From Brachybacterium faecium DSM 4810 (lineage in GTDB: Bacteria > Actinomycetota > Actinomycetes > Actinomycetales > Dermabacteraceae), in assembly GCA_000023405.1 (NCBI GenBank), contig CP001643.1, forward strand, positions 1-64,000: a stretch of 64,000 nt of DNA. The letters run 5' to 3'. Of this stretch, positions 1-64,000 are shown piece after piece. Under the pieces are notes generated by a model that had not been told where the DNA came from, did no database searches, and worked only from the letters and a program-made list of their open reading frames with translations. Position 1 is the first letter of the stretch; the number at the start of each line of letters is the position of its first letter. The position numbers and the translations under genes were made by a program.

Positions 1-43
1 AAAACTGTTCCGACGCACTGCCCGAGCCAGAGGATGAGACCTG

Positions 44-1741
44 ATGAACGAGGCGAACGCCGACGCGATCTGGGAGCGCACGCTCCAGACCCTGCGCCGC
101 GACGACACCGTGTCGCAGCGGGTCATCGCCCTGCTCACGCTCTCCCGCCTGATGGCCGTCGTGGCGGACACGGCGCTGGTGGCCGCGCCGTCCACCTCGG
201 CGAAGGAGCTGTTCGAGAACCGGATCGCGATGAGCCTGAAGGCGGCGCTGAGCGAGGCGACGGGCCGGGAGATCCGCTTCGCGGTGACGGTCGACGAGTC
301 GCTGCTGCTCGAGGGAGACAGCGCCGATCCGGCCCCGGCACCGCCGCTGACCTCCTCGTCTGCACCGAGCAGTGCACATCCTGTGGACAACCCTGTGGAC
401 AACTTCTCGAAGGATGTGCACAACGCTCCGTTCCGTCGGGACGAGGGCACGATGCTGCCCACCGGCGAGCCCTCCGGCGGGCCGGTCCTGCCCTCGCGCG
501 GCTCCGCCGGTTCCGCGGACGCCGCCGGGGCGGAGCGCTTCGCGACCCACCGCGACTACCGCGGCCGCGCGGCCGACGACCCCAGCGCCTACTCCGGCAT
601 GTCGGCCCTCACCGGCGTCTCCGCCCCCTCCCCGGGCCCGGCACCCCGCCGTCAGCCGCCTCCCGCGGACGGCACCCTCGGCGAGGATTCGCGCCTGAAC
701 AGCAAGTACACCTTTGACACCTTCGTGATCGGGTCCTCGAACCGCTTCGCGCAGGCCGCCGCCTCGGCCGTCGCGGAGACCCCCGCCAAGGCGTACAACC
801 CGCTGTTCATCTACGGCGGCTCGGGCCTGGGCAAGACGCACCTGCTGCATGCGGTGGGGCACTACGCCCAGAGCCTCTACCCCGACGTGGTGGTGCGGTA
901 CGTGAACTCCGAGGAGTTCACCAACGAGTTCATCAACTCCGTGCAGTCCGGTCAGTTCGGCAAGGCGCAGGAGTTCCAGCGCCGGTACCGGGACATCGAC
1001 ATCCTGCTGATCGACGACATCCAGTTCCTGCAGCGTGCGCCGGAGACGATGGAGGCGTTCTTCCACACCTTCAACACGCTCTACAACTCGGACAAGCAGA
1101 TCGTCATCACCTCGGACCTGCCGCCCAAGGAGCTGGGCGGCTTCGAGGACCGCATGCGCTCCCGCTTCGAGATGGGGCTGATGACGGACGTGCAGCCTCC
1201 GGACCTCGAGACCCGCATCGCGATCCTGCGCAAGAAGGTCGCGCAGGAGAACACCGGCGAGGTCCCGCACGAGGTGCTCGAGTACATCGCCTCGCACATC
1301 GCCACGAACATCCGCGAGCTCGAGGGGGCGCTGATCCGGGTGCAGGCGCTGCACTCCCTGTCGCGGCAGCCGATGGACGTCACCCTCGCCGAGAGCGTGC
1401 TGAAGGATCTGCTCTCCCACGACGACGGCGCGCAGATCACCGCCTCGACGATCATCGCCCAGACCGCGACCTACTTCGCGCTCTCGGTCGAGGAGATCGT
1501 GGGCACCGGCCGGTCGCGACGCCTGGTCTCCGCCCGACAGATCGGCATGTACCTGTGCCGCGAGCTGACGGACATGCCGCTGATCCGCATCGGCGAGGAG
1601 TTCGGAGGCCGTGATCACACCACCGTGATGCACGCCAACAAGAAGATCAGCGAGCTGATGAAGGAGCGTCGGGCGATCTTCAACCAGGTCACCGAGCTCA
1701 CCGCCCGGATCAAGAGTTCGAGCTCCGCGACCCGTCAGTGA
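44..1741 (+). CDS. dnaA: Chromosomal replication initiator DnaA
   Basis: DnaA binds DnaA boxes at oriC, melts the origin and loads the helicase. The 565-residue protein has the usual order: N-terminal domain I, a long Pro/Ser-rich linker (about residues 90-225), the AAA+ domain with Walker A GGSGLGKT near residue 258 and Walker B DILLIDD near 318, and the C-terminal DNA-binding domain with the signature [15 protein letters not shown] near 521. The ATG is preceded by a GAGGATGAGA purine stretch. It is the first gene of the window, followed by oriC and dnaN. Oddly, the linker codons hold two DnaA-box-like sequences (382-402), which may allow autoregulation. Assignment is secure. Confidence 0.98.
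382..402 (-). promoter_or_regulatory. Two DnaA-box-like sites inside dnaA
   Basis: TGTGGACAA occurs at 382-390 and again at 394-402 (TTGTCCACA on the minus strand), one mismatch from the consensus TTATCCACA, spaced 12 bp start to start. They encode Val-Asp-Asn twice in the DnaA linker. Whether DnaA binds here is inference. Confidence 0.45.
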
Positions 1742-2357
1742 CGCCCGCGGGCTGGTGAACGGCCGCGGACGGCCCCGCACGGCGGGGAGAACAACAAGGC
1801 TGGTCAGAGCCAGGTTCTCCCCAATTGTGGATAACTCTGTGGACAGTGTGGAACGACAGGCATCCACGCAGGAGCCGATGTGCACGGCCGAATGACAAGA
1901 ATCTGCCCGCAGCTGCTGACCGTGCACAGCTCGCGCACGGCCGGAGCCGAGTGCTCCCCGATCCGTCCACGGTGACCGTTGACCGTGCGACCTGCGGAGA
2001 CGACGGTTGTCCACGGAATCCACAGCCGTGATGATGAGGACTGTAGGTACTTGCTCGACGGGGATGTGGACGGGGCGGGGTGCGAGGGAGCGACGGCGGA
2101 ACGTGTCATTCGGGTGCGGGGGAACCACAGGATTCCTCGACGAGGAGGATGCGGATCCGAGGATCGGTGCCGGGAAGCGCGCCCGCGGGCGAGCCGGACG
2201 CGACCGGCTGCGCCGCTCGGTCGCGAAGAAGTCAAGGATCATGCTCGGTGTGTCGGTGGCAGCTGCTCGGAACAGATACGCTGTGCACCGTCCGACCGCG
2301 TCGCGAGGCGCGGTCGAGCCTGATCTGTGACTCGACCACTGCGAAGGAGTGGCAACG
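1742..2357. other. Probable origin of replication (oriC), dnaA-dnaN intergenic region
   Basis: This 616-bp gene-free stretch between dnaA and dnaN is where actinobacterial oriC lies. It holds one perfect DnaA box on the minus strand (TGTGGATAA, 1826-1834) and near matches TGTGGACAG (1838-1846), TTGTCCACG (2007-2015) and TGTGGACGG (2065-2073). A short GC hairpin (1773-1787) follows the dnaA stop. I see no strongly AT-rich unwinding element, as expected at this GC content. ORFs drawn through it lack ribosome binding sites and family character. Confidence 0.8.
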
Positions 2358-3482
2358 GTGAAGTTCCACCTCGATCGCGGCGTCCTCGGCGACGCCGTCT
2401 CCTGGGCCACCCGAACCCTCCCCGTCCGACCGGCGATGCCGATCCTGCAGGGCGTGCGGATCGTCGCCGACGCCGGCGGGGAGCTGCAGCTGTCGACCTT
2501 CGACTACGAGGTCAGCGCGCAGATCCGGCTCGAGGCGGAGGTTGACCAGCCCGGTGAGGTGCTGGTCCAGGGGCGGATGCTCTCGGACATCGTCCGGGCG
2601 CTGCCGAACAAGGACGTCTCCGTCGCGCTCGAGGGCACCAAGCTCCAGGTCCGCTGCGGCAGCGCCCGCTTCGCGCTGGCCACCCTCCCGGTCGAGGAGT
2701 ATCCGCAGCTGCCCACCATGCCGCCGGTCGCCGGAGCCGTTGCGGCGGACGTCTTCTCCGAGGCGATCGCGCAGGTCACCGTCGCCGCCTCGAAGGATGA
2801 CACCCTCCCGCTGCTGACCGGCGTGAAGGTCGAGATCAGCGGCGAGACGATGACGCTCATGGCCACCGACCGCTACCGTCTGGCGCTGCGCGAGCTGACC
2901 TGGAACCCCACCACCCCCGGCACCGAGCTCACCGCCCTGGTGCGCGGCCGCACCCTCCACGAGGTCGCCCGCTCCCTGGCCACCGGCGGCGGCGTCGAGA
3001 TCGCGCTGTCCGAGGACGACTCCGCGACCCTCATCGGCTTCGAGGCCGGGGGCCGCCGCACCACCTCGACCCTCGTCGACGGCGAGTACCCGCCGGTGCG
3101 CCGACTGTTCCCCGACACCTCCGCGATCACCGCCGTGGTCGCCACCGCGAGCCTGATCGACGCGGTCAAGCGCGTCTCCCTGGTCGCCGAGCGCAACACC
3201 CCCGTGCGGCTGTCCTTCACCGAGGGGCAGGTCGCGCTCGAGGCCGGCGCCGGCGACGACGCCCAGGCCAGCGAGGTGCTCGAGGCGCATCTCGAGGGCG
3301 AGGACCTCGTGGTCGGCTTCAACTCGGGCTTCCTGCTCGACGGCCTCGGCGCCCTGGGCACCGAGTTCGCCCGCCTCACCTTCACCGACTCGATCAAGCC
3401 GTCGGTGATGACCGGCCAGGACTCGCTCGAGGGCGCTCCCGACTCCTCGTACAAGTACCTGATCATGCCGATGCGGATCTGA
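2358..3482 (+). CDS. dnaN: DNA polymerase III beta sliding clamp
   Basis: The beta clamp encircles DNA and tethers the replicative polymerase. At 374 residues (MKFHLDRGVLGDAVSW onwards to YLIMPMRI) it has the family's length, three-fold repeated clamp architecture and conserved C-terminal LIMPMR motif. I chose GTG at 2358 because GAAGGAG (2343-2349) lies 8 bp before it and because clamps begin M-K-F; the in-frame GTG at 2349 overlaps that ribosome binding site. It lies between oriC and recF, with 19 bp to recF, so the two are probably cotranscribed. Confidence 0.96.
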   Translation: MKFHLDRGVLGDAVSWATRTLPVRPAMPILQGVRIVADAGGELQLSTFDYEVSAQIRLEAEVDQPGEVLVQGRMLSDIVRALPNKDVSVALEGTKLQVRCGSARFALATLPVEEYPQLPTMPPVAGAVAADVFSEAIAQVTVAASKDDTLPLLTGVKVEISGETMTLMATDRYRLALRELTWNPTTPGTELTALVRGRTLHEVARSLATGGGVEIALSEDDSATLIGFEAGGRRTTSTLVDGEYPPVRRLFPDTSAITAVVATASLIDAVKRVSLVAERNTPVRLSFTEGQVALEAGAGDDAQASEVLEAHLEGEDLVVGFNSGFLLDGLGALGTEFARLTFTDSIKPSVMTGQDSLEGAPDSSYKYLIMPMRI

Positions 3483-3501
3483 GGGAGGGAGAGCTCCCTC
3501 C

Positions 3502-4746
3502 GTGCAGCTGACCTCGCTCGACCTCACCGACTTCCGCTCCTACTCCCGGCTCACCCTGCCGGTCCGGCCCGGCATCACCGTGCTCGTCGGCCAGAACGGT
3601 CAGGGCAAGACGAACGTCGTCGAAGCCGTCTGGTACCTCGCGACGCTGTCCAGCCATCGGGTCCCCCACGACGCCGCGCTCGTGCACCGCGGGGAGAGCA
3701 CCGCGATCGTCCGCGCGAGCTTCGTGCGCGCCGGCCGGCCGCTGCAGGTGGATCTCGAGATCACCCCGGGCAAGTCCAACCGGGCGCGGCTGCAGGGACA
3801 GAACGTGCCCCGGCTGCGTGACCTGCTCGGCGAGGTGCGCGCCGTGCTCTTCGCCCCCGAGGATCTGGGCCTGATCAAGGCCGATCCCGAGGGCCGCCGG
3901 CGCTTCCTCGACGAGCTGCTGTTCGAGATCGCCCCCCGCTTCGCCTCGGTGAAGGCGGATTACGACCGGGTGCTCAAGCAGCGCGGCAACCTGCTCAAGC
4001 AGATGCGGTCGATGCGGCGCGGCAGCAGCGGCCGCAGCGTGGGCGGGCTGGACCCGGCCGAGACCGCCTCCTCGACCCTCGAGGTCTGGGACCAGCAGCT
4101 GGCCCGCTACGGCGCCGAGCTGCTGCGCGCCCGCCTCCACCTCGTCAACCGCCTCAGCCCGCATCTGGGCTACTCCTACCTGCGGGTCTCGACCGACGAA
4201 GGTGCGGAGCAGGCCCTCGACCTTCCGCCCGACCAGCGCGGGGACGTGGACTCCCCGGCGGAGATCCGGTACCGCTCCGCCGTGCTGGACCAGCTCGGCG
4301 CCCCGGCCGGCTCCCTGCCCGCCACCCGCGAGATCCACGACGGCATGCTCGAGATGCTGGCCGCGGGTCATGACGAGGAGATCGATCGCGGTGCCACGCT
4401 GACCGGCCCGCACCGCGACGACATGGAGATCCGCCTGCACGACTTCCCGGCCAAGGGGTACGCGAGCCACGGCGAGTCCTGGTCGCTCGCGCTCGCGCTG
4501 CGGCTGGCCTCCTACGACCTGCTGCGCCTCGAGGAGGGCGATCTGGGCGACGGCGAGCCGATCCTGATCCTCGATGACGTGTTCAGCGAGCTGGACACCC
4601 GCCGCCGCGAACGGCTGGGCAGGATCGTCACCACCGCCTCGCAGGTGCTGATCACCACCGCGAACGACGGCGACATCCCCGACTCGCTCGAGGGCGAGAT
4701 CCACGTGGTCGACGTGACCCTCGGCGCCGCGGTGCCCCGGTCATGA
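3502..4746 (+). CDS. recF: DNA replication and repair protein RecF
   Basis: RecF is an SMC-like ATPase that helps load RecA at single-strand gaps. The 414-residue protein has Walker A GQNGQGKTN near residues 31-39, a helical middle with a basic stretch (QMRSMRRGSSGRS), the signature region LTGPHRDDMEI and Walker B PILILDDVFSELD near the C-terminus. Start is GTG behind a GGGAGGGAGAG stretch. The stop overlaps the next ATG (ATGA at 4743-4746), showing translational coupling to the DUF721 gene. Confidence 0.96.
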   Translation: MQLTSLDLTDFRSYSRLTLPVRPGITVLVGQNGQGKTNVVEAVWYLATLSSHRVPHDAALVHRGESTAIVRASFVRAGRPLQVDLEITPGKSNRARLQGQNVPRLRDLLGEVRAVLFAPEDLGLIKADPEGRRRFLDELLFEIAPRFASVKADYDRVLKQRGNLLKQMRSMRRGSSGRSVGGLDPAETASSTLEVWDQQLARYGAELLRARLHLVNRLSPHLGYSYLRVSTDEGAEQALDLPPDQRGDVDSPAEIRYRSAVLDQLGAPAGSLPATREIHDGMLEMLAAGHDEEIDRGATLTGPHRDDMEIRLHDFPAKGYASHGESWSLALALRLASYDLLRLEEGDLGDGEPILILDDVFSELDTRRRERLGRIVTTASQVLITTANDGDIPDSLEGEIHVVDVTLGAAVPRS

Positions 4747-5543
4747 GCGGCTCGGCGGATCCGCGGCGCACGGGCGGACCGGCCCGGCCGCGCCTGGCGA
4801 ACCCCTACGACCTCTCCACCTGGGCGGGTGCGGGGGCGACGGGGCAGCCGGCCCCGGCGCAGGAGGAGCCACCCGCCGAGCGCGAGCAGCCGCGGCAGCG
4901 GGGACCGGCCCGTCCGAGGGCGTCCCAGCCCGTGCCGCGCGCGCCCGCCGCCGCGCCGCCGGCCCCGCCGGACGATCCCGAGGGCGAGGTGACGGTGCTC
5001 TTCGATCCGCCCGAGCTGCCCGCCCCGCCGGATCCCTTCGAGCTCGCCCGCCGCACCGTGAACCGCTCCCGCGCGGCGGCCCGGGACCGCGGTCTCTTCC
5101 CGATCTCCGCGAAGACGCAGGCCAGGGACGTGCGCGATCGCTCCGGTCGCGCGCCCGGCTACTCCGGTTCCCGCCCTGATCCGCGGGATCCGCAGGGGAT
5201 CCAGAACGTGCTGCGCAGGGTGCTGGGCGATCTGGGCTGGAACGCCGGGATGAGCGCGGGGCGGGTGCTGGAGGAGTGGGACGAGATCGTCGGTGAACGG
5301 ATCGCGACCCACTGCCGGCCGGTCTCCTTCGAGGACGGGGTGCTCGTGGTCAGCGCCTCCTCCTCGGCCTGGGCCTCGCAGCTGCGGATGCTCACCCCGC
5401 AGGTCATCACCACGATCGAGGAGCACGTCGGCTCCCACGTGATCTCCGAGCTCAAGGTCACCGGGCCAGCCGCCGCCCAGCGCAGCTGGAAGAAGGGCCG
5501 CCGCACCGTCACCTGGCGCGGCCCCCGGGATACGTATGGGTGA
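4743..5543 (+). CDS. DUF721 / DciA-like protein
   Basis: DUF721 proteins include DciA, the helicase operator that replaces DnaC in most bacteria. In this 266-residue protein the family domain is C-terminal (about residues 150-260): NVLRRVLGDLGWNAGMSAG, then WDEIVGERIATHC and a WASQLRMLTP segment. The N-terminal half is Pro/Ala/Arg-rich and probably disordered, typical of actinobacterial members. It overlaps recF by 4 nt and is the last gene before the riboflavin operon. In most actinobacteria gyrB follows directly. Family call is firm; the helicase-loading role is inferred from the family. Confidence 0.88.
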   Translation: MSGSADPRRTGGPARPRLANPYDLSTWAGAGATGQPAPAQEEPPAEREQPRQRGPARPRASQPVPRAPAAAPPAPPDDPEGEVTVLFDPPELPAPPDPFELARRTVNRSRAAARDRGLFPISAKTQARDVRDRSGRAPGYSGSRPDPRDPQGIQNVLRRVLGDLGWNAGMSAGRVLEEWDEIVGERIATHCRPVSFEDGVLVVSASSSAWASQLRMLTPQVITTIEEHVGSHVISELKVTGPAAAQRSWKKGRRTVTWRGPRDTYG

Positions 5544-5662
5544 TCGACGTGCTGCGAGGGACGAGCGGTAGGAGAGCAGCGGGAGTGCAGAGGGTGAGGT
5601 TCACACCACGTCACCTGCGGGGCGCCCCCTGCTACGGTGGTGCTCGACGAGCTGATGCAGCT

Positions 5663-5790
5663 CGCGTGCACTGGGGTCGGTGAAATTCCGAGCCGGCGGT
5701 GACAGTCCGCGACCCGATGGCCTCTGGCCCTCGGCTGACCAGGTGGAACTCCTGGGCCGACGGTGAGAGTCCGGATGGGAAGCGCACGCG
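5663..5790 (+). ncRNA. FMN riboswitch (RFN element)
   Basis: The leader of ribD carries the conserved FMN aptamer blocks GGTCGGTGAAATTCCGAGCC, GGCGGTGACAGTCCGCGACC and CCGACGGTGAGAGTCCGGAT. P1 is closed by CGCGTGC (5663-5669) pairing with GCACGCG (5784-5790). FMN binding should repress the downstream riboflavin operon. A candidate -10 box TACGGT lies at 5633-5638. Confidence 0.96.
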
Positions 5791-5919
5791 AACGACGTCC
5801 TCGGGCGAGCCGATCTCGTGCACCCCTCCGGTGCGCCGCGGCGACTCCCGGCGACGCCGTCCCGCCCACCCTTCCTCTCCCTCCGGGAACCGCGAGCAGC
5901 GGACCGGAGGAGACAGAGC
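5791..5919 (+). promoter_or_regulatory. Riboswitch expression platform with competing anti-SD segments
   Basis: The ribD ribosome binding site ACCGGAGGAGA (5903-5913) can pair with CCTCCGGT (5825-5832, perfect to 5903-5910) or with TCTCCCTCCGG (5876-5886, one bulged C). No U-tract terminator is visible. This suggests control of translation start rather than of transcription. Confidence 0.5.
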
Positions 5920-6987
5920 ATGCTTCACGACACCGAGCGGCGCGCCCTGGCGCGCGCCCTCGAGATCGCCGCCGACCCCTCCGTGCCGCTGGGGCCGAAC
6001 CCCCGGGTGGGCTGCGTGCTGCTCGGGGCCGATGGCGCGATGCTCGCCGAGGGCCACCATCGCGGTGCCGGCACCGCGCACGCCGAGGCCGACGCCCTGG
6101 CCCGGGCCCGCAGCCTGGGCATCCCGCTCACGGGCGCGACCGCGGTGGTCACCCTCGAACCGTGCGCGCACACGGGACGCACCGGCCCCTGCGCCGAAGC
6201 TCTCCTCGAGGCCGGCATCGGCCGCGTGGTCATCGCCCGCACCGACCCGAACCCGGTCGCCTCCGGCGGCATCGACCGCCTGCGCGCCGCCGGGATCGAC
6301 GTCGAGCTCGACGTGCCCGAGGCTCTCGCCGCCGCGGCGGCCGCCCTGAACCGCGGCTGGGAGCACGGGCTGCGGCACAGCCGCCCCCTGGTCACCGCCA
6401 AGACCGCCCTCACCCTCGACGGACGCGCCGCCGCGGCCGACGGCACCAGCCAGTGGATCACCGGCCCGGCGGCCCGCGAGGAGGTCCACCTCCTGCGCAC
6501 CACCTGCGACACCGTGCTGGTGGGCACCGGCACCGCGCGCATCGACCAGCCCACGCTCACCGCCCGCCGCCCGGACGGCGCACTGCATCCCCGCCAGCCG
6601 CTGCGCGCCGTGATGGGCACCTCCGCCGTCCCAACCCTGCCCGCCGTCGAGGGCGCCGGGCAGCAGGTGCGCCTGGCCACCCGTGATCCGTCGGCCGCCC
6701 TCGCGGAGCTCTTCGCGCGCGGCGCCCGGCACGTGCTGCTCGAGGGCGGGCCCACCCTCACCGCCGCGTTCCTGCGCGCCGGGCTCGTGGACGAGCTGAT
6801 CCTCCACCTCGCCCCGACGCTGCTGGGCGCCGGGCGGCCCGCCGTCGCGGATCTCGCGATCAGCACGCTCGCCGACCGCCTCGACCTCGAGCTGGTCGAC
6901 GCGACCCCGCTGCCCTCACCGGGCGGCCCCACCGATCTCCGCCTCACCCTCCACCCCCGCCCCACCTCCGTCTCCCACCCTGCCTGA
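5920..6987 (+). CDS. ribD: Bifunctional riboflavin biosynthesis deaminase/reductase RibD
   Basis: RibD deaminates the pyrimidine product of GTP cyclohydrolase II and then reduces its ribosyl chain. The 355-residue protein has an N-terminal zinc deaminase domain (HAEADALA about residue 48; EPCAHTGRTGPC about residue 80) and a C-terminal RibD reductase domain (LVTAKTALTLDGRAA, then LLEGGPTLTAAFL). The ATG at 5920 is chosen because GGAGGAGA lies 7 bp upstream; the frame stays open upstream into the riboswitch but cannot be coding there. First gene of the rib operon. Confidence 0.95.
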   Translation: MLHDTERRALARALEIAADPSVPLGPNPRVGCVLLGADGAMLAEGHHRGAGTAHAEADALARARSLGIPLTGATAVVTLEPCAHTGRTGPCAEALLEAGIGRVVIARTDPNPVASGGIDRLRAAGIDVELDVPEALAAAAAALNRGWEHGLRHSRPLVTAKTALTLDGRAAAADGTSQWITGPAAREEVHLLRTTCDTVLVGTGTARIDQPTLTARRPDGALHPRQPLRAVMGTSAVPTLPAVEGAGQQVRLATRDPSAALAELFARGARHVLLEGGPTLTAAFLRAGLVDELILHLAPTLLGAGRPAVADLAISTLADRLDLELVDATPLPSPGGPTDLRLTLHPRPTSVSHPA

Positions 6988-7002
6988 CCTGGAAGGACAC
7001 CC

Positions 7003-7617
7003 ATGTTCACCGGCATCATCGAAGAGCTCGGCACCGTCGAGTCGCTCACCCTCGGCGCGGATCCCGCCCGCCTGCGGATCCGCTCCCCGCAGGTCCTCGA
7101 GGGCATCGCCCTCGGCGACTCGATCGCCGTGAGCGGCTGCTGCCTCACCGTCACCGCGCACGAGGGCGGCAGCTGGACGGCCGACGTCATCTCCACCACC
7201 CTCGCCGCGACCTCCCTGGGCGACCTGGCCGCCGGCGACCGCGTGAACCTCGAGCGGTGCGTGCGGGCCGACGGCCGCCTGGACGGGCACATCGTGCAGG
7301 GACACGTCGACGGGGTCGGCACCGTCACCGGCCGCGAGGAGGCCGACGGCACCACCCTGCTGCGCCTCGCCCTGCCCGCGGGCCTGTCGCGCTACGTGGT
7401 CGCCAAGGGCTCCCTCGCCGTGGACGGGGTGAGCCTCACCGTCGCCGCGATCGACGGCGAGGAGGTCACCCTCGGCCTCATCCCCGAGACCCTCTCCCGC
7501 ACCACCCTCGGCGTCCGCGCGGTCGGCGACCGCGTGAACCTCGAGGTGGACGTGCTGGCGAAGTACGTCGAGAAGCTCACCGCGAGCCTCCTGCCCGCAG
7601 CGGAGGACGCCCGATGA
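7003..7617 (+). CDS. ribE: Riboflavin synthase alpha subunit
   Basis: This enzyme dismutates two molecules of 6,7-dimethyl-8-ribityllumazine to give riboflavin. The 204 residues form two tandem lumazine-binding repeats, each starting near an [10 protein letters not shown] or [17 protein letters not shown] segment; [13 protein letters not shown] and [11 protein letters not shown] motifs mark equivalent positions (here [10 protein letters not shown] and [10 protein letters not shown]). AAGGACACCC precedes the ATG. The stop overlaps the ribBA start (ATGA). Also called ribC in some species. Confidence 0.95.
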
Positions 7618-8882
7618 ACGCCCCGCACCCGGGCCCCGTCCCGCTGGATCCCGTCGAGGACGCGATCGCCGCGATCGCCGCGGGCCGCGCCGTGGTGGTG
7701 GTCGACGACGAGGACCGCGAGAACGAGGGCGACCTCATCCTCGCCGCCTCCGCCGCGACCCCCGAGCTGATCGGCTTCGCAGTGCGCCACTCGAGCGGGC
7801 TGCTGTGCGCCCCCATGGGCGCCGAGCGCGCCGATGCCCTCGAGCTGCCGCTCATGGTGCGCGAGAACGCCGACCCGCTGCGCACCGCGTACACCGTGAG
7901 CGTCGACGCGAGCGCGGGCGTGACCACCGGCATCAGCGCCGCCGACCGCGCCCGCACCCTGCGGGTGCTCGCCGGGGAGGACACCGTCCCGGAGGATCTG
8001 ATCCGCCCCGGCCACGTGCTCCCCCTGCGGGCGAAGGCCGGCGGGGTGCTCGAGCGACGCGGCCACACCGAGGCCGCCGTCGACCTCACCCGGCTCGCGG
8101 GGCTGCCCGCGGTGGGGATGATCGTCGAGCTCGTCCACGACGACGGCGACATGATGCGCGGCCCCGCCCTGCGCGAGTTCGCCGACGAGCACGGCCTGGC
8201 GATGATCTCCATCGAGGACCTCGCCGCGCACCGGCGGCGCCACGACCGGCCCGCCAGCGGGATCACCGACCCGGTCCCTCTGCCCACCCCGCACGGCACC
8301 TTCGAGGCGCGCGCCGTGCGCGAGGGCACGGCCGAGCACCTGGTGCTCGTGCGCGGCGACGTCACCACCGCCGAGCCGGTGCTCACCCGGGTCCACTCCG
8401 AGTGCGTGACCGGGGACGTGTTCGGCTCCCGCCGCTGCGACTGCGGCCCCCAGCTGCAGGAATCCCTGGCCCGCATCGACGCCGCCGGGCGCGGCGTGCT
8501 CATCCTGCTGCGCGGCCACGAGGGGCGCGGCATCGGCCTGGTCGAGAAGCTGCGCGCCTACGCGCTGCAGGACGCCGGCCGCGACACCGTCGAGGCGAAC
8601 CTCGACCTCGGCCTGCCCGTGGATTCGCGCTCCTTCGCCGCTGTCCCCGGCATCCTCGCCCACCTGGGTGTGGACACGGTCGCGCTGCTCACCCACAACC
8701 CGGAGAAGGCCCACGCCCTGGTCGGCGGCGGGGTCGAGGTCGCCGCCACGGTGGACCTCGGCACCCACCCCACCCCGGAGAACCTCGCCTACCTCACCAC
8801 CAAGCGGGATCGGCTCGGCCACCACCTCGTCGACCTGCCCACCACCCTCACCACCCCCCTCACGGACGGAGACCCCTCATGA
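7614..8882 (+). CDS. ribBA: Bifunctional DHBP synthase / GTP cyclohydrolase II
   Basis: The N-terminal domain makes 3,4-dihydroxy-2-butanone 4-phosphate from ribulose 5-phosphate (motif [11 protein letters not shown] near residue 38). The C-terminal domain opens GTP (zinc cysteines in [15 protein letters not shown] and the [11 protein letters not shown] loop). The 422-residue length fits the fusion. It overlaps ribE and ribH by ATGA junctions, so the operon is translationally coupled and feeds both branches of riboflavin synthesis. Confidence 0.95.
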
Positions 8883-9379
8883 GCGGCCACGGAAGCCCCA
8901 CCACCGAGATCCCCCACCAGCCCGGCACCCGCCTCGCGATCGTCGCCGCCTCCTGGCACGAGCAGGTCATGGACGGCCTGCTCGCCGGGGCGCTGCGCGC
9001 GAGCAGCGAGGCCGGCATCGCCGAGCCCACCGTGGTGCGCGCCCCCGGCTCCTTCGAGCTGCCGGTGATCGCGGACGCCCTCGCCCGCACGCACGACGCC
9101 GTGGTCGCCCTCGGCGTCGTGATCCGCGGCGGCACCCCGCACTTCGACTACGTGTGCGCGGCGGCGACCGACGGGCTGGGACGCGTCGCCCTCGACCACG
9201 GCACCCCGATCGGCTTCGGCCTGCTCACCTGCGACGACGAGCAGCAGGCGCTGGACCGGGCGGGACTGCCCGGCTCGTCGGAGGACAAGGGCCACGGGGC
9301 GGCCGCCGCGGCGCTGACCACCGCGAGCGTGCTCGCCGGCCTCGCGGTGCAGCACGAGGAGGCGCCCCGCGGGGCGTGA
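8879..9379 (+). CDS. ribH: 6,7-dimethyl-8-ribityllumazine synthase
   Basis: RibH condenses the butanone phosphate and the ribityl-aminopyrimidine products of the upstream enzymes. The 166-residue protein shows [11 protein letters not shown] at the start of the fold, the [11 protein letters not shown] loop, [16 protein letters not shown] and the catalytic region near [12 protein letters not shown] (family: NKGxEAA). Last gene of the operon; the start overlaps the ribBA stop by 4 nt. Confidence 0.94.
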
Positions 9380-9788
9380 CCCGGGCACGGGGGCGCCGGC
9401 CCGACCGCCAGGCGCCCCTGTGCCGCACGATCCCCCCGGGCGGGGTACGGGGCCTCGACAGGCGGTCCGCCAGGCCCGATTCGAGGCGGTTCCGGGCCGT
9501 CTGGGGGTGTCTGCGCGTCGCGTCGTCCACATCCGCGGCGGGGCGAATAGGTTCACACGGCCATCTCGGCTAGAATCAGGGAGGTTCGGCCGACGTCCTC
9601 CGACGTCCTCGTGGACTTCTGCCGTCGGCTCGCCCGCCGCGTCCCGCAGGCGCCGCACGCGCGCGTACGCGCGCGCGGTGACCAGTGGGCCTCCGGGCAC
9701 CGCGCCGGCGCGGCTGTCCCCGTGATCCTGCCGAACCACCCCGCCGCGTCCCGGCCGGGGGACCCTGGACTGCGAGGAGCCACATCAG
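9380..9788 (+). promoter_or_regulatory. gyrB leader region
   Basis: A 409-bp stretch without a credible gene. A -10-like TAGAAT lies at 9571-9576 but no good -35 at normal distance (TTCACA at 9552 is only 13 bp away). An exact 18-bp palindrome CGCGCGCGTACGCGCGCG spans 9658-9675. CGAGGAG at 9773-9779 is the gyrB ribosome binding site. The 200-nt transcribed leader could carry supercoiling-responsive control; that is inference. Confidence 0.4.
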
Positions 9789-11924
<2,136 letters not shown>

Positions 11925-12011
11925 CGTCGGCCCCCGGAGCGGCGCCGGCCCGCCCGCGCGCCCCCGGGGACCCCTCGACCACTCGGCCCCACCGGAAAGG
12001 CCTCCACACCC

Positions 12012-14843
12012 ATGAGCGACACCCCGCAGGACCCCACGAACCCCGACGACACCCCCTCCCCGCAGGAGCCGCAGGCTCCCGAGGAGCCGACGCCCGCGGA
12101 GGCCGTCGGCGTCGGCGGCCAGGAGACGCCCGAGGGCGCCCACGAGATCTCCGCGGACGAAGCCGCCTCCCGCACCGTCACGCTGGTGGACCCGCTGGAC
12201 GAGAGCGAGGTCGACCGCATCACGCAGATCGACCTCAACCACGAGATGCAGCGCTCGTACCTCGACTACGCGATGAGCGTCATCGTCTCCCGCGCGCTGC
12301 CGGACGTGCGGGACGGCCTCAAGCCCGTCCACCGCCGCATCGTCTACGCGATGTTCGACGGCGGCTACCGCCCCGACCGCTCCTTCTCGAAGTGCGCGAA
12401 GGTCGTCGGCGAGGTGATGGGCAACTACCACCCCCACGGCGACTCCGCGATCTACGACGCGATGGTGCGCCTGGTGCAGCCGTGGTCGATGCGCTACCCG
12501 CTCATCCTCGGGCAGGGCAACTTCGGCTCCGCCGGCGACGACGGCGCCGCGGCCCCGCGCTACACCGAGTGCAAGATGGCGCCGCTGGCCCTCGAGCTGG
12601 TGCGCGACATCGAGCAGGACACCGTGGACATGCAGGGCAACTACGACAACACGGTCGACGAGCCCACCGTGCTGCCCGCCCGCTTCCCGAACCTGCTGGT
12701 CAACGGCTCCGCCGGCATCGCCGTCGGCATGGCCACGAACATCCCGCCGCACAACCTGCGCGAGGTGGCCGACGCCGTCCAGTGGCTGCTGAAGAACCAC
12801 GAGGCCACCAAGCCCGAGCTGCTCGAGGCCTGCCTGCAGCGCATCAAGGGCCCGGACTTCCCCTCCGGCGCCACGATCGTGGGCACCTCCGGGATCGAGG
12901 ACGCCTACCGCACCGGGCGCGGCTCCATCACCCAGCGCGCCGTGGTCTCCACCGAGGAGATCAACGGCCGGATGTCGCTCGTGGTCACCGAGCTGCCCTA
13001 CCAGGTCAACCCCGACACCCTCGCGCGCAAGATCGCCGAGATGGTCAAGCTCGGCAAGATCCAGGGCATCGCCGACATCACCGACGAGACCTCCGGCCGC
13101 ACCGGCCAGCGCCTGGTCATCACCCTCAAGCGCGACGCCGTGGCGAAGGTGGTGCTCAACAACCTCTACAAGCACACCCAGCTGCAGGAGAACTTCTCCG
13201 CGAACATGCTGGCGCTGGCGAACGGGGTGCCGCGCACCCTGTCGATCGACTCCTTCGTGCGCGAGTGGACCAAGCACCAGATCGACGTCATCGTGCGCCG
13301 CACGAAGTTCCGCCTGCGCAAGGCCGAGGAGCAGATCCACATCTTCCGCGGCTACCTCAAGGCGCTCGACGCGCTCGACGAGGTCATCGCGCTGATCCGC
13401 CGCTCCCCGGACGTCGACGAGGCCCGCACCGGGCTGATGGACCTGCTCGAGATCGACGAGATCCAGGCCAACGCGATCCTCGCGATGCAGCTGCGCCGCC
13501 TGGCCGCCCTGGAGCGCCAGAAGATCATCGAGGAGCACGACCGCCTGCAGGCCCTCATCGAGGAGTACACCGCGATCCTCGCCGACCCGCAGCGGCAGCG
13601 CGACATCGTCTCCGAGGAGCTCGCGGAGATCGTGGACCGCTTCGGCGACGACCGCCGCACCGAGATCCTCCCCTTCGCCGGCGACATGGAGATGGAGGAC
13701 CTCATCCCCGAGGAGGACATGGTCGTCACCATCACCCGCGGCGGCTACGTCAAGCGCACCCGAGAGGACCAGTACCGCGCCCAGAAGCGCGGCGGCAAGG
13801 GGGTGCGCGGCGCCTCCCTGCGCGAGGACGACGTGGTGGAGCACTTCTTCACCACCACCACCCACCGCTGGCTGCTGTTCTTCACCAACCAGGGCCGCGT
13901 CTACCGCGCCAAGGGCTACGAGCTGCCCGAGGCGCCGCGCGATGCGAAGGGCCAGCACGTGGCGAACCTGATGGCGTTCCAGCCGGACGAGAACATCGCC
14001 TCGGTGCTCGCGATCGACAGCTACGAGGACGCCCAGCACCTCGTGCTCGCCACCGAGTCCGGCCTGGTGAAGAAGACCCCGATGCCGGCCTTCGACTCCA
14101 GCCGCACCGGCGGCATCATCGCGATCAACCTGCGCGACATCGACGGGCCCGAGGGCCCGCAGCCGGACCGCGTGATCTCCGCCCGCGCCGTGAACAGCGA
14201 CGACGAGATCCTGCTGGTCTCCCGCAACGGCCAGTCCGTGCGCTTCCCGGCGGATGACGGCACACTGCGGCCGACGGGCCGCGCCACCAGCGGCGTGACC
14301 GGCATGAAGTTCCGCCACCAGGACACGCTGCTGGCCATGGACGTGATCCGCCCGGACAGCTTCGTGATCACCGTGACCGACGGCGGCTTCGCCAAGCGCA
14401 CCACCGTGGACGAGTACCGCCTGCAGGGGCGCGGCGGCCTGGGCATCCGGGTCGCGAAGCTCCCCGACGACCGCGGCCACCTGGTGGGCGCGGCCGTGGT
14501 CGAGGAGACCGACGAGCTGCTGGTGGTCATGGAGCGCGGCCGCGTGGTCCGCTCCAAGGTCGCCGAGGTGCCGGCCAAGGGCCGCACCACCATGGGCGTG
14601 GTCTTCGCCAAGCCCGACAAGGGCGACCGCATCCTGCTGGTCACCACCGGCCAGGAATCCGAGGTCGACGAGGAGGAGGCCGAGGCGCCCGAGATCATCG
14701 ACGCCGATCCCGCCGGGAGCGAGGATGCTGTGGAGAACTCCGCAGATGCCGCGCCCGAGGGTGTGGAGGGCGAGGACGATGTTCTAGGCTCTGACGAGTC
14801 CGACCAGTCGCCGACCGGCGACGCCGATCCGAACGAGGAGTGA
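12012..14843 (+). CDS. gyrA: DNA gyrase subunit A
   Basis: GyrA breaks and rejoins DNA. In this 943-residue protein the catalytic tyrosine is Tyr184 (PRYTECKM), the quinolone-resistance region reads [14 protein letters not shown] with Ser145 and Asp149 at the positions equivalent to E. coli Ser83 and Asp87 (so no classical resistance change), and the GyrA box QKRGGKG lies near residue 591 ahead of the C-terminal beta-pinwheel. It has an acidic N-terminal tail of about 60 residues and a Glu/Asp-rich C-terminal tail. A GTG for the DUF3566 gene follows 3 nt after the stop. Confidence 0.97.
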
Positions 14844-14846
14844 TCC

Positions 14847-15452
14847 GTGAGCACCAGTGACTCCAGGACCACCACCGGGTCCTCGAACCCGGCAGAGTCC
14901 ACGTCCAAGCTCCCGGCCTTCGAGGAGTCCCCCTCGTCGCTCTCGTCGGCCTCCCCGGCGGAGGGGTCCGCAGCCGAGACCTCTCCGGCGGAGACGTCGA
15001 TGGGCACCGGCAAGGGATCGGCCTCGCGCGGCGCCAGCCGCAGCCCCAAGAAGACCACCGGCATCGCCAACCCGGCGGAGAAGGAGCGCCGCGGCCCGCG
15101 CCGCGTGCGCCTCACGCTCGCCCGGCTCGACCCGTTCTCGGTGATGAAGCTGTCATTCCTCGCGGCGATCGCGATCGGCATCGCCACCGTGGTCGCGGTG
15201 GTGCTGCTGTGGAACCTCGTCGAGGCGATCGGCCTGTGGGGCAAGATCGACCAGCTGGGCCGGGACCTCAACAGCGGCGACCCGCTGCCCTTCATGGAGT
15301 TCTTCAGCTTCTCGAAGATGACCAGCTACGGCACCATCGTCGCCGTGGTGAACGTCGTGATCATCACCGCGCTGGGCACCCTGCTCGCCTTCCTCTACAA
15401 CCTGGTGGCGGCGCTGCTCGGCGGATTGAAGATGACCTTCACCGACGAGTGA
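14847..15452 (+). CDS. DUF3566 membrane protein
   Basis: DUF3566 proteins are small actinobacterial membrane proteins of unknown role, almost always encoded next to gyrA. The 201-residue protein starts with about 85 Ser/Glu/Pro-rich residues, then a conserved VRLTLARLDPFSVMKLSFL segment leading into one transmembrane helix, a short external loop (LNSGDPLPFMEFFSFSKMTSYG), and a second helix ending at LGGLKMTFTDE. GAGGAG at the end of gyrA is its ribosome binding site. Function not known. Confidence 0.9.
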   Translation: MSTSDSRTTTGSSNPAESTSKLPAFEESPSSLSSASPAEGSAAETSPAETSMGTGKGSASRGASRSPKKTTGIANPAEKERRGPRRVRLTLARLDPFSVMKLSFLAAIAIGIATVVAVVLLWNLVEAIGLWGKIDQLGRDLNSGDPLPFMEFFSFSKMTSYGTIVAVVNVVIITALGTLLAFLYNLVAALLGGLKMTFTDE

Positions 15453-15500
15453 CCGCCGCGCGGCGCCCCGCGTGATGCGCTGATCTCGGCGACTCCGCTC

Positions 15501-15546
15501 CGGCACCACCTCTCTGGCGCGACCGGCACCATCTTTCTGGCGCGAC
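15501..15546. repeat. 23-bp tandem repeat, two units
   Basis: Two head-to-tail 23-bp units (15501-15523 and 15524-15546), 21 of 23 bases identical, each beginning CGGCACCA and ending CTGGCGCGAC. The second unit runs into the left arm of the large inverted repeat that follows. Confidence 0.85.
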
Positions 15547-15601
15547 CGTTGCGCAGTGGGCGGATCGGCTCCCCTGATCCGCCCACTGCGCAACGGTCGC
15601 G
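15541..15601. terminator. 26-bp perfect inverted repeat, probable bidirectional terminator
   Basis: Arms 15541-15566 and 15576-15601 are exact reverse complements around a 9-nt loop. The structure lies between the convergent DUF3566 gene (ends 15452) and YbaK gene (ends 15605). There is no U-tract. The stem is far longer than most terminators, so a mobile or RNA origin is also possible. Confidence 0.6.
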
Positions 15602-15604
15602 GAG

Positions 15605-16084
15605 TCAGCGGCGGTGCAGCTCGGTGACGTCCGCGACCTGGGCGTCGAGGTGCCGCAGCGCGGCCTCGGCCGGGAGGGTCGCGGCGACCCCGTGCGCGCC
15701 GGCGCCCAGGGAGATCCGCCGCAGCGGGTCCCCGGCGAGGGAGGCATCCGCGATCACCGGCCAGGGCGTGGTCGCGCCGAAGGGCGTGATCGTGCCGCGC
15801 TCGTAGCCGGTGACCTGCTGTGCGACGTCCTTGTCCGGCATCGACAGCCGGTTCACGCCCAGCAGGGCGCGCAGCTTCGGCCAGGAGATCTCGCGATCCC
15901 CCGGCACCAGCACGAACAGGAAGTCGCCCTCCCCGCGCCGCACCACCAGCGTCTTGACGATGTCGCGCGGGGCGACGCCGCGGGCAGAGGCCGCCTCCTC
16001 GAGGGAGCCCACGCGGCCGTGCCGGGTGATCTCGTGCTCCAGTCCGGAAGCCGCCAGGGCATCGTGCGCGCGCTGTTCGCTCAT
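15605..16084 (-). CDS. YbaK/EbsC-type aminoacyl-tRNA deacylase
   Basis: These proteins hydrolyse mischarged aminoacyl-tRNAs (Cys-tRNA-Pro for YbaK) in trans. The 159-residue protein has the fold's landmarks: HGRVGSLEEAASARG, IVKTLVVRRGEGDFLFVLVPGDREI with the conserved Lys, VTGYERGTITPFG and a C-terminal GAGAHGV loop. The start is ATG at 16084; the frame remains open far upstream, but TATCGT stands exactly 6 nt before this ATG, suggesting a leaderless mRNA. Substrate is not determined by sequence. Confidence 0.85.
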   Translation of the reverse strand: MSEQRAHDALAASGLEHEITRHGRVGSLEEAASARGVAPRDIVKTLVVRRGEGDFLFVLVPGDREISWPKLRALLGVNRLSMPDKDVAQQVTGYERGTITPFGATTPWPVIADASLAGDPLRRISLGAGAHGVAATLPAEAALRHLDAQVADVTELHRR

Positions 16085-16090
16085 GGGCCC

Positions 16091-16096
16091 ACGATA
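16091..16096 (-). promoter_or_regulatory. -10 box of a leaderless promoter (YbaK gene)
   Basis: On the minus strand TATCGT is followed by 6 nt and then ATG, so transcription should begin at the start codon. No ribosome binding site is present. Confidence 0.5.
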
Positions 16097-16165
16097 GTGA
16101 GCGCGCCCCGGGTCATGGCTCGTGAGCCTGGTCGCGGGATCCTGGGAGCGGCGCGTCGGCCTGGC

Positions 16166-16171
16166 TATCGT
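16166..16171 (+). promoter_or_regulatory. -10 box of a leaderless promoter (gene at 16178)
   Basis: TATCGT, 6 nt, then ATG at 16178; this is the mirror image of the YbaK promoter 70 bp away. Confidence 0.5.
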
Positions 16172-16177
16172 CGAAGG

Positions 16178-17014
16178 ATGCCCTCCACGACGCCCGATGC
16201 CCCGGAACCCGCCCCCGCCCCCGCGCCCGGCGCGGCCCCTGCGGAGGCCTTCGCCCCGGAGGAGTACCCGTGGGTGGGGCCCGCGGTGCGGTCCGCGCTG
16301 CTGCTGAGCGACGGGGTGGTGGATCTCGACCCCGTCGGCGGCGTCCCCGCCCCGACCGACGAGCTCTCCGAGACGCTCGTGGACGTCTCGGCGATCGAGC
16401 AGGCCCTGGCCGCCGAGGGCGTCGCGCCGCTGGCCGAGCGCACCCTGGTGGTCGCCGTCGGCTCCAACCAGACCCCGCGCACCATCGCCCGCAAGTACCG
16501 CCGCGCCGGCGGGGGCGTCCCGGTGGCCACCCCGTTCGTGCGCTGCACCGTGCACCACCTCGCCGTCGGCCACGTCGCGAACGTCGCCGCGCCGGGCTAC
16601 GTGCCGGCCGCGCCCTACCGGTCCGAAGGCGCGCAGATGGAGCTCGTCGCGACCTGGTTCGATGACGCGCAGCTCGCCGTGATCGACGAGACCGAGCCGA
16701 ACTACGCCCGGGTGCGGCTCTCCGCGCAGCATCACCCGCTCACCCTCGCCACCGGTGCGGAGCCCGCCCACTTCGACGTGTACGCCTCACAGCGCGGCGT
16801 CCTGGCCGATGGGCGGCCGATCCCGCTGCGCCACCGCCAGCAGGAGCTCTTCGACGAGCTGGTCGCGCTGACCGGGGCCGAGCTGTTCATCGGCGACGCC
16901 GCCGAGGTGTGCGCCCGGCTCGCGGCCCGCCCCGCGGCGCTGGCCGAGCTCGCCCACGAGCACGAGCTCGTCACGGAGGACGGCCTGCACCGCGCCCGGG
17001 AGGCGGCTGCCTGA
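16178..17014 (+). CDS. Conserved protein, possibly gamma-glutamylcyclotransferase-like fold
   Basis: I do not recognise this 278-residue protein with certainty. After a Pro/Ala-rich start it has a central LVVAVGSNQTPRTIARKYRR segment reminiscent of the substrate-binding GSN motif of cyclotransferase-like proteins, followed by AVGHVANVAAPGYVPAAP, a MELVATWFDDAQLAVIDETEPNY stretch split over about residues 150-170, and a helical C-terminus. No signal peptide or membrane helix is visible. It is transcribed divergently from the YbaK gene. The fold suggestion is weak; soluble conserved protein is the safe call. Confidence 0.6.
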   Translation: MPSTTPDAPEPAPAPAPGAAPAEAFAPEEYPWVGPAVRSALLLSDGVVDLDPVGGVPAPTDELSETLVDVSAIEQALAAEGVAPLAERTLVVAVGSNQTPRTIARKYRRAGGGVPVATPFVRCTVHHLAVGHVANVAAPGYVPAAPYRSEGAQMELVATWFDDAQLAVIDETEPNYARVRLSAQHHPLTLATGAEPAHFDVYASQRGVLADGRPIPLRHRQQELFDELVALTGAELFIGDAAEVCARLAARPAALAELAHEHELVTEDGLHRAREAAA

Positions 17015-17054
17015 TCCCGGGCCGACCGATCCCGCCGGCGAGCCGCCTCGCGCG

Positions 17055-17906
17055 TCACAGCCCGTCGCGGTCGTGCCAGTGCTCCTGCCAGCGCCAGTCG
17101 ATCGGTTCCGAGCTGCGCTGGTACCGGATGTCGGTGGACAGCCGCATCACGTCGCCCTCGTCGACGTTGTCCGTCGCGGCGTGGACGATGTGCGCCGAGT
17201 GCACCACGATGTCGCCGGCGCGGTAGTCGGCGGTCAGCCAGCGGGAGTCGTACTCCTCGGCGAGCCCGGGCAGATCGGCGGTGATCGAGGCGGCCGGCGC
17301 CTGCAGTCGGCCGCTCGCCTCCTCCGCGAGCACGCGGTGATGGCTGCGCTCGAGGTAGGTGAGCCCGCCGCGGGAGACGGGCGTGTCACCCAGCGGGATC
17401 CACGCCGAGAGCACGCGGTCGGTGCCGCCGCGCAGGTAGACGAGGTCGTAGTGCGCCTGGGTGGCGGTGCCGATCCCCTTCTCGCCGGGCCGGGTGTGGC
17501 GGATGATCTTGCGGCGGTGCAGATGGACCTCGTCCTCCAGGAGCCAGGCGAACCAGTCCTTGATCTGCGGCAGCGCGCAGAAGGCCTGGTACTGCGCGGA
17601 GGGGACGATCTCGTGGAAGAGCCGCTCCCGCAGCAGGCCGCGATCCAGTTCGCCGTCGCCCTGGAGGCCCTCGAGCGGATCGCTGTCGCGGCGCACCAGG
17701 CCGGTGTCCATGAGCCGCTCGAAGTAGTAGCGCCGGAAGGCGTGGACCACGTCCGGGTCGAGATGATCGGTGAGGTAGAGGTAGCCCTCCCGGCGCAGCC
17801 GCTGCCAGAGCGCGTCGCGATCGCTGCGCTCCGCCGCAGGGACGGGCTCGAGGTCGCCGAGCCGGTGCGGGGCCTCGTCGAGCACGTATCCGTTCGATGT
17901 CAGCAT
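17055..17906 (-). CDS. Phytanoyl-CoA dioxygenase (PhyH) family protein
   Basis: A 283-residue non-haem iron, 2-oxoglutarate-dependent oxygenase. The iron ligands are visible as the H-x-D pair in TQAHYDLVYLR and a distal His in GDIVVHSAHIVHAA; a C-terminal MRLSTDIRYQR supplies the 2-oxoglutarate-binding Arg. The substrate is unknown; bacterial members hydroxylate varied small molecules. The start at 17906 matches an alignment-like N-terminus and has CACACT 6 nt upstream. It is divergent from an AraC regulator 75 bp away, its likely controller. Confidence 0.85.
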   Translation of the reverse strand: MLTSNGYVLDEAPHRLGDLEPVPAAERSDRDALWQRLRREGYLYLTDHLDPDVVHAFRRYYFERLMDTGLVRRDSDPLEGLQGDGELDRGLLRERLFHEIVPSAQYQAFCALPQIKDWFAWLLEDEVHLHRRKIIRHTRPGEKGIGTATQAHYDLVYLRGGTDRVLSAWIPLGDTPVSRGGLTYLERSHHRVLAEEASGRLQAPAASITADLPGLAEEYDSRWLTADYRAGDIVVHSAHIVHAATDNVDEGDVMRLSTDIRYQRSSEPIDWRWQEHWHDRDGL

Positions 17907-17943
17907 GATCCCAGTGTGGACGCGCGGCTGTGACCTGGCCATG

Positions 17944-17973
17944 GATAGTCGTGAGCGCAGAACTAGGACTATC
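17944..17973. promoter_or_regulatory. Inverted repeat between PhyH and AraC genes
   Basis: GATAGTC (17944-17950) and GACTATC (17967-17973) are exact inverted copies whose centres are 23 bp apart, about two helical turns. The right arm overlaps the TATCGT -10 box (17970-17975) of the AraC gene, so a regulator bound here would block it. Confidence 0.45.
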
Positions 17974-17975
17974 GT
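17970..17975 (+). promoter_or_regulatory. -10 box of a leaderless promoter (AraC gene)
   Basis: TATCGT, 6 nt, then ATG at 17982, without a ribosome binding site. Confidence 0.5.
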
Positions 17976-17981
17976 GACCTC

Positions 17982-18917
17982 ATGGATCCGAGGACGCCGA
18001 CGCCGAGCCCGCTCCCGGCCGAGCCCCCGGCCGTACCCTCGACCGAGCCGTCGAATGAGCCCTCGACCGGGCCGTCGGTCGCGCCGCCGAGGGAGTGGGC
18101 GCACTACCTGCCCGCCTCTCCCGCGCTGCGCGAGACGGGCCTGGCCTGCCTCGGGGCGGGGGAGCAGTCCGGGCCGCTCCCGCCGCTCGCCGAGCGGGTG
18201 CTCTCCCGCCACGCCCTGGTGCTGGTCTCCTCCGGGGCGGGGACCTTCACCGACCCCGCCGGGACGCATCCGGTGACGGCCCCGGCCTGGATCTGGCTGG
18301 AACCGGGCACCCCGCACTCCTACGGGCCCGACGCGCACGGATGGACCGAGCACTGGGTGCTGTTCGAGGGCGTCGGCGCCCGCACCTACCGCTCCCACAG
18401 CGGGGTCGGGGACGGGCACGTGCTGCGCCGCGGCGGACCGGAGCCCGCCGAGCGCGCGGAGATCTTCGCCGCGCTGCACCGCGCCGGGTCCGTCCCCGGG
18501 CGGCGCGCGCAGCTGCACGCCTCCTCGCTCGTGCACCGGCTGCTGGGCGCTCTGCTCGGCGACGCCGAGGAGGATCCGCAGCGCACCTCGGTGACCCACA
18601 CCGTGCTCGCCACCGCCACGGAGGACCTCTCGGTCGCCCAGCGTGCCGCGCTCAGCGGGGTGGGGGTCGACGAGTTCCGGGCGCAGATCCGTCGTGCGAC
18701 GGGCCTGACCCCGCACGAGTTCGTGCTCACCACCCGGTTCTCGCGGGCCCAGGAGCTGCTGGCGCGCAGCGATCTGCCGATCTGGCAGGTCGCCGCGGAG
18801 GTGGGGATCGACGACGCCTCCTACTTCACCCGCCTGTTCACCCGCCGCATCGGCGTCGCGCCGCGCACCTTCCGCCACGAGCAGCGCCGCGATCGCGCTG
18901 TGACCTCGGAAACATGA
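17982..18917 (+). CDS. AraC family transcriptional regulator
   Basis: The 311-residue protein begins with about 35 Pro/Ser/Thr/Glu-rich residues containing degenerate repeats (STEPSNEPSTGPS), then an AraC-type cupin ligand domain (SGAGTFTDPAG; WIWLEPGTPHSY; HWVLFEGVG) and two C-terminal helix-turn-helix motifs ending in the family signature WQVAAEVGIDDASYFTRLFTRRIGVAP. The gene pair with the divergent PhyH oxygenase recurs in actinobacteria and suggests that it activates the oxygenase in response to a small effector; that link is inferred. Confidence 0.88.
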   Translation: MDPRTPTPSPLPAEPPAVPSTEPSNEPSTGPSVAPPREWAHYLPASPALRETGLACLGAGEQSGPLPPLAERVLSRHALVLVSSGAGTFTDPAGTHPVTAPAWIWLEPGTPHSYGPDAHGWTEHWVLFEGVGARTYRSHSGVGDGHVLRRGGPEPAERAEIFAALHRAGSVPGRRAQLHASSLVHRLLGALLGDAEEDPQRTSVTHTVLATATEDLSVAQRAALSGVGVDEFRAQIRRATGLTPHEFVLTTRFSRAQELLARSDLPIWQVAAEVGIDDASYFTRLFTRRIGVAPRTFRHEQRRDRAVTSET

Positions 18918-18928
18918 GGGCCGACGGG

Positions 18929-18958
18929 TTGGACGTCACGGCATGATCGCCGTACAGT
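18929..18958 (+). promoter_or_regulatory. Promoter of tRNA-Ile
   Basis: TTGGAC (18929-18934), an 18-bp spacer and TACAGT (18953-18958) lie about 50 bp before the tRNA. A perfect 10-bp-arm palindrome (18976-18996) lies between promoter and tRNA. Confidence 0.5.
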
Positions 18959-19008
18959 GGTTCGTCGGTGGTCGACGCCCGGAGCAGCTCCGGGCGAGAA
19001 CTCCCCCC

Positions 19009-19082
19009 GGGCCTATAGCTCAGTCGGTTAGAGCGCTGTCCTGATAAGACAGAGGTCGCTGGTTCAAGTCCAGCTAGGCCCA
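19009..19082 (+). tRNA. tRNA-Ile (GAT)
   Basis: A 74-nt cloverleaf. The acceptor stem GGGCCTA pairs with TAGGCCC and the discriminator is A. The D-loop reads AGCTCAGTCGGTTAGAGC, the anticodon loop is CTGATAA with GAT at 19043-19045, and the T-arm is CTGGTTCAAGTCCAG. CCA is not encoded. Confidence 0.98.
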
Positions 19083-19103
19083 CTTCGAGGATCGGAGGAA
19101 CTC

Positions 19104-19277
19104 ATGAAGAAGTTCATCACGACCGCAGCCGTCGTGCTCACCACGGCCGTCGCGGGGATCCTCACCTGGCGGAAGGTCGAATCCGACCGCATCCGCAACG
19201 ATCTGTGGACCGAGGCGGAGCGCATCTCCGCCGAGCAGGACGAGGTCGCCGAGGCACAGCCCGCGCACCGCGCCTGA
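19104..19277 (+). CDS. DLW-39-type small membrane protein
   Basis: A 57-residue protein starting MKKFITTAAVVLTTAVAG, one N-terminal hydrophobic helix, then WRKVESDRIRNDLWTEAER with the DLW motif that names a small actinobacterial family usually found beside gyrA and the Ile/Ala tRNAs. CGGAGGAA is a good ribosome binding site 6 bp before the ATG. It sits 21 bp after tRNA-Ile and 11 bp before tRNA-Ala, so it is probably cotranscribed with them. Function unknown. This copy has a longer acidic tail than the 39-residue type. Confidence 0.82.
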   Translation: MKKFITTAAVVLTTAVAGILTWRKVESDRIRNDLWTEAERISAEQDEVAEAQPAHRA

Positions 19278-19288
19278 CAACCACATAT

Positions 19289-19361
19289 GGGGACTTAGCT
19301 CAGTTGGTAGAGCGGTAGCTTTGCAAGCTTCAGGTCAGGGGTTCGACCCCCCTAGTCTCCA
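19289..19361 (+). tRNA. tRNA-Ala (TGC)
   Basis: A 73-nt cloverleaf. The acceptor stem GGGGACT pairs with AGTCTCC (one G-T) and the discriminator is A. The anticodon loop is TTTGCAA with TGC at 19322-19324. The T-arm is AGGGGTTCGACCCCCCT. CCA is not encoded. Confidence 0.98.
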
Positions 19362-19370
19362 CCCCCACAG

Positions 19371-19400
19371 CGAAGGCCCCGCCGCACGGCGGGGCCTTCG
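19371..19400 (+). terminator. Terminator after tRNA-Ala
   Basis: CGAAGGCCCCGCC and GGCGGGGCCTTCG form a perfect 13-bp stem with a GCAC loop, followed by TCAT. It lies 10 nt after tRNA-Ala. Confidence 0.8.
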
Positions 19401-19476
19401 TCATGTTCGAGCTCGGGCGCTGCGGCGCGGCACTCGGGCCACACGGCGCCCGCTCCCGAGCACACCGCTGGGCGTC

Positions 19477-19482
19477 TAGTCT
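19477..19482 (+). promoter_or_regulatory. -10 box of a leaderless promoter (EamA gene)
   Basis: TAGTCT, 7 nt, then ATG at 19490; no ribosome binding site. Confidence 0.4.
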
Positions 19483-19489
19483 GACCAGC

Positions 19490-20470
19490 ATGAACAGCGA
19501 GAGCGGAGGCTGGGCGGCGGCGGGCGGCGGCCGCATGGCCGGCCTGCTCGCCCTCACGATCACCTCGGTCCTGTGGGGCACCACCGGCACCGCCGCGACC
19601 TTCGCGCCCGAGGTGAGCCCCCTCGCGATCGGCGCCGCGGCGCTCGGGATCGGCGGGCTGCTGCAGGCCGCGATCGCGGTGCCCGCGCTGCGCCGGCACC
19701 GTCGGGCGCTGCGGGGCCGGGCCCGGCTCGTGGCCCTGGGCGCCCTGGCCGTCGCGCTCTACCCGCTCGCGTTCTACAGCTCCATGCACATCGCCGGCGT
19801 CGCGATCGGCTCGGTCGCCTCCCTGGCCTCCGCCCCGCTCGCCTCCGGGGTGCTCGAGAAGATCGTCGACGGCCGACGCCTCGGGCGGTGGTGGCAGCTC
19901 GCGGCGGCGCTCGGCGTGCTCGGCAGCGTGATGCTGTGCCTGTCCACGGCCCGGGGCGAGCTCGGCTCCCCGGGACGGACCCTGCTGGGCGTGCTGCTCG
20001 GCCTCGTCGCCGGCAGCACCTATGCGCTGTTCTCCTGGGCCTGCCAGCGCCTGATGCGCGCCGGCATCGAGCGGGCCGCCTCGATGGGGGCCGTGTTCGG
20101 CCTCGGCGGGCTGCTGCTCATGCCGGTCCTCGCCGTGACCGGTGGCCCGATCCTCCACAGCGGCGGCAACCTCGCCGTCGCGGCGTACATGGCCCTGATC
20201 CCGATGTTCCTCGGCTATGTGCTGTTCGGTCGCGGGCTCGCCACTGTCCCGGCGAGCACGGCGACCACGGTGACGCTCACCGAGCCCGCGGTCGCCACGC
20301 TCCTGGCCGTCGTGGTGGTGGGCGAGCGGCTCGGCCCGCTCGGCTGGGCCGGGCTCCTCGTCCTCGCGGCGGTGCTCGCCCTGCTCGCGCTCGCACCACC
20401 GGCGGCGGCGCCGCGCCCCGTGGGGGTTGGTACCTCCGGCCCCGCCGTGGCACGGTGTCGGAGATACTAG
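19490..20470 (+). CDS. EamA-family (DMT superfamily) transporter
   Basis: A 326-residue inner-membrane protein with ten predicted hydrophobic helices arranged as two EamA repeats; landmarks are SVLWGTTGTAA in helix 1, the SMHIAGVAIGSVASLASAPL segment in the first half and the equivalent VPASTATTVTLTEPAVATLLAVVVVGERL in the second. EamA proteins export or import metabolites; the substrate cannot be read from sequence. The ATG at 19490 is preferred to an in-frame ATG at 19403, which lies against the terminator. The last 20 or so residues (GVGTSGPAVARCRRY) look like run-on sequence at a deletion junction. Confidence 0.85.
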   Translation: MNSESGGWAAAGGGRMAGLLALTITSVLWGTTGTAATFAPEVSPLAIGAAALGIGGLLQAAIAVPALRRHRRALRGRARLVALGALAVALYPLAFYSSMHIAGVAIGSVASLASAPLASGVLEKIVDGRRLGRWWQLAAALGVLGSVMLCLSTARGELGSPGRTLLGVLLGLVAGSTYALFSWACQRLMRAGIERAASMGAVFGLGGLLLMPVLAVTGGPILHSGGNLAVAAYMALIPMFLGYVLFGRGLATVPASTATTVTLTEPAVATLLAVVVVGERLGPLGWAGLLVLAAVLALLALAPPAAAPRPVGVGTSGPAVARCRRY

Positions 20471-21730
20471 GTTCCGCCGCGCTCCGCGGAACCGCGCCCG
20501 ACTGACGGGCGCGACGCGCCCACCCACCGCCTGGGCCCCTCGCACGGCGACGCCGCCGCGCGGGGCACCCTCGTCTCCGCGAAGACCACCCGCCGCAAGG
20601 TCGCCGCGGGCGTGCTGCTCTCGAGCGCGATCGCCTCCTTCTTCGTGGGCGTCACCGAGCCGCTCGAGTTCGCCTTCATGTTCCTCGCCCCGGGCCTGTA
20701 CGTGGTCCACGCGCTGTTCACCGGCATCTCCATGGCGGTCAGCGCGATGCTGCCGGTGCGGATGGGCTTCGGCTTCTCCGGCGGGTTCATCGACCTCGTG
20801 CTCGGCTGGGTGAACCCGATGGCGCAGAACCCGTGGGCGATCCCCGTCATGGGCGTGTTCTGGTTCGTGGTCTACTTCGTCGTCTTCCGCGCGATCATCC
20901 TCCGCTTCGACCTGAAGACCCCCGGCCGCGAGGACGAGGAGCTCCTGGCCGAGGAGGAGCAGGGCGGCGCGGCCCCCGGCAGCGACAAGTACGCGATCGT
21001 CGCGACGGCCTTCCTCACCGCCCTGGGAGGCAAGGAGAACATCCTGGACCTCGAGAACTGCGCGACCCGGCTGCGGATGGAGATCGCCGACACCTCGAAG
21101 GTCGACGACGCCGCGCTGAAGCGCGCGGGCGCCGCCGGCACCATGAAGCCGGGCGGGACCTCCGTGCAGGTCATCTACGGCACCAGCGTCCAGTTCGTGA
21201 AGGACGCGATGGAACGGATCATCACCGGCCAGGCCGAGCCCGTCGCGTCCGCCGAGACCGCCGCGGCCGACGTCGCCGCCGAGGAGAGCGCCGGCGGGGG
21301 CACCGCCACCGCGGTGCGGGCCAGCGCGCTGGTGCGGCTGCGCCAGCCCATGGCCGGGACCGTCATCCCGCTCTCGGAGGTGCCGGATGCGACCTTCGCG
21401 CAGGGGATCATGGGCCCGGGAGTGGCCATCGAGCCCACCTCCGGCGAGGTGGTCGCCCCCGCGGCCGGCACCGTGACGCACGTGTTCCCGACGGGCCACG
21501 CCGTCGCGCTGACCCTCGAGGACGACACCGAGGTGCTGATCCACGTGGGCCTGGACACCGTGAAGATGCAGGGCGAGGGCTTCACGACGCTCGTGAGGGC
21601 CGGTGACCTGGTCAGCGCGGGCACGCCGCTGCTGCGTGCGGACCTCTCCGCGATCCGCAGCGCCGGCTACCCGGTCGTCACGCCGGTGATCGTCATGAAC
21701 GACAAGGACGCCCGCGTCGAGCTCGTCTGA
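20471..21730 (+). pseudogene. 5'-truncated PTS sugar transporter EIICBA
   Basis: The open frame starts right after the EamA stop, without an ATG or ribosome binding site. From about 20585 it encodes the last third of a glucose/N-acetylglucosamine-type EIIC (TSFFVGVTEPLEFAFMFLAP-like), then EIIB with its active cysteine (DLENCATRLRMEI) and EIIA with its active histidine (VLIHVGLDTVKMQGEGF), ending VVTPVIVMNDKDARVELV. A full protein would be near 650-700 residues; about 300 residues of EIIC are missing. GTG at 20612 could start a 372-residue EIIC-fragment/B/A protein, so residual phosphocarrier function is possible, but transport cannot be. Confidence 0.82.
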
Positions 21731-21737
21731 ACCACCC

Positions 21738-21760
21738 GGCACGGGCCCGGGCCCGGTGCC
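21738..21760 (+). terminator. Possible terminator after the PTS remnant
   Basis: A GC-rich near-palindrome beginning GGCAC and ending GTGCC, 8 nt after the EIIA stop. Confidence 0.35.
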
Positions 21761-21853
21761 CCGGCCCTCAGCGGCAGGGGCGCCGGGAGTCCCGCGAGCG
21801 GTGCGGCACCGCCCGTCGGGACCCTCGCCGCCGTGGCGCGGTTCACACTCCAG

Positions 21854-21859
21854 TACCGT
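21854..21859 (+). promoter_or_regulatory. -10 box of a leaderless promoter (baeRF gene)
   Basis: TACCGT, 6 nt, then ATG at 21866. Confidence 0.45.
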
Positions 21860-21865
21860 GGGGCC

Positions 21866-22981
21866 ATGGGTATCGACATTCCGACACAGTCCGACATCGT
21901 GGGGCTCACGCAGCACCGTCACGAGGCGAGCGTGACGATCTACCTCTCCGCCGCGGAGCTGGGCGCGCAGGCCGTCGTCCATGACCCCGACGCCGCCAAG
22001 CTCGCGCTGCGCAGCGCCTTCTCCGACGCCCTCGCCGAGCTCGGCGGGACGCGCCAGGATCGCCAGGCGCTGACCGACGCCGTCCAGGAGCTGGTCGAGG
22101 ACCGGGACTTCTGGGGCACCGGCGCCCGCAGCCTGGCCATCTTCGTCTCGCCCGAGGGGTTGCGCGCGTTCCGGCTCATGAACGAGCTGGCCGGGGCGAC
22201 CTCGACCGGCGATCGCTTCGATGTGGGCCCGATGATCCGGGCGATCACCTTCGCGCACGTCGGCTACGTGCTGGCCCTCACGGAGGGCGAGGTGCGCCTG
22301 CTGCACCTGGACGCGACCGCCAGCCGCACCCCCGTGGCGCTCACCGAGCTGCCCGAGGATGCTGCTGACGCGCTGACCAGGGAACCCGCCACCGGGCGCT
22401 TCAACCGGCACCGGGCTGACGGCGCCCTGGCCCAGAAGCCCGAGCAGAAGCGCTACGCGGTGATCGTCGAAGGGGCGGTGCGGGCCGCGATCGGCAGCAG
22501 CGACGAGCCGCTGATCCTCGCCGCGACGAGCGAGTTCGAGCACGCATACCGCGACGCGAACACCTACGGTCGGCTCCTCGACCAGGCGATCGGCGCGAAC
22601 CCCACCTCGCTCAGCGACGAGGATCTCGAGCAGAGGGCGCGAGCGATCCTGGACGAGCACTACGCGGCGCGGATCACCGACTGGGTCGAGACGTTCGGGA
22701 ACCGGCGCGCCCACGGGAAGGGCAGCACCCAGCTCGCGGAGGTCGCCCGGGCGGCCACCGAGGGGCGCGTCTCGGAGCTGCTGTTCGACATCGACGCCGC
22801 GCAGGAGGGCACCATCGACGAGATCGGGGAGATGACCCTCGCCGAGGAGGCGGGCCCGCGCACGTACCGGGTCGTCGACGAGATCGCCACCCGGGTGCTG
22901 CGCACCGGCGGCCGGGTGCGGGCCGTCCGCACCGACGACATGCCCGACGGCGCGCCCGTGGCCGCGCTGCACCGCAGCTGA
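21866..22981 (+). CDS. baeRF-family protein (bacterial eRF1-like)
   Basis: This 371-residue protein resembles the bacterial archaeo-eukaryotic release factor (baeRF) families, which share a fold with eRF1 and are thought to act on stalled ribosomes. Visible features are an N-terminal VTIYLSAAEL strand, a FWGTGARSLAIFVSPEGLRAFRL segment, a central KRYAVIVEGAVRAAIG domain start, and a C-terminal region rich in Ala/Glu/Arg ending in VLRTGGRVRAVRTDDMPDG, typical of eRF1 domain 3. Biochemical role is inferred from the superfamily. The SDR gene starts 1 nt after its stop. Confidence 0.7.
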   Translation: MGIDIPTQSDIVGLTQHRHEASVTIYLSAAELGAQAVVHDPDAAKLALRSAFSDALAELGGTRQDRQALTDAVQELVEDRDFWGTGARSLAIFVSPEGLRAFRLMNELAGATSTGDRFDVGPMIRAITFAHVGYVLALTEGEVRLLHLDATASRTPVALTELPEDAADALTREPATGRFNRHRADGALAQKPEQKRYAVIVEGAVRAAIGSSDEPLILAATSEFEHAYRDANTYGRLLDQAIGANPTSLSDEDLEQRARAILDEHYAARITDWVETFGNRRAHGKGSTQLAEVARAATEGRVSELLFDIDAAQEGTIDEIGEMTLAEEAGPRTYRVVDEIATRVLRTGGRVRAVRTDDMPDGAPVAALHRS

Positions 22982-22982
22982 C

Positions 22983-23654
22983 ATGGACAGCCTCCGCACC
23001 GCCGTCGTCACCGGCGCCACCAGCGGCATCGGCCGCGAGGTCGCTCTCCAGCTCGCCGAGCTGGGGTGGCGCGTGATCGCGATCGGACGCGACCGGGAGG
23101 CTCTCGCAGAGCTCTCCCGCCGCTCGGAGCGCCTCGTGCCCCATGCCGCGGATCTGCTCACCGACGAGATCGAGGAGCTGATCCCCGCACGGGTCGATGC
23201 ACTCGTCCCCGCCGCCGGCATCTCCCCGTCCACCGGCGTCGAGGAGACGACCCCGGGGGAGTGGGAGCGCGTCTTCGCCCTCAACGTCACCGCCGGCGCC
23301 GCGCTCGCCCGCCACGCCCTGCCGGCCCTGCGTGCCGCCCGCGGGACGATCGTCTTCGTCAACTCGGGAGCCGGCACCGCAGCCCGTCCGCGCAACACGC
23401 CCTATGCGGCGAGCAAGCATGCGCTGCGGGCGCTCGCCAACGGGCTGCGCGTCGAGGAGGAGGGGCACGGGGTGCGCGTCAGCACCGTCTACCCCGGCCC
23501 CACCGACACCCCGATGTTCGACGGTGACGTCGACCGCGCCGCGCTGATCCGCCCCGCCTCCGTGGCAGCGGCGGTGGTCATGGCCATCACCGCGAGCGAC
23601 GACGTGCAGCTGACCGACATCCACGTCCGACCCCGCCGCGAGCTGTCCTGGTGA
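22983..23654 (+). CDS. Short-chain dehydrogenase/reductase
   Basis: A 223-residue classical SDR: cofactor motif TGATSGIG at residues 10-17, Arg after the second strand (IGRDREAL) pointing to NADP, the NAG-equivalent VPAAGISP, Ser in VNSGAG, and the catalytic Y-x-x-x-K in YAASKHALR. The C-terminus is short. It directly follows the baeRF gene and is probably cotranscribed. Substrate unknown. Confidence 0.88.
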   Translation: MDSLRTAVVTGATSGIGREVALQLAELGWRVIAIGRDREALAELSRRSERLVPHAADLLTDEIEELIPARVDALVPAAGISPSTGVEETTPGEWERVFALNVTAGAALARHALPALRAARGTIVFVNSGAGTAARPRNTPYAASKHALRALANGLRVEEEGHGVRVSTVYPGPTDTPMFDGDVDRAALIRPASVAAAVVMAITASDDVQLTDIHVRPRRELSW

Positions 23655-23702
23655 GGGTGGAGGGGCCCGATCTCCGGCCGGGTGCTCTCGGCTCGGCTGC
23701 GC

Positions 23703-24092
23703 TCAGGAGGCGGCGTGCTCCTCGAGCACCTCGTCGAGGATCTCGGCGGTGTCGCGCAGGCGCATGATCCGGCCCTCGAGCTCGCGGCGGTGAGCGCGCA
23801 GCGACTCGATCCCCTCCGCGCGGCCGTCGGATCCGCCCAGCAGCCAGGGCAGCAGCGGCGCGATCTCCGTGCTGCCCAGACCGGCGGCGAAGAGCCGCTG
23901 GACCAGCAGCACCCTGACCGCCGCGTCGGAGCTGTAGCGGCGATGCCCGGCCGGGGTCCGGCCCGGGAAGAGCAGCCCCTGCTCTTCGTAGTAGCGCAGG
24001 GAACGGGCGCTCACACCGGTGCGAGCGGAGAGCTCGCCGATCCCCATCGACGCCGACGACACCGGGTTCTCACGGATGTCAGGTGTGCTCAT
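23703..24092 (-). CDS. MerR family transcriptional regulator
   Basis: A 129-residue MerR protein with the winged helix MGIGELSARTGVSARSLRYYEEQGLL and HRRYSSDAAVRVL, followed by a coiled-coil dimerisation helix (RAHRRELEGRIMRLRDTAEILDEVLEEH). It has no metal-binding cysteines, so it probably responds to an organic ligand or none. It ends convergently with the SDR gene. TACGGT stands 6 nt before its ATG and a palindrome lies just upstream, suggesting autoregulation. Confidence 0.88.
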   Translation of the reverse strand: MSTPDIRENPVSSASMGIGELSARTGVSARSLRYYEEQGLLFPGRTPAGHRRYSSDAAVRVLLVQRLFAAGLGSTEIAPLLPWLLGGSDGRAEGIESLRAHRRELEGRIMRLRDTAEILDEVLEEHAAS

Positions 24093-24098
24093 GGCGAC

Positions 24099-24104
24099 AC
24101 CGTA
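24099..24104 (-). promoter_or_regulatory. -10 box of a leaderless promoter (MerR gene)
   Basis: On the minus strand TACGGT, 6 nt, then ATG at 24092. Confidence 0.45.
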
Positions 24105-24113
24105 CGATGCCGT

Positions 24114-24130
24114 TCAGGCGCAACGCCTGA
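24114..24130. promoter_or_regulatory. Candidate MerR operator
   Basis: TCAGGCG-CAA-CGCCTGA, a perfect palindrome with 7-bp arms, located upstream of the -10 box of the MerR gene where this family binds. Confidence 0.45.
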
Positions 24131-24185
24131 GGTCAGCGGCGTGTCGCGAGACCTGACATGGATGTGAAGCAGGAGGGCCGGCCGG

Positions 24186-24515
24186 TCACTCGAGCGGGTT
24201 CGGCTGCGGGGGCAGCGCCTCGACGAGCGGATGATCCTTGTCGATCACGCCCATCTTCGCGGCACCGCCGGGGGAGCCGAGATCGTCGAAGAACTCGACG
24301 TTGGCGTTGTAGTACTCAGCCCATTGGTCCGGGGTGTCGTCCTCGTAGTAGATCGCCTCGACGGGGCAGACGGGTTCACAGGCACCGCAGTCCACGCACT
24401 CGTCCGGTTGGATGTACAGCATCCGGTTGCCCTCGTAGATGCAGTCGACGGGGCACTCGTCCACACAGGCGCGGTCCTTGACGTCCACGCACGGCAGAGC
24501 GATCACATAGGTCAC
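24186..24515 (-). CDS. Seven-iron ferredoxin (FdxA type)
   Basis: A 109-residue electron carrier. The first cluster region reads ALPCVDVKDRACVDECPVDC (3Fe-4S type) and the second CVDCGACEPVCPVEAIYYE (4Fe-4S). The C-terminal tail ends LPPQPNPLE. Start is GTG at 24515 with GGAAGGA 7 bp before it. Its promoter (24545-24575) encloses a SoxR box, so expression should follow SoxR. It is transcribed divergently from soxR, 76 bp away. Confidence 0.92.
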   Translation of the reverse strand: MTYVIALPCVDVKDRACVDECPVDCIYEGNRMLYIQPDECVDCGACEPVCPVEAIYYEDDTPDQWAEYYNANVEFFDDLGSPGGAAKMGVIDKDHPLVEALPPQPNPLE

Positions 24516-24544
24516 GAAGAGATCCTTCCTGGAAAACTGTCCCG

Positions 24545-24575
24545 AGCGTAGGATCTCAAGTGCACTTGAGGTCAA
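24545..24575 (-). promoter_or_regulatory. SoxR-box promoter between ferredoxin and soxR
   Basis: On the minus strand TTGACC (24570-24575), exactly 19 bp, then TACGCT (24545-24550). The spacer holds CTCAAGTGCACTTGAG (24555-24570), a perfect palindrome close to the E. coli SoxR box CCTCAAGTTAACTTGAGG. A 19-bp spacer is the hallmark of SoxR/MerR-activated promoters. On the plus strand TAGGAT (24549-24554) may drive soxR and be shut off by the same box. Confidence 0.85.
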
Positions 24576-24591
24576 GGGGAGAGGTCCGGCG

Positions 24592-25101
24592 ATGAACGCA
24601 CCGATCGAGCCCGATGAGCTGCTGACCATCGGCGAGATGAGCACGCGCACGGGAGTGGCGCCGTCGGCCCTGCGCTACTACGAGGAGCTGGAGCTGGTCG
24701 CCTCGGTGCGCACCCCCGGCAACCAGCGCCGCTACCCGCGCCACATGCTGCGCCGCGTCTCGCTCATCGCCGTGGCGAAGCGCCTGGGAGTGCCGCTCGC
24801 GGACGTGAAGGACGCCTTCGGCGACGTGCCGATGGAGAGCACTCCGTCCCACGCCGACTGGCAGCGGGCCTCGAGACGCTGGAAGAAGCGGCTCGAGGAG
24901 CGGCGCCGCGCGATCGAGCGCCTCGAATACGAGCTCACCGGCTGCATCGGCTGCGGCTGCCTCTCGCTCAAGGCCTGTGCGCTGCTGAACCCCGACGACG
25001 CCCTCGCCGAGGCCGGGCCCGGACCCCGCCGGCTCGAGGACATCGTCGAGGACGACGGGGCCGACGACGCGCAGGAGCAGACGCACCGAGACGGTCCATG
25101 A
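24592..25101 (+). CDS. soxR: Redox-sensing regulator SoxR
   Basis: SoxR is a MerR-family activator whose [2Fe-2S] cluster senses redox-cycling compounds. The 169-residue protein has the winged helix LTIGEMSTRTGVAPSALRYY, the dimer helix, and the cluster-binding cysteines in CIGCGCLSLKAC. A C-terminal acidic tail (about 30 residues) is longer than in E. coli. The ribosome binding site is AAGGGGAGAGG. SoxR boxes lie on both sides of it, at the ferredoxin and superoxide dismutase promoters. Confidence 0.93.
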   Translation: MNAPIEPDELLTIGEMSTRTGVAPSALRYYEELELVASVRTPGNQRRYPRHMLRRVSLIAVAKRLGVPLADVKDAFGDVPMESTPSHADWQRASRRWKKRLEERRRAIERLEYELTGCIGCGCLSLKACALLNPDDALAEAGPGPRRLEDIVEDDGADDAQEQTHRDGP

Positions 25102-25109
25102 CGCCCCGG

Positions 25110-25140
25110 TTGACCTCAAGGATGGTTGAGGTTCTAGGGT
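25110..25140 (+). promoter_or_regulatory. SoxR-box promoter of the superoxide dismutase gene
   Basis: TTGACC (25110-25115), a 19-bp spacer and TAGGGT (25135-25140). Within it CCTCAAGGATGGTTGAGG (25114-25131) matches the SoxR box in 13 of the 14 arm positions. The start codon is 40 bp further on. Confidence 0.82.
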
Positions 25141-25179
25141 CGTGGCGTCATCCGATGAACACCGACGAAAGGACAGACC

Positions 25180-25809
25180 ATGGCGGAGTACACGCTTCCT
25201 GATCTCGACTACGACTACGGGGCGCTCGCTCCTTCGATCTCCGGGAAGATCATGGAGCTGCATCACTCCAAGCATCATGCGACCTATGTGAAGGGCGCGA
25301 ACACGGCGCTGGAGAAGCTCGCGGCGGCGCGGGAGTCCGGTGACTTCTCGACGGTGAACCAGATCTCGAAGGATCTGGCGTTCAACCTCGGTGGTCACAC
25401 GAACCACTCGATCTTCTGGAAGAACCTCTCCCCGGAGGGCGGCGACAAGCCCACCGGTGAGCTGGCGCAGGCGATCGACGAGTTCTTCGGCTCGTTCGAC
25501 AAGTTCCGCGATCACTTCACCGCGGCGGCGCTGGGGATCCAGGGCTCGGGCTGGGCGGTGCTCGCCTATGAGCCGATCGGCGGGAACCTGGTGATCGAGC
25601 AGTTCTACGATCAGCAGAACGGTGTGCCGGTCGCGACGATCCCGCTGTTCCAGCTGGACATGTGGGAGCACGCGTTCTACCTGGACTACCAGAACGTGAA
25701 GGCGGATTACGTCAAGGCGATCTGGAACATCGTGAACTGGGCGGATGTCCAGGCGCGTTTCGAGGCCGCGCGCTCGAGCGCGTCCGGGCTGGTCGTCCCG
25801 CAGGCCTGA
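25180..25809 (+). CDS. sodA: Superoxide dismutase (Fe/Mn type)
   Basis: This 209-residue enzyme converts superoxide to peroxide and oxygen. The four metal ligands are visible: His in [12 protein letters not shown], His in [13 protein letters not shown], and Asp plus His in [14 protein letters not shown]. The sequence starts [27 protein letters not shown] precedes the ATG. Fe versus Mn cannot be settled by eye. The gene uses more T-ending codons (GAT, CAT, TAT) than its neighbours, as often seen in highly expressed or transferred genes. It is the second promoter target of SoxR here. Confidence 0.97.
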
Positions 25810-25952
25810 GCGAGATCTCGCTCCGGTTCGACGTCGTCCGTCGGCCCCGCCGCACTGCGAGGTAGTGTCAGCGCACGCCGCCGGCGGGCAGCGGCCCGGA
25901 CCCGCTGCCCGCCGGCGCTGTGCGTCCCCGGTGTGCGGTGCCGGGGCGAGGT

Positions 25953-26711
25953 TCAGCGGTCTGCCTGCACCCGCCCGTCGCGCAGCGTGACCACCCGATC
26001 CGCGTCCTCGGCGAACTCGTGGTCATGGGTGACCATGACCGTGGCGACCGACAGCTCCCGGGTGACGCCGACCAGCAGATCCACCACCGAGCGCGCGCGC
26101 TCGTGGTCCAGTGCGCTGGTGGGCTCGTCCACCAGCAGCACGGCCGGATCGGTGAACAGGGCGCGGGCGATGTTGACGCGCTGGCGCTGACCGCCGGAGA
26201 GCTCGTGCGGGCGCCGCGCGGCGTACCGCTGCATCCCGACCCGCTCGAGCAGCTCGTCGGCCCGCTCGCGGGTGGCGCGCAGGCGCCGCCCCCGCAGCCC
26301 GGCCAGGTGTGCGCTGACCATGAGCTGCTCGCGCACCCGCAGCGCCGGCAGCAGGTTCGGCTGCTGGAACACCACCCCGATCTGGTCGCGGCGCACCTCG
26401 GTGCGGCGGGTCTCGTCCAGGGCGGTGAGATCGGTGCCGTCCACGAACACCTTCCCGGCATCCGGCACCACCAGCCCGGCGGCGACGCTCAGCAGCGTCG
26501 ACTTGCCGGAGCCGGAGGGGCCCAGCACCACGGAGAACTCTCCGCGGCCCAGGGTGAGGTGCGCATCGTCGAGGGCGGTGGTGGTGCGGATCGTGCCGTC
26601 GGCGTGACGGCCGTCGGGGTAGGTGACGCTCACGCCGTCGAGGCGCAGCGCGCTGGTCGCGCCGTCCGCGATGGCGCGGTGGGTGTGCGAGGTGGTGGCG
26701 GTGGTGGTCAT
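25953..26711 (-). CDS. ABC transporter ATP-binding protein (LolD/MacB type)
   Basis: A 252-residue ATPase with Walker A GPSGSGKST, the Q-loop FQQPNLLPAL, signature LSGGQRQR, Walker B VLLVDEPTSAL and switch His in VTHDHEFA. The closest subfamily is the LolD/MacB/FtsE group that drives FtsX-type permeases without transporting across the membrane in the classical way. Its ATG overlaps the stop of the permease gene (ATGA at 26708-26711 on the minus strand), so the two form one unit. Confidence 0.93.
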   Translation of the reverse strand: MTTTATTSHTHRAIADGATSALRLDGVSVTYPDGRHADGTIRTTTALDDAHLTLGRGEFSVVLGPSGSGKSTLLSVAAGLVVPDAGKVFVDGTDLTALDETRRTEVRRDQIGVVFQQPNLLPALRVREQLMVSAHLAGLRGRRLRATRERADELLERVGMQRYAARRPHELSGGQRQRVNIARALFTDPAVLLVDEPTSALDHERARSVVDLLVGVTRELSVATVMVTHDHEFAEDADRVVTLRDGRVQADR

Positions 26712-27784
26712 CAGTTCCCTCCGAGGGCGAGCAGCGGATCGACGCGGGTGACGCGCCGGGTGGCGAGGACGGAGCCCAGCAGCCCGATCACCAGCACCCC
26801 GGCGACGGGGAGCAGCACGGTGACGGCCGAGGACTCGAACGGGGCGACGGTCGCGAGGGCGGCGCCCCCGCCGGCGCCGACGAGACCGCCGACGGCGGCT
26901 CCGACGGCCAGCAGGATCGCGGCCTGTCCCACGGTGTCGTGCAGGACGTAGCGGGCCGTGGCGCCGAGCGCCCTCAGCACCGCGATGTCCCGGGTGCGCT
27001 GGATCGTCCACACCGACAGGAAAGCGATCGTGACCAGGGCGGAGATCCCGTAGAGGAACCCCTGGATGAGGGTGAGCGAGCCGTTCTCCGAGGAGTACGA
27101 GGGCAGCGCCTGCAGCGATTCGGAGACGGTCACGGCACGGGTGCTGGACTCGTCAGCGGCCGCGTCGATCACGGCGTCGGCGTCGTTCCCGCGCACCAGC
27201 AGCGCGGAGCCGGCGGTGTCCTCCGCCTGATGGGCCAGGGCGCGGAAGGTGTCCACGTGCACGTAGCCGACGGGGGAGTGGGAGTACCACTGCGTGGCGA
27301 CGGTGCCGGCGACGGTGAGCTCCTGGCCGTTGACCGAGACGGCATCTCCGGCGGCGACGCCGAGATCGGCGGCGATGTCCTCGGGCAGCATCGCCTCCCC
27401 CGCGGCGGGCGCGGCGGGCAGGGAGCCGGCGACCTCGCCGTCGGGCGCGACGCCGAACAGGGCCAGGGAGGTCACCGCCTCGTCGGCCTCGAGGCGCATC
27501 TGGCCGACGGACAGAGGCTCGGTCTGCAGGCCCTCGGCCTGCTCCCACACCTCGGCCTGGGCGGAGGAGACCTGGGAATCGGACCAGGAGATCTCGTCCC
27601 CGAGCGTGGGGGTGAGGACCACGGCGTCGGCCGGGAGCGCCTCGACGGCGGAGATGTTCTGGTGGGCGAGGCCGCGTGTGAGCCCGGTGAGGAGCACCAG
27701 CAGCAGGGTGAGCAGGGCGATCACACCGATCATCAGCGTGAAACGCCCCTTGGCGTGGAGGATGTCTCTGAGTGCGACGAACAT
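26711..27784 (-). CDS. FtsX/MacB-type ABC permease
   Basis: A 357-residue permease with one N-terminal helix (FTLMIGVIALLTLLLVLLTG), a large extracellular domain (about residues 40-235) and three C-terminal helices starting at LIQGFLYGISALVTIAFLSV, the FtsX layout. GGAGG precedes the ATG. It pairs with the ATPase downstream. A divergent two-component system begins 130 bp away, an arrangement typical of transporters that answer cell-envelope stress or antimicrobial peptides; the substrate is not known. Confidence 0.9.
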   Translation of the reverse strand: MFVALRDILHAKGRFTLMIGVIALLTLLLVLLTGLTRGLAHQNISAVEALPADAVVLTPTLGDEISWSDSQVSSAQAEVWEQAEGLQTEPLSVGQMRLEADEAVTSLALFGVAPDGEVAGSLPAAPAAGEAMLPEDIAADLGVAAGDAVSVNGQELTVAGTVATQWYSHSPVGYVHVDTFRALAHQAEDTAGSALLVRGNDADAVIDAAADESSTRAVTVSESLQALPSYSSENGSLTLIQGFLYGISALVTIAFLSVWTIQRTRDIAVLRALGATARYVLHDTVGQAAILLAVGAAVGGLVGAGGGAALATVAPFESSAVTVLLPVAGVLVIGLLGSVLATRRVTRVDPLLALGGN

Positions 27785-27902
27785 GCCTCCATGCCATCGC
27801 GGATCCCGCCCGCGCACATCGGCTCCGCAGGTCCGCCTCGCGCACCGGAGGGACTGCTCCGCGCTCGACCTTTCGGACGATGCCGCGCGCACCGGCCGCA
27901 CC

Positions 27903-27908
27903 TAGAGT
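27903..27908 (+). promoter_or_regulatory. -10 box of a leaderless promoter (histidine kinase)
   Basis: TAGAGT, 6 nt, then GTG at 27915. Confidence 0.5.
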
Positions 27909-27914
27909 GGCCCC

Positions 27915-29159
27915 GTGAGCACCCTCCCTGTCGCCGACCGCCCCGAGACACAGGACTCCACCGCCCCCGCCACCCTCGCCACCGTCCTGCGCGGTGCGAT
28001 GCACCTGGCCTTCGCGGTGCTGCTGAGCCTCGGGGTGCTGCGCGCGCTCACCGTCGACGCGGTCCCGTCGCCGCTCGCCCTCGCCGTCGCGGCGCTGGTC
28101 GCGGCGATCTACGGGACCGGCACGGCGCTCGCGCACCGCCGCCGGGATCCTGCGGAGGTCTCCACCACCGATCTGCTGCTGCCCTCGCGCGGCTGGGTGG
28201 TGGCCCTGCTCGGCGCCTGGGTGGTGGCGAGCCTGGTCTCCTCGGCCTTCGTGTGGATCGCCTTCCCGCTGTTCTTCCTGGTGCTGTTCTCCCTGGGCAG
28301 GGTGACGGGTCCGCTGGCCCTGCTGCTGGTCGCGCTGTGGGCGGTGCTCGCCCCGCTCGCCGTCGGCGCGCAGGAGTCGCTCGCGGTGGGCGAGGTGCTC
28401 GGACCGCTCGTCGGCGCGGTGTTCTCCCTGGTCGCACACACGGTGTGGCGCCGGCTCCTGGAGGAGTCCGAGCGCAACCGGCGCCTGGTGGCCCGCCTGC
28501 GCGCCGCCCAGGCCGAGCTCGCCGACTCCGAGCGGCGCAAGGGGGTGGCCGAGGAGCGGCAGCGCCTCGCCCAGGACCTCCACGACACCCTCGCCCAGGG
28601 CCTGAACTCGATCGTGCTGATGAGCCGCGCCGCCCGCACCGCCCATCCCGAGGCCGGCGCCGAGTTCTCCCGGATCGAGGACGCCGCCCGCTCGAACCTC
28701 GCCGACGCCCGCGGCCTGGTGCGCGACCTCGCCGCCCGCGCCCCGCAGGACGGGCTCGAGCAGGTGCTGCGCGGCGTGATCGACCGGACGGAGCAGCCGG
28801 GCACCACCACCCGCTTCACGCTGCGCACCGACGGGGAGCCGTACGTGCCGCCGCCCGCGGTGGTCGAGACCGTGCAGCGGGCGGCGCAGTCGCTCGTCGC
28901 CAACGTGCTCCAGCACGCGCAGGCCGAGCGGTGCGTGCTCACCCTCGCCTGGTGGCCGGACCGGGTGAGCCTCGACGTTGTCGACGACGGCCGCGGCTTC
29001 GATCCGGCCGCCGTGCGGCGCCGCCGCGACGGCGGGGACGGGCTGGCGCTGCTGCGCTCCCGGATCGCGGCCGCCGGCGGTACCGTGGCGATCGACTCCA
29101 GGCCCGGCGAGGGCACCGCCGTGGGCATCAGCCTGCCGATGACCAGGGAGGATCTATGA
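27915..29159 (+). CDS. Sensor histidine kinase (HisKA_3 type)
   Basis: A 414-residue NarL/LiaS-like kinase. The N-terminal half has several transmembrane helices and no obvious sensor domain. The dimerisation region holds the phospho-acceptor His in RQRLAQDLHDTLAQGLNSIV. The HATPase domain has LVANVLQHAQAE, VVDDGRGFDP and GEGTAVGISLPM. The stop overlaps the response regulator start (ATGA). The divergent FtsX-type transporter is its likely target. Confidence 0.92.
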   Translation: MSTLPVADRPETQDSTAPATLATVLRGAMHLAFAVLLSLGVLRALTVDAVPSPLALAVAALVAAIYGTGTALAHRRRDPAEVSTTDLLLPSRGWVVALLGAWVVASLVSSAFVWIAFPLFFLVLFSLGRVTGPLALLLVALWAVLAPLAVGAQESLAVGEVLGPLVGAVFSLVAHTVWRRLLEESERNRRLVARLRAAQAELADSERRKGVAEERQRLAQDLHDTLAQGLNSIVLMSRAARTAHPEAGAEFSRIEDAARSNLADARGLVRDLAARAPQDGLEQVLRGVIDRTEQPGTTTRFTLRTDGEPYVPPPAVVETVQRAAQSLVANVLQHAQAERCVLTLAWWPDRVSLDVVDDGRGFDPAAVRRRRDGGDGLALLRSRIAAAGGTVAIDSRPGEGTAVGISLPMTREDL

Positions 29160-29797
29160 GCATTCGCGTGATGATGGTGGACGACCACCCCGTGGTGCGG
29201 GCGGGCCTGCGGGCGCTGCTCGAGGCCGACGCCCGGGTCGAGGTGGTCGCCGAGGTCGACTCCGGCGACGGCGCGCTCGAGGAGCTCGAACGGCTCTCCA
29301 CCCTCGGCGGGGACCTCCCCGACCTGGTGCTCATGGACCTCAACCTCGGTGCCGGCATCGACGGGATCGAGACCACCCGCAAGGTGCGGGCCCGCCATCC
29401 GGACGTGCAGGTCCTGGCCGTGACGACCTTCGACGCGGAGGCGGACATCGTCGGCGCCCTCGAGGCCGGGGCGACCGGCTACGTGCTCAAGGATTCCCCC
29501 ACGGAGGCGCTGATCGCCGCGGTCGGCGAGGCGGCCGCGGGCCGCAGCGTGCTCTCCCCCGAGGTGCAGCAGCGCCTCGTGGCGCGCATGACCAGCCCCG
29601 CCACCGCCCTGTCCCCGCGGGAGGCCGAGATCCTCGAGGCGCTCGCCACCGGTGCCACCAACCGCGAGGTGGCCAAGCGGCTGTTCATCTCCGAATCCAC
29701 GGTGAAGACCCATCTGGTGCACCTCTACGAGAAGCTCGGGGTGGACAGCCGCACCGCCGCGCTGCGCGTGGCGCGCGAACGCCGACTGATCCGCTGA
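29156..29797 (+). CDS. LuxR/NarL-family response regulator
   Basis: The 213-residue protein has a receiver domain (acidic pair in MMVDDHPVVRAG, phospho-acceptor Asp in LVLMDLNLGAGIDG, Thr in LAVTTFDAE, Lys in VLKDSPTEA) and a C-terminal LuxR helix-turn-helix (LSPREAEILEALATGATNREVAKRLF, read in two parts, then SESTVKTHLVHLYEKLG). It is coupled to the kinase gene and probably controls the adjacent transporter. Confidence 0.95.
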   Translation: MSIRVMMVDDHPVVRAGLRALLEADARVEVVAEVDSGDGALEELERLSTLGGDLPDLVLMDLNLGAGIDGIETTRKVRARHPDVQVLAVTTFDAEADIVGALEAGATGYVLKDSPTEALIAAVGEAAAGRSVLSPEVQQRLVARMTSPATALSPREAEILEALATGATNREVAKRLFISESTVKTHLVHLYEKLGVDSRTAALRVARERRLIR

Positions 29798-29955
29798 CCG
29801 CGCAGGCACCACCCGGGAGTGCTGACCTGGCACGTCGTGCTGGACACTTCGGTGCGGGCCGCGAGGTGCCGCATACGGTGGGCCGCTGATTCCTGCCACC
29901 GGGCGGGGCCGGACCGGCCGGCGCACCATCGCCGCCGCCCGAGGAGGGGACCGTC

Positions 29956-31407
29956 ATGCCCACGGAACTGACACGCTCGCTGGGAGTGCCCGGCATCGTC
30001 CTGATGGTCGTCGCCGCGGCCGCCCCCATCACCGTGGTGGTCGCGAACTTCCCGCTGATCCTGCTGGAATCCGGGAGCATCGGCGCGCCGCTGATGATCC
30101 TCGCCGCCACCCTGATCCTGCTGCTGTTCTCGGTGGGCTACACCTGGATGACCCCGCACGTGCCCGACGCCGGCGCGTTCTACGCCTACGTGGATCGCGG
30201 CCTCGGCCGCCGCGCCGGCCTCGGCACCGCCGCGGTCGCCCTGCTCAGCTACGTGCTGCTGACCGTGTCGATGACCTGCTACCTCGGCGTGCAGGCCGGG
30301 AACCTGCTCGCGCTGTGGACCGGTCTGACCGTGCCGTGGTGGCTGATCTCGGCGGTGATGATCGCTGCCGTGGGCCTGCTGGGGCACCGCACGATCGACC
30401 TCTCCGCGAAGGTGCTCGGCGTGGTGCTGGTGCTCGAGATCCTCGCCGTGCTCGCGATCGATCTGGGCGTGCTCGCCTCGGGGCGGGAGCTCGACCCGCT
30501 GCCCTTCAGCCCCGTCGAGGCCCTCTCCGGCGCGCCGGGCCTCGGGCTGCTCTTCGCCTTCCTGGGCTTCTTCGGCTTCGAGGCGACCGCCGTGTTCCGC
30601 CACGAGGCCAAGGACCCCCTGCGCACCATCCCCCGGGCCACCTACATCGCCGTGGCCCTCATCGGCGTGCTCTACACCGTCTCCTCGTGGCTGGTGATCT
30701 CCGGTCTCGGCGCCGAGCAGGCGCTTCCCGCCTCCGCCGCGAACCCCGATGGCGTGATCGTCTCGCTGGCCGGCGAGGTGGTCGCCCCGATCATGCGGGA
30801 CGTGACCCAGGTGCTGGTGGTGACCAGCATGTTCGCGTGCATGCTCGGCTTCCACAACATCGTCACGCGCTACCTGTTCACCCTCGGCCGGCGCGGGGTG
30901 CTGCCCTCCGCGCTCGGTGCCGCCCACCCGCTCCACCGCGCCCCCTCGCGCGCCTCGCTGTGCGTCACCGCGCTCACCGCCGGGATCGTGGCGGTCTCGG
31001 CCCTCGCCCGTTTCGATCCCGTGGTGGAGATCTACACCTGGTACTCGGGGCTGGGCGCCGTGGGCGTGATCCTCATGATGGCGCTGACCTCGCTCGCCGT
31101 GCTCCGCTTCGGTGCCCGCCGCGGCGGGCGCCGCGCCGGCGCGGGAGTGCTCGCCGCGACCGCCCTGGGCGGACTCGGGCTGCTGCTGGTGCTCGGCATC
31201 TCCCTGGCGAACCTCCCGCTCATGGTGGGCGGGACGGTCGCCGCGATCGTGTGCGCCGGGACCCTCGTGGCGGTGTTCGTGCTCGGCGCGGTGCTGCCGC
31301 GGGGCAGGGCCACGACCACGGCCGACGCGGACGCCGACCACGACGCCGGCAACGATGCAGGCCAGGACGCCGGTGAGGCCGAGGAGCGGGCGCCGAGCCG
31401 CCGGTGA
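29956..31407 (+). CDS. APC-family amino acid permease
   Basis: A 483-residue membrane protein with about twelve hydrophobic segments. The N-terminal LGVPGIVLMVVAAAAPI and the FGFEATAVFRHEAKDPLRTI segment (about residue 210) are characteristic of the amino acid-polyamine-organocation family. GAGGAGGGGACCGTC precedes the ATG. The C-terminus is Asp/Ala-rich. It stands alone: 158 bp separate it from the response regulator and it ends at a terminator shared with a convergent gene. The transported amino acid is unknown. Confidence 0.9.
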   Translation: MPTELTRSLGVPGIVLMVVAAAAPITVVVANFPLILLESGSIGAPLMILAATLILLLFSVGYTWMTPHVPDAGAFYAYVDRGLGRRAGLGTAAVALLSYVLLTVSMTCYLGVQAGNLLALWTGLTVPWWLISAVMIAAVGLLGHRTIDLSAKVLGVVLVLEILAVLAIDLGVLASGRELDPLPFSPVEALSGAPGLGLLFAFLGFFGFEATAVFRHEAKDPLRTIPRATYIAVALIGVLYTVSSWLVISGLGAEQALPASAANPDGVIVSLAGEVVAPIMRDVTQVLVVTSMFACMLGFHNIVTRYLFTLGRRGVLPSALGAAHPLHRAPSRASLCVTALTAGIVAVSALARFDPVVEIYTWYSGLGAVGVILMMALTSLAVLRFGARRGGRRAGAGVLAATALGGLGLLLVLGISLANLPLMVGGTVAAIVCAGTLVAVFVLGAVLPRGRATTTADADADHDAGNDAGQDAGEAEERAPSRR

Positions 31408-31464
31408 CCTCAGCGCCGCCGGTGACCGCCCCGCCGCGCGGGCCCGTCGGCGCGCCACGTGGAA

Positions 31465-31494
31465 GGACCGGCGGCCCCGTGGGGCCACCGGTCC
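31465..31494. terminator. Bidirectional terminator
   Basis: GGACCGG-C-GGCCCC, loop GT, GGGGCC-A-CCGGTCC between the convergent permease and AMIN-like genes. Confidence 0.65.
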
Positions 31495-31517
31495 GCAGAT
31501 GCGGGGGAGAGGAGCTC

Positions 31518-32066
31518 TCACCAGCGATGGGCGACGTCGACGACCAGCCGGGAACCGTCCCCGGGGCCGTCGAGCACGAAGGCCCGCATCGGCAGGCGGG
31601 CACGCACGCCCAGCCCGATGAGGGTCTGCCCCTCGAAGCTGCCGGTGAAGGCGACCTGACGGAAGGTGGCATAACCGGTCACGTCCACCGCCTGCGAGGG
31701 GGTGCGCGGGGAGTAGGTGGCCCGGCCTCGCGCGTCATACGCGGGGGCGTCGACGAGGACGGCCAGATCGGCCCCGCCGCGGAGCGGGACGGCCCGGCCG
31801 GAGCCGAGCTGGGACACGCGCTCGACGTAGCTCACGGAGTACCCCGAGACGTCACCCTCGAGGTCGACCACGAGCCGGTCGAAGCAGGTGTGCCGGCCGG
31901 AGCGGAGATTCTCCACCTGAGCCGCGGAGGTCCCGGTGGCCGAGTCGGGCAGCGAGCCCCAGCGGATGCCGCAGTACGGGGCGGCGACGGCGCCGGCCGG
32001 GGCGAGCATGCCCAGGCCGAGCAGCAGGGCACAGGTGGCGAGGGCGGCAAGGATTCTCTTCTTCAC
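31518..32066 (-). CDS. Secreted AMIN-like domain protein
   Basis: The 182-residue product starts (GTG) with a clear Sec signal peptide: KKR, a hydrophobic ILAALATCALLLGLGML core and an AVAAPY cleavage site. The mature part matches the small AMIN-like domain found in actinobacterial exported proteins (CFDRLVVDLEGDVSGYSVSYV; RPFVIDG-like here RAFVLDGPGDGSRLVVDVAH). It has two cysteines (CGIRWG and HTCFDR) that could form a disulphide. A role at the cell wall is inferred from the AMIN family, which targets amidases. Confidence 0.78.
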   Translation of the reverse strand: MKKRILAALATCALLLGLGMLAPAGAVAAPYCGIRWGSLPDSATGTSAAQVENLRSGRHTCFDRLVVDLEGDVSGYSVSYVERVSQLGSGRAVPLRGGADLAVLVDAPAYDARGRATYSPRTPSQAVDVTGYATFRQVAFTGSFEGQTLIGLGVRARLPMRAFVLDGPGDGSRLVVDVAHRW

Positions 32067-32271
32067 GGCTGCCTCCAGGAGGAGACGGCGAAGGCCACGG
32101 CGGCCAGGGCCGTATCCCTGGATTCTCCGCCTCGCCGGGCCGCCGTTCCAGTGACCGGACAGTCATGACCACCGAATCGTGACCTGCCGCTGACCAGCAG
32201 CGTCGGGCGGGCGCCGCGGCAGAGACCTCGGTCCCGGGAGAGCGCCCGGAAGCCCTGGCAGGATGAGCTCC

Positions 32272-32766
32272 ATGACCGTGCTCGTCGCCTATGCGACCCA
32301 CTCCGGAGCCACCCGCACGCTCGCCGAGACCCTGCAGGACGCGCTGCGCGCCGAGGGCCTCGAGACGGACCTCGTGGACCTCGAGGAGAGCCCCGATCCC
32401 GCCCGCTACGAGGCCGTGGTGCTCGGCTCCGGCGTGCGGATCGAGGCGGTCGAGAAGACCGCGGCGAGCTGGGCGCGGGCGCACGAGGGGGAGCTCGCCC
32501 GTCGGCCGTTCGCCTTCTTCTCCTGCTCCGGCTCCGCCGCCGATCCGGCGAAGGGCGGGAGGCAGAAGGCGACCGACGCCTTCCTCGCCGCGCTCTGCCT
32601 CACCCCGGTCGCGGTGCGGAACTTCCCCGGCTGGGTGCTCATGGATCGCCTCCCGCTGCGCGAGCGGGTGCTGCTGACCTCCCTGCGCACCCCCACCGGG
32701 GACTTCCGCGACCTGCCCGCCGTCACGGCGTGGGGGCGGGAGATCGCGCCGCTGCTGCGCGGCTGA
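32272..32766 (+). CDS. Flavodoxin-domain protein (HemG-like)
   Basis: The 164-residue protein has the flavodoxin FMN loop TVLVAYATHSGATRTLAE at its N-terminus, a central VVLGSGVRIE, and a C-terminal RDLPAVTAWGREIAPLL. It is near the flavodoxin-like protoporphyrinogen oxidase HemG group in size, but no haem gene is nearby, so the substrate is open. ATG at 32272 is preferred because flavodoxins begin just before the first strand; an in-frame ATG at 32263 would add three residues. CAGGAT lies 7 nt before 32272. Confidence 0.8.
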   Translation: MTVLVAYATHSGATRTLAETLQDALRAEGLETDLVDLEESPDPARYEAVVLGSGVRIEAVEKTAASWARAHEGELARRPFAFFSCSGSAADPAKGGRQKATDAFLAALCLTPVAVRNFPGWVLMDRLPLRERVLLTSLRTPTGDFRDLPAVTAWGREIAPLLRG

Positions 32767-32777
32767 GGGACCGGGCC

Positions 32778-32822
32778 CACCGCCCCGCTCTCACGGCGCT
32801 GATCTCACCGCCCCGCTCTCAC
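32778..32822. repeat. 17-bp direct repeat at the pdxS 3' end
   Basis: CACCGCCCCGCTCTCAC occurs at 32778-32794 and 32806-32822; the second copy contains the pdxS stop codon. It looks like a small tandem duplication. Confidence 0.7.
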
Positions 32823-33721
32823 CAGCCGCGTTCGGCCAGCCGGTGCGGGGCCGGGAGATCGGCGACGTTCAGCCCCACCATCGCCTCGCCCAGACCGCGC
32901 GAGACCTCGGCGATCACGGCCGGGTCCTCGTACGCGGCGGTCGCCTTCACGACCGCGGCGGCGCGCTCGGCGGGGTTGCCGGACTTGAAGATGCCCGAGC
33001 CGACGAACACCCCGTCGGCCCCCAGCTGCATCATCATCGCGGCATCGGCCGGGGTGGCGACCCCGCCCGCGGTGAACAGCGCCACCGGCAGCGCACCGGT
33101 CTCGGCGACCTGCCTGACCAGCGCGTACGGGGCCTGCAGATCCTTCGCCGCGAGGTACAGCTCGTCCTCGCTGCGCGCCGCGAGGGCGCGGATCTCGGCG
33201 GTGATGGTGCGGATGTGCCGGGTGGCCTCGGAGACGTCGCCGGTGCCGGCCTCGCCCTTCGAGCGGATCATCCCCGCGCCCTCGGTGATGCGCCGCAGCG
33301 CCTCGCCGAGGTTCGTCGCCCCGCACACGAACGGCACGTCGAAGCGGTGCTTGTCGATGTGGTGGACGTAGTCCGCGGGGGAGAGCACCTCGGACTCGTC
33401 GATGTAGTCCACGCCCAGCTCCTGCAGCACCTGCGCCTCGACGAAGTGGCCGATGCGGGCCTTGGCCATCACCGGGATGGAGACCGCCTCGATGATCCCC
33501 TCGATCATCTCCGGGTCGCTCATGCGGGAGACCCCGCCCTCGGCGCGGATGTCCGCCGGGACGCGCTCGAGCGCCATCACGGCGACCGCGCCGGCATCCT
33601 CGGCGATCCGTGCCTGCTCCGGCGTGACGACGTCCATGATGACGCCGCCCTTGAGGGTCTCGGTGAGCTCGCGCCCGGCAGTGCGGGGGATCTCGAGGGG
33701 GTCGGTGGGGGTCGAGTTCAT
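32819..33721 (-). CDS. pdxS: Pyridoxal 5'-phosphate synthase subunit PdxS
   Basis: PdxS builds PLP from ribulose/ribose 5-phosphate, glyceraldehyde 3-phosphate and ammonia. The 300-residue barrel has the active lysines in [14 protein letters not shown] and [12 protein letters not shown], the [17 protein letters not shown] loop and [20 protein letters not shown] is preceded by a GGACAGGA stretch. The glutaminase partner PdxT is not adjacent, although it usually follows. The divergent MocR-type regulator is the likely activator. Confidence 0.96.
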
Positions 33722-33796
33722 GGGTCCTGTCCCGTCGCTCTCGCGGCGCGGGCCGACGGCATCCGGCTCGCCGACCCTCCCTGCACCACATTGATC

Positions 33797-33824
33797 TGTG
33801 CCAAAAAATAGCATGGCATGTGCC
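33797..33824. promoter_or_regulatory. Direct repeats in the pdxS-pdxR intergenic region
   Basis: TGTGCC at 33797-33802 and 33819-33824 are direct repeats 22 bp (two turns) apart, flanking an A-rich tract. MocR-type PdxR regulators bind direct repeats, so this is a candidate site. The binding itself is inferred. Confidence 0.4.
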
Positions 33825-33890
33825 GAACACGGCCAGAGCGTCCGGCGGTCGGATCCGGGCACCGACGGCGGCGCCGCCGCGGCGGCGACC

Positions 33891-33896
33891 TACACT
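33891..33896 (+). promoter_or_regulatory. -10 box of a leaderless promoter (pdxR)
   Basis: TACACT, 7 nt, then GTG at 33904. Confidence 0.45.
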
Positions 33897-33903
33897 CGAG
33901 CTC

Positions 33904-35271
33904 GTGAGCACCGGCGAGGAGATCAGCGGCGGCACCGCGGCGGAGATCGCCGAGAGCGTGCGCACCCTCGTGGACCGCGGAGACCTCGCCCCCGGCGACC
34001 CGCTGCCCCCGGTGCGCGCCCTCGCCGCACGGCTCGGCATCCATCGCAACACCGCCGTGGCCGCCTATCGCACGCTCGCCGGCGCCGGGATCGTCGTCAC
34101 CCAGGGGCGCGCCGGCACCCGCGTCGCCGCGCGCTCGCGCCTGCCCCAGGAGGGATTCGCCGCCGCACCCGCCGGGACGCACCCCGCCGGCGCCTCAGGC
34201 ACCGCGGGTGCGCTGCGCGACCTCGGCTCCGGCAACCCCGATCCCGCGCTGATTCCCGATCTCTCCCCCGCGCTCGCCGGCGCCGTCGGCCGCCCCGTGC
34301 TCTACGGAGAACCGGTCATCGACCCCGACTTCGAGGCCTGGGCGCGGTCCTGGATGGCACCGGACGTCCCCACCGGCGAGGCGGTGCGCCTGACGCTCAC
34401 CAGCGGCGCGGTCGACGCGATCGAGCGCCTGCTCGCCCAGGCGCTCGTGCGGGACGACGCCGTCGCCCTCGAGGACCCGTGCTTCCTGGCGAGCATCCAG
34501 ACCGTGCGCCATGCCGGCTACCGCGCGATCCCCGTGCCGGTGGACGTCGAGGGGATGACCGCAGACGGCCTGCGGGCCGCGCTCGAGGCCGGCGCCCGCG
34601 CCGTCGTCCTCACCCCGCGCGCCCAGAACCCCACCGGGGCCTCCCTCGGCGCGCACCGGGCCGAGGAGCTGCGGGCCGTGCTCGCCCAGCATCCGTACGT
34701 GCTGGTCATCGAGGACGACTACTTCTCCTACCTCTCCCGCGCCCCGTTCCGCTCCGTCGTGGGCCCGGAGCATCGGCGCTGGGCGCTGGTGCGCTCGGTC
34801 TCGAAGTTCCTCGGCCCGGACCTGTGCCTCGCCGTCACCGCCACCGATCCCGAGACCGCGGACCGGCTCGCGCTGCGCCTCAGCCCCGGCACCACCTGGG
34901 TCAGCCACCTCCTCCAGCGCCTCGCCCACGGGGTGCTCGCCGACGACTCCGCCCGCGAGCTCATCGCCCGGGCCGGAGCGCAGTACGCCGCACGCAGCGC
35001 CGAGGCCGCCGCCCTGCTCACCGCGCACGGGATCCCGGTGACCGCGGGGGACGGGATGAGCCTGTGGGTGCCGGTGCCGCGACCGGCCGGGGAGGTCGCC
35101 GCCGAGCTCGCCCGCCGCGGCTGGCGGGTGCGCACCGGCGACGAGTTCCGCCTCGTCCCCGGGAACCCGGCCGACGAGGCCTCGCGCCACCTGCGGGTGA
35201 CGGTCCACGGCCTCACGGCCGAGGAGATGACGCGCCTCGCTGCTGCTCTGGAGGCGGCGACCAGAGCTTGA
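33904..35271 (+). CDS. pdxR: MocR/PdxR-type GntR regulator with aminotransferase domain
   Basis: A 455-residue protein fusing an N-terminal GntR winged helix (PLPPVRALAARLGIHRNTAVAAY) to a class I aminotransferase-like domain; the PLP lysine is in VRSVSKFLGPDLCL and the AQNPTGASL loop is present. In known cases the effector PLP or its precursor switches the pdxST promoter. GTG at 33904 is chosen for the TACACT box 7 nt before it; the open frame extends further upstream into intergenic sequence. Divergent to pdxS, 182 bp apart. Confidence 0.9.
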   Translation: MSTGEEISGGTAAEIAESVRTLVDRGDLAPGDPLPPVRALAARLGIHRNTAVAAYRTLAGAGIVVTQGRAGTRVAARSRLPQEGFAAAPAGTHPAGASGTAGALRDLGSGNPDPALIPDLSPALAGAVGRPVLYGEPVIDPDFEAWARSWMAPDVPTGEAVRLTLTSGAVDAIERLLAQALVRDDAVALEDPCFLASIQTVRHAGYRAIPVPVDVEGMTADGLRAALEAGARAVVLTPRAQNPTGASLGAHRAEELRAVLAQHPYVLVIEDDYFSYLSRAPFRSVVGPEHRRWALVRSVSKFLGPDLCLAVTATDPETADRLALRLSPGTTWVSHLLQRLAHGVLADDSARELIARAGAQYAARSAEAAALLTAHGIPVTAGDGMSLWVPVPRPAGEVAAELARRGWRVRTGDEFRLVPGNPADEASRHLRVTVHGLTAEEMTRLAAALEAATRA

Positions 35272-35283
35272 CGGAGCACCCGG

Positions 35284-35350
35284 GATTGTCAGGTTCCGAC
35301 CCTGAATCGGCCTCAGGGAGTCAGGACCTGACGATTCTTTGCAGTGCGGT
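35284..35350. repeat. Dispersed palindromic repeat, copy 1
   Basis: Contains GTCAGGTTCCGACCCTGAA and, after a short middle, CAGGACCTGACG. Outer arms GTCAGGT (35288-35294) and ACCTGAC (35326-35332) can pair, as can inner CCCTGA and TCAGGG. A related copy lies at 52483-52547. It follows the pdxR stop by 16 bp and may act as its terminator. Confidence 0.6.
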
Positions 35351-35367
35351 CCTCTAGGGCGTGTCTC

Positions 35368-36000
35368 CTATTTGCGTAGCCAGGCGATGACGGCGCAGAG
35401 GACGACGCCGGCTCGGTAGGCAATGGCGTGCTTGTCATAGCGGGTGGCGATCCCGCGCCATTGCTTGGCCAGTCCGAACTGTCGTTCGACGACATTGCGG
35501 CCGGCATAGGCGACCTGGTCGAGCGCAGGCGGGCGTCCGCCGCGAGTGCCCTTCTTCTTGCGTGAGGCGATCTCGTCGGATTTCTGGGGAATCACCGTTT
35601 TGATGCCCCTGGCGGCGAGCATCCGGCGGGTCTTGCCCGAGGAGTAGGCCCTATCCGCAACGACGGCGTCGGGCCGGATCCGGGGGCGGCCAGGCCCCAG
35701 ACGGGGAACGCGGATGTCGTCGAGAACCTCGAGGAGCATCGCGCCGTCGTGACGCTGTCCGCCGGTGAGCACGATCGCCAACGGCATTCCGTTGCCGTCG
35801 ACGGCGGCGTGGATCTTGCTGCCCAGCCCGCCGCGCGAGCGCCCGATAGCGTGCCCATCAGGCTCTTCAGGAGACAGATTGTTGTGGTTCGCCGTCGCCC
35901 CCTGTGGGCTGGTCAGGACGCGTCGTGTTGGTGCCGTGCTGATGAGCTCGGTTGATCGTCGAGTCCACCGAGACCATCCACTCGATATCGCCCGCGGCAT
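35368..36000 (-). CDS. IS5-family transposase, OrfB part
   Basis: This frame supplies the second catalytic Asp (DAVVADRAYSSGKTRR) and the Glu (NVVERQFGLAKQWRGIATRYDK in two pieces) of the DDE transposase. Meaningful homology begins about 35885 (GHAIGRSRGGLGSKIHAAVDG); the part before is overlap with OrfA. It reads in +1 relative to OrfA, so the full protein needs a frameshift between roughly 35867 and 35940. No start codon with a ribosome binding site is seen. Confidence 0.85.
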   Translation of the reverse strand: MPRAISSGWSRWTRRSTELISTAPTRRVLTSPQGATANHNNLSPEEPDGHAIGRSRGGLGSKIHAAVDGNGMPLAIVLTGGQRHDGAMLLEVLDDIRVPRLGPGRPRIRPDAVVADRAYSSGKTRRMLAARGIKTVIPQKSDEIASRKKKGTRGGRPPALDQVAYAGRNVVERQFGLAKQWRGIATRYDKHAIAYRAGVVLCAVIAWLRK

Positions 36001-36280
36001 CGGCCTGCGCCATCAGCGCGGCATGGATCCGGTCCCAAACACCGAGGCGGGCGTAGAGGTAATGGCGCTTCCACACCGTCTGCCAGGGACCGAACTGCTC
36101 ACGGGGAAGATCCCGCCACGGGATCCCGGTCCTGGCGCGGTAGATGATCCCCTCGACGATCTTGCGGTTGTCGTGGAAGGGACGCCCTTTGCGACCCGTG
36201 TTCGAGGGCAGCATCGGCTCGATTCGCTCCCACTGCTTGTCAGTGAGGACCTGGTGCCGAGGAATCGTCGCGGTAGCCAT
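35867..36280 (-). CDS. IS5-family transposase, OrfA part
   Basis: A 137-residue N-terminal transposase part: LTDKQWERIEPMLPSNTGRKGRP, RTGIPWRDLPREQFGPWQTV and the first catalytic Asp in WMVSVDSTINRAHQHG. The ATG at 36280 lies 34 bp inside the right inverted repeat. The frame ends 70 nt after the overlap with OrfB begins to make sense. Programmed frameshifting is common in this group; a real inactivating indel is the alternative. Confidence 0.88.
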   Translation of the reverse strand: MATATIPRHQVLTDKQWERIEPMLPSNTGRKGRPFHDNRKIVEGIIYRARTGIPWRDLPREQFGPWQTVWKRHYLYARLGVWDRIHAALMAQADAAGDIEWMVSVDSTINRAHQHGTNTTRPDQPTGGDGEPQQSVS

Positions 36281-36404
36281 CCCTCGACGTTCTCGCACGA
36301 AACAGCTCACACATAGGAGACACGCCCTAGGGCGAGTGCGTGTCGAGCGTCGATCCAGCAGGCCCGAGGCGGTGAGCGGTCGCGCGGGTGTTGTGCGCGA
36401 AGGC

Positions 36405-36453
36405 TTGACACCGCCGGTGGACCCCGGAAGACTTATGAAAAGCACTTGCATAA
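36405..36453 (+). promoter_or_regulatory. Candidate promoter and operator of the Gfo/Idh/MocA pair
   Basis: A consensus -35 TTGACA lies at 36405-36410. Downstream, TTATG (36433-36437), 11 bp, CATAA (36449-36453) form an imperfect palindrome of the LacI/GntR type in an otherwise GC-rich stretch. No good -10 at 17 bp is visible. The rest of 36331-36572 holds no gene. Confidence 0.35.
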
Positions 36454-36572
36454 TCTGGGGCATCTCCCGCACCGCCCGCCGGCACCCCGGCGGACCAGCG
36501 GTGGAGCGGCCCCGGCCCCCACTCCGGTGACGTGCGGACGAGGCTCTCGTCCGCCCTCGCGAAAGGTCGGCG

Positions 36573-37565
36573 ATGACCACGTCCTCCCCACCCGCACCCC
36601 TCCGCGTCGGCATCGTCGGCACCGGCGGGATCTCCCGCGCCCACCTGCCGGGCTGGATCGAGCTCGACGCGGAGCTGCACTGCCACAGCCTCGCCGGTGC
36701 GGAGGAGTTCGCCGCTGAATCGGGGGCCACCGCGCACGGCACTCTCGAGGAGCTGCTGGCGGCGGTCGACGTCGTCGACGTCTGCACCCCCACCCCCGCG
36801 CATCCCGAGATCGTGCGCGCCGCGCTCGACGCCGGCAAGGACGTGGTGTGCGAGAAGCCGCTCGCCCTCACCCCCGAGGAGGCGCACGAGCTCGTCGAGC
36901 ATGCGCAGCGCGCGGGCCGACGGCTCTTCCCCGCCCACGTGGTGCGCTTCTTCCCCCAGTACGCCGCGGCGAAGCGGGCGATCGACACCGGCGCCGTCGG
37001 CACCCTCGCGGTGCTGCGCTTCGAGCGCACCGGCTCCCTGCCGGCTCGCTCCTGGTACGCCGATGAGGAGCTCTCCGGCGGGATCGTGATGGATCAGCTG
37101 ATCCACGACATCGACCAGGCGGTGTGGATGGCCGGCCCCGTCGAGAAGGTCTTCGCCCAGCAGTCCATCGCCTCCTCCGACTCCGCCGTCCGCACCGCTC
37201 ACGTGGTGCTCACCCACCGCTCGGGCGCCCTCAGCCACTGCCGCGGGTTCTGGGGCCCGGCCGGCACGCGCTTCCGCTACACCTTCGACGTCGCGGGGGA
37301 CGGCGGCCGCCTGCAGTACGACAGCGCCGGCGATCCCGGCATCGTCTTCGACGACGTCGCCTCCGCCCGGCAGAGCAGCGGCGACGGCTTCCTCCCGGAC
37401 GTCTCCGAGATGCCCGACCCCTATGCCGCGGAGATCGTCGAGTTCGCGACCGCGCTCGCCGGCGGCGCCCCCGCGCGCGTGGACGCGGCCGACGGCGCAC
37501 TCGCCGTGGAGATCTCCCGCGCCGCCCTCGAGTCCCTGCGCACCGGACGGAGCATCACATGCTGA
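36573..37565 (+). CDS. Gfo/Idh/MocA-family oxidoreductase
   Basis: A 330-residue NAD(P)-dependent sugar or inositol dehydrogenase type protein. The Rossmann motif is VGIVGTGGISRAHLPGW near residue 12, the family's E-K-P signature reads DVVCEKPLALTPEEA, and the C-terminal domain has GGIVMDQLIHDIDQAVW with the catalytic Asp/His. A purine-rich GCGAAAGG stretch precedes the ATG. It overlaps the next family member by 7 nt, so both are made together. Substrate unknown. Confidence 0.9.
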   Translation: MTTSSPPAPLRVGIVGTGGISRAHLPGWIELDAELHCHSLAGAEEFAAESGATAHGTLEELLAAVDVVDVCTPTPAHPEIVRAALDAGKDVVCEKPLALTPEEAHELVEHAQRAGRRLFPAHVVRFFPQYAAAKRAIDTGAVGTLAVLRFERTGSLPARSWYADEELSGGIVMDQLIHDIDQAVWMAGPVEKVFAQQSIASSDSAVRTAHVVLTHRSGALSHCRGFWGPAGTRFRYTFDVAGDGGRLQYDSAGDPGIVFDDVASARQSSGDGFLPDVSEMPDPYAAEIVEFATALAGGAPARVDAADGALAVEISRAALESLRTGRSITC

Positions 37566-38593
37566 CCCCGCCCCCCACCGATCCCGCGACCACGCCCGCC
37601 GACCCGCAGCCCGCCGCGCCGCTCAAGGTCGCGCTGATGAGCTGCGCGCACACCCATGCGGTCTCCTACGCCTCCCAGCTGGGCGGCCGCACCGACGTCG
37701 AGCTCGTCGTCGCCGACCCCGACGGCTACGGGGACGTGCGCGGGGAGCGCGTGGTCCCCTCCTACGAGGAGGCCTGGGGCGCGTGGCCCGAGGGGCCCGA
37801 CGCCATCGTCGTCACCAGCGCGAACGCGCACCACAAGGACCTGGTGCTCGAGGCCGCCCGGCGCGGCGTGCACGTGCTGTGCGAGAAGCCGCTGGCCACC
37901 ACCGTGGCCGATGCCGAGGCCATGGTCGCGGCCTGCCGCGAGGTCGGCGTGGTGCTCATGACCGCCTTCCCCGTGCACTTCTCGCCCGCCGTCGAGGCGC
38001 TGCGCACCGCCGTGGCCGACGGCACCCTCGGCGAGGTGATCGGCCTGACCGGCACCAACAACGGCAAGCTGCCGGCCGGCCGGGACTGGTTCACCGACGT
38101 CGAGCTCGCCGGCGGCGGCTCCCTGGTGGACCACACCGTGCACATCGCCGAGATCCTCGACGCGATGTTCGGCGAGCCCGCCACCGTCCACGCCGTCTCC
38201 AACCGCATCCTCTACGCAGACCGCGCAGGAGAGGGCGCCGAGACGGGAGGTCTGGTCACCCTCGGCTACGCCTCCGGGATGGTCGCCACCATCGACTGCT
38301 CCTGGTCCCAGCCGGCCGACGCCCCCACCTGGGGCGGGCTGCGCCTGCAGGCCGTCGGCACCGGCGGCCAGCTCCAGATCGACGCCTTCGCCCAGCACGT
38401 GGGCGGGCACGACCAGTGGCTGCCCTACGGCACCGACACCGACGGCCTGCTGCTCGAGGCCTTCCTCGACGCGGTGCGCGCCGGCGAGGCGGTCGCGCCG
38501 ACGGGGGACGTGGGCCTGCGCACCGTGCGCGTGGTCGCCGCGGCACAGGAGTCCGTGCGCACCGGCCAGCCGGTCGCCCTCGCCGACGTCTGA
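37559..38593 (+). CDS. Gfo/Idh/MocA-family oxidoreductase
   Basis: A 344-residue second member of the same family, only distantly similar to its partner. Its first strand is atypical: VALMSCAHTHAVSYASQL replaces the usual GxGxxG loop, while HVLCEKPLATTVADAEAM and GGGSLVDHTVHIAEIL are intact. The altered nucleotide loop suggests changed cofactor binding or a non-redox role. It overlaps the first gene, and no transporter or kinase accompanies the pair. Confidence 0.87.
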   Translation: MLTPPPTDPATTPADPQPAAPLKVALMSCAHTHAVSYASQLGGRTDVELVVADPDGYGDVRGERVVPSYEEAWGAWPEGPDAIVVTSANAHHKDLVLEAARRGVHVLCEKPLATTVADAEAMVAACREVGVVLMTAFPVHFSPAVEALRTAVADGTLGEVIGLTGTNNGKLPAGRDWFTDVELAGGGSLVDHTVHIAEILDAMFGEPATVHAVSNRILYADRAGEGAETGGLVTLGYASGMVATIDCSWSQPADAPTWGGLRLQAVGTGGQLQIDAFAQHVGGHDQWLPYGTDTDGLLLEAFLDAVRAGEAVAPTGDVGLRTVRVVAAAQESVRTGQPVALADV

Positions 38594-38638
38594 GCCGCGA
38601 GCGCTTGAGCTGCCTCCGACGAGCTCCCGCGCGGCGGG

Positions 38639-39109
38639 TCAGCTGCGCAGATCGCGTTCGAGCACCGGGGCCAGGCGGAACGAGATCAGCTCGCCCATCG
38701 CGAGCGAGGTGTCGGTGCGGATCACGCCCTCGCAGCCGAGCACCAGCTTGTTGACCCGGTAGAGGTCATCGGTGTCCCGGCACACGCAGCGCACCAGGAT
38801 GTCGTGCAGGCCGCTGAGCCCGTGCACCTGCACCACCTCGGGGATCTCGCGCAGCTGGGCGATGACCTGCTCGAGCCGGGGCTGATCCACCTGCGTCTCC
38901 ATGAATGCCGTCAGCGGATAGCCCAGCGATGCCGCGTGCAGCCGCCGGTCGTAGCCCTGCAGCGCGGGCCCCGCCTCGAGCGCGGCGAGGCGCGACTGGA
39001 CGGTGTTGCGGGACAGGCCCAGCCGCTCCGCGAGGGAGACGATCGTGGAGCGGGGATTCTCCGTCATCGCGAGCAGCAGACGACGGTCGGTGTCATCGAC
39101 GGTGCGCAT
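38639..39109 (-). CDS. Lrp/AsnC-family regulator, probable BkdR
   Basis: A 156-residue Lrp-type protein: DNA-binding part MRTVDDTDRRLLLAMTENPR with LAERLGLSRNTVQSRLAALE, and an RAM ligand domain (TAFMETQVDQPRLEQVIAQL; VQVHGLSGLHDILVRCVCRD). It lies divergently 179 bp from the branched-chain keto acid dehydrogenase operon, the place where BkdR-type activators are encoded. A branched-chain amino acid ligand is inferred from that context. Confidence 0.88.
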   Translation of the reverse strand: MRTVDDTDRRLLLAMTENPRSTIVSLAERLGLSRNTVQSRLAALEAGPALQGYDRRLHAASLGYPLTAFMETQVDQPRLEQVIAQLREIPEVVQVHGLSGLHDILVRCVCRDTDDLYRVNKLVLGCEGVIRTDTSLAMGELISFRLAPVLERDLRS

Positions 39110-39117
39110 ACTGCGTG

Positions 39118-39134
39118 ATTCTACGGCACCGTAG
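39118..39134. promoter_or_regulatory. Lrp gene -10 box and adjoining palindrome
   Basis: On the minus strand TAGAAT (39118-39123) lies 8 nt before the Lrp ATG. It overlaps CTACGG-CA-CCGTAG (39121-39134), a palindrome with 6-bp arms, so bound Lrp could repress its own gene. Confidence 0.5.
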
Positions 39135-39175
39135 CCACCAGGGTTGAGCATTCTGCTCCCGATCTGTCGTTTTCG

Positions 39176-39204
39176 TTGAACGTCGTGCACCGGCGGCGTA
39201 CCGT
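39176..39204 (+). promoter_or_regulatory. Promoter of the branched-chain keto acid / leucine operon
   Basis: TTGAAC (39176-39181), a 17-bp spacer and TACCGT (39199-39204). The start codon is 84 bp downstream. CGTCAC is repeated at 39206 and 39220 in the early transcribed region. Confidence 0.6.
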
Positions 39205-39288
39205 GCGTCACGACGACGACGTCACGGGCGCCCACCCGGCGCCGACGTCCCATGCGCCCACCCGGCGCGGCGGATTCTGGAGGTCCGA

Positions 39289-40425
39289 ATGTTGACGACC
39301 CCGTCAGCTCCCGGCCATGACCTGGTTGCTGGACTCGCACAGCCCCTGCACGTCCTCGCCGAGGACGGCACCCGACACCCCGACCCGATCCTCGATCCCG
39401 CCCTCGACGACGTGGACGAGGCGCTGCTGACCGAGCTGTACCTCGACATGTCCGTGATCCGCGCGATCGACGAGGAGGCCGTCGCCCTGCAGCGCCAGGG
39501 CGAGCTGGGCCTCTGGCCCCCGCTGCACGGCCAGGAGGCCGCCCAGATCGGCCTGGGCCGCGCCCTGGACGCGACGGAATTCCTGTTCACCTCCTACCGG
39601 GAGAACGGCCTGGCCTGGTGCCGCGGGGTGAGCCCGGAGGAGATGCTCGCCGTCTGGCGCGGCACGGCGCTCTCGGGCTGGGACCCCTTCACCCACCACA
39701 TGGCCACCCCGCAGGTGATCATCGGCGCGCAGGCCCACCACGCCGTCGGCTACGCGATGGCCGCCCGGGCCCGTGGCGGGGACGAGATCGCCGTCGCCTG
39801 CTTCGGCGACGGCGCCCTCAGCCAGGGCGATGTCAACGAGGCTCTCGCCTTCGCCGCCTCGTTCCGCGCCCCGGTGCTCTTCTTCTGCCAGAACAACCAC
39901 TACGCGATCTCCGAGCCGGTCGCCGTGCAGGCCACCGTCCCGCTCGCGCTGCGCCCCACCGGCTTCGGCATCCCCGCGCTGCGCGTGGACGGCAACGATG
40001 TGCTGGCGGTGCGGGCGGCGAGCCGGATCGCCGCCCGGCACCTCCGCGAGGGGCGCGGACCGATCTTCCTCGAGGCCGTCACCTACCGCCTCGGGCCCCA
40101 CACCACGAGCGACGACCCCACCCGCTACCGCGACGAGCAGGAGCTGGAGACCTGGAGGGGCCGCTGCCCGCTGCGCCGGGTGGAGCGACACCTCGCCCAG
40201 CTCGGCGCCTCGGCCGAGGAGCTGCGCGGCGAGGCGCAGCGCCGTGGCGCCGACGCGCGCACCGCCCTGCGCGAGGCGGTGACCGCGCTGCCCGCGCCGG
40301 CCCCGGAGAGCCTGTTCGAGAACGTGCTGTCCACCGCGCACCCGGGCCTGGAGCGGCAGCGGGAGGAGTTCCGCTCCTTCACCGCCTCGCTCGCCCCCGA
40401 GGGGACCGAGGACTCCGCGTCATGA
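39289..40425 (+). CDS. bkdA: Branched-chain 2-oxoacid dehydrogenase E1 alpha
   Basis: The thiamine-diphosphate subunit that decarboxylates branched-chain 2-oxoacids. In this 378-residue protein the ThDP motif runs from GDGALSQGDVNEAL to QNNHYAIS, and the substrate region PPLHGQEAAQIGLGRAL and YRLGPHTTSDDPTRYRD (phosphorylation-loop equivalent) are typical. TGGAGG precedes the ATG. The stop overlaps the E1 beta start (ATGA). First gene of an operon of at least eight genes. Confidence 0.94.
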   Translation: MLTTPSAPGHDLVAGLAQPLHVLAEDGTRHPDPILDPALDDVDEALLTELYLDMSVIRAIDEEAVALQRQGELGLWPPLHGQEAAQIGLGRALDATEFLFTSYRENGLAWCRGVSPEEMLAVWRGTALSGWDPFTHHMATPQVIIGAQAHHAVGYAMAARARGGDEIAVACFGDGALSQGDVNEALAFAASFRAPVLFFCQNNHYAISEPVAVQATVPLALRPTGFGIPALRVDGNDVLAVRAASRIAARHLREGRGPIFLEAVTYRLGPHTTSDDPTRYRDEQELETWRGRCPLRRVERHLAQLGASAEELRGEAQRRGADARTALREAVTALPAPAPESLFENVLSTAHPGLERQREEFRSFTASLAPEGTEDSAS

Positions 40426-41453
40426 CCACCCCCGCGACCACCGCGCCCGCGACCACCAAGCCCGCGACCATGACGATGGCCGGGGCGCTGAACGCCGCGC
40501 TGCGCGACGCCCTCGAGGAGGATCCGCAGGTCCTGCTCATCGGCGAGGACATCGGCACCCTCGGCGGCGTCTTCCGCGTCACCGACGGGCTGCTCGACCG
40601 CTTCGGCCCCGACCGGGTCATCGACTCGCCGCTCGCGGAATCCGGGATCCTCGGCACCTGCGTGGGCATGGCGTACCACGGCATGCGCCCGGTGGCGGAG
40701 ATCCAGTTCGACGGCTTCGTGTTCCCCGCCTTCGACCAGATCGTCGCCCAGGTGGCCCGCCTCCACTACCGCACCGACGGAGCGGTGCGGATGCCGCTGA
40801 CCATCCGGATCCCCTTCGGCGGCGGCATCGGCGCGGTCGAGCACCACTCCGAATCCCCGGAGGCGTACTTCGCGCACACCCCCGGCCTGCGCGTGGTCAC
40901 CGTCGCCGACCCGCAGGATGCCTACTCCACGATGCGCGCCGCGATCGCCTGCGACGACCCGGTGATGGTGCTCGAACCCAAGCGCCGCTACTGGTCCAAG
41001 GGCGAGGTGGACACCTCCGTCACCGCCGATCTCACCTCCGCCCGCGTGCTGCGCCGGGGCACGGACGCGACCCTCGTGGCCTACGGGCCGCTCGTCCTCA
41101 CCGCGCTCGAGGCCGCGCTCGCCGCGGAGGACGACGGCATCGGCCTCGAGGTGATCGACCTGCGCTCCCTGTCCCCGCTGGACCGCGGGACGGTCGCCGC
41201 GAGCGTGCGCCGCACCGGACGCCTGGTGGTCGCGCACGAGGCGCCCGGCAGCGTCTCGCTCTCCTGCGAGGTGATCACCTCCGTGGTCGAGGACTGCTTC
41301 GCACACCTCGAGGCCGCCCCCGAACGGGTCACCGGCTACGACATCCCCTACCCGCCCGCCGCGCTGGAGGACCACCACCTGCCCGGCATCGACCGCATCC
41401 TCGACGCCGTGGACCGCACGCTGGGCCGGCGCAACTCGAGGGAGGCCACCTGA
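40422..41453 (+). CDS. bkdB: Branched-chain 2-oxoacid dehydrogenase E1 beta
   Basis: A 343-residue transketolase-like subunit: LNAALRDALEEDPQVLLIGEDIG, DSPLAESGILGTCVGMAYHG, QFDGFVFPAFDQIVAQVARL and a C-terminal transketolase domain (EVIDLRSLSPLD; VAHEAPGSVS). An N-terminal Thr/Pro/Ala tail of about 18 residues is extra. It shares ATGA and TGATG junctions with its neighbours, so E1 alpha, E1 beta and E2 are made in step. Confidence 0.94.
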   Translation: MTTPATTAPATTKPATMTMAGALNAALRDALEEDPQVLLIGEDIGTLGGVFRVTDGLLDRFGPDRVIDSPLAESGILGTCVGMAYHGMRPVAEIQFDGFVFPAFDQIVAQVARLHYRTDGAVRMPLTIRIPFGGGIGAVEHHSESPEAYFAHTPGLRVVTVADPQDAYSTMRAAIACDDPVMVLEPKRRYWSKGEVDTSVTADLTSARVLRRGTDATLVAYGPLVLTALEAALAAEDDGIGLEVIDLRSLSPLDRGTVAASVRRTGRLVVAHEAPGSVSLSCEVITSVVEDCFAHLEAAPERVTGYDIPYPPAALEDHHLPGIDRILDAVDRTLGRRNSREAT

Positions 41454-42796
41454 TGAGCGACTTCCGACTCCCCGACCTCGGCGAAGGACTCACCGAGGCG
41501 ACGATCGTGAGCTGGCACGTCGCCGTGGGCGACGAGGTCACGCTGAACCAGGCCCTCGCCGAGGTGGAGACCGCCAAGGCGCTCGTGGAGCTGCCCAGCC
41601 CCCGCGCCGGCCGCATCCGCGCCCTGCACGCCGAGGAGGGCGAGACCCTCGCCGTGGGCGCGCCCCTGGTCGGCTTCGAGGAGATCGCGGCACCAGAGGC
41701 GGGCACGGGGCAGGACGACCCCGCCGACGGGCACCCGGCCGACGAGGCAGCCACTGCGCCCTCGGCGGCAGCGACTCCGTCCGACGAGGCGCCGGCCGCC
41801 ATGTCGTCGACGGGCGGGGGAGGCGCCGACGCGCCGCCGGCCCGTCCCGAGCGCCAGCAGGTCCTGGTCGGGTACGGGCCGGTGCTGCCCGGCACCGGAC
41901 GCCCCCGCCGTCGGCCGCGCTCCTTCCCGACGGAGCCGTACACCGGCCGCAGCGAGGAGGAGGCCGCCCGCGAGCGGCCGAGGGCGATGCCGCCGGTGCG
42001 CCGCCGCGCCCGCGACCTCGGCGTCGACCTCGCCCGCGTGCACGGCTCGGGGCCGGGCGGCAGGATCCTGCGCGCCGACGTCGACTCCCACGCCGGCCGC
42101 GGCCCCGCCCGCACCTCCACCCGCACCCCCGTGACCGGCCTGCGCCGCGAGACCGCGCGGGCGATGACGGACTCCGCGTTCACCGCCCCGCACGCCTCGG
42201 TGCACGTCACCGTCGACGTCACCGACACGCTCGAGCGGCTCCACCGCACCGAGCGCGACGGCCGGCGCACCTCCTTCCTCGCCGCCGTGTGCCGAGCGCT
42301 GCCCCCGGCCGTCGCCCGCACCCCCGCAGCCAACGCCCACTTCGACGCCGAGGCCGCGGCGATCGACGTGTTCGCGCAGGTCGTGCCCGGGATCGCGGTC
42401 GCCACCGAGCGCGGGCTGGTGGTCGCCAGCCTCCCGGAACTCGACACCCTCGACGGCCCCGGACTCACCGCACGGATCGCCGAGCTGGCCGCCCGCGCGA
42501 GGGAGGGGACCCTCACCCCGCAGGAGCTGACCGGCTCCACCCTCACCGTCACCAACGTGGGCGTGTTCGGCGTCCACGGCGGCACCCCGATCCTCAACCC
42601 CGGCCAGAGCACCATCCTCGCCCTCGGCGCGGTCCGCACCCAGCCCTGGGAGCACCGCGGCGAGGTCGCGCTGCGCGAGGTCGTCACCCTCACCGTCTCC
42701 TTCGACCACCGGGTGCTCGACGGCGCGGAGGCCTCCCGCTTCCTGCTCGACGTCGCCGAGGTCCTCGCCGATCCCGCGCTCCTGCTGACGAGGTGA
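41453..42796 (+). CDS. bkdC: Dihydrolipoamide acyltransferase E2 of the BCKDH complex
   Basis: A 447-residue E2 with one N-terminal lipoyl domain (lipoyl Lys in VETAKALVELPSP near residue 43), a Pro/Ala/Glu-rich linker, a peripheral-subunit-binding domain (PPVRRRARDLGVDLARVHGSG around residue 180) and the catalytic domain ending in SFDHRVLDGAEASRFL with the His and Asp of the active site. It accepts the acyl group from E1 and passes it to CoA. No E3 gene is present here; a shared lipoamide dehydrogenase elsewhere must serve. Confidence 0.93.
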   Translation: MSDFRLPDLGEGLTEATIVSWHVAVGDEVTLNQALAEVETAKALVELPSPRAGRIRALHAEEGETLAVGAPLVGFEEIAAPEAGTGQDDPADGHPADEAATAPSAAATPSDEAPAAMSSTGGGGADAPPARPERQQVLVGYGPVLPGTGRPRRRPRSFPTEPYTGRSEEEAARERPRAMPPVRRRARDLGVDLARVHGSGPGGRILRADVDSHAGRGPARTSTRTPVTGLRRETARAMTDSAFTAPHASVHVTVDVTDTLERLHRTERDGRRTSFLAAVCRALPPAVARTPAANAHFDAEAAAIDVFAQVVPGIAVATERGLVVASLPELDTLDGPGLTARIAELAARAREGTLTPQELTGSTLTVTNVGVFGVHGGTPILNPGQSTILALGAVRTQPWEHRGEVALREVVTLTVSFDHRVLDGAEASRFLLDVAEVLADPALLLTR

Positions 42797-42799
42797 CCC

Positions 42800-44395
42800 A
42801 TGGACGTCCCGCACACCCCCGTCGGCCCCGAGGCCGCCGCCCGCACCGAGGCGATGGACGCCCTGGTCGGAGAGCTGCGCCGCCGCCTCGCGGCCGCTGC
42901 GGAGGGAGGCCCCGCCACCGCCCGCGAGAAGCACCGCTCCCGCGGCAAGCTGCTGGCCCGCGAACGGATCGACCAGCTGCTCGACGAGGGCTCGGCCTTC
43001 CTCGAGATCGCGCCGCTGGCCGCCGAGGGGATGTACGACGGGGCCGCGCCGGGCGCCGGGGTCGTCGCCGGGATCGGCATGATCCACGGCCGGCACTGCC
43101 TGATCCTCGCCAACGACGCGACCGTCAAGGGCGGCACCTACTTCCCGATGACGGTGAAGAAGCACCTGCGCGCCCAGGAGATCGCCGCCGAGAGCCACCT
43201 GCCGTGCGTGTACCTCGTCGACTCCGGCGGCGCCTACCTGCCGCTGCAGGACGAGGTGTTCCCCGACCGCGACCACTTCGGCCGCATCTTCTACCACCAG
43301 GCCCGGATGAGCGCGGAGGGGATCGCGCAGATCTCCGCGGTGATGGGCTCCTCCACCGCGGGCGGCGCCTACGTGCCGGCGATGAGCGACCAGACCGTGA
43401 TCGTCCGCGACCAGGGCACGATCTTCCTGGGCGGGCCGCCGCTGGTGAAGGCCGCGACCGGGGAGGAGGTCAGCGCCGAGGAGCTCGGCGGCGGGCGGAT
43501 GCACACCGAGGTCTCCGGGGTCGCCGACCACCTCGCGGAGGACGACGAGCACGCCCTCGCGCTCGTGCGCGAGATCGTCGACACGCTGCCCCCGCCCGAG
43601 CCCGTCCCGCCGCGCGAGGAGCCCCGCGATCCGGCCGTCGACCCCGAGACGATGGGCGCCGTGGTGCCGCCGGACCTCGCCACCCCCTACGACGTGCACG
43701 AGGTGCTCGACCGCCTCGTCGACGCCGGCACGTTCTCGGAGTTCAAGCCCGGCTACGGCACCACCCTGGTCACCGGCTTCGCCCGCCTCCACGGCCACCG
43801 GGTGGGCATCGTCGCCAACAACGGGGTGCTGTTCAGCGAGTCCGCGCTCAAGGGCGCCCACTTCGTGCAGCTGTGCGACCAGCGCCGGATCCCGCTGGTG
43901 TTCCTGCAGAACATCGCCGGGTTCATGGTCGGCGCCGAGTACGAGCGCGGCGGGATCGCCAAGGACGGCGCGAAGATGGTCACCGCCGTGGCCTGCGCCC
44001 GCGTGCCCATGCTCACCGTCGTCCTCGGCGGCTCCTTCGGCGCCGGCACCTACTCGATGTGCGGGCGCGCCTACTCCCCGCGGTTCCTGTGGCTGTGGCC
44101 CACCGCCCGCGTCTCCGTGATGGGCGGGGCCCAGGCCGCGGCCGTGCTCGCCACCGTGCGCCGCGAGCGGATCGAGGCGGCCGGCGGCACCTGGAGCGAG
44201 GCCGAGGAGGCCGCGTTCCGCCGCCCCATCGTCGAGGAGTACGAGGCGCAGGGCAGCCCCTACTACTCCACCGCCCGGCTCTGGGACGACGGGATCATCG
44301 AACCCGCCCGCACTCGCACCGTGCTGGGCCTGGCCCTGGACGTCGTCTCCCGCACCCCGCTGCGCGCCCCCTCGCGCGGCGTGTTCCGGATGTGA
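42800..44395 (+). CDS. Acyl-CoA carboxylase beta subunit (methylcrotonyl-CoA type)
   Basis: The 531-residue carboxyltransferase subunit moves CO2 from biotin to an acyl-CoA. It has the two crotonase-like halves: [20 protein letters not shown] and [20 protein letters not shown] in the first, [18 protein letters not shown] and [17 protein letters not shown] in the second. The latter motifs are those of methylcrotonyl-CoA carboxylase (AccD1/MccB) rather than propionyl-CoA carboxylase. It starts 3 nt after the E2 stop; the alpha subunit follows after 7 nt. Confidence 0.92.
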
Positions 44396-44402
44396 GGCCG
44401 CG

Positions 44403-46412
44403 ATGACCGCTGCGCACAGCCCCGGCATCGCCGGCATCCCCGGCGCCCCCCGCTTCGACGCGGTGCTGATCGCCCACCGCGGCGAGATCGCGCTGCGGAT
44501 CCTGCGCACCCTGCGCACGCTCGGCCTGGCCGCGATCGCCGTCCACACCGACGAGGACGCCGACGCCCCGCACGTCACCGCCGCCGACAGCGCGCTGCGC
44601 ATCGACTCCTACCTCGACGGGGACGCGCTCATCGCCGCCGCCCTTGCCAGCGGCGCCGGAGCCGTGCACCCCGGCTACGGTTTCCTCTCCGAACGCGCCG
44701 GCTTCGCCCGCGCCTGCGAGGCGGCCGGGCTGGTGTTCGTCGGCCCTTCCGCCGCGGCGATCGAGACCATGGGCGACAAGATCGCCGCCCGCGCCGCCGT
44801 CACCGCCCGCGGCGTGCCCACCGTGCCCGGCCTCTCCCGCCCCGGGCTCGACGACGCCGCCCTCCTCCGCGGCGCCGCCGAGGTCGGATACCCGCTGCTG
44901 ATCAAACCCGCGGCGGGCGGCGGCGGGAAGGGCATGCACGAGGTGCACCGCCCCGAGCAGCTGCCCGCCGCGCTCGCCGCCGCCCGCCGCGAGGCCGCCG
45001 GCGCCTTCGGCGACGACACCCTCTTCCTCGAACACCTGCTCACCGCGCCGCGCCACATCGAGGTGCAGGTCCTCGCCGATGCCCACGGGAGCGTGATCCA
45101 CCTGGGCGACCGCGAGTGCTCCCTCCAGCGCCGCCACCAGAAGGTGATCGAGGAGGCGCCCAGCCCCACGCTCACCCCCGCCCAGCGCACCCGCTTCGGC
45201 GAGGCCGCGATCGCCGCCGCCCGCGCCGTGGACTACGTCGGCGCCGGGACCGTCGAGTTCCTCGTCTCCGTCGAGGCTCCCGAGGCGCCGTTCTTCCTCG
45301 AGATGAACACCCGCCTGCAGGTCGAGCACGCCGTCACCGAGGCCGTCACCGGCATCGACCTGGTCGCCGAGCAGCTGCGGATCGCGGCGGGGGAGAGGCT
45401 CTCCCTCACCCAGGAGGAGGTGCCCCTGCACGGCCACGCCGTCGAGGCCCGCGTCTACGCGGAGGACCCGGCCGCCGGGTTCCTGCCCACCGGCGGCACG
45501 GTGCACGCCCTCGCCCTGCCACAGGGGGTGCGGGTGGACCACGCGCTCGAGGCCGGCCAGGCGGTCTCCAGCAGCTACGACCCGATGCTCGCCAAGGTCA
45601 TCGCCCACGCCCCCACCCGCGCCGAGGCCCTGGCACGGCTCGACCGCGCCCTGGCCGCCACGCACGTGCTCGGCGTCGTCACCAACACCGCGTTCCTCCG
45701 CGCCCTGCTCGCCCTCGACGAGGTGCGCGAGGGGCAGCTGGACACCGGGCTCATCGAACGCCACCTGCCCGAGCTCACCGGCCCGCCCCGGGGCACGCGG
45801 AGTCTCGCGGTCGCGGCCCTGGTGCGCTGGGACCACGTGGCCCGCGAGCGGCCGGCCGGACTCTGGCACGCCTCCCGGGGATGGCGGCTCGGCGGGCAGG
45901 CCCCGTTCCGGGTGCGCTTCGCCGCGGCCGACGGCGGAGTGCGCACGGTCGCCCTGACCGGGACGCCCGCCGCGGCCCGCGCCCGGGTGGACGACGGCGC
46001 GGAGCACACCCTCGCCCTGCACGACGGCGCCGTCACCGTCGACGGGCAGCGCCTGCCGCTGAGCCACCACTGCACCGGGACGGCGGTGTGGATCGGCCTG
46101 CCCGGCGAGGACCGCGAGCTCGTGCTGCACCGGGTGCACCGGGAGCGCGGCGCCGGGGAGCTCGCGCCCGCCCTCGACTCGCCCATGCCCGGCACCGTCA
46201 CCACCGTGCTGGTGGCCGACGGGGACCGGGTCGGCGCCGGGGAGGCGGTGCTGGTGGTGGAGGCGATGAAGATGGAGCACACCCTCTGCGCCCCGGACGC
46301 GGGCGTGGTGCGGCTGCACGTGCGCCCCGGCCAGAAGGTGGCCCGCGGCGAAGAGCTCGCCCAGGTGCTCACCGACGAGACCGCCCCCGAGACCCAGGAG
46401 GCCCGCCCATGA
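44403..46412 (+). CDS. Acyl-CoA carboxylase alpha subunit (biotin carboxylase + BCCP)
   Basis: A 669-residue protein with a biotin carboxylase ATP-grasp domain (LIAHRGEIALRILR; HPGYGFLSE; KPAAGGGGKGMHEV; LQRRHQKVIEEAPS; FLEMNTRLQVEHAVTE) and a C-terminal biotin carrier domain with the biotinylated Lys in VVEAMKMEHTL. With the upstream beta subunit it should form methylcrotonyl-CoA carboxylase for leucine breakdown. The stop overlaps the MaoC gene start. Confidence 0.94.
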   Translation: MTAAHSPGIAGIPGAPRFDAVLIAHRGEIALRILRTLRTLGLAAIAVHTDEDADAPHVTAADSALRIDSYLDGDALIAAALASGAGAVHPGYGFLSERAGFARACEAAGLVFVGPSAAAIETMGDKIAARAAVTARGVPTVPGLSRPGLDDAALLRGAAEVGYPLLIKPAAGGGGKGMHEVHRPEQLPAALAAARREAAGAFGDDTLFLEHLLTAPRHIEVQVLADAHGSVIHLGDRECSLQRRHQKVIEEAPSPTLTPAQRTRFGEAAIAAARAVDYVGAGTVEFLVSVEAPEAPFFLEMNTRLQVEHAVTEAVTGIDLVAEQLRIAAGERLSLTQEEVPLHGHAVEARVYAEDPAAGFLPTGGTVHALALPQGVRVDHALEAGQAVSSSYDPMLAKVIAHAPTRAEALARLDRALAATHVLGVVTNTAFLRALLALDEVREGQLDTGLIERHLPELTGPPRGTRSLAVAALVRWDHVARERPAGLWHASRGWRLGGQAPFRVRFAAADGGVRTVALTGTPAAARARVDDGAEHTLALHDGAVTVDGQRLPLSHHCTGTAVWIGLPGEDRELVLHRVHRERGAGELAPALDSPMPGTVTTVLVADGDRVGAGEAVLVVEAMKMEHTLCAPDAGVVRLHVRPGQKVARGEELAQVLTDETAPETQEARP

Positions 46413-46906
46413 GCGCGCACCACCCCGACCCCGGCCGGCCCCGCATCGTGCAGCGCGGCCTGTACGCGGACGAGCTGCAGATCGGCGCGATCTACGAGCA
46501 CCGCCCCGGCCGCACCCTCACCGAGGCGGACAACGTCCTGTTCTCCACCATGACCATGAACCCGCAGGCCCTCCACCTCGACGCCGCCTGGAGCGGCACC
46601 ACCGAGTTCGGGCAGCGCCTGGTGAACTCGATGCTCACCCTCGCCACCGTCGTCGGCGCATCCGTCACCCAGCTCAGCCAGGGCACCCTCGTGGCGAACC
46701 TCGGCTTCGGGCAGATCGCCTTCCCGCACCCGCTGCACCACGGCGACACCCTCTACAGCGAGACCGAGGTGACGGGCGTGCGCCCCTCCCGCTCCCGCCC
46801 CGGCCAGGCCGTCGTCTCCCTCGTCCACACCGGGCGCAACCAGCACGGCGACGTCGTCGTGCGCGCCGAGCGCACCACCCTCATGCACTGCCAGGAGCGA
46901 CCATGA
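46409..46906 (+). CDS. MaoC-type hydratase (Rv2499c-like)
   Basis: A 165-residue hot-dog-fold hydratase. The catalytic region reads TLTEADNVLFSTMTMNPQALHLD with the family's Asp and His, and GTLVANLGFGQIAFPHPLHHGDTL follows. In the mycobacterial operon the equivalent gene product hydrates 3-methylglutaconyl-CoA, giving the R isomer of HMG-CoA, in place of the crotonase used in classical leucine breakdown. The same role is inferred here from position and family. Coupled to both neighbours by ATGA overlaps. Confidence 0.85.
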   Translation: MSAHHPDPGRPRIVQRGLYADELQIGAIYEHRPGRTLTEADNVLFSTMTMNPQALHLDAAWSGTTEFGQRLVNSMLTLATVVGASVTQLSQGTLVANLGFGQIAFPHPLHHGDTLYSETEVTGVRPSRSRPGQAVVSLVHTGRNQHGDVVVRAERTTLMHCQERP

Positions 46907-47793
46907 CCACCCACCTCCCGATCGCGCAGGAACCGCTGCCCCTGGGACCGGCGCTGCTGTTCTGCCCCGGCGACCGGCCCGACCGCTTCGCGAAGGCCGC
47001 CGCCCGTGCCGACGCCGTCATCCTCGACCTCGAGGACGCCGTCGCCCCGGACCGCAAGCAGGAGGCGCGCCGCGCCGTCGCCGCCCACGAGCTCGACCCC
47101 GCCCGCACCATCGTGCGCGTCAACGCCCCCGGCACCGCCCAGCTCGCCGCCGACATCGCCGCCCTCGCCCCGCGCCGCCCCCGCTGCGTGATGCTGCCCA
47201 AGGCCACCTGCCCCGCGGACGTGGACCGCCTCGTGGCGCTCCTTCCCGGCGTGAAGGTGCTCGCCCTGTGCGAGACGGCCCGCGGCGTGCTCGCCGCCCC
47301 GCAGCTGGCCGCCCACCCCGACGTGATCGCCCTGATGTGGGGCGGGGAGGACCTCATCGCCTCCCTCGGCGGCACCTCCTCCCGCCGCGCCGACGGCGGC
47401 TACCGCGACGTGGTGCGCCACGCCCGCTCGAGCGTGCTCCTCGCCGCGCGCGCCCACGCCCGCAGCGCCATCGACGCGATCCACACCGAGATCGCCGACG
47501 AGGCCGGGCAGCGCACCGCGGCCGAGGACGCCGCAGCCAGCGGCTTCACCGCCACCGCGTGCATCCACCCCGGCCAGGTCGCCGCGATCCGCGAGGCCTT
47601 CCTCCCCAGCCCTGCCCAGGCCGCCTGGGCGCGCGGCGTGCTCGCCGCCGCGGAGCACCACGGCACCGGGGTCTTCACGCACGAGGGCCGCATGGTCGAC
47701 GCCCCTGTGCTCCGCCACGCCCGCCTGCTGGCCGCCCGCGCCGACGCCGACGCCGACGGCCCCACCGATCCCGGCCCCGGGAACCACTCATGA
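46903..47793 (+). CDS. CitE-like HpcH/HpaI-family CoA-ester lyase (Rv2498c-like)
   Basis: A 296-residue barrel enzyme: LFCPGDRPDRFAKAAARADAVILDLED at the N-terminus (Arg and Asp/Glu for substrate and Mg), IVRVNAPGT, VMLPKATCPADV, LCETARGVLAAPQ and ALMWGGEDLIASLGG, then GFTATACIHPGQV. Mycobacterial Rv2498c cleaves (R)-HMG-CoA and related beta-hydroxyacyl-CoAs to acetyl-CoA plus acetoacetate. The pairing with the MaoC hydratase suggests the same final step of leucine breakdown here. True citrate lyase is unlikely: no CitD/CitF. Confidence 0.87.
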   Translation: MTTHLPIAQEPLPLGPALLFCPGDRPDRFAKAAARADAVILDLEDAVAPDRKQEARRAVAAHELDPARTIVRVNAPGTAQLAADIAALAPRRPRCVMLPKATCPADVDRLVALLPGVKVLALCETARGVLAAPQLAAHPDVIALMWGGEDLIASLGGTSSRRADGGYRDVVRHARSSVLLAARAHARSAIDAIHTEIADEAGQRTAAEDAAASGFTATACIHPGQVAAIREAFLPSPAQAAWARGVLAAAEHHGTGVFTHEGRMVDAPVLRHARLLAARADADADGPTDPGPGNHS

Positions 47794-49046
47794 ACACCAC
47801 CAGCCCGCACCAGGAGCCCTCCGTGACCCGCACCGCGACCAGCCCCGCCCGCTCCACACCCCCGCCCGGCACCGAGCTGCTCAGCGAGGAGCACCAGCGC
47901 CTGGCCGCCCGGGTGCGCGACTTCGCCGACGAGGTCGTCGCCCCCGCCAGCTACACCTACGACACCGAGCGCCGCCTGCCGATGGAGATCCTCGCCGAGA
48001 TGGGGGCGATGGGCCTGTTCGGCCTGCCCCTGCCCCGCACGTACGACGGGCAGGGCCGGGACTACCTCTCCCTGTGCGTCGCCGTCGAGCAGCTGGCCCG
48101 CGTGGACCAGTCGATCGCCGTCACCCTCGAGGCCGGGCTCGGCCTCGGCGCGATGCCGATCCTCACCTTCGGCACCGCCGCGCAGAAGGAACGGCATCTG
48201 CCCGCCCTCGCCCGCGGCGAGCAGCTCGCCGCCTTCGGCCTCACCGAGGCGGAGGCCGGCTCCGACGCCGGCGGCACCCGCACCACGGCCCGCCTCGAGG
48301 ACGGGCAGTGGGTGATCGACGGGACGAAGCAGTTCATCACCAACTCCGGCACCCCCATCACCTCCCTGGTCACCATCACCGCCGTCACCGGGCAGCGGCA
48401 GGGCCGCGACGGGCGCAGCAGCCCGGAGCTGAGCAGCATCATCGTCCCCACCGACACCCCCGGCTTCACCGTCCTGCCCGGCTACGACAAGGTCGGCTGG
48501 CACACCTCGGACACCCACCCGCTGCTGCTCGAGGGCGTGCGCGTGCCCGAGGAGAACCTGCTGGGGGAGCGCGGCCGCGGCTTCGCGAACTTCCTCGCCA
48601 TCCTCGACCAGGGGCGGGTCGCGCTCGCCGCCCTGTGCGTGGGAGCGGCCCAGGGCTGCCTCGAGCAGGCCGTCCGGTACGCGCGGGAGCGGGTGGTGTT
48701 CGGCCGCGCCCTCGGCGAGAACCAGCACATCGCCTTCACCCTCGCCCGCATGCAGGCCCGGGTCGCGAGCGCGCGCGCCCTCATGCACGAGGCGGCGCAC
48801 CGCCTCGACGCCGGGATGCCGTTCAGCCGGGAGGCCTCCCTCGCCAAGCTCGTGGGCAGCGAGGCCGCCGTCGCCAACGCGCGCGACGCCTGCCAGATCT
48901 GGGGAGGCAACGGCTTCCTCAACGAGAACGTCGTGGCCCGCCACTACCGCGACTCGCGCGTGCTCGAGGTGGGGGAGGGGTCCACCGAGGTGCAGCTCGC
49001 GATCATCGCCAAGCATCTCGGGTTCCCGAACGCGCTCACCGGGTGA
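47790..49046 (+). CDS. Acyl-CoA dehydrogenase (isovaleryl-CoA type, FadE19-like)
   Basis: A 418-residue flavoprotein with the acyl-CoA dehydrogenase signatures AFGLTEAEAGSDAGGTRTTA, KQFITNSG, DKVGWHTSDTHPLLLEGVRVP, DQGRVALAALCVGAAQG and RDSRVLEVGEGSTEVQLAII. It follows BCKDH and precedes nothing else in the pathway, so isovaleryl-CoA (and perhaps other branched acyl-CoAs) is the likely substrate. The ATG at 47790 overlaps the lyase stop and gives a 30-residue unstructured start; a GTG at 47823 is possible. Confidence 0.9.
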   Translation: MNTTSPHQEPSVTRTATSPARSTPPPGTELLSEEHQRLAARVRDFADEVVAPASYTYDTERRLPMEILAEMGAMGLFGLPLPRTYDGQGRDYLSLCVAVEQLARVDQSIAVTLEAGLGLGAMPILTFGTAAQKERHLPALARGEQLAAFGLTEAEAGSDAGGTRTTARLEDGQWVIDGTKQFITNSGTPITSLVTITAVTGQRQGRDGRSSPELSSIIVPTDTPGFTVLPGYDKVGWHTSDTHPLLLEGVRVPEENLLGERGRGFANFLAILDQGRVALAALCVGAAQGCLEQAVRYARERVVFGRALGENQHIAFTLARMQARVASARALMHEAAHRLDAGMPFSREASLAKLVGSEAAVANARDACQIWGGNGFLNENVVARHYRDSRVLEVGEGSTEVQLAIIAKHLGFPNALTG

Positions 49047-49088
49047 CGGCCCCGGCCGGAGGGCAGCCGGGCAGGTGCCCAGCCGACT

Positions 49089-49099
49089 TCCTATAGGGT
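49089..49099 (+). promoter_or_regulatory. TCCTATAGG palindrome over the GntR gene -10 box
   Basis: TCCTATAGGG (49089-49098) overlaps the -10-like TAGGGT (49094-49099), 71 bp before the GntR start. It matches the TCCTATAGGA sites in the C4-sugar island in 9 of 10 bases. Confidence 0.6.
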
Positions 49100-49170
49100 G
49101 GCCAGGGCGAAATCCGGACGCTGGAGCGGGGAGTCCAGGTCCTGCCGCCGGAACAGAGAGGGGTGGCCAG

Positions 49171-49863
49171 ATGGCTGTGCGACGACAGGTCCTGCGCGCC
49201 GAGGTCGAAGAGCTGATCCTCCAGCGGCTGCTCGAGTCCCGCTGGGCGCCCGGCTCCCGGCTCAGCATCGACGGGCTCGCCCGGGACCTCGAGGTCTCCC
49301 CGACCCCCGTGCGCGAGGCGATGGTCTCCCTCGAGCGCTCCGGCCTCGTCGAATACGTGGCGCTGCGCGGCTACGTGGTCGCCCCGCCGCTGGACGCCGA
49401 ACACATGAGCGAGCTGCTCGATGCCCGCAAGGTGGTCGAATCCGCGGCGCTGGGCCGCGCCTTCGAGGACTACGACTCCCTGCTCGCCGATCTCGAGGAG
49501 GCGCATCGCGCGCACGCCGAGGTGCTCGCCCGCATCGACGAGACCGGCCCCGAGGACTACGCCCTGCTGAACGAGCATTTCCGCGCCGACTGGGCGTTCC
49601 ATCAGGTCTTCTTCGCCCACGCGCACAACCGGTACCTGCGCACCATGGTGGAGAACCTCAGCACCTACACCCACCGCATGCGGCAGACGTGGTCCGGCGG
49701 CCCCGCCACCTTCGACGGCCGCACCGCCCACGAGGAGCACGGAGCGATCCTCGAGATGGTGCGCCGCCACCACCACGACGGGGCGCTCGGCGCGCTGTCC
49801 GCCCACCTCGACGGGGTGCTCGCACGGTCGCTCGCCGCGGTCGAGGAGGGCGCCGCGCGATGA
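49171..49863 (+). CDS. GntR-family regulator, FCD (FadR-like) type
   Basis: A 230-residue regulator: winged helix LSIDGLARDLEVSPTPVREAMVSLERSGLV (read in two parts) and an all-helical FCD ligand domain with metal-binding histidines (NEHFRADWAFHQVFFAHAHN; EEHGAILEM). FCD domains sense organic acids or sugar acids. Start at ATG 49171 with GAGAGGGG upstream. The palindrome in its own promoter recurs in the C4-sugar island 5 kb downstream, so that island is its probable target; control of the preceding leucine operon is the alternative. Confidence 0.88.
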   Translation: MAVRRQVLRAEVEELILQRLLESRWAPGSRLSIDGLARDLEVSPTPVREAMVSLERSGLVEYVALRGYVVAPPLDAEHMSELLDARKVVESAALGRAFEDYDSLLADLEEAHRAHAEVLARIDETGPEDYALLNEHFRADWAFHQVFFAHAHNRYLRTMVENLSTYTHRMRQTWSGGPATFDGRTAHEEHGAILEMVRRHHHDGALGALSAHLDGVLARSLAAVEEGAAR

Positions 49864-49917
49864 GACCGCAGGCTCGCCGTCGCCGGTGCCGTCGCTGACG
49901 CTGTCGAACGGCGCCGT

Positions 49918-50865
49918 TCAGCGGTCCAGCAGGGGATCCTCCGCCGAGTCGGTGAAGCGGGTGCGCAGGAACTCCGAGTGCACGTCGAGGGACCGGGTGA
50001 CCCCGGAGACGACGTCGTTCTCGAGCCGGTCCAGCCGGTCCCCGAGCACCACGAGCTGCTCCTCGATGCTGTGCAGGTTCTCGATCGCCCGCGCGCGGGC
50101 CGCCTCCGTGGTGGTGGGGGCGAGGAAGCCGACGGTGTCCTCGAGCGCGTCCACCAGCTCGGGCACGTAGCGATCCGCCATGCCCTCGAGCATCATCACG
50201 TCGGCGTCCGAGGCGCGGCGCGACTGCAGGACGGGCGATCCCAGCAGCGTGTCGATCCGCAGCAGCAGCGTCTCCGCCCGCTGCAGGATCTGCGTCACCG
50301 CCGAGCCGCGGGCGCGCCGCTGCATCCGCTGGATGCGCCGTCGCTGCATACGGGAGTCCTTGACGATCTTCTCGAGCATCGTGCGGGTTCCGGCGGGGAT
50401 CTCGGCGGCTGAGCGGCCCAGCCGCACCGGCTGCGGCCGGCGGTTGCGCAGCAGGTACCCGGTCCCGCCGCCGACGACCGCGGCGACGCCGAGGCCGGCG
50501 AGCAGGGGCGACAGCAGTCCGGCCCCGCCGACGAGGCTGCTCACGCCGAGCACGAGGAAGCTGCTGATCCCGAGCGCCGCGGCGAGCACGGCCGGCACGC
50601 CGACGGTGAGCCAGCGGCCGCGACGGCGCGGCGGCATCATCGCCTTCGAGCGCGGGGAGTGGATCGTGCCCTCGAGAGGGCTGCGGTCCGGCGGCCAGGC
50701 CGTGGGCGGACCCGAACCCCAGCGCGCACCCATACTGCCCGGACCACCCATGCCGCCCGCGCCGCCCATGCGACCCGGGCCACCCATGCCGCCCGCGCCG
50801 GGGCGCGGCGAGGCGTTGCCGCGAGGGGGCGGCTGATGCCTCGGGGGACGGTGCTGAGCATTCAC
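49918..50865 (-). CDS. Membrane protein with Gly/Met-rich repeats, possibly XpaC-like
   Basis: A 315-residue protein (GTG start). The first 80 residues are Pro/Gly/Met/Arg-rich with GGMGGPG-type repeats mirrored in repeated codons at 50730-50800. Two hydrophobic helices follow (VGVPAVLAAALGISSFLVLG; LLAGLGVAAVVGGGTGYLL), then about 180 residues of charged helix (RMQRRRIQRMQRR, ILQRAETLLLRIDTLL, DRYVPELVDALEDTVGFL). The last part resembles the XpaC / 5-bromo-4-chloroindolyl phosphate hydrolysis family in length and pattern, but I am not sure. Function unknown. Confidence 0.7.
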   Translation of the reverse strand: MNAQHRPPRHQPPPRGNASPRPGAGGMGGPGRMGGAGGMGGPGSMGARWGSGPPTAWPPDRSPLEGTIHSPRSKAMMPPRRRGRWLTVGVPAVLAAALGISSFLVLGVSSLVGGAGLLSPLLAGLGVAAVVGGGTGYLLRNRRPQPVRLGRSAAEIPAGTRTMLEKIVKDSRMQRRRIQRMQRRARGSAVTQILQRAETLLLRIDTLLGSPVLQSRRASDADVMMLEGMADRYVPELVDALEDTVGFLAPTTTEAARARAIENLHSIEEQLVVLGDRLDRLENDVVSGVTRSLDVHSEFLRTRFTDSAEDPLLDR

Positions 50866-51075
50866 GGGTGCGCGACCTCTCGGTGGACGGGGCTGAGGTC
50901 AGCGACGGGGAGGAAGCGGCTCCCACAGGCGGGGCGGTCCACGGGATGCGGGACCGGGCGCAGGCCCTCACCATCGTTGGCCTCCAGGCTATCGCGGCCG
51001 TCCGAGGAACGGCTGGGGGCTATCCCCCGAACCTGGCCTCCGGGCAGCGGCCGGGGCGGCTCCCCTTAGGGCGGA

Positions 51076-51567
51076 TCACCTGCTCAGGGCGCGTTCGTGC
51101 AGGTCGCGCAGCTGCTCCGCGAGCGCGGGTTCCGGGCCGGCGACGGGGACGCCCGGCGCGATCGTGGTGATCGGCAGCGGGGCGACCGGGCCCGGCTGCC
51201 GGCCCCATTCCCGCTGCCACGCGCTCAGCTGCGCCGTGCTGCTGGCGTAGACGATCCGGCCCAGACCCACCCAGGCGTGAGCGGCGGCGCACATCGGGCA
51301 GTGCTCGCCCGAGGTGTACACGGTGGCGCGGGCGCGTTCCTGCGGGCTCAGGTGGTTCGCTGCCCAGCGCGCGATCTCGAACTCGGGATGGCGGGTGTGG
51401 TCGCCGCCCTGGACGCGGTTGCGGTCGGCGAAGCGCTCGGTGCCGTCGGCGTCGACGAGGAGCGAGCCGAAGGGCTCGTCCCCGGCGTCGAGGGCCTCCC
51501 GGGCCAGGTCGACGCAGCGGCGCAGGTGGCGACGGTCGGTCTCGGTGAGCTCAGAGCTGGTGTCCAT
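51076..51567 (-). CDS. Nucleoside/cytidine deaminase-like protein
   Basis: A 163-residue zinc deaminase of the CDA fold: zinc His and catalytic Glu in RHPEFEIARWAA (usual motif HAE), zinc cysteines in SGEHCPMCAAAHAWVGL. The family includes guanine deaminases and tRNA deaminases. Substrate is not evident; the HPEFE variant is typical of the nucleoside deaminase group, not TadA (HAEI). The gene stands in the same direction as, but 32 bp upstream of, the TIM-type isomerase stop; the 210 bp before the Gly-rich membrane gene hold nothing recognisable. Confidence 0.83.
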   Translation of the reverse strand: MDTSSELTETDRRHLRRCVDLAREALDAGDEPFGSLLVDADGTERFADRNRVQGGDHTRHPEFEIARWAANHLSPQERARATVYTSGEHCPMCAAAHAWVGLGRIVYASSTAQLSAWQREWGRQPGPVAPLPITTIAPGVPVAGPEPALAEQLRDLHERALSR

Positions 51568-51599
51568 GCGCCCACCACACCACAGGTGCGCCGCCGCCG

Positions 51600-52442
51600 T
51601 CAGCTCGCGGCGTGCTGCTCGGCGATGCTCAGCAGCTCGAGGTAGCCCTCCAGCTGCCATGCGGTGCGGCCCACGAACAGTCCGGTCACGTGCTCGATGC
51701 CGAGCAGGGAGGCGGCGTTGTCGAGATTCACGGAGCCGCCGTAGAGCAGGCCCGTGACCTGGCCGCCGTACTCCGCGCCGAGCGCTGCGAAGGGCTCGGC
51801 GAGCTCCTCGACCGTGGCGGGGCGGCCCTTCTCGCCGATCGCCCAGATCGGCTCGTAGGCGATCACCACGCGGGAGAGCTCCTCGGCGGAGAGCCCGTCG
51901 AGGGCTCCGCGGGCCTGTTCGAGGATGAACTCGCTCGAGCCGCCGGCCTCCTTCACCTCGGCGCTCTCGCCGATGCACAGCAACGGGGTGAGCCCGTGGC
52001 GCAGCGTGGCGGCGACCTTGAGGCGGGTGGTCTCCACCGTCTCGCCGAAGTGCTCGCGCCGCTCGGAGTGCCCGATCTCGACGATCTGGGCGCCGGCGTC
52101 CTTCGCCTGCGGCACCGAGACCTCGCCGGTCCATGCGCCGGCCTCCTCCCAGTGCGCGTTCTGGACGCCCAGCAGCGCGGGGGAGTCCTCGCCGAGGATC
52201 TCCCGCACGGTGGTGGTGGCGGTGAACGAGGGGATCACGAAGGGCTGCACCCTGGTGAAGGGCGTGCCGGTCCCGGCCGTCGGACCGGTCCCGCCGGCCG
52301 TGCCGGCGCTGTCCGCCGTGCCGGTCAGATGGCTGGAGGCGGCGTCGGGGGCGAGGGCTTCACGCAGGCCCTCCGCCCAGGTGCGCGCCTCGGCGAGGGT
52401 CTTGGTCATCTTCCAGCTGGTGCCCACCCACAGGGTGCTCAT
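51600..52442 (-). CDS. Triose-phosphate isomerase-like protein, probable L-erythrulose-1-phosphate isomerase (LerI type)
   Basis: A 280-residue TIM homologue. The active-site Lys is in VGTSWKMTKT (TIM itself has GNWKMN), the His in EIGHSERREHF, the Glu in AYEPIWAIGEKGRPAT, and the phosphate loop in LLYGGSVNLDN. The altered N-terminal motif and the DAK and RpiB neighbours match the LerI set of mycobacterial erythritol and threitol catabolism, which turns L-erythrulose 1-phosphate into D-erythrulose 4-phosphate. A Gly/Thr/Ala-rich insert near residues 35-60 is unusual. Confidence 0.83.
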   Translation of the reverse strand: MSTLWVGTSWKMTKTLAEARTWAEGLREALAPDAASSHLTGTADSAGTAGGTGPTAGTGTPFTRVQPFVIPSFTATTTVREILGEDSPALLGVQNAHWEEAGAWTGEVSVPQAKDAGAQIVEIGHSERREHFGETVETTRLKVAATLRHGLTPLLCIGESAEVKEAGGSSEFILEQARGALDGLSAEELSRVVIAYEPIWAIGEKGRPATVEELAEPFAALGAEYGGQVTGLLYGGSVNLDNAASLLGIEHVTGLFVGRTAWQLEGYLELLSIAEQHAAS

Positions 52443-52482
52443 GTCTCTCCTTGGTCGCGCACAGCGCCACGGCGCGGTGCGG

Positions 52483-52547
52483 AATCGTCAGCTTCCGATC
52501 CAGAACGGCGCCCGGCATGGTGCAGGACCTGACGCTCCTGCGTTGCG
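52483..52547. repeat. Dispersed palindromic repeat, copy 2
   Basis: GTCAGCTTCCGATCCAGAA, a variable middle, then CAGGACCTGACG and a TTGCGG tail. The ends match copy 1 (35284-35350) at 16 of 19 and 12 of 12 positions in the same order and spacing (2-nt difference). It lies in the gap between the RpiB-type and TIM-type genes. Confidence 0.6.
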
Positions 52548-52593
52548 GCGGGGCCGGGCGCCGCCGTGCCCGGCAGCGCCCGGCAGCGTGTGG

Positions 52594-53064
52594 TCAGGCC
52601 TGGTCGAGGGAGCCGTCGTAGGCGCAGATGGCGTCGACCTTCGCGGCCGAGGAGGACTCCGGATCGAACTCCAGGTCCAGCCACACCTTCACCAGCTCCT
52701 TCGCGGACTCGAGGCCGATCACGCGCTGGCCCATGCACAGCACCTGCGCGTTGTTCGAGAGCACGGAGCGCTGCACGGAGTAGAGATCGTGCGCGGTCAC
52801 GGCGCGGACGCCGGAGACCTTGTTCGCCGCGATCGCGACGCCCAGTCCCGTGCCGCAGATCAGCAGGGCGCGATCCGCCTCGCCCGCGGCGATCTTCTCC
52901 GCCGCGGCGACCGCGACGTTGGGGTAGTAGGTGCCGTCGTCCGCGGAGCCCACGCCCACGTCGACGACCGACTCGACGCGGTCGTCCGCCTCGAACAGGG
53001 CCTTGAGCTCTTCCTTGTGGCCGTAGCCGGCGTTGTCGCCGCCGACGATGATCTTCAGTGCCAT
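52594..53064 (-). CDS. RpiB/LacAB-type sugar-phosphate isomerase, probable D-erythrulose-4-phosphate isomerase (EryI type)
   Basis: A 156-residue RpiB-family isomerase: IIVGGDNAGYGHKEELK at the N-terminus (family GDHAG), the active-site loop ALLICGTGLGVAIAANK with Cys and Thr, and SNNAQVLCMGQRVIG. In the erythritol pathway an RpiB homologue makes D-erythrose 4-phosphate. Here it stands between the DAK kinase and the TIM homologue in one leftward operon, the same trio. A ribose-5-phosphate isomerase role is the alternative. GAAGGAGAG precedes the ATG. Confidence 0.86.
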   Translation of the reverse strand: MALKIIVGGDNAGYGHKEELKALFEADDRVESVVDVGVGSADDGTYYPNVAVAAAEKIAAGEADRALLICGTGLGVAIAANKVSGVRAVTAHDLYSVQRSVLSNNAQVLCMGQRVIGLESAKELVKVWLDLEFDPESSSAAKVDAICAYDGSLDQA

Positions 53065-53156
53065 GGGACTCTCCTTCACGAGACGTTCTTTGAGGGTCGC
53101 AGGCCGGTCGCCTGCGGGGAAGGGGGCGCGGGAGTCCGGTCCCGCACACCCTGGGG

Positions 53157-54872
53157 TCAGGACAGGTGCTGCCCGAGCTCCTTCATGAGGATCGAGAAGG
53201 AGATCGCGCCGGGATCGGGGGTGCCGATCGACTTCTCCCCGAGCACGCGGGAGCGGCCCAGGGTCGCGGTGATGTCCGCGGTGGCGTCGGCCGCCTCGCG
53301 GGCGACCTGCGCGGCCTGCAGGATCGCGGCCGCGGCGTCGTCCCCGGTGAACGCCGCATCCAGCGCCTCCCGGAAGGGTGCGGCGGCGTCGACCATGGTC
53401 TTGTCGCCCACCTGCGCACCGCCCAGGCGCTGGACGGCGTCGATGCCGGCGTCGACCGCGTCGACCACGGTGCGGGGCTCGGCACCGGCCTGGTCGTCGA
53501 ACACGCTGCCGGCCGCGATCAGCGCCGCGCCCCACAGCGCACCGGAGGTGCCGCCGGCCGATTCGGACCATGCCTCGCCGGCACGGACCAGCAGGGTGCG
53601 CGCCCCGGCGCCGGCCTCGAGAGCCTCCCGCGCCGCGGCCGCAGCGCCCTTCGAGCCGTAGGCCATGCCCTGGCCGTGGTCGCCGTCGCCGGCGATCGCA
53701 TCGATCCGGCCGAGCTCGGCCTCCTCCCGCGCGCACACGCTCTCGAAGAGTTCCAGCACGCCGGCGACCTTCGCCGCCGCGGCACGGGACTCCTCGCTCG
53801 AGGCGGGCGTCTCATCGGCCCCCGCCTCCCAGAAGGAGGTGCGACGGGGCCGGTCCACCGGCGGCATCGCGCCGCGGTGGAAGGCCGGGGTGTCCACCGG
53901 CGCGAGCCAGTGCTGCTCGAGCTCCTCGTCGAGGAACACCAGGGTCAGGGAGAGCCCGGACATGTCCAGGCTGGTGACGAGCTCGCCCACCTCGGGCCGC
54001 ACCGGCGTGATCCCCGCCTGCTCGAGCAGCTCGGCGACCTTCGCATAGACGACGAACAGCTCCTCGTACTTCACCGTGCCGAGACCGTTGACGAGCACCG
54101 CGGCGCGGCCCTGGTAGCCGCCCTCGGCGCGCTCCGGCTGCTCGGCCAGAACGCCCTCGACCAGCATCGCCGCGATGTCATCCGCCGTGCCGATCGGCTC
54201 CTCGCGCACCCCGGGCTCGCCGTGGATGCCCAGGCCCACGCCCATCTGCCCGTCCGGGACATGGAACAGGGCGTCCTCCGCACCGGGGAGCGTGGGGCCG
54301 TCGAAGGCGACGCCGAAGGAGCGGGTGGCGTCGTTGGCCTTCCAGGCGAGGCGCTCGGCCTCGTCGAGATCCGCGCCCGCCTCGATCGCGGCGCCGGCGA
54401 TCTTGAACACCGGCAGGTCGCCGGCGATGCCGCGGCGGTCGCGATGGTTCTCGGGGGAGTTGGAGACGATGTCGTCGCTGACCTTGATGATCCGCACGTC
54501 CACGCCCTCGGCGCGCAGCTTCTCCGCCGCGGCGCCGAAGTGCAGCACGTCCCCGGCATAGTTGCCGAAGCCCAGCACCACGCCGCCGCCGTTCTCCGCG
54601 TTGCGGGCGACGGAGTAGACCTGCGAGGCCGACGGCGAGGAGAAGATGTTGCCGCAGGGGGCGCCGTGCCCCATGCCCGGGCCCACCCAGCCCGCGAAGG
54701 CGGGGTAGTGGCCGGAGCCGCCGCCGATCACCAGGGCCGGCTGGCCCTTCGGGGTCTCGGTCGCGCGGACCACGCCGCCGTGGACGACGGCGACGTGCTC
54801 GGGATGGGACAGGGCGAGCCCCGCGACCGCCTCGGTCGCGAAATCTGCCGGGTCGTTGAAGAGGTACGTCAT
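53157..54872 (-). CDS. Two-domain DAK-type kinase, probable L-erythrulose kinase (LerK type)
   Basis: A 571-residue fusion of DhaK and DhaL domains. The DhaK part (1-330) has GGGSGHYPAFAGWVGPGM and the covalent-binding His in NYAGDVLHFGAAAEKL. The DhaL part (from about 365) has the nucleotide/Mg motif DAIAGDGDHGQGM and GGTSGALWGAAL. It uses ATP, since no PTS DhaM is present. The setting with TIM and RpiB homologues points to L-erythrulose rather than dihydroxyacetone as substrate. GGAGGAAACC precedes the ATG and a TCCTATAGGA site lies 80 bp upstream. Confidence 0.88.
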   Translation of the reverse strand: MTYLFNDPADFATEAVAGLALSHPEHVAVVHGGVVRATETPKGQPALVIGGGSGHYPAFAGWVGPGMGHGAPCGNIFSSPSASQVYSVARNAENGGGVVLGFGNYAGDVLHFGAAAEKLRAEGVDVRIIKVSDDIVSNSPENHRDRRGIAGDLPVFKIAGAAIEAGADLDEAERLAWKANDATRSFGVAFDGPTLPGAEDALFHVPDGQMGVGLGIHGEPGVREEPIGTADDIAAMLVEGVLAEQPERAEGGYQGRAAVLVNGLGTVKYEELFVVYAKVAELLEQAGITPVRPEVGELVTSLDMSGLSLTLVFLDEELEQHWLAPVDTPAFHRGAMPPVDRPRRTSFWEAGADETPASSEESRAAAAKVAGVLELFESVCAREEAELGRIDAIAGDGDHGQGMAYGSKGAAAAAREALEAGAGARTLLVRAGEAWSESAGGTSGALWGAALIAAGSVFDDQAGAEPRTVVDAVDAGIDAVQRLGGAQVGDKTMVDAAAPFREALDAAFTGDDAAAAILQAAQVAREAADATADITATLGRSRVLGEKSIGTPDPGAISFSILMKELGQHLS

Positions 54873-55334
54873 CGTTGGTTTCCTCCGAAGGCTGCCGAGG
54901 GATCGACGGCGAGGGTCATGGAGGCAGCGAGGGGACGCTGCCCACCCGTAATCCTATAGGAAAAATGGCGAGCGGTCAGGACCGCCGTCGGCTCCGGCAT
55001 CCGGCCTGCTCAGCGTGCGATCTTCTTCGCACCGCAGCACGAGTGCACCCCTGCGCGTCCTGGACGCGATGGTCGATGAGGACGGCCCGGTGCGCGCACC
55101 TTTCCGGCACGGAGCGCAGAGGATTGGCGGTGCGGAGCGTGAGCCTTCGGGCCGCCGTGCATCACCGCGGGGATATCGTGGAGCAGGAGATGCAGGCAGG
55201 CGCGGGTGCCCTGTGATGCCGACCCGTCATGCCGGGCAGCGGGAGTGGAGAGCAGCTGCCGCACCACCCCAGATGCCATCGCCCCTCGAGAACGCCACCG
55301 TCGGCGCCAGCGGCGCCGGCGGCGAAAGGAAAGC
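54873..55334. promoter_or_regulatory. Divergent control region of the C4-sugar island
   Basis: A 462-bp stretch between the leftward kinase operon and the rightward DUF1593 gene. It holds the palindrome TCCTATAGGA (54952-54961) which overlaps a minus-strand -10-like TAGGAT. I find no gene; the ORFs through it have no ribosome binding site or family character. The promoter of the DUF1593 gene is not obvious. Confidence 0.6.
54952..54961 (-). promoter_or_regulatory. TCCTATAGGA operator of the kinase operon
   Basis: A perfect 10-bp palindrome followed by an A-tract; on the minus strand it includes the -10-like TAGGAT. One of four related sites in the window. Confidence 0.65.
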
Positions 55335-56777
55335 ATGACGACGCACACCGGCCCGAGGACAGTGGTCACCACCGATCCGGAGCTCGACGACCTCAACTCG
55401 ATGCTGCGGCTGCTGCTGTACAGCAACGAGATCGACCTGCGGGGGCTGGTGTACTCCTCCAGCCAGTTCCACGTCGCAGGGGATCCCGAGCGGGGCATCG
55501 CACCGCACCGCTGGCCGGCGCCGGGGGAGAGGCTGCACATCGACCGGGCGGTGGACGCCTACGAGCAGGTGCACCCCCACCTCGTCGTGCACGATCCGGA
55601 CTATCCGAGCCCCGAGCACCTGCGGGGCCTCATCGCCTGGGGGAACGTCGCCGCCGTCGGCGACATGGAGGCGGACACCCCGGGCTCGGACCTCATCCGC
55701 TCGGTGCTGCTCGAGGACGAGCCCGGCCAGGTGTTCCTCCAGACCTGGGGCGGGCCCAACACCATCGCCCGCGCCCTGCGCTCGATCCAGCTCGAGTTCG
55801 AGGGCACCCCCGGCTGGGAGGAGCTGCACGCACGGATCTCCCGCACCGCGGTGATCACGAGCTTCGGCCAGCAGGACAGCACCTTCGACGAGTACATCAG
55901 GCCGCACTGGCCGGATCTCGAGCACCGCGAGGTCGCCACGCGGGTGTGGGGCTACTTCGCGCGGGACGTCGTCGCGGAGGAGGATCAGGAGCTGCTCGGC
56001 CCCCGGTGGATGCGGGAGAACGTCTCGCAGGTCGGCGCGCTCGGCCGCGCCTACCAGGTGTGGGGCGACGGGCAGCAGATGGCCGAGGGCTTCGATGCCG
56101 AGGACTACTTCGGGCTCAGCGGGCTGAGCGTCGCCGAGCTCGAGGAGCGGGGGTACCGGGTCTGGACACCCCCGCAGCCGGAGGGCGCATGGATCTCCGA
56201 GGGCGACTCCTCGAACTTCGCGCTGCTCATCGCCAACGGGCTGCGCAGCTGGGAGCACCCCGGATGGGGCGGATGGGGCGGGCGGCAGGGCTCCGTCGAC
56301 GGCGATCCCGCCTCCTGGTCGAACCACGCCACCATCGATCGCGGTCCCGACGGCCGCCCCCGGCCGGACTGGGCGGCGGCGCGCTGGTTCCGGCACATCC
56401 AGCACGATCTCGCCGCTCGCCTGCAGTGGACGGTGCAGCCCACCTACGACGCGGCGAACCACGCACCACACGTGCGCGTGCTGGAGGGCACCGACCTGAC
56501 CCGTCTCGCAGGGTCCACGATCACGCTCACCGCGGAGGTGAGCGATCCCGACGGGGACGAGGTGACCGTGCGCTGGTGGCAGTACCGCGAGGCGGGCACG
56601 TCGCCGTTGGCCGTCGAGGTGCGCGCTGCCGGGCCGCGCTGCGAGGTCGAGCTGCCGGCGGAGGCCGAGCCCGGCACCACGGTGCACCTCATCGTGGAGG
56701 CCACGGATTCCGGGACGCCCGCCCTCACGAGCTACCAGAGGGTGGTCGTCGAGATCGCTGCGGCAGAAGAGGGCTGA
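55335..56777 (+). CDS. DUF1593 (nucleoside-hydrolase-like) protein with C-terminal beta domain
   Basis: A 480-residue protein. The N-terminal 330 residues are DUF1593, a nucleoside-hydrolase-like fold: the acidic metal site is in VVTTDPELDDLNSMLRLLLY, and WGGPNTIARAL and NFALLIANGLRSWEHPGWGGWGGR are family features. The last 100 residues form an Ig-like domain (ITLTAEVSDPDGDEVTVRWWQY). No signal peptide is seen, so it should act in the cytoplasm. It probably cleaves a glycosidic bond; the substrate is unknown. GAAAGGAAAG precedes the ATG. Its place among C4-sugar genes is unusual. Confidence 0.85.
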   Translation: MTTHTGPRTVVTTDPELDDLNSMLRLLLYSNEIDLRGLVYSSSQFHVAGDPERGIAPHRWPAPGERLHIDRAVDAYEQVHPHLVVHDPDYPSPEHLRGLIAWGNVAAVGDMEADTPGSDLIRSVLLEDEPGQVFLQTWGGPNTIARALRSIQLEFEGTPGWEELHARISRTAVITSFGQQDSTFDEYIRPHWPDLEHREVATRVWGYFARDVVAEEDQELLGPRWMRENVSQVGALGRAYQVWGDGQQMAEGFDAEDYFGLSGLSVAELEERGYRVWTPPQPEGAWISEGDSSNFALLIANGLRSWEHPGWGGWGGRQGSVDGDPASWSNHATIDRGPDGRPRPDWAAARWFRHIQHDLAARLQWTVQPTYDAANHAPHVRVLEGTDLTRLAGSTITLTAEVSDPDGDEVTVRWWQYREAGTSPLAVEVRAAGPRCEVELPAEAEPGTTVHLIVEATDSGTPALTSYQRVVVEIAAAEEG

Positions 56778-56811
56778 CCGAGCCCCCTCGAACCTCTCTC
56801 CGCGCAGCGGA

Positions 56812-56869
56812 AACGCCGCTCGGTGCCGTGACGCTCATGACGAGCGTCGGGACGGCACCGGGCGGCGTT
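56812..56869 (+). terminator. Large hairpin terminator after the DUF1593 gene
   Basis: AACGCCGC, CGGTGCCGT and GACGCTC on the left pair with GAGCGTC, ACGGCACCG and GCGGCGTT on the right, with small internal bulges and a short loop. Confidence 0.7.
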
Positions 56870-56921
56870 CGTCGTGCCGGGACCGCGCGGAGAGCGGGTA
56901 GGCTTTCTCTCTCACTGCTTT

Positions 56922-56932
56922 TCCTATAGGAT
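56922..56932 (+). promoter_or_regulatory. TCCTATAGGA operator of the isomerase/SDR genes
   Basis: TCCTATAGGA (56922-56931) overlaps TAGGAT (56927-56932), a -10-like box, 33 bp before the ATG at 56965. Confidence 0.65.
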
Positions 56933-56964
56933 ATTGCTGACGGAGACCCCACGAAAGGACAACG

Positions 56965-57894
56965 ATGTTCACCGCAGAGAACTGGCCCATCGGCGCCAAC
57001 ATGCTCTCGTTCGGCAGCACCACCTCGGACGGCACGCCCACCCTCGAGGCCCCCTCGACCGTGTGGGCCTCCCAGCTGCGCCAGGTCAAGGAGCTCGGCG
57101 TGGACCAGATCGACCCCACCGACGCCTGGCTGCCGCTCGCGAAGCTGAGCGACGAGCGCGTCGAGGAGTTCCGCCGCGTGCTCGACGGCGAGGGCATGAC
57201 GCTCTCCTCGATCTCCATGACCCGCAACTCCGTGGTCGATGTCGAGCACGGCGAGGAGAACCTCGCCGATGCGCTGCGCTTCATCGAGCTCGCGCCGAGC
57301 TTCGGTGTGAGCGTGGTGAACACGGGCTTCATGCAGGCCCTCACCGAGAAGCAGGCGAAGGCGATCTGGTTCTGGCTCGAGGACGGCCATGTCGACGACC
57401 CGGCGCTGCGCGATCTCGCGATCGAGCGCACCCGCCGGCTCGGCGACGCCGCGAAGGCCCAGGGCATCCAGCTGAGCCTCGAGATGTACGAGGACACCTA
57501 CGTCGGCACCGCCGACGAGGCCGTCTCCTTCGTGACGGACGTGGACCACGAGGCCGTGGGCCTCAACCCGGACATCGGCAACCTGGTGCGCCTGCACCGC
57601 GAGGTCGAGCCCTGGCCGGACATGTTCGAGAAGGTGCTGCCGCACTCGAACTTCTGGCACATCAAGAACTACACCCGCGACTACGACCCGGCCACCGGCG
57701 CGTACTCGAGCGCCCCGATGCCGCTGAAGTACGGCTACATCAACTACCGCAGCGTGATCCGCCGCGCGCTCGAGCTGGGCTACACCGGCCCGTTCTGCTG
57801 CGAGCACTACGGCTCCGACTCCCTCGGCGTGATCGCCGAGAACGTGCACTACATCCGCCAGGTGCTCGCCTCCGCGCTGGCGGAGTCCGCCTGA
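56965..57894 (+). CDS. Sugar phosphate isomerase/epimerase-like TIM barrel
   Basis: A 309-residue xylose-isomerase-like (AP endonuclease 2 family) barrel. Metal-binding residues are suggested by LSLEMYEDTYVG, AVGLNPDIGNLVRLH, FWHIKNYTRDY and GPFCCEHYGSDSLGV. The start resembles NWPIGANMLSFGSTTSDG with no close known enzyme that I recognise. Members interconvert keto and aldo sugars or epimers. AAAGGACAACG precedes the ATG and the SDR gene follows after 26 bp. Substrate unknown; OtnI-type 2-oxotetronate isomerase is one candidate because of the downstream DUF1537 kinase. Confidence 0.82.
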   Translation: MFTAENWPIGANMLSFGSTTSDGTPTLEAPSTVWASQLRQVKELGVDQIDPTDAWLPLAKLSDERVEEFRRVLDGEGMTLSSISMTRNSVVDVEHGEENLADALRFIELAPSFGVSVVNTGFMQALTEKQAKAIWFWLEDGHVDDPALRDLAIERTRRLGDAAKAQGIQLSLEMYEDTYVGTADEAVSFVTDVDHEAVGLNPDIGNLVRLHREVEPWPDMFEKVLPHSNFWHIKNYTRDYDPATGAYSSAPMPLKYGYINYRSVIRRALELGYTGPFCCEHYGSDSLGVIAENVHYIRQVLASALAESA

Positions 57895-57920
57895 TCCCCG
57901 TCCCGTTCGAAGGAGAACCC

Positions 57921-58724
57921 ATGAGCATCGAGAACCGGACCATCCAGCCCTTCCCCGCCCGCCGCACCGCGGTCGTCACCGGCGCGGGCGCGCCCCGCGG
58001 GATCGGCCGACGGGTGGTGTGCACGCTGCTCGCCCGGGGCTGGAGCGTCGCCGCGGCCGACATCGACGGCCCCGCCGTCGAGCAGTTCGCGCAGGAGCTC
58101 TCCGCCGAGCTGCCCGCCGGCTCGGACCAGCAGGTCCTCGGCGTCGGCGTGGACATCAGCGACCAGGCCTCCGTGGACGCCGCCTTCGCCCGGATCGACG
58201 CCGAGCTGCCGCAGCTGGTGGCGCTGGTGAACCTCGCCGGCATCCCCAGCCCGCACCCGTTCCTCGAGATCACCGCGGAGATCTGGGACCGCGTCATGGA
58301 CGTCAACGGCAAGGGCACCCTGCTGATGATGCAGGCCGCGGCCCGGCGGATGATCGACGGCGGTGTGGGCGGGCGGATCGTCAACACCTCCTCGATCACC
58401 GCCCTCGACGGCGGCGGCACCTTCTCCAAGACCGGCTACGCCGCGGCGAAGGCCGCCGTGCAGGGTCTCACCCGCGGCGCCGCCCGGGAGCTCGGCGAGC
58501 ACGGGATCACCGCGAACGTCATCCTGCCGGGCCCGATCGACACCGACATCATGGGCGGCACCCTCACCGAGGACCGCAAGGAGTCGATGTCCGCGAACAT
58601 CCCGCTGGGCCGCGTCGGTCAGCCCGAGGAGGTCGCCGGCCTGATCGCCTTCCTGGTCGGCGAGGACTCGAGCTTCGTCAGCGGGACCTCGATCAGCGTC
58701 GACGGCGGCAAGCACATGCACTGA
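57921..58724 (+). CDS. Short-chain dehydrogenase/reductase
   Basis: A 267-residue classical SDR: TGAGAPRGIGRRVV cofactor loop, Asp in AAADIDGPA (NAD preference), LVNLAGIPSP, NTSSITAL and the catalytic YAAAKAAVQ, with a C-terminal SGTSISVDGGKHMH. The gene is preceded by AAGGAGAACCC and coupled to the TIM-barrel gene. In this setting a sugar, polyol or sugar-acid dehydrogenase is likely. Confidence 0.9.
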   Translation: MSIENRTIQPFPARRTAVVTGAGAPRGIGRRVVCTLLARGWSVAAADIDGPAVEQFAQELSAELPAGSDQQVLGVGVDISDQASVDAAFARIDAELPQLVALVNLAGIPSPHPFLEITAEIWDRVMDVNGKGTLLMMQAAARRMIDGGVGGRIVNTSSITALDGGGTFSKTGYAAAKAAVQGLTRGAARELGEHGITANVILPGPIDTDIMGGTLTEDRKESMSANIPLGRVGQPEEVAGLIAFLVGEDSSFVSGTSISVDGGKHMH

Positions 58725-58807
58725 GCATCCCCGAGGCCCGGTCCGCGACGACTGCAACGGTCCGCGATCACCGCTCCGGCGTGGCCCGGACCACCCCCTA
58801 GCCAATA

Positions 58808-58818
58808 TCCAATAGGAT
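58808..58818 (+). promoter_or_regulatory. TCCAATAGGA operator variant
   Basis: TCCAATAGGA (58808-58817) overlaps TAGGAT (58813-58818); the gene at 58922 starts 104 bp downstream. Flanks AATATCC and TAGGATCACTATT are AT-rich against the local background. Differs from the perfect site at one base. Confidence 0.55.
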
Positions 58819-58921
58819 CACTATTCTCATACCGAGTGCGCGACGCCCGCCCCGAGGGTGCCGCGCGGCAGCAGAGGCGCCCCGTCCACGGCGGCGCCCC
58901 GCTCGGACGAAGGAGTTCCCC

Positions 58922-59893
58922 ATGACCATCTCCACCGTGACCATCGTCGGCGCCGGCTACATGGGCGGCGGCATCGCCCAGGTCCTCGCCATCGCCGGCT
59001 TCGACGTGACCATCGCCGACGTCAGCGTCGAGAACGCGAACGCCTCCCTCGAGCGTCTCCGCAAGGAGGCGCAGGACTTCGAGGACCAGGGCCTGTACAG
59101 CCCCGGCGCCGCCGAGCTCGTCGCGAAGAACATCTCCGCCGGCAAGTCCATCGAGGACGCCGTCGCCGATGTCGACTTCATCGAGGAGGCCGTCTTCGAG
59201 CGCCTCGACGTCAAGCGCGACGTGCTCGCGACCATCTCCGAGCACGCCCGCCCGGACGCCATCATCGGCACCAACACCTCGACCATCCCGGTCAAGGAGC
59301 TGGTCAGCGCGGTGAAGCACCCCGAGCGCTTCCTCACCGTGCACTTCTCCAACCCCGCCCCGTTCATCCCCGGCGTCGAGCTCGTGGCCGGCGAGGCGAC
59401 CACCCCCGAGACCGTCACCGCGGTCAAGGAGCTGCTGGAGAAGTCCGGCAACCAGGGCGCCCAGGTCGCCGACACCCCCGGCATGGTGCTCAACCGCCTC
59501 CAGTACGCGCTGCTGAAGGAGGCCACCTCGATCGTCGAGGAGGGCGTCGCCACCGCCGAGGACGTCGACACCATCGTCCGCACCACCTTCGGCTTCCGCC
59601 TGGGCTTCTTCGGGCCCTTCGCGATCGCCGACCAGGCGGGCCTGGACGTCTACGCGAACTGCTTCGTGACCTTCGAGGACGCCTTCGGCGACCGCCTGGC
59701 CACCCCGCAGATCCTCACCGACTCCGTCGCCGAGGACCGCAAGGGCGTCAAGAACGGCAAGGGGCTGCTGGGCGACTACGACGAGGCCACCGCGGCGGAG
59801 CTCATCGCCTACCGCAACAAGGCCTACGCCAAGATGTCCCAGCTCCTGGCCGAGCTCGGCCCGGCCCCGAAGCCCACGCCGAAGAACTCCTGA
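58922..59893 (+). CDS. 3-hydroxyacyl-CoA dehydrogenase-family protein, probable sugar-acid dehydrogenase
   Basis: A 323-residue NAD-dependent enzyme with Rossmann loop VGAGYMGGGIAQV, NTSTIPVKEL, the catalytic His in TVHFSNPAPFIPGVELV, and the C-terminal 3HCDH domain (TPGMVLNRLQYALLKEA; FFGPFAIADQAGLDVY). The family also holds L-gulonate 3-dehydrogenase and carnitine dehydrogenase. No thiolase or hydratase is near, and its promoter shares the sugar-island operator, so a hydroxy-acid substrate from sugar breakdown is more likely than an acyl-CoA. AAGGAG precedes the ATG. Confidence 0.82.
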   Translation: MTISTVTIVGAGYMGGGIAQVLAIAGFDVTIADVSVENANASLERLRKEAQDFEDQGLYSPGAAELVAKNISAGKSIEDAVADVDFIEEAVFERLDVKRDVLATISEHARPDAIIGTNTSTIPVKELVSAVKHPERFLTVHFSNPAPFIPGVELVAGEATTPETVTAVKELLEKSGNQGAQVADTPGMVLNRLQYALLKEATSIVEEGVATAEDVDTIVRTTFGFRLGFFGPFAIADQAGLDVYANCFVTFEDAFGDRLATPQILTDSVAEDRKGVKNGKGLLGDYDEATAAELIAYRNKAYAKMSQLLAELGPAPKPTPKNS

Positions 59894-59901
59894 TCGCAGG
59901 A

Positions 59902-59925
59902 GCGGCCGACGGCCCCGTCGGCCGC
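59902..59925 (+). terminator. Terminator hairpin after the HCDH-like gene
   Basis: GCGGCCGACGG, loop CC, CCGTCGGCCGC: an 11-bp perfect stem 8 nt after the stop. Confidence 0.6.
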
Positions 59926-60000
59926 CCCTGAGCTGTTCCCACTCCCACCCACCCCACGGGCCCTGCCCGTCGGCCGGGCATCGCCGCCCGGGCCCTGAGC

Positions 60001-60042
60001 CAGCGCTCGGGACCCGCGCATCGGCCCGGGTCCCGAGCGCTG
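60001..60042 (+). terminator. Second terminator-like hairpin before the GntP gene
   Basis: A 16-bp perfect stem (60001-60016 with 60027-60042, CAGCGCTCGGGACCCG on the left) around a 10-nt loop. With the previous hairpin it should separate the GntP gene from upstream transcription. Confidence 0.6.
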
Positions 60043-60092
60043 TCGCGTGAGGGAGGCCGACGGAGCGCGCCCCCACCCTTCTGGAGACCCTC

Positions 60093-61493
60093 GTGGAAGA
60101 ACTCGTCCTCGCGGACCGGCCGGTCTGGCTGCTGCTGACGATCGCGGTCGTCGGCATCGCCGCCCTGCTCGTCCTCATCATCAAGGCGCGGCTGCACGCC
60201 TTCTTCTCCCTGCTGATCGTCGCCGTCGCCACCGGGCTGGCCGCCGGGATCGGAGTCGGCGATGTCATCGACGTCGTGATCGACGGCTTCAGCACCACCG
60301 TCGGCACCGTCGCGCTGCTGGTCGGATTCGGTGCCGTGCTGGGCCGATTGGTCGAGATCACCGGCGGCGCACAGGTGCTCGCCGACAAGATGCTCGACGC
60401 CTTCGGGGAGAAGCGGGCACCGCTCGCCCTCTCCGTCGCCTCGCTGTTCTACGCCTTCCCGATCTTCCTGGACGCCGGCTTCATCGTGATGCTGCCGGTG
60501 ATCTACACCGTGGCCCGGCGCCTCGGCGGCTCGTTCATGCTCTACGTGCTGCCCTCGATCGCGTCGTTCATGATGATGCACGCCCTGCTCCCGCCCCACC
60601 CCGGCCCTACCGCCGCCGCCACCGTGATGGGCGCCGACGTGGGCCTCGTGGTGCTCGTCGGCCTGCTCATCGGCCTGCCCACCTGGTACTTCGGCGGCTA
60701 CCTGGTGGCCCGTGCCATCTCCAAGCGGTTCCCGGACACCCCGGTGCCGGCACTGCTCGGCGAGCCGCGCGAGGTCCCCGTGGAGGAGCGCCCCTCCTTC
60801 GGCGGCATCCTCCTGGTGCTGCTGCTGCCCCTCGTGCTGATCTTCTTCAACACCGCCTTCTCCACCCTGGAGGCGCAGGGCACCGTCTCCGAGGACAACC
60901 TCGGCTTCCAGCTCTCGCGCCTGATCGGTGCGACGCCGGTGGCGCTCGCGCTCTCCGCCCTCCTCGCGATGCTGGTGCTGTACGTGGTGCCGCGCCGCCG
61001 CCGCGGCCAGAAGGTCGGCGGCCTGCTCGAGGAGCTGGTGGACGACGCCCTCGCACCGGTCTGCTCGATCATCCTCATCACCGGTGCGGGCGGCGCCTTC
61101 GGCCGCGTGCTCACCGAGACCGGGATCGGCGGCGAGGTCGCCCAGGGGCTCGACGCGATGGGCCTGCCGCTCATCGTCGCCGCGTACCTGGTCACCATGG
61201 CGATGCGCATCGCGCAGGGCTCCGCCACCGTCGCCGCCACCACCGGCGCCTCGATCATGGCCCCGGCGATCATGGCCGGCGACTTCAGCTCCGTCGCCGT
61301 CGCCGCGATGGTGATCGCGATCGGTGCCGCCTCGATCGGCTGGTCGCACGTCAACGACTCCGGCTTCTGGCTGATCGGCAAGTTCTGCGGCTTCGACACC
61401 GTCACCACGTTCAAGACCTGGTCGCTCGTGGGCACCACCATCTCGCTGCTGGGCTTCGCCCTCTCGGCGGTGGTGTTCGTGATCGCCGCCTGA
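60093..61493 (+). CDS. GntP-family gluconate-type permease
   Basis: A 466-residue membrane protein with about twelve hydrophobic segments. GntP hallmarks include LLVGFGAVLGRLVEITGGAQ, FYAFPIFLDAGFIVMLPVIY, HALLPPHPGPTAAATVMGAD, LITGAGGAFGRVLTETGIG and AIGAASIGWSHVNDSGFWL. These carriers bring gluconate and related sugar acids in with protons. Start is GTG behind CTGGAGACC. Next to an acid-sugar kinase and dehydrogenase, it probably imports a C4 sugar acid. Confidence 0.93.
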   Translation: MEELVLADRPVWLLLTIAVVGIAALLVLIIKARLHAFFSLLIVAVATGLAAGIGVGDVIDVVIDGFSTTVGTVALLVGFGAVLGRLVEITGGAQVLADKMLDAFGEKRAPLALSVASLFYAFPIFLDAGFIVMLPVIYTVARRLGGSFMLYVLPSIASFMMMHALLPPHPGPTAAATVMGADVGLVVLVGLLIGLPTWYFGGYLVARAISKRFPDTPVPALLGEPREVPVEERPSFGGILLVLLLPLVLIFFNTAFSTLEAQGTVSEDNLGFQLSRLIGATPVALALSALLAMLVLYVVPRRRRGQKVGGLLEELVDDALAPVCSIILITGAGGAFGRVLTETGIGGEVAQGLDAMGLPLIVAAYLVTMAMRIAQGSATVAATTGASIMAPAIMAGDFSSVAVAAMVIAIGAASIGWSHVNDSGFWLIGKFCGFDTVTTFKTWSLVGTTISLLGFALSAVVFVIAA

Positions 61494-61506
61494 GGCTCTG
61501 ACAGGC

Positions 61507-61540
61507 TGAGGGCCGGTGCGCTGCGGCGCATCGGCCCTCA
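61507..61540 (+). terminator. Hairpin between permease and kinase genes
   Basis: TGAGGGCCGGTGCGC, loop TGCG, GCGCATCGGCCCTCA: 15 pairs with one G-T. It may lower readthrough into the kinase gene. Confidence 0.55.
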
Positions 61541-61582
61541 CCCGCACCCACCCGCCCCTCTCCACCGGAAGAAGGCCCGCCC

Positions 61583-62950
61583 ATGCCCGCGTCATCGACC
61601 GCACCCTCCGATCGTCGGCTGCTGATCCTCGACGACGACCCCACCGGGTCGCAGTGCGTGGCCGGGATCGACGCCGCCTTCGACACCGACCCCGCCCTGC
61701 TCGCCGAGACCCTCGCCGCGCCGGGCTCCGCCGCCTTCGTGCTCACCAACACCCGGGCCCTCGACGAGGCCGAGGCGGTGGCCCTGAACCGCCGGATCCT
61801 CGCCGGCGTGCTCGAGGCGGGCATCCCCGCCCAGGGCCTGCACGTCGTCTCCCGCTCCGACTCCACGCTGCGCGGGCACGTGATCGCCGAACCGACCGCG
61901 ATCGCCGACGAGCTCGCCGCCCACGGGATCGAGGTCGACGCCTTCGTGCTCTGCCCCGCGATGCTCGAGGCGGGACGCTTCACCACCGGCGACGTCCACT
62001 ACGCGCGGGTCGACGGGCAGGCCGTCGAGGTCGCCGAGACCGACTTCGCCCGCGACGCGACCTTCGGCTTCACCAGCTCCGACCTGCGCGAGTTCCTCGC
62101 CGAGCGCTCGAACGGGGCGATCGCCGCAGCCGACGTGCTCAGCCTGTCCCTCGAGGACATCCGCACCGGCGGCCCCGCGCGGGTGCGGGAGATCCTCGGC
62201 AGCGCGCGGGACCGCCGCTGGGTGGTCGTCAACGCCACCGAGTACGCCGACATGGAGGTCGTCGCCCGTGTCATCGCCGAGCTCGAGGCGGAGGGGCGCA
62301 CCCTCGTCACCCGCTGCGCGCCCTCCTTCGTGCGGCCCCTGGCCGGCCAGCGCGGCGCCCGCGTGCTGGGTGCCGCGGACATCCCCGTGCCCGCAGACCG
62401 GCAGGAGCACGGCCTGGTGGTCGTCGGCTCCCACGTGGGCCTGACCACCGCTCAGCTGCACGTGGTCCAGGAGCGCGGCACCCTCCTCGGGGTCGAGATC
62501 GATGTCCCCTCCGTGCTCGACGAGCGGCGCGAGGAGCACCTCGCGCAGCTCGCCGCCCGCATCCGGGAGGCCCTGCCCCGCACCGACTGCGTGCTCTACA
62601 CCAGCCGCGAGCTGGTGCGCAGCGAGGATCCGGCCGAGTCCCTCGCGATCGCCCGGCGCGTCTCCGACGCCGTGGTCGAGGTGGTCCAGCAGGTGCGCAC
62701 CGCCCGCCCCGCCTGGGTGGTCGCCAAGGGCGGCATCACCTCCCACGAGGTCGCCGCGAACGGGCTCGGCATCCGCCGTGCCCGGGTCGAGGGCCAGTTC
62801 TGGGAGGGGCAGGTCTCCCTGTTCTCCGCCCAGGAGGCCCCCGCGGAGGTGCTCGGCATGCCGTACGTGGTCTTCCCCGGCAACGTCGGCGGCGAGCAGG
62901 CCCTCGCCGATGTGGTCGACACCCTCACCGCCGCGGTCGCCGCCCGCTGA
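61583..62950 (+). CDS. Four-carbon acid sugar kinase (DUF1537; OtnK/DtnK type)
   Basis: The 455-residue protein has the DUF1537 N-terminal domain (LLILDDDPTGSQCVAGIDA; RSDSTLRGHVIAE with the substrate Arg and Asp) and C-terminal nucleotide-binding domain (AKGGITSHEVAANGLGI; VVFPGNVGGEQAL). Family members phosphorylate 3-oxo-tetronates or D-threonate/D-erythronate. Partners seen here are the GntP permease before it and a dehydrogenase after it; the expected 3-oxo-tetronate 4-phosphate decarboxylase (OtnC, class II aldolase fold) is not in the window. GAAGAAGG precedes the ATG. Confidence 0.9.
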   Translation: MPASSTAPSDRRLLILDDDPTGSQCVAGIDAAFDTDPALLAETLAAPGSAAFVLTNTRALDEAEAVALNRRILAGVLEAGIPAQGLHVVSRSDSTLRGHVIAEPTAIADELAAHGIEVDAFVLCPAMLEAGRFTTGDVHYARVDGQAVEVAETDFARDATFGFTSSDLREFLAERSNGAIAAADVLSLSLEDIRTGGPARVREILGSARDRRWVVVNATEYADMEVVARVIAELEAEGRTLVTRCAPSFVRPLAGQRGARVLGAADIPVPADRQEHGLVVVGSHVGLTTAQLHVVQERGTLLGVEIDVPSVLDERREEHLAQLAARIREALPRTDCVLYTSRELVRSEDPAESLAIARRVSDAVVEVVQQVRTARPAWVVAKGGITSHEVAANGLGIRRARVEGQFWEGQVSLFSAQEAPAEVLGMPYVVFPGNVGGEQALADVVDTLTAAVAAR

Positions 62951-63004
62951 GCAGCCGGCCGGGACCGGCCGCCATCCCGCGCCACTCGCGTCTGCGCATT
63001 CCGG

Positions 63005-63077
63005 CCCGCACGATCCTGACCTGCACGTCCCTGACCCGCACGGCCCCACCCCGCACCGCCCCGACCCGCACCGAGGA
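63005..63077. repeat. 15-bp tandem repeat, about five units
   Basis: CCCGCAC (once CCTGCAC) begins at 63005, 63020, 63035, 63050 and 63065, exactly 15 bp apart, with variable spacers such as GATCCTGA and GGCCCCAC. The array ends in the ribosome binding site GAGGAG (63073-63078) of the next gene. Confidence 0.8.
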
Positions 63078-63084
63078 GCACGCC

Positions 63085-63969
63085 ATGACCACCACCCCCA
63101 CCGTCGCCTGGATCGGTCTGGGCGCCATCGGCGCGCCGATGGCCCGCACCGCCGCCACGGCCGGCTTCCCCGTCACCGCCTTCGACCTCCACCCCGCCGC
63201 CCGCGACGCCCTCGCGGACGTGGCCGCTCCCGCCGCCTCCGCCCGCGAGGCGGCGCGCGGCGCGGACGTCGTGGTGGTCATGGTCGCGACGCCGCCGCAG
63301 CTCGAGGCCGTCCTCTGGGGCGAGGACGGGATCGCCGAGGTGCTCACCGAGGCGACGACCGTGCTGGTCATGTCCACCGTCGGCCCCGCGGCGATCGAGC
63401 AGGCCGCCGCGCGCCTCGCGGGCACCACCACCCGGATCGTCGACGCCCCCGTCTCCGGCGGCACCGCGCGCGCCGCCCAGGGCGATCTGCTCATCATGGT
63501 GGGCGGCGCGGAGGAGCACGTCGCCGCGGTGCGCCCGCTGCTGGACGCCCTCGCCGCGAACGCGCCCGTCGTCGGCGAGATCCCCGGGGACGGGCAGCGC
63601 TTCAAGATCGTCAACCAGCTGCTGTGCGGCGTGCACCTCGCCGCCGCGGGAGAGGCCCTCGCCCTCGCCGACGCGATGGGACTGGACCTCGCCCAGGTCC
63701 ACGAGGTGCTGGGCACCGGCGCGGCCGCCTCCTTCATGTTCGGCGACCGCGGGGCGCGCATGGTCGACGGCGCCTTCGACGACGTCCGCTCCGCGCTGAC
63801 CATCTTCGTCAAGGACATGGGCCTGGTCGCGGAGGCGGCGGCGCAGGTCGAGCAGGAGGTGCCGCTCGCCGCCTCCGCACAGCAGCTCTACCAGCGCGGC
63901 AGCGCGCTGGGGTGGGACCGCCGGGACGACTCGATCGTGTACGAGGTGCTGCGCGGCGGCACCGACTGA
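63085..63969 (+). CDS. 3-hydroxyisobutyrate dehydrogenase-family protein, probable L-threonate dehydrogenase type
   Basis: A 294-residue beta-hydroxyacid dehydrogenase: Rossmann loop WIGLGAIGAPMARTA, VMSTVGPAAIEQ, the substrate loop DAPVSGGTARAAQGDL, catalytic Lys in GQRFKIVNQLLCG and a C-terminal FVKDMGLVAEAA. Next to a DUF1537 kinase such proteins oxidise L-threonate or D-erythronate to 2-oxo acids (LtnD type). It follows the kinase after 134 bp with a tandem repeat in between. True 3-hydroxyisobutyrate (valine) oxidation is the alternative, less likely in this place. Confidence 0.87.
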   Translation: MTTTPTVAWIGLGAIGAPMARTAATAGFPVTAFDLHPAARDALADVAAPAASAREAARGADVVVVMVATPPQLEAVLWGEDGIAEVLTEATTVLVMSTVGPAAIEQAAARLAGTTTRIVDAPVSGGTARAAQGDLLIMVGGAEEHVAAVRPLLDALAANAPVVGEIPGDGQRFKIVNQLLCGVHLAAAGEALALADAMGLDLAQVHEVLGTGAAASFMFGDRGARMVDGAFDDVRSALTIFVKDMGLVAEAAAQVEQEVPLAASAQQLYQRGSALGWDRRDDSIVYEVLRGGTD

Positions 63970-64000
63970 CGCGGACGCCGCCCGATCTCAGCGCCGCGTG

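Follow-up and report, generated by a model that had tools for sequence, protein, structure and literature searches.

The palindrome TCCTATAGGA, which stands before four promoters in the analyzed stretch of Brachybacterium faecium DSM 4810 (64,000 nucleotides, referred to as the window), very likely serves as the target sequence of a GntR repressor encoded at 49171, which would control a pathway of sugar-acid degradation; a like arrangement is seen in many relatives. The link between this regulator and the operator, with repression as the predicted outcome, is given a probability of about 0.85. It is well supported that a single operator would be common to gntR, the kinase/isomerase operon, the TIM-barrel/SDR pair and the HCDH-like operon, because of the co-occurrence of motif and regulator, the promoter-specific conservation of the sites, a negative control and a match between residue and base. 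Repression of the four promoters by GntR is suggested by the overlap of each site with a -10-like box and by analogy with known FCD repressors. A preliminary description had proposed that GntR represses itself and the three other units, and the shared operator withstood the comparison with other genomes, whereas autoregulation of gntR is the weaker part of the proposal, being less supported than the common operator. The features concerned are as follows.

49089..49098, forward strand: operator 1, TCCTATAGGG, an imperfect copy preceding gntR
49171..49863, forward strand: GntR/FCD regulator of 230 aa (PF00392 and PF07729)
51600..52442, reverse strand: TIM-fold isomerase, gene 3 of the kinase operon (PF00121; NF000722 371.5 against a cut-off of 293)
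52594..53064, reverse strand: RpiB-type isomerase (PF02502; TIGR02133 RPI_actino 199.3 against 168.2)
53157..54872, reverse strand: Dak1-Dak2 kinase of the dihydroxyacetone/erythrulose-kinase type, gene 1 of the operon (PF02733 and PF02734)
54952..54961, reverse strand: operator 2, TCCTATAGGA, an exact copy preceding the kinase operon
56922..56931, forward strand: operator 3, TCCTATAGGA, an exact copy preceding the TIM-barrel/SDR pair
56965..57894, forward strand: AP_endonuc_2 (xylose-isomerase-like) TIM barrel (PF01261)
57921..58724, forward strand: SDR dehydrogenase (PF13561)
58808..58817, forward strand: operator 4, TCCAATAGGA, an imperfect copy preceding the HCDH operon
58922..59893, forward strand: 3HCDH-fold dehydrogenase (PF02737 and PF00725)
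60093..61493, forward strand: GntP-family permease (PF02447; TIGR00791 348.2 against 292.75)
61583..62950, forward strand: four-carbon-acid-sugar-kinase-like protein, SBD_N/NBD_C (PF07005 and PF17042)
63085..63969, forward strand: 3-hydroxyisobutyrate-type NAD-binding dehydrogenase, with which the operon ends (PF03446 and PF14833)

The four sites are found in 64 kb with 0.14 expected, and none of 100 shuffles reached four or more, which bears out their earlier recognition; of the range then given (49089..58818) only the end has to be corrected, as it lies one base beyond the last site. In the whole 3.6-Mb genome, TCCTATAGGA occurs at seven places with at most one mismatch, four of them within this 10-kb stretch, and both exact copies of the genome lie in the same island stretch. 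The reversed pattern occurs at 91 places in the same genome, so such words are rare in it. Two of the three remaining near-matches (1309612 and 2903841) lie within ORFs and one (574753) outside, the surrounding ORFs having been chosen by codon composition; the motif is thus not generally common inside genes, a possibility which the preliminary description had wished to see checked by a genome scan. A chance origin of the sites was ruled out by the whole-genome count together with control palindromes. With the ATG at 49171 as start of GntR, all four sites are intergenic, as had been claimed, and the GntR orthologues align from about this start. An alternative in-frame GTG is present at 49075.

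The -10-like box described earlier was recovered at all four sites, as TAGGAT at sites 2-4 and TAGGGT at site 1, in each case directed to the downstream gene. The box TAGG(A/G)T is oriented toward the gene at 73 of 87 genus sites and at 94 of 115 other sites, the latter set leaving out 11 named loci from Brachybacterium or Dermabacter (L130-L137, L139, L143 and L209) and including 8 order loci, some of which duplicate named loci. No -35 element stood out among the inspected sites of the genus and of other loci. Moreover, a scoring matrix built from 74 unique site sequences, including the four of the window, gave these four sites scores of 16.2 to 26.1 and the rest of the window at most 10.4, and each site scored higher in the orientation of its own gene.

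Conservation of the motif in relatives, another expectation of the earlier work, is evident across the genus. Among 38 Brachybacterium genomes, the exact motif and a close GntR orthologue are both present in 27 and both missing in 9, with two discordant genomes (Fisher 6e-7, for genomes which are not independent of each other). Gene maps, produced by tblastn with the window proteins and not by annotation, assign 52 of the 57 exact genus sites to one of three downstream genes, namely the kinase gene, the TIM-barrel gene or a copy of gntR; acyl-CoA dehydrogenase and deaminase queries had approximate coordinates and included stops, and their labels serve as landmarks only. A site within 250 bp upstream was found for 22 of 23 kinase genes (21 exact), for all 27 TIM-barrel genes (all exact) and for 16 of 18 HCDH-like genes (none exact, TCCAATAGGA in 12 of the 16). 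For GntR genes this holds in 21 of 28 cases with one exact copy, most commonly in the forms TCCTATAGGG and TCCTATGGGA (7/21 each), the other seven genes having none within 250 bp. Genes internal to operons rarely have an upstream site, and 29 rearranged palindromes used as control yielded almost nothing. Five of the 57 exact sites lie away from the core genes: in G008 the flanking genes carry DHDPS and ROK domains, in G023 the position is similar, and in G025, G036 and G005 MFS genes are close by. Among the genes at these stray sites, only the MFS pair of G005 and G025 (81% identical) looks like a further target.

In a wider survey of 80 named GntR loci, 75 carry a site, and 72 combine it with the kinase or TIM-barrel gene; these 80 include the 11 loci from Brachybacterium or Dermabacter, which were kept in the locus, promoter and orthologue-row counts. 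In Microbacterium, Agrococcus and others, GntR is the closing gene of the kinase-RpiB-TIM operon. Three of the five site-free named loci (L140, L153, L164, L170, L193) have the TIM-barrel gene, and a search for altered operators before GntR in these five gave nothing convincing. L140 has two weaker matrix matches (16.5 and 16.0) about 1.5 kb before the TIM-barrel gene and L153 a partial one. Among loci collected across the class by means of the TIM-barrel gene, sites with at most one mismatch were present in 10 of 10 that have this GntR nearby and in 0 of 5 that do not. Other kinds of GntR-family gene were mapped in three of these five (G464, G058, G624). Across the order, the exact 10-mer occurs in 77 of 396 genomes versus 27 with GntR at E≤1e-45, and outside the genus, among the matches listed, it occurs at any position in 5 of 9 genomes with GntR and in 54 of the 360 others. 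Taken by itself, the 10-mer lacks specificity across the order. Some genomes counted without GntR have a weaker homologue, among them G051, G069, G082 and G085.

The regulator combines an N-terminal GntR winged HTH (PF00392, 46.5 bits, cut-off 27) with a C-terminal FCD domain (PF07729, 65.6 bits, cut-off 24.3), and its best NCBIfam matches, PhnR, NanR and CsiR, remain far under their own cut-offs. The metal-type residues Asp140, His144, His190 and His212 are conserved wherever aligned, i.e., in 113 of 123 orthologue rows, the other ten being partly unaligned there. HTH position 28 is Asp in 120 of the 123 rows, in contrast to the Arg usual in the subfamily. Orthologues were defined by at least 39% identity and at least 80 bits; in the 14 weaker hits left out, Asp/Pro is present in five and absent in nine. 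The operator core TCCT/AGGA likewise departs from the GT/AC rule of the FCD (FadR) subfamily, whose consensus is given as TKGT/ACMA in PMC4494728. Exceptions to GT/AC operators have been published for NanR and BioR, and a published residue-base correlation pairs Asp with C, which the combination of Asp at position 28 and a TCCT/AGGA operator matches. The E. coli protein DgoR (PMC7674646) and the Streptomyces coelicolor protein HypR (PMC6608401), the second of which also represses itself, are repressors that share with this protein the GntR winged HTH, the FCD domain with metal-type Asp/His residues and, as predicted for it, an operator near or over the promoter of a controlled catabolic operon. 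In the literature searched, no paper with TCCTATAGGA concerns a bacterial regulator by title, and CCTATAGG together with GntR gave a match on devA-like genes by title.

The sites could be read by another regulator, e.g., the second FCD GntR at C1:69612-70301 or its approximately 33%-identical relatives, which many Brachybacterium genomes encode close to the TIM-barrel gene. Such a relative was mapped in 15 genus loci, and in four of these an exact site precedes its start by no more than 250 bp. These exact sites also precede the neighboring TIM-barrel gene. On the other side, a search for the second GntR at E≤1e-20 finds nothing in the motif-bearing genomes G019, G026 (a fragmented assembly), G030 and G033, and orthologues of it (63% or more) occur in the motif-free G006, G011, G016, G022, G035 and G037, while sites remain in the window, G003, G013, G030 and G033 with no relative mapped beside the TIM-barrel gene. 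This reading is most improbable, and the second GntR was rejected as the site reader by its phyletic pattern. Scarcely more credible is the idea that a special sigma factor uses the word as a promoter element, or that an activator binds it, with GntR merely travelling along with the genes. The orientation of TAGG(A/G)T toward the gene at most sites would suit it, but the core is almost perfectly palindromic, as expected for a dimer, the overlap with the -10-like box suits repression better than activation, and the same enzymes lack the word where this GntR is missing, as in the class-wide loci.

The substrate is a separate matter, for which the preliminary description had proposed a C4 sugar acid of the threonate/erythronate type as inducer. 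D-threonate/erythronate pathways use DtnK/OtnK, PdxA2, OtnC and OtnI. The window resembles them in that an acid-sugar kinase, a 3-hydroxyisobutyrate-type dehydrogenase and the GntP permease share one operon, and in Paracoccus and Sinorhizobium the relatives of the TIM barrel have a GntR, PdxA and a tricarboxylate transporter as neighbors, the Paracoccus locus adding a Dak kinase, a gene annotated as 3-oxo-tetronate kinase and an aldolase. Nevertheless, the kinase-like protein at 61583 reaches 75.2 in the D-threonate kinase model NF047819 (cut-off 450), and neither PdxA nor an OtnC-type aldolase was recognized among the window genes tested. Furthermore, the most widespread gene set comprises Dak kinase, RpiB, TIM, TIM barrel and HCDH, whereas the acid kinase and the last dehydrogenase occur in a minority of loci. 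The described regulon with a C4 acid as substrate and inducer is rather unlikely. The conserved gene set is no less compatible with a C5 acid than with a C4 acid, and the former is tentatively favored, with less than even odds as the substrate.

The L-erythrulose branch of tetritol and D-apionate catabolism was reportedly described by Huang in 2015 and Carter in 2018. The first of these works is cited in PMC12780249 and the second in PMC6302742, and the accessible papers name no regulator of this type. The island has in common with this pathway the Dak-type kinase and the TIM- and RpiB-type isomerases, here united in one operon, as well as the xylose-isomerase-like TIM barrel, whose sole solved relative at E≤0.001 is 5tnv_A (517 bits), a chain named just AP endonuclease family 2. 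The TIM barrel would act in such a pathway as a 3-oxo-acid decarboxylase. Unlike in that pathway, the island enzymes reach no cut-off of erythrulose- or apionate-specific family models: the RpiB homologue scores 149.4 in the D-erythrulose-4-phosphate isomerase model NF051858 (cut-off 240) and reaches RPI_actino instead. The 51600 isomerase, which may act on erythrulose phosphate, passes the triose-phosphate isomerase (TpiA) model, but a second TIM, 40% identical, is encoded elsewhere in the genome. The 3HCDH-fold dehydrogenase reached no equivalog cut-off in NCBIfam. In the literature searched, nothing joined apiose and GntR, or apionate and erythrulose.

In the proposed mechanism, the FCD-type GntR would read (A/T)TCCTATAGGA(T/A), and its dimer would cover the TAGGAT-like box at the four promoters, thus repressing gntR, the kinase-RpiB-TIM operon, the TIM-barrel/SDR pair and the HCDH-GntP-kinase-dehydrogenase operon. 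GntR would be released by a carboxylate that a metal holds in the FCD pocket, a sugar acid being the likeliest candidate. The imported acid may then be oxidized at C3 and decarboxylated to erythrulose, which would be phosphorylated and isomerized to erythrose 4-phosphate. A more far-reaching joint reading, offered here as a possibility at somewhat less than even chances, is that this lineage represents a natural specificity switch in the FCD-GntR family, with Arg replaced by Asp at HTH position 28, an Arg45-like residue by Pro and the operator TKGT/ACMA by TCCT/AGGA. It would control a regulon from a C5 acid, D-apionate or another pentonate, through erythrulose to erythrose 4-phosphate across Actinomycetes, with graded operators, the perfect copies standing ahead of the kinase and TIM-barrel genes and the degenerate ones ahead of gntR and the HCDH/permease operon.

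Should the inducer be identified, the acid-responsive repressor may, together with its rare operator, be usable as a sensor. Since residue and base pair both depart from the subfamily norm, the system would further offer a clean test case for the GntR recognition code. Additionally, the regulator, its operator and the gene set of a catabolic island that recurs in many actinobacterial genera may now be annotated jointly.

The preliminary description had placed four operator words around the sugar genes, and all of them were found in intergenic DNA at the positions reported. The source genome (G000) is one contig of 3,614,992 bp that begins with the 64-kb window; the names borne by near-identical proteins and loci place it in Brachybacterium. 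With up to one mismatch, the 10-mer TCCTATAGGA (core TCCT/AGGA) occurs at seven places genome-wide, four of which, including both exact copies, are the island sites; the binomial estimate for four of seven falling into a single stretch of such size is 7e-7, all stretches allowed for. Two of the three remaining places lie within ORFs (chosen by codon composition) and one outside. At the same tolerance the backward-read pattern was counted at 91 places in the whole genome versus these seven, and the word thus seems scarce beyond its own regulon. The regulator carries GntR and FCD domains that both exceed the curated cut-offs, and the island comprises the following features.

49089-49098: operator 1, before gntR
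49171..49863 (+): FCD-type GntR regulator
51600..52442 (-): TIM-fold isomerase (TIM)
52594..53064 (-): RpiB-type isomerase
53157..54872 (-): Dak1-Dak2 kinase
54952-54961: operator 2, kinase operon
55335-56777: Sde182/nucleoside-hydrolase-like gene, between operators 2 and 3
56922-56931: operator 3, TIM barrel/SDR
56965..57894 (+): AP_endonuc_2 TIM barrel
57921..58724 (+): SDR
58808-58817: operator 4, HCDH operon
58922..59893 (+): 3HCDH-fold dehydrogenase (HCDH)
60093..61493 (+): GntP permease
61583..62950 (+): acid-sugar kinase
63085..63969 (+): NAD-binding dehydrogenase (last dehydrogenase)

In three Brachybacterium genomes (G003, G030, and G031), the kinase and TIM-barrel genes lie next to each other in divergent orientation, their two sites being separated by 38 bp; the Sde182-like gene of the window thus sits within what is a single divergent promoter region in those genomes. 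A second TIM gene (C1:1715326-1715967 on the source contig) is 40% identical to the island TIM, which therefore need not be the glycolytic one. Upstream of the island, at 39289-49046, a gene run resembling branched-chain keto acid/leucine degradation was read by eye.

The sites are concentrated at particular promoters, as counted in 40 genus loci and, separately, in 80 named loci, the best of more than 500 from a GntR-profile scan of named genomes.

Sites with up to one mismatch, up to 250 bp upstream of the gene (gene; genus; named loci)
Kinase; 22/23 (21 exact); 42/58
TIM barrel; 27/27 (all exact); 55/67
HCDH; 16/18 (0 exact); 6/42
GntR; 21/28 (1 exact); 24/76
RpiB; 2/21; 0/52
TIM; 1/27; 2/23
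SDR; 0/36; 1/39
GntP; 0/12; 0/5
Acid kinase; 0/9; 1/12
Last dehydrogenase; 0/8; 0/14
Membrane protein beside GntR; 0/1; -
Second-GntR relatives; 4/15 (all exact); 1/5

The four genus sites before relatives of the second GntR are common to the adjoining TIM-barrel gene. For 29 rearranged palindromes in the same genus regions, the mean count in each gene class was between 0.00 and 0.21 (maximum 6) at up to one mismatch, with no exact match in the genus promoter regions; in the 80 named loci the means were 0.00 to 0.31 (maximum 6). The low GntR and HCDH counts in the named loci are due to both genes often lying inside the two operons. Within the genus, whose genomes are not independent, a perfect operator stands at 48 of 50 kinase and TIM-barrel promoters, and 1 of 46 GntR and HCDH promoters is exact, the others having a degenerate operator or none. 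Outside the genus, the exact share among sites found is 6/21 for GntR, 30/38 for the kinase and 44/56 for the TIM barrel.

Motif and regulator also travel together. Among 38 Brachybacterium genomes, 28 contain the exact motif and 28 the GntR (E below 1e-60), with both in 27 and neither in nine. G031, a fragmented assembly, has the motif and GntR homologues of only 40% identity; in G032 the GntR is present, and all sites within the stretch read differ from the motif by one mismatch. Stretches were mapped with the window proteins in 29 genomes of the genus, counting that of the window. By these maps, 52 of the 57 exact genus sites precede the kinase, the TIM-barrel gene or a GntR copy, and five lie elsewhere. 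G024 (L091) has two GntR copies (6721-7386 and 17457-18143, sharing 71% and 72% identity with the GntR of the window), each with a site immediately upstream. In G005 (L074, operator at 15578) and G025 (L093, operator at 6239), an exact operator adjoins an MFS transporter ORF (14135-15562 and 6313-7680, respectively), the two genes being 81% identical; this transporter is likely an additional regulon member in both genomes.

In the order outside the family, a site with up to one mismatch was present at all eight GntR loci of 46-52% identity, and a kinase or TIM-barrel gene at seven. Of the 80 best-scoring named loci out of more than 500, 75 have a site (exact in 56) and 75 a kinase or TIM-barrel gene; 72 feature both, three the site alone, three the genes alone and two neither. 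Microbacterium, Agrococcus and others show the layouts site-kinase-RpiB-TIM-GntR and site-TIM barrel-HCDH-SDR, the former placing the regulator within an operon that would be under its own control. The Brachybacterium arrangement seems to be a rearranged version of this type. Conservation in relatives, which the preliminary description had named as a check, is accordingly observed across genus, order and named loci.

The word itself is less specific than its placement. Within the order, the exact 10-mer is present in at least 77 of 396 genomes and the GntR (E<=1e-45) in 27 of 396, the two sets overlapping only partly. Outside the genus, among the matches listed, the 10-mer occurs in 5 of 9 genomes with this GntR versus 54 of 360 without; some of the latter, such as G051, G069, G082, and G085, proved to carry a GntR homologue of weaker similarity close to these genes. 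A lone copy of the 10-mer is thus weak evidence, and place and company carry the case. For a class-wide control, the TIM-barrel protein was compared with 394 genomes, yielding 18 matches at E<=1e-60; three (G000, G019, and G277) had already been examined, leaving 15 loci. A GntR of 30-49% identity lies nearby in ten, all ten with a site of up to one mismatch; no such site was found at the five loci without it, three of which have a GntR-family gene of a different kind. For the weakest four control GntRs (30-37%), orthology was assigned from similarity and location; three have Asp/Pro at the two specificity positions and the fourth lacks coverage there.

A second FCD GntR (C1:69612-70301, equivalent to L008:6710-7402) was considered as reader of the site and rejected, since its distribution in the genus does not match that of the motif. 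It is encoded outside the window, in the vicinity of aldo/keto-reductase, FAA-hydrolase, and amidohydrolase genes. Many Brachybacterium genomes (L070, L072, L075, L077, L088, L092, and others) have an extra GntP-like permease between the kinase and TIM-barrel genes, and in the same interval a GntR about 33% identical to this second one.

The recognition residues of the island GntR bear on the form of the operator. In an ungapped alignment, its Asp34 stands at the site of the TM0439 Arg, where other FCD structures have different residues; through the correspondence of TM0439 to FadR, this would be HTH position 28. Among 123 orthologue rows, this residue is Asp in 120 and Glu in three, and the Arg45-like position is Pro in 121; of the three Glu loci, two have a site and L140 has none. 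Suvorova et al. (2015; PMC4494728) give TKGT/ACMA as the FadR subfamily operator; they report a preference for G where position 28 is Arg and conclude that Asp there goes with C. Table 1 of that paper equates position 27 with FadR Glu-34, so that position 28 is Arg-35; counted along the operator as in that paper, the base that correlates is K in TKGT and corresponds to C in TCCT. Read towards the gene, 73 of 87 genus sites and 94 of 115 others have a T directly after the core and so contain the hexamer TAGG(A/G)T; the mirror pattern is found at 29 of 87 and 47 of 115. Facing the gene, this hexamer fits a -10 box beneath the operator and hence repression. No -35 element emerged at genus or other sites.

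The D-apionate pathway oxidises its acid at C3 and removes CO2 to yield erythrulose, which is then phosphorylated and isomerised to erythrose 4-phosphate. The gene set suggests the breakdown of a C5 acid via erythrulose to erythrose 4-phosphate: the acid would be imported by the GntP permease and oxidised at C3 by the 3HCDH-fold dehydrogenase, CO2 would be lost in a xylose-isomerase-like TIM-barrel step to give erythrulose, and the latter may be phosphorylated by the erythrulose-type kinase and isomerised by the two isomerases. Erythrulose- and threonate-specific family-model cut-offs were not reached by the island enzymes. At L210 and L211, alphaproteobacterial relatives of the TIM-barrel gene have PdxA, a tricarboxylate transporter, and a different GntR as neighbours. 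In FCD proteins that serve acid catabolism, Asp/His residues bind a metal (PMC7674646, PMC6608401). Such residues are kept in the island GntR and its orthologues, which favours a carboxylate as the probable inducer. The proposed control by one GntR through a shared operator is backed by co-occurrence, promoter specificity, the class-wide control, and the recognition residues, so that several lines of sequence comparison support a regulon with a predicted GntR operator. On this prediction, the island forms a new regulon that belongs to a known kind and has an unusual operator.
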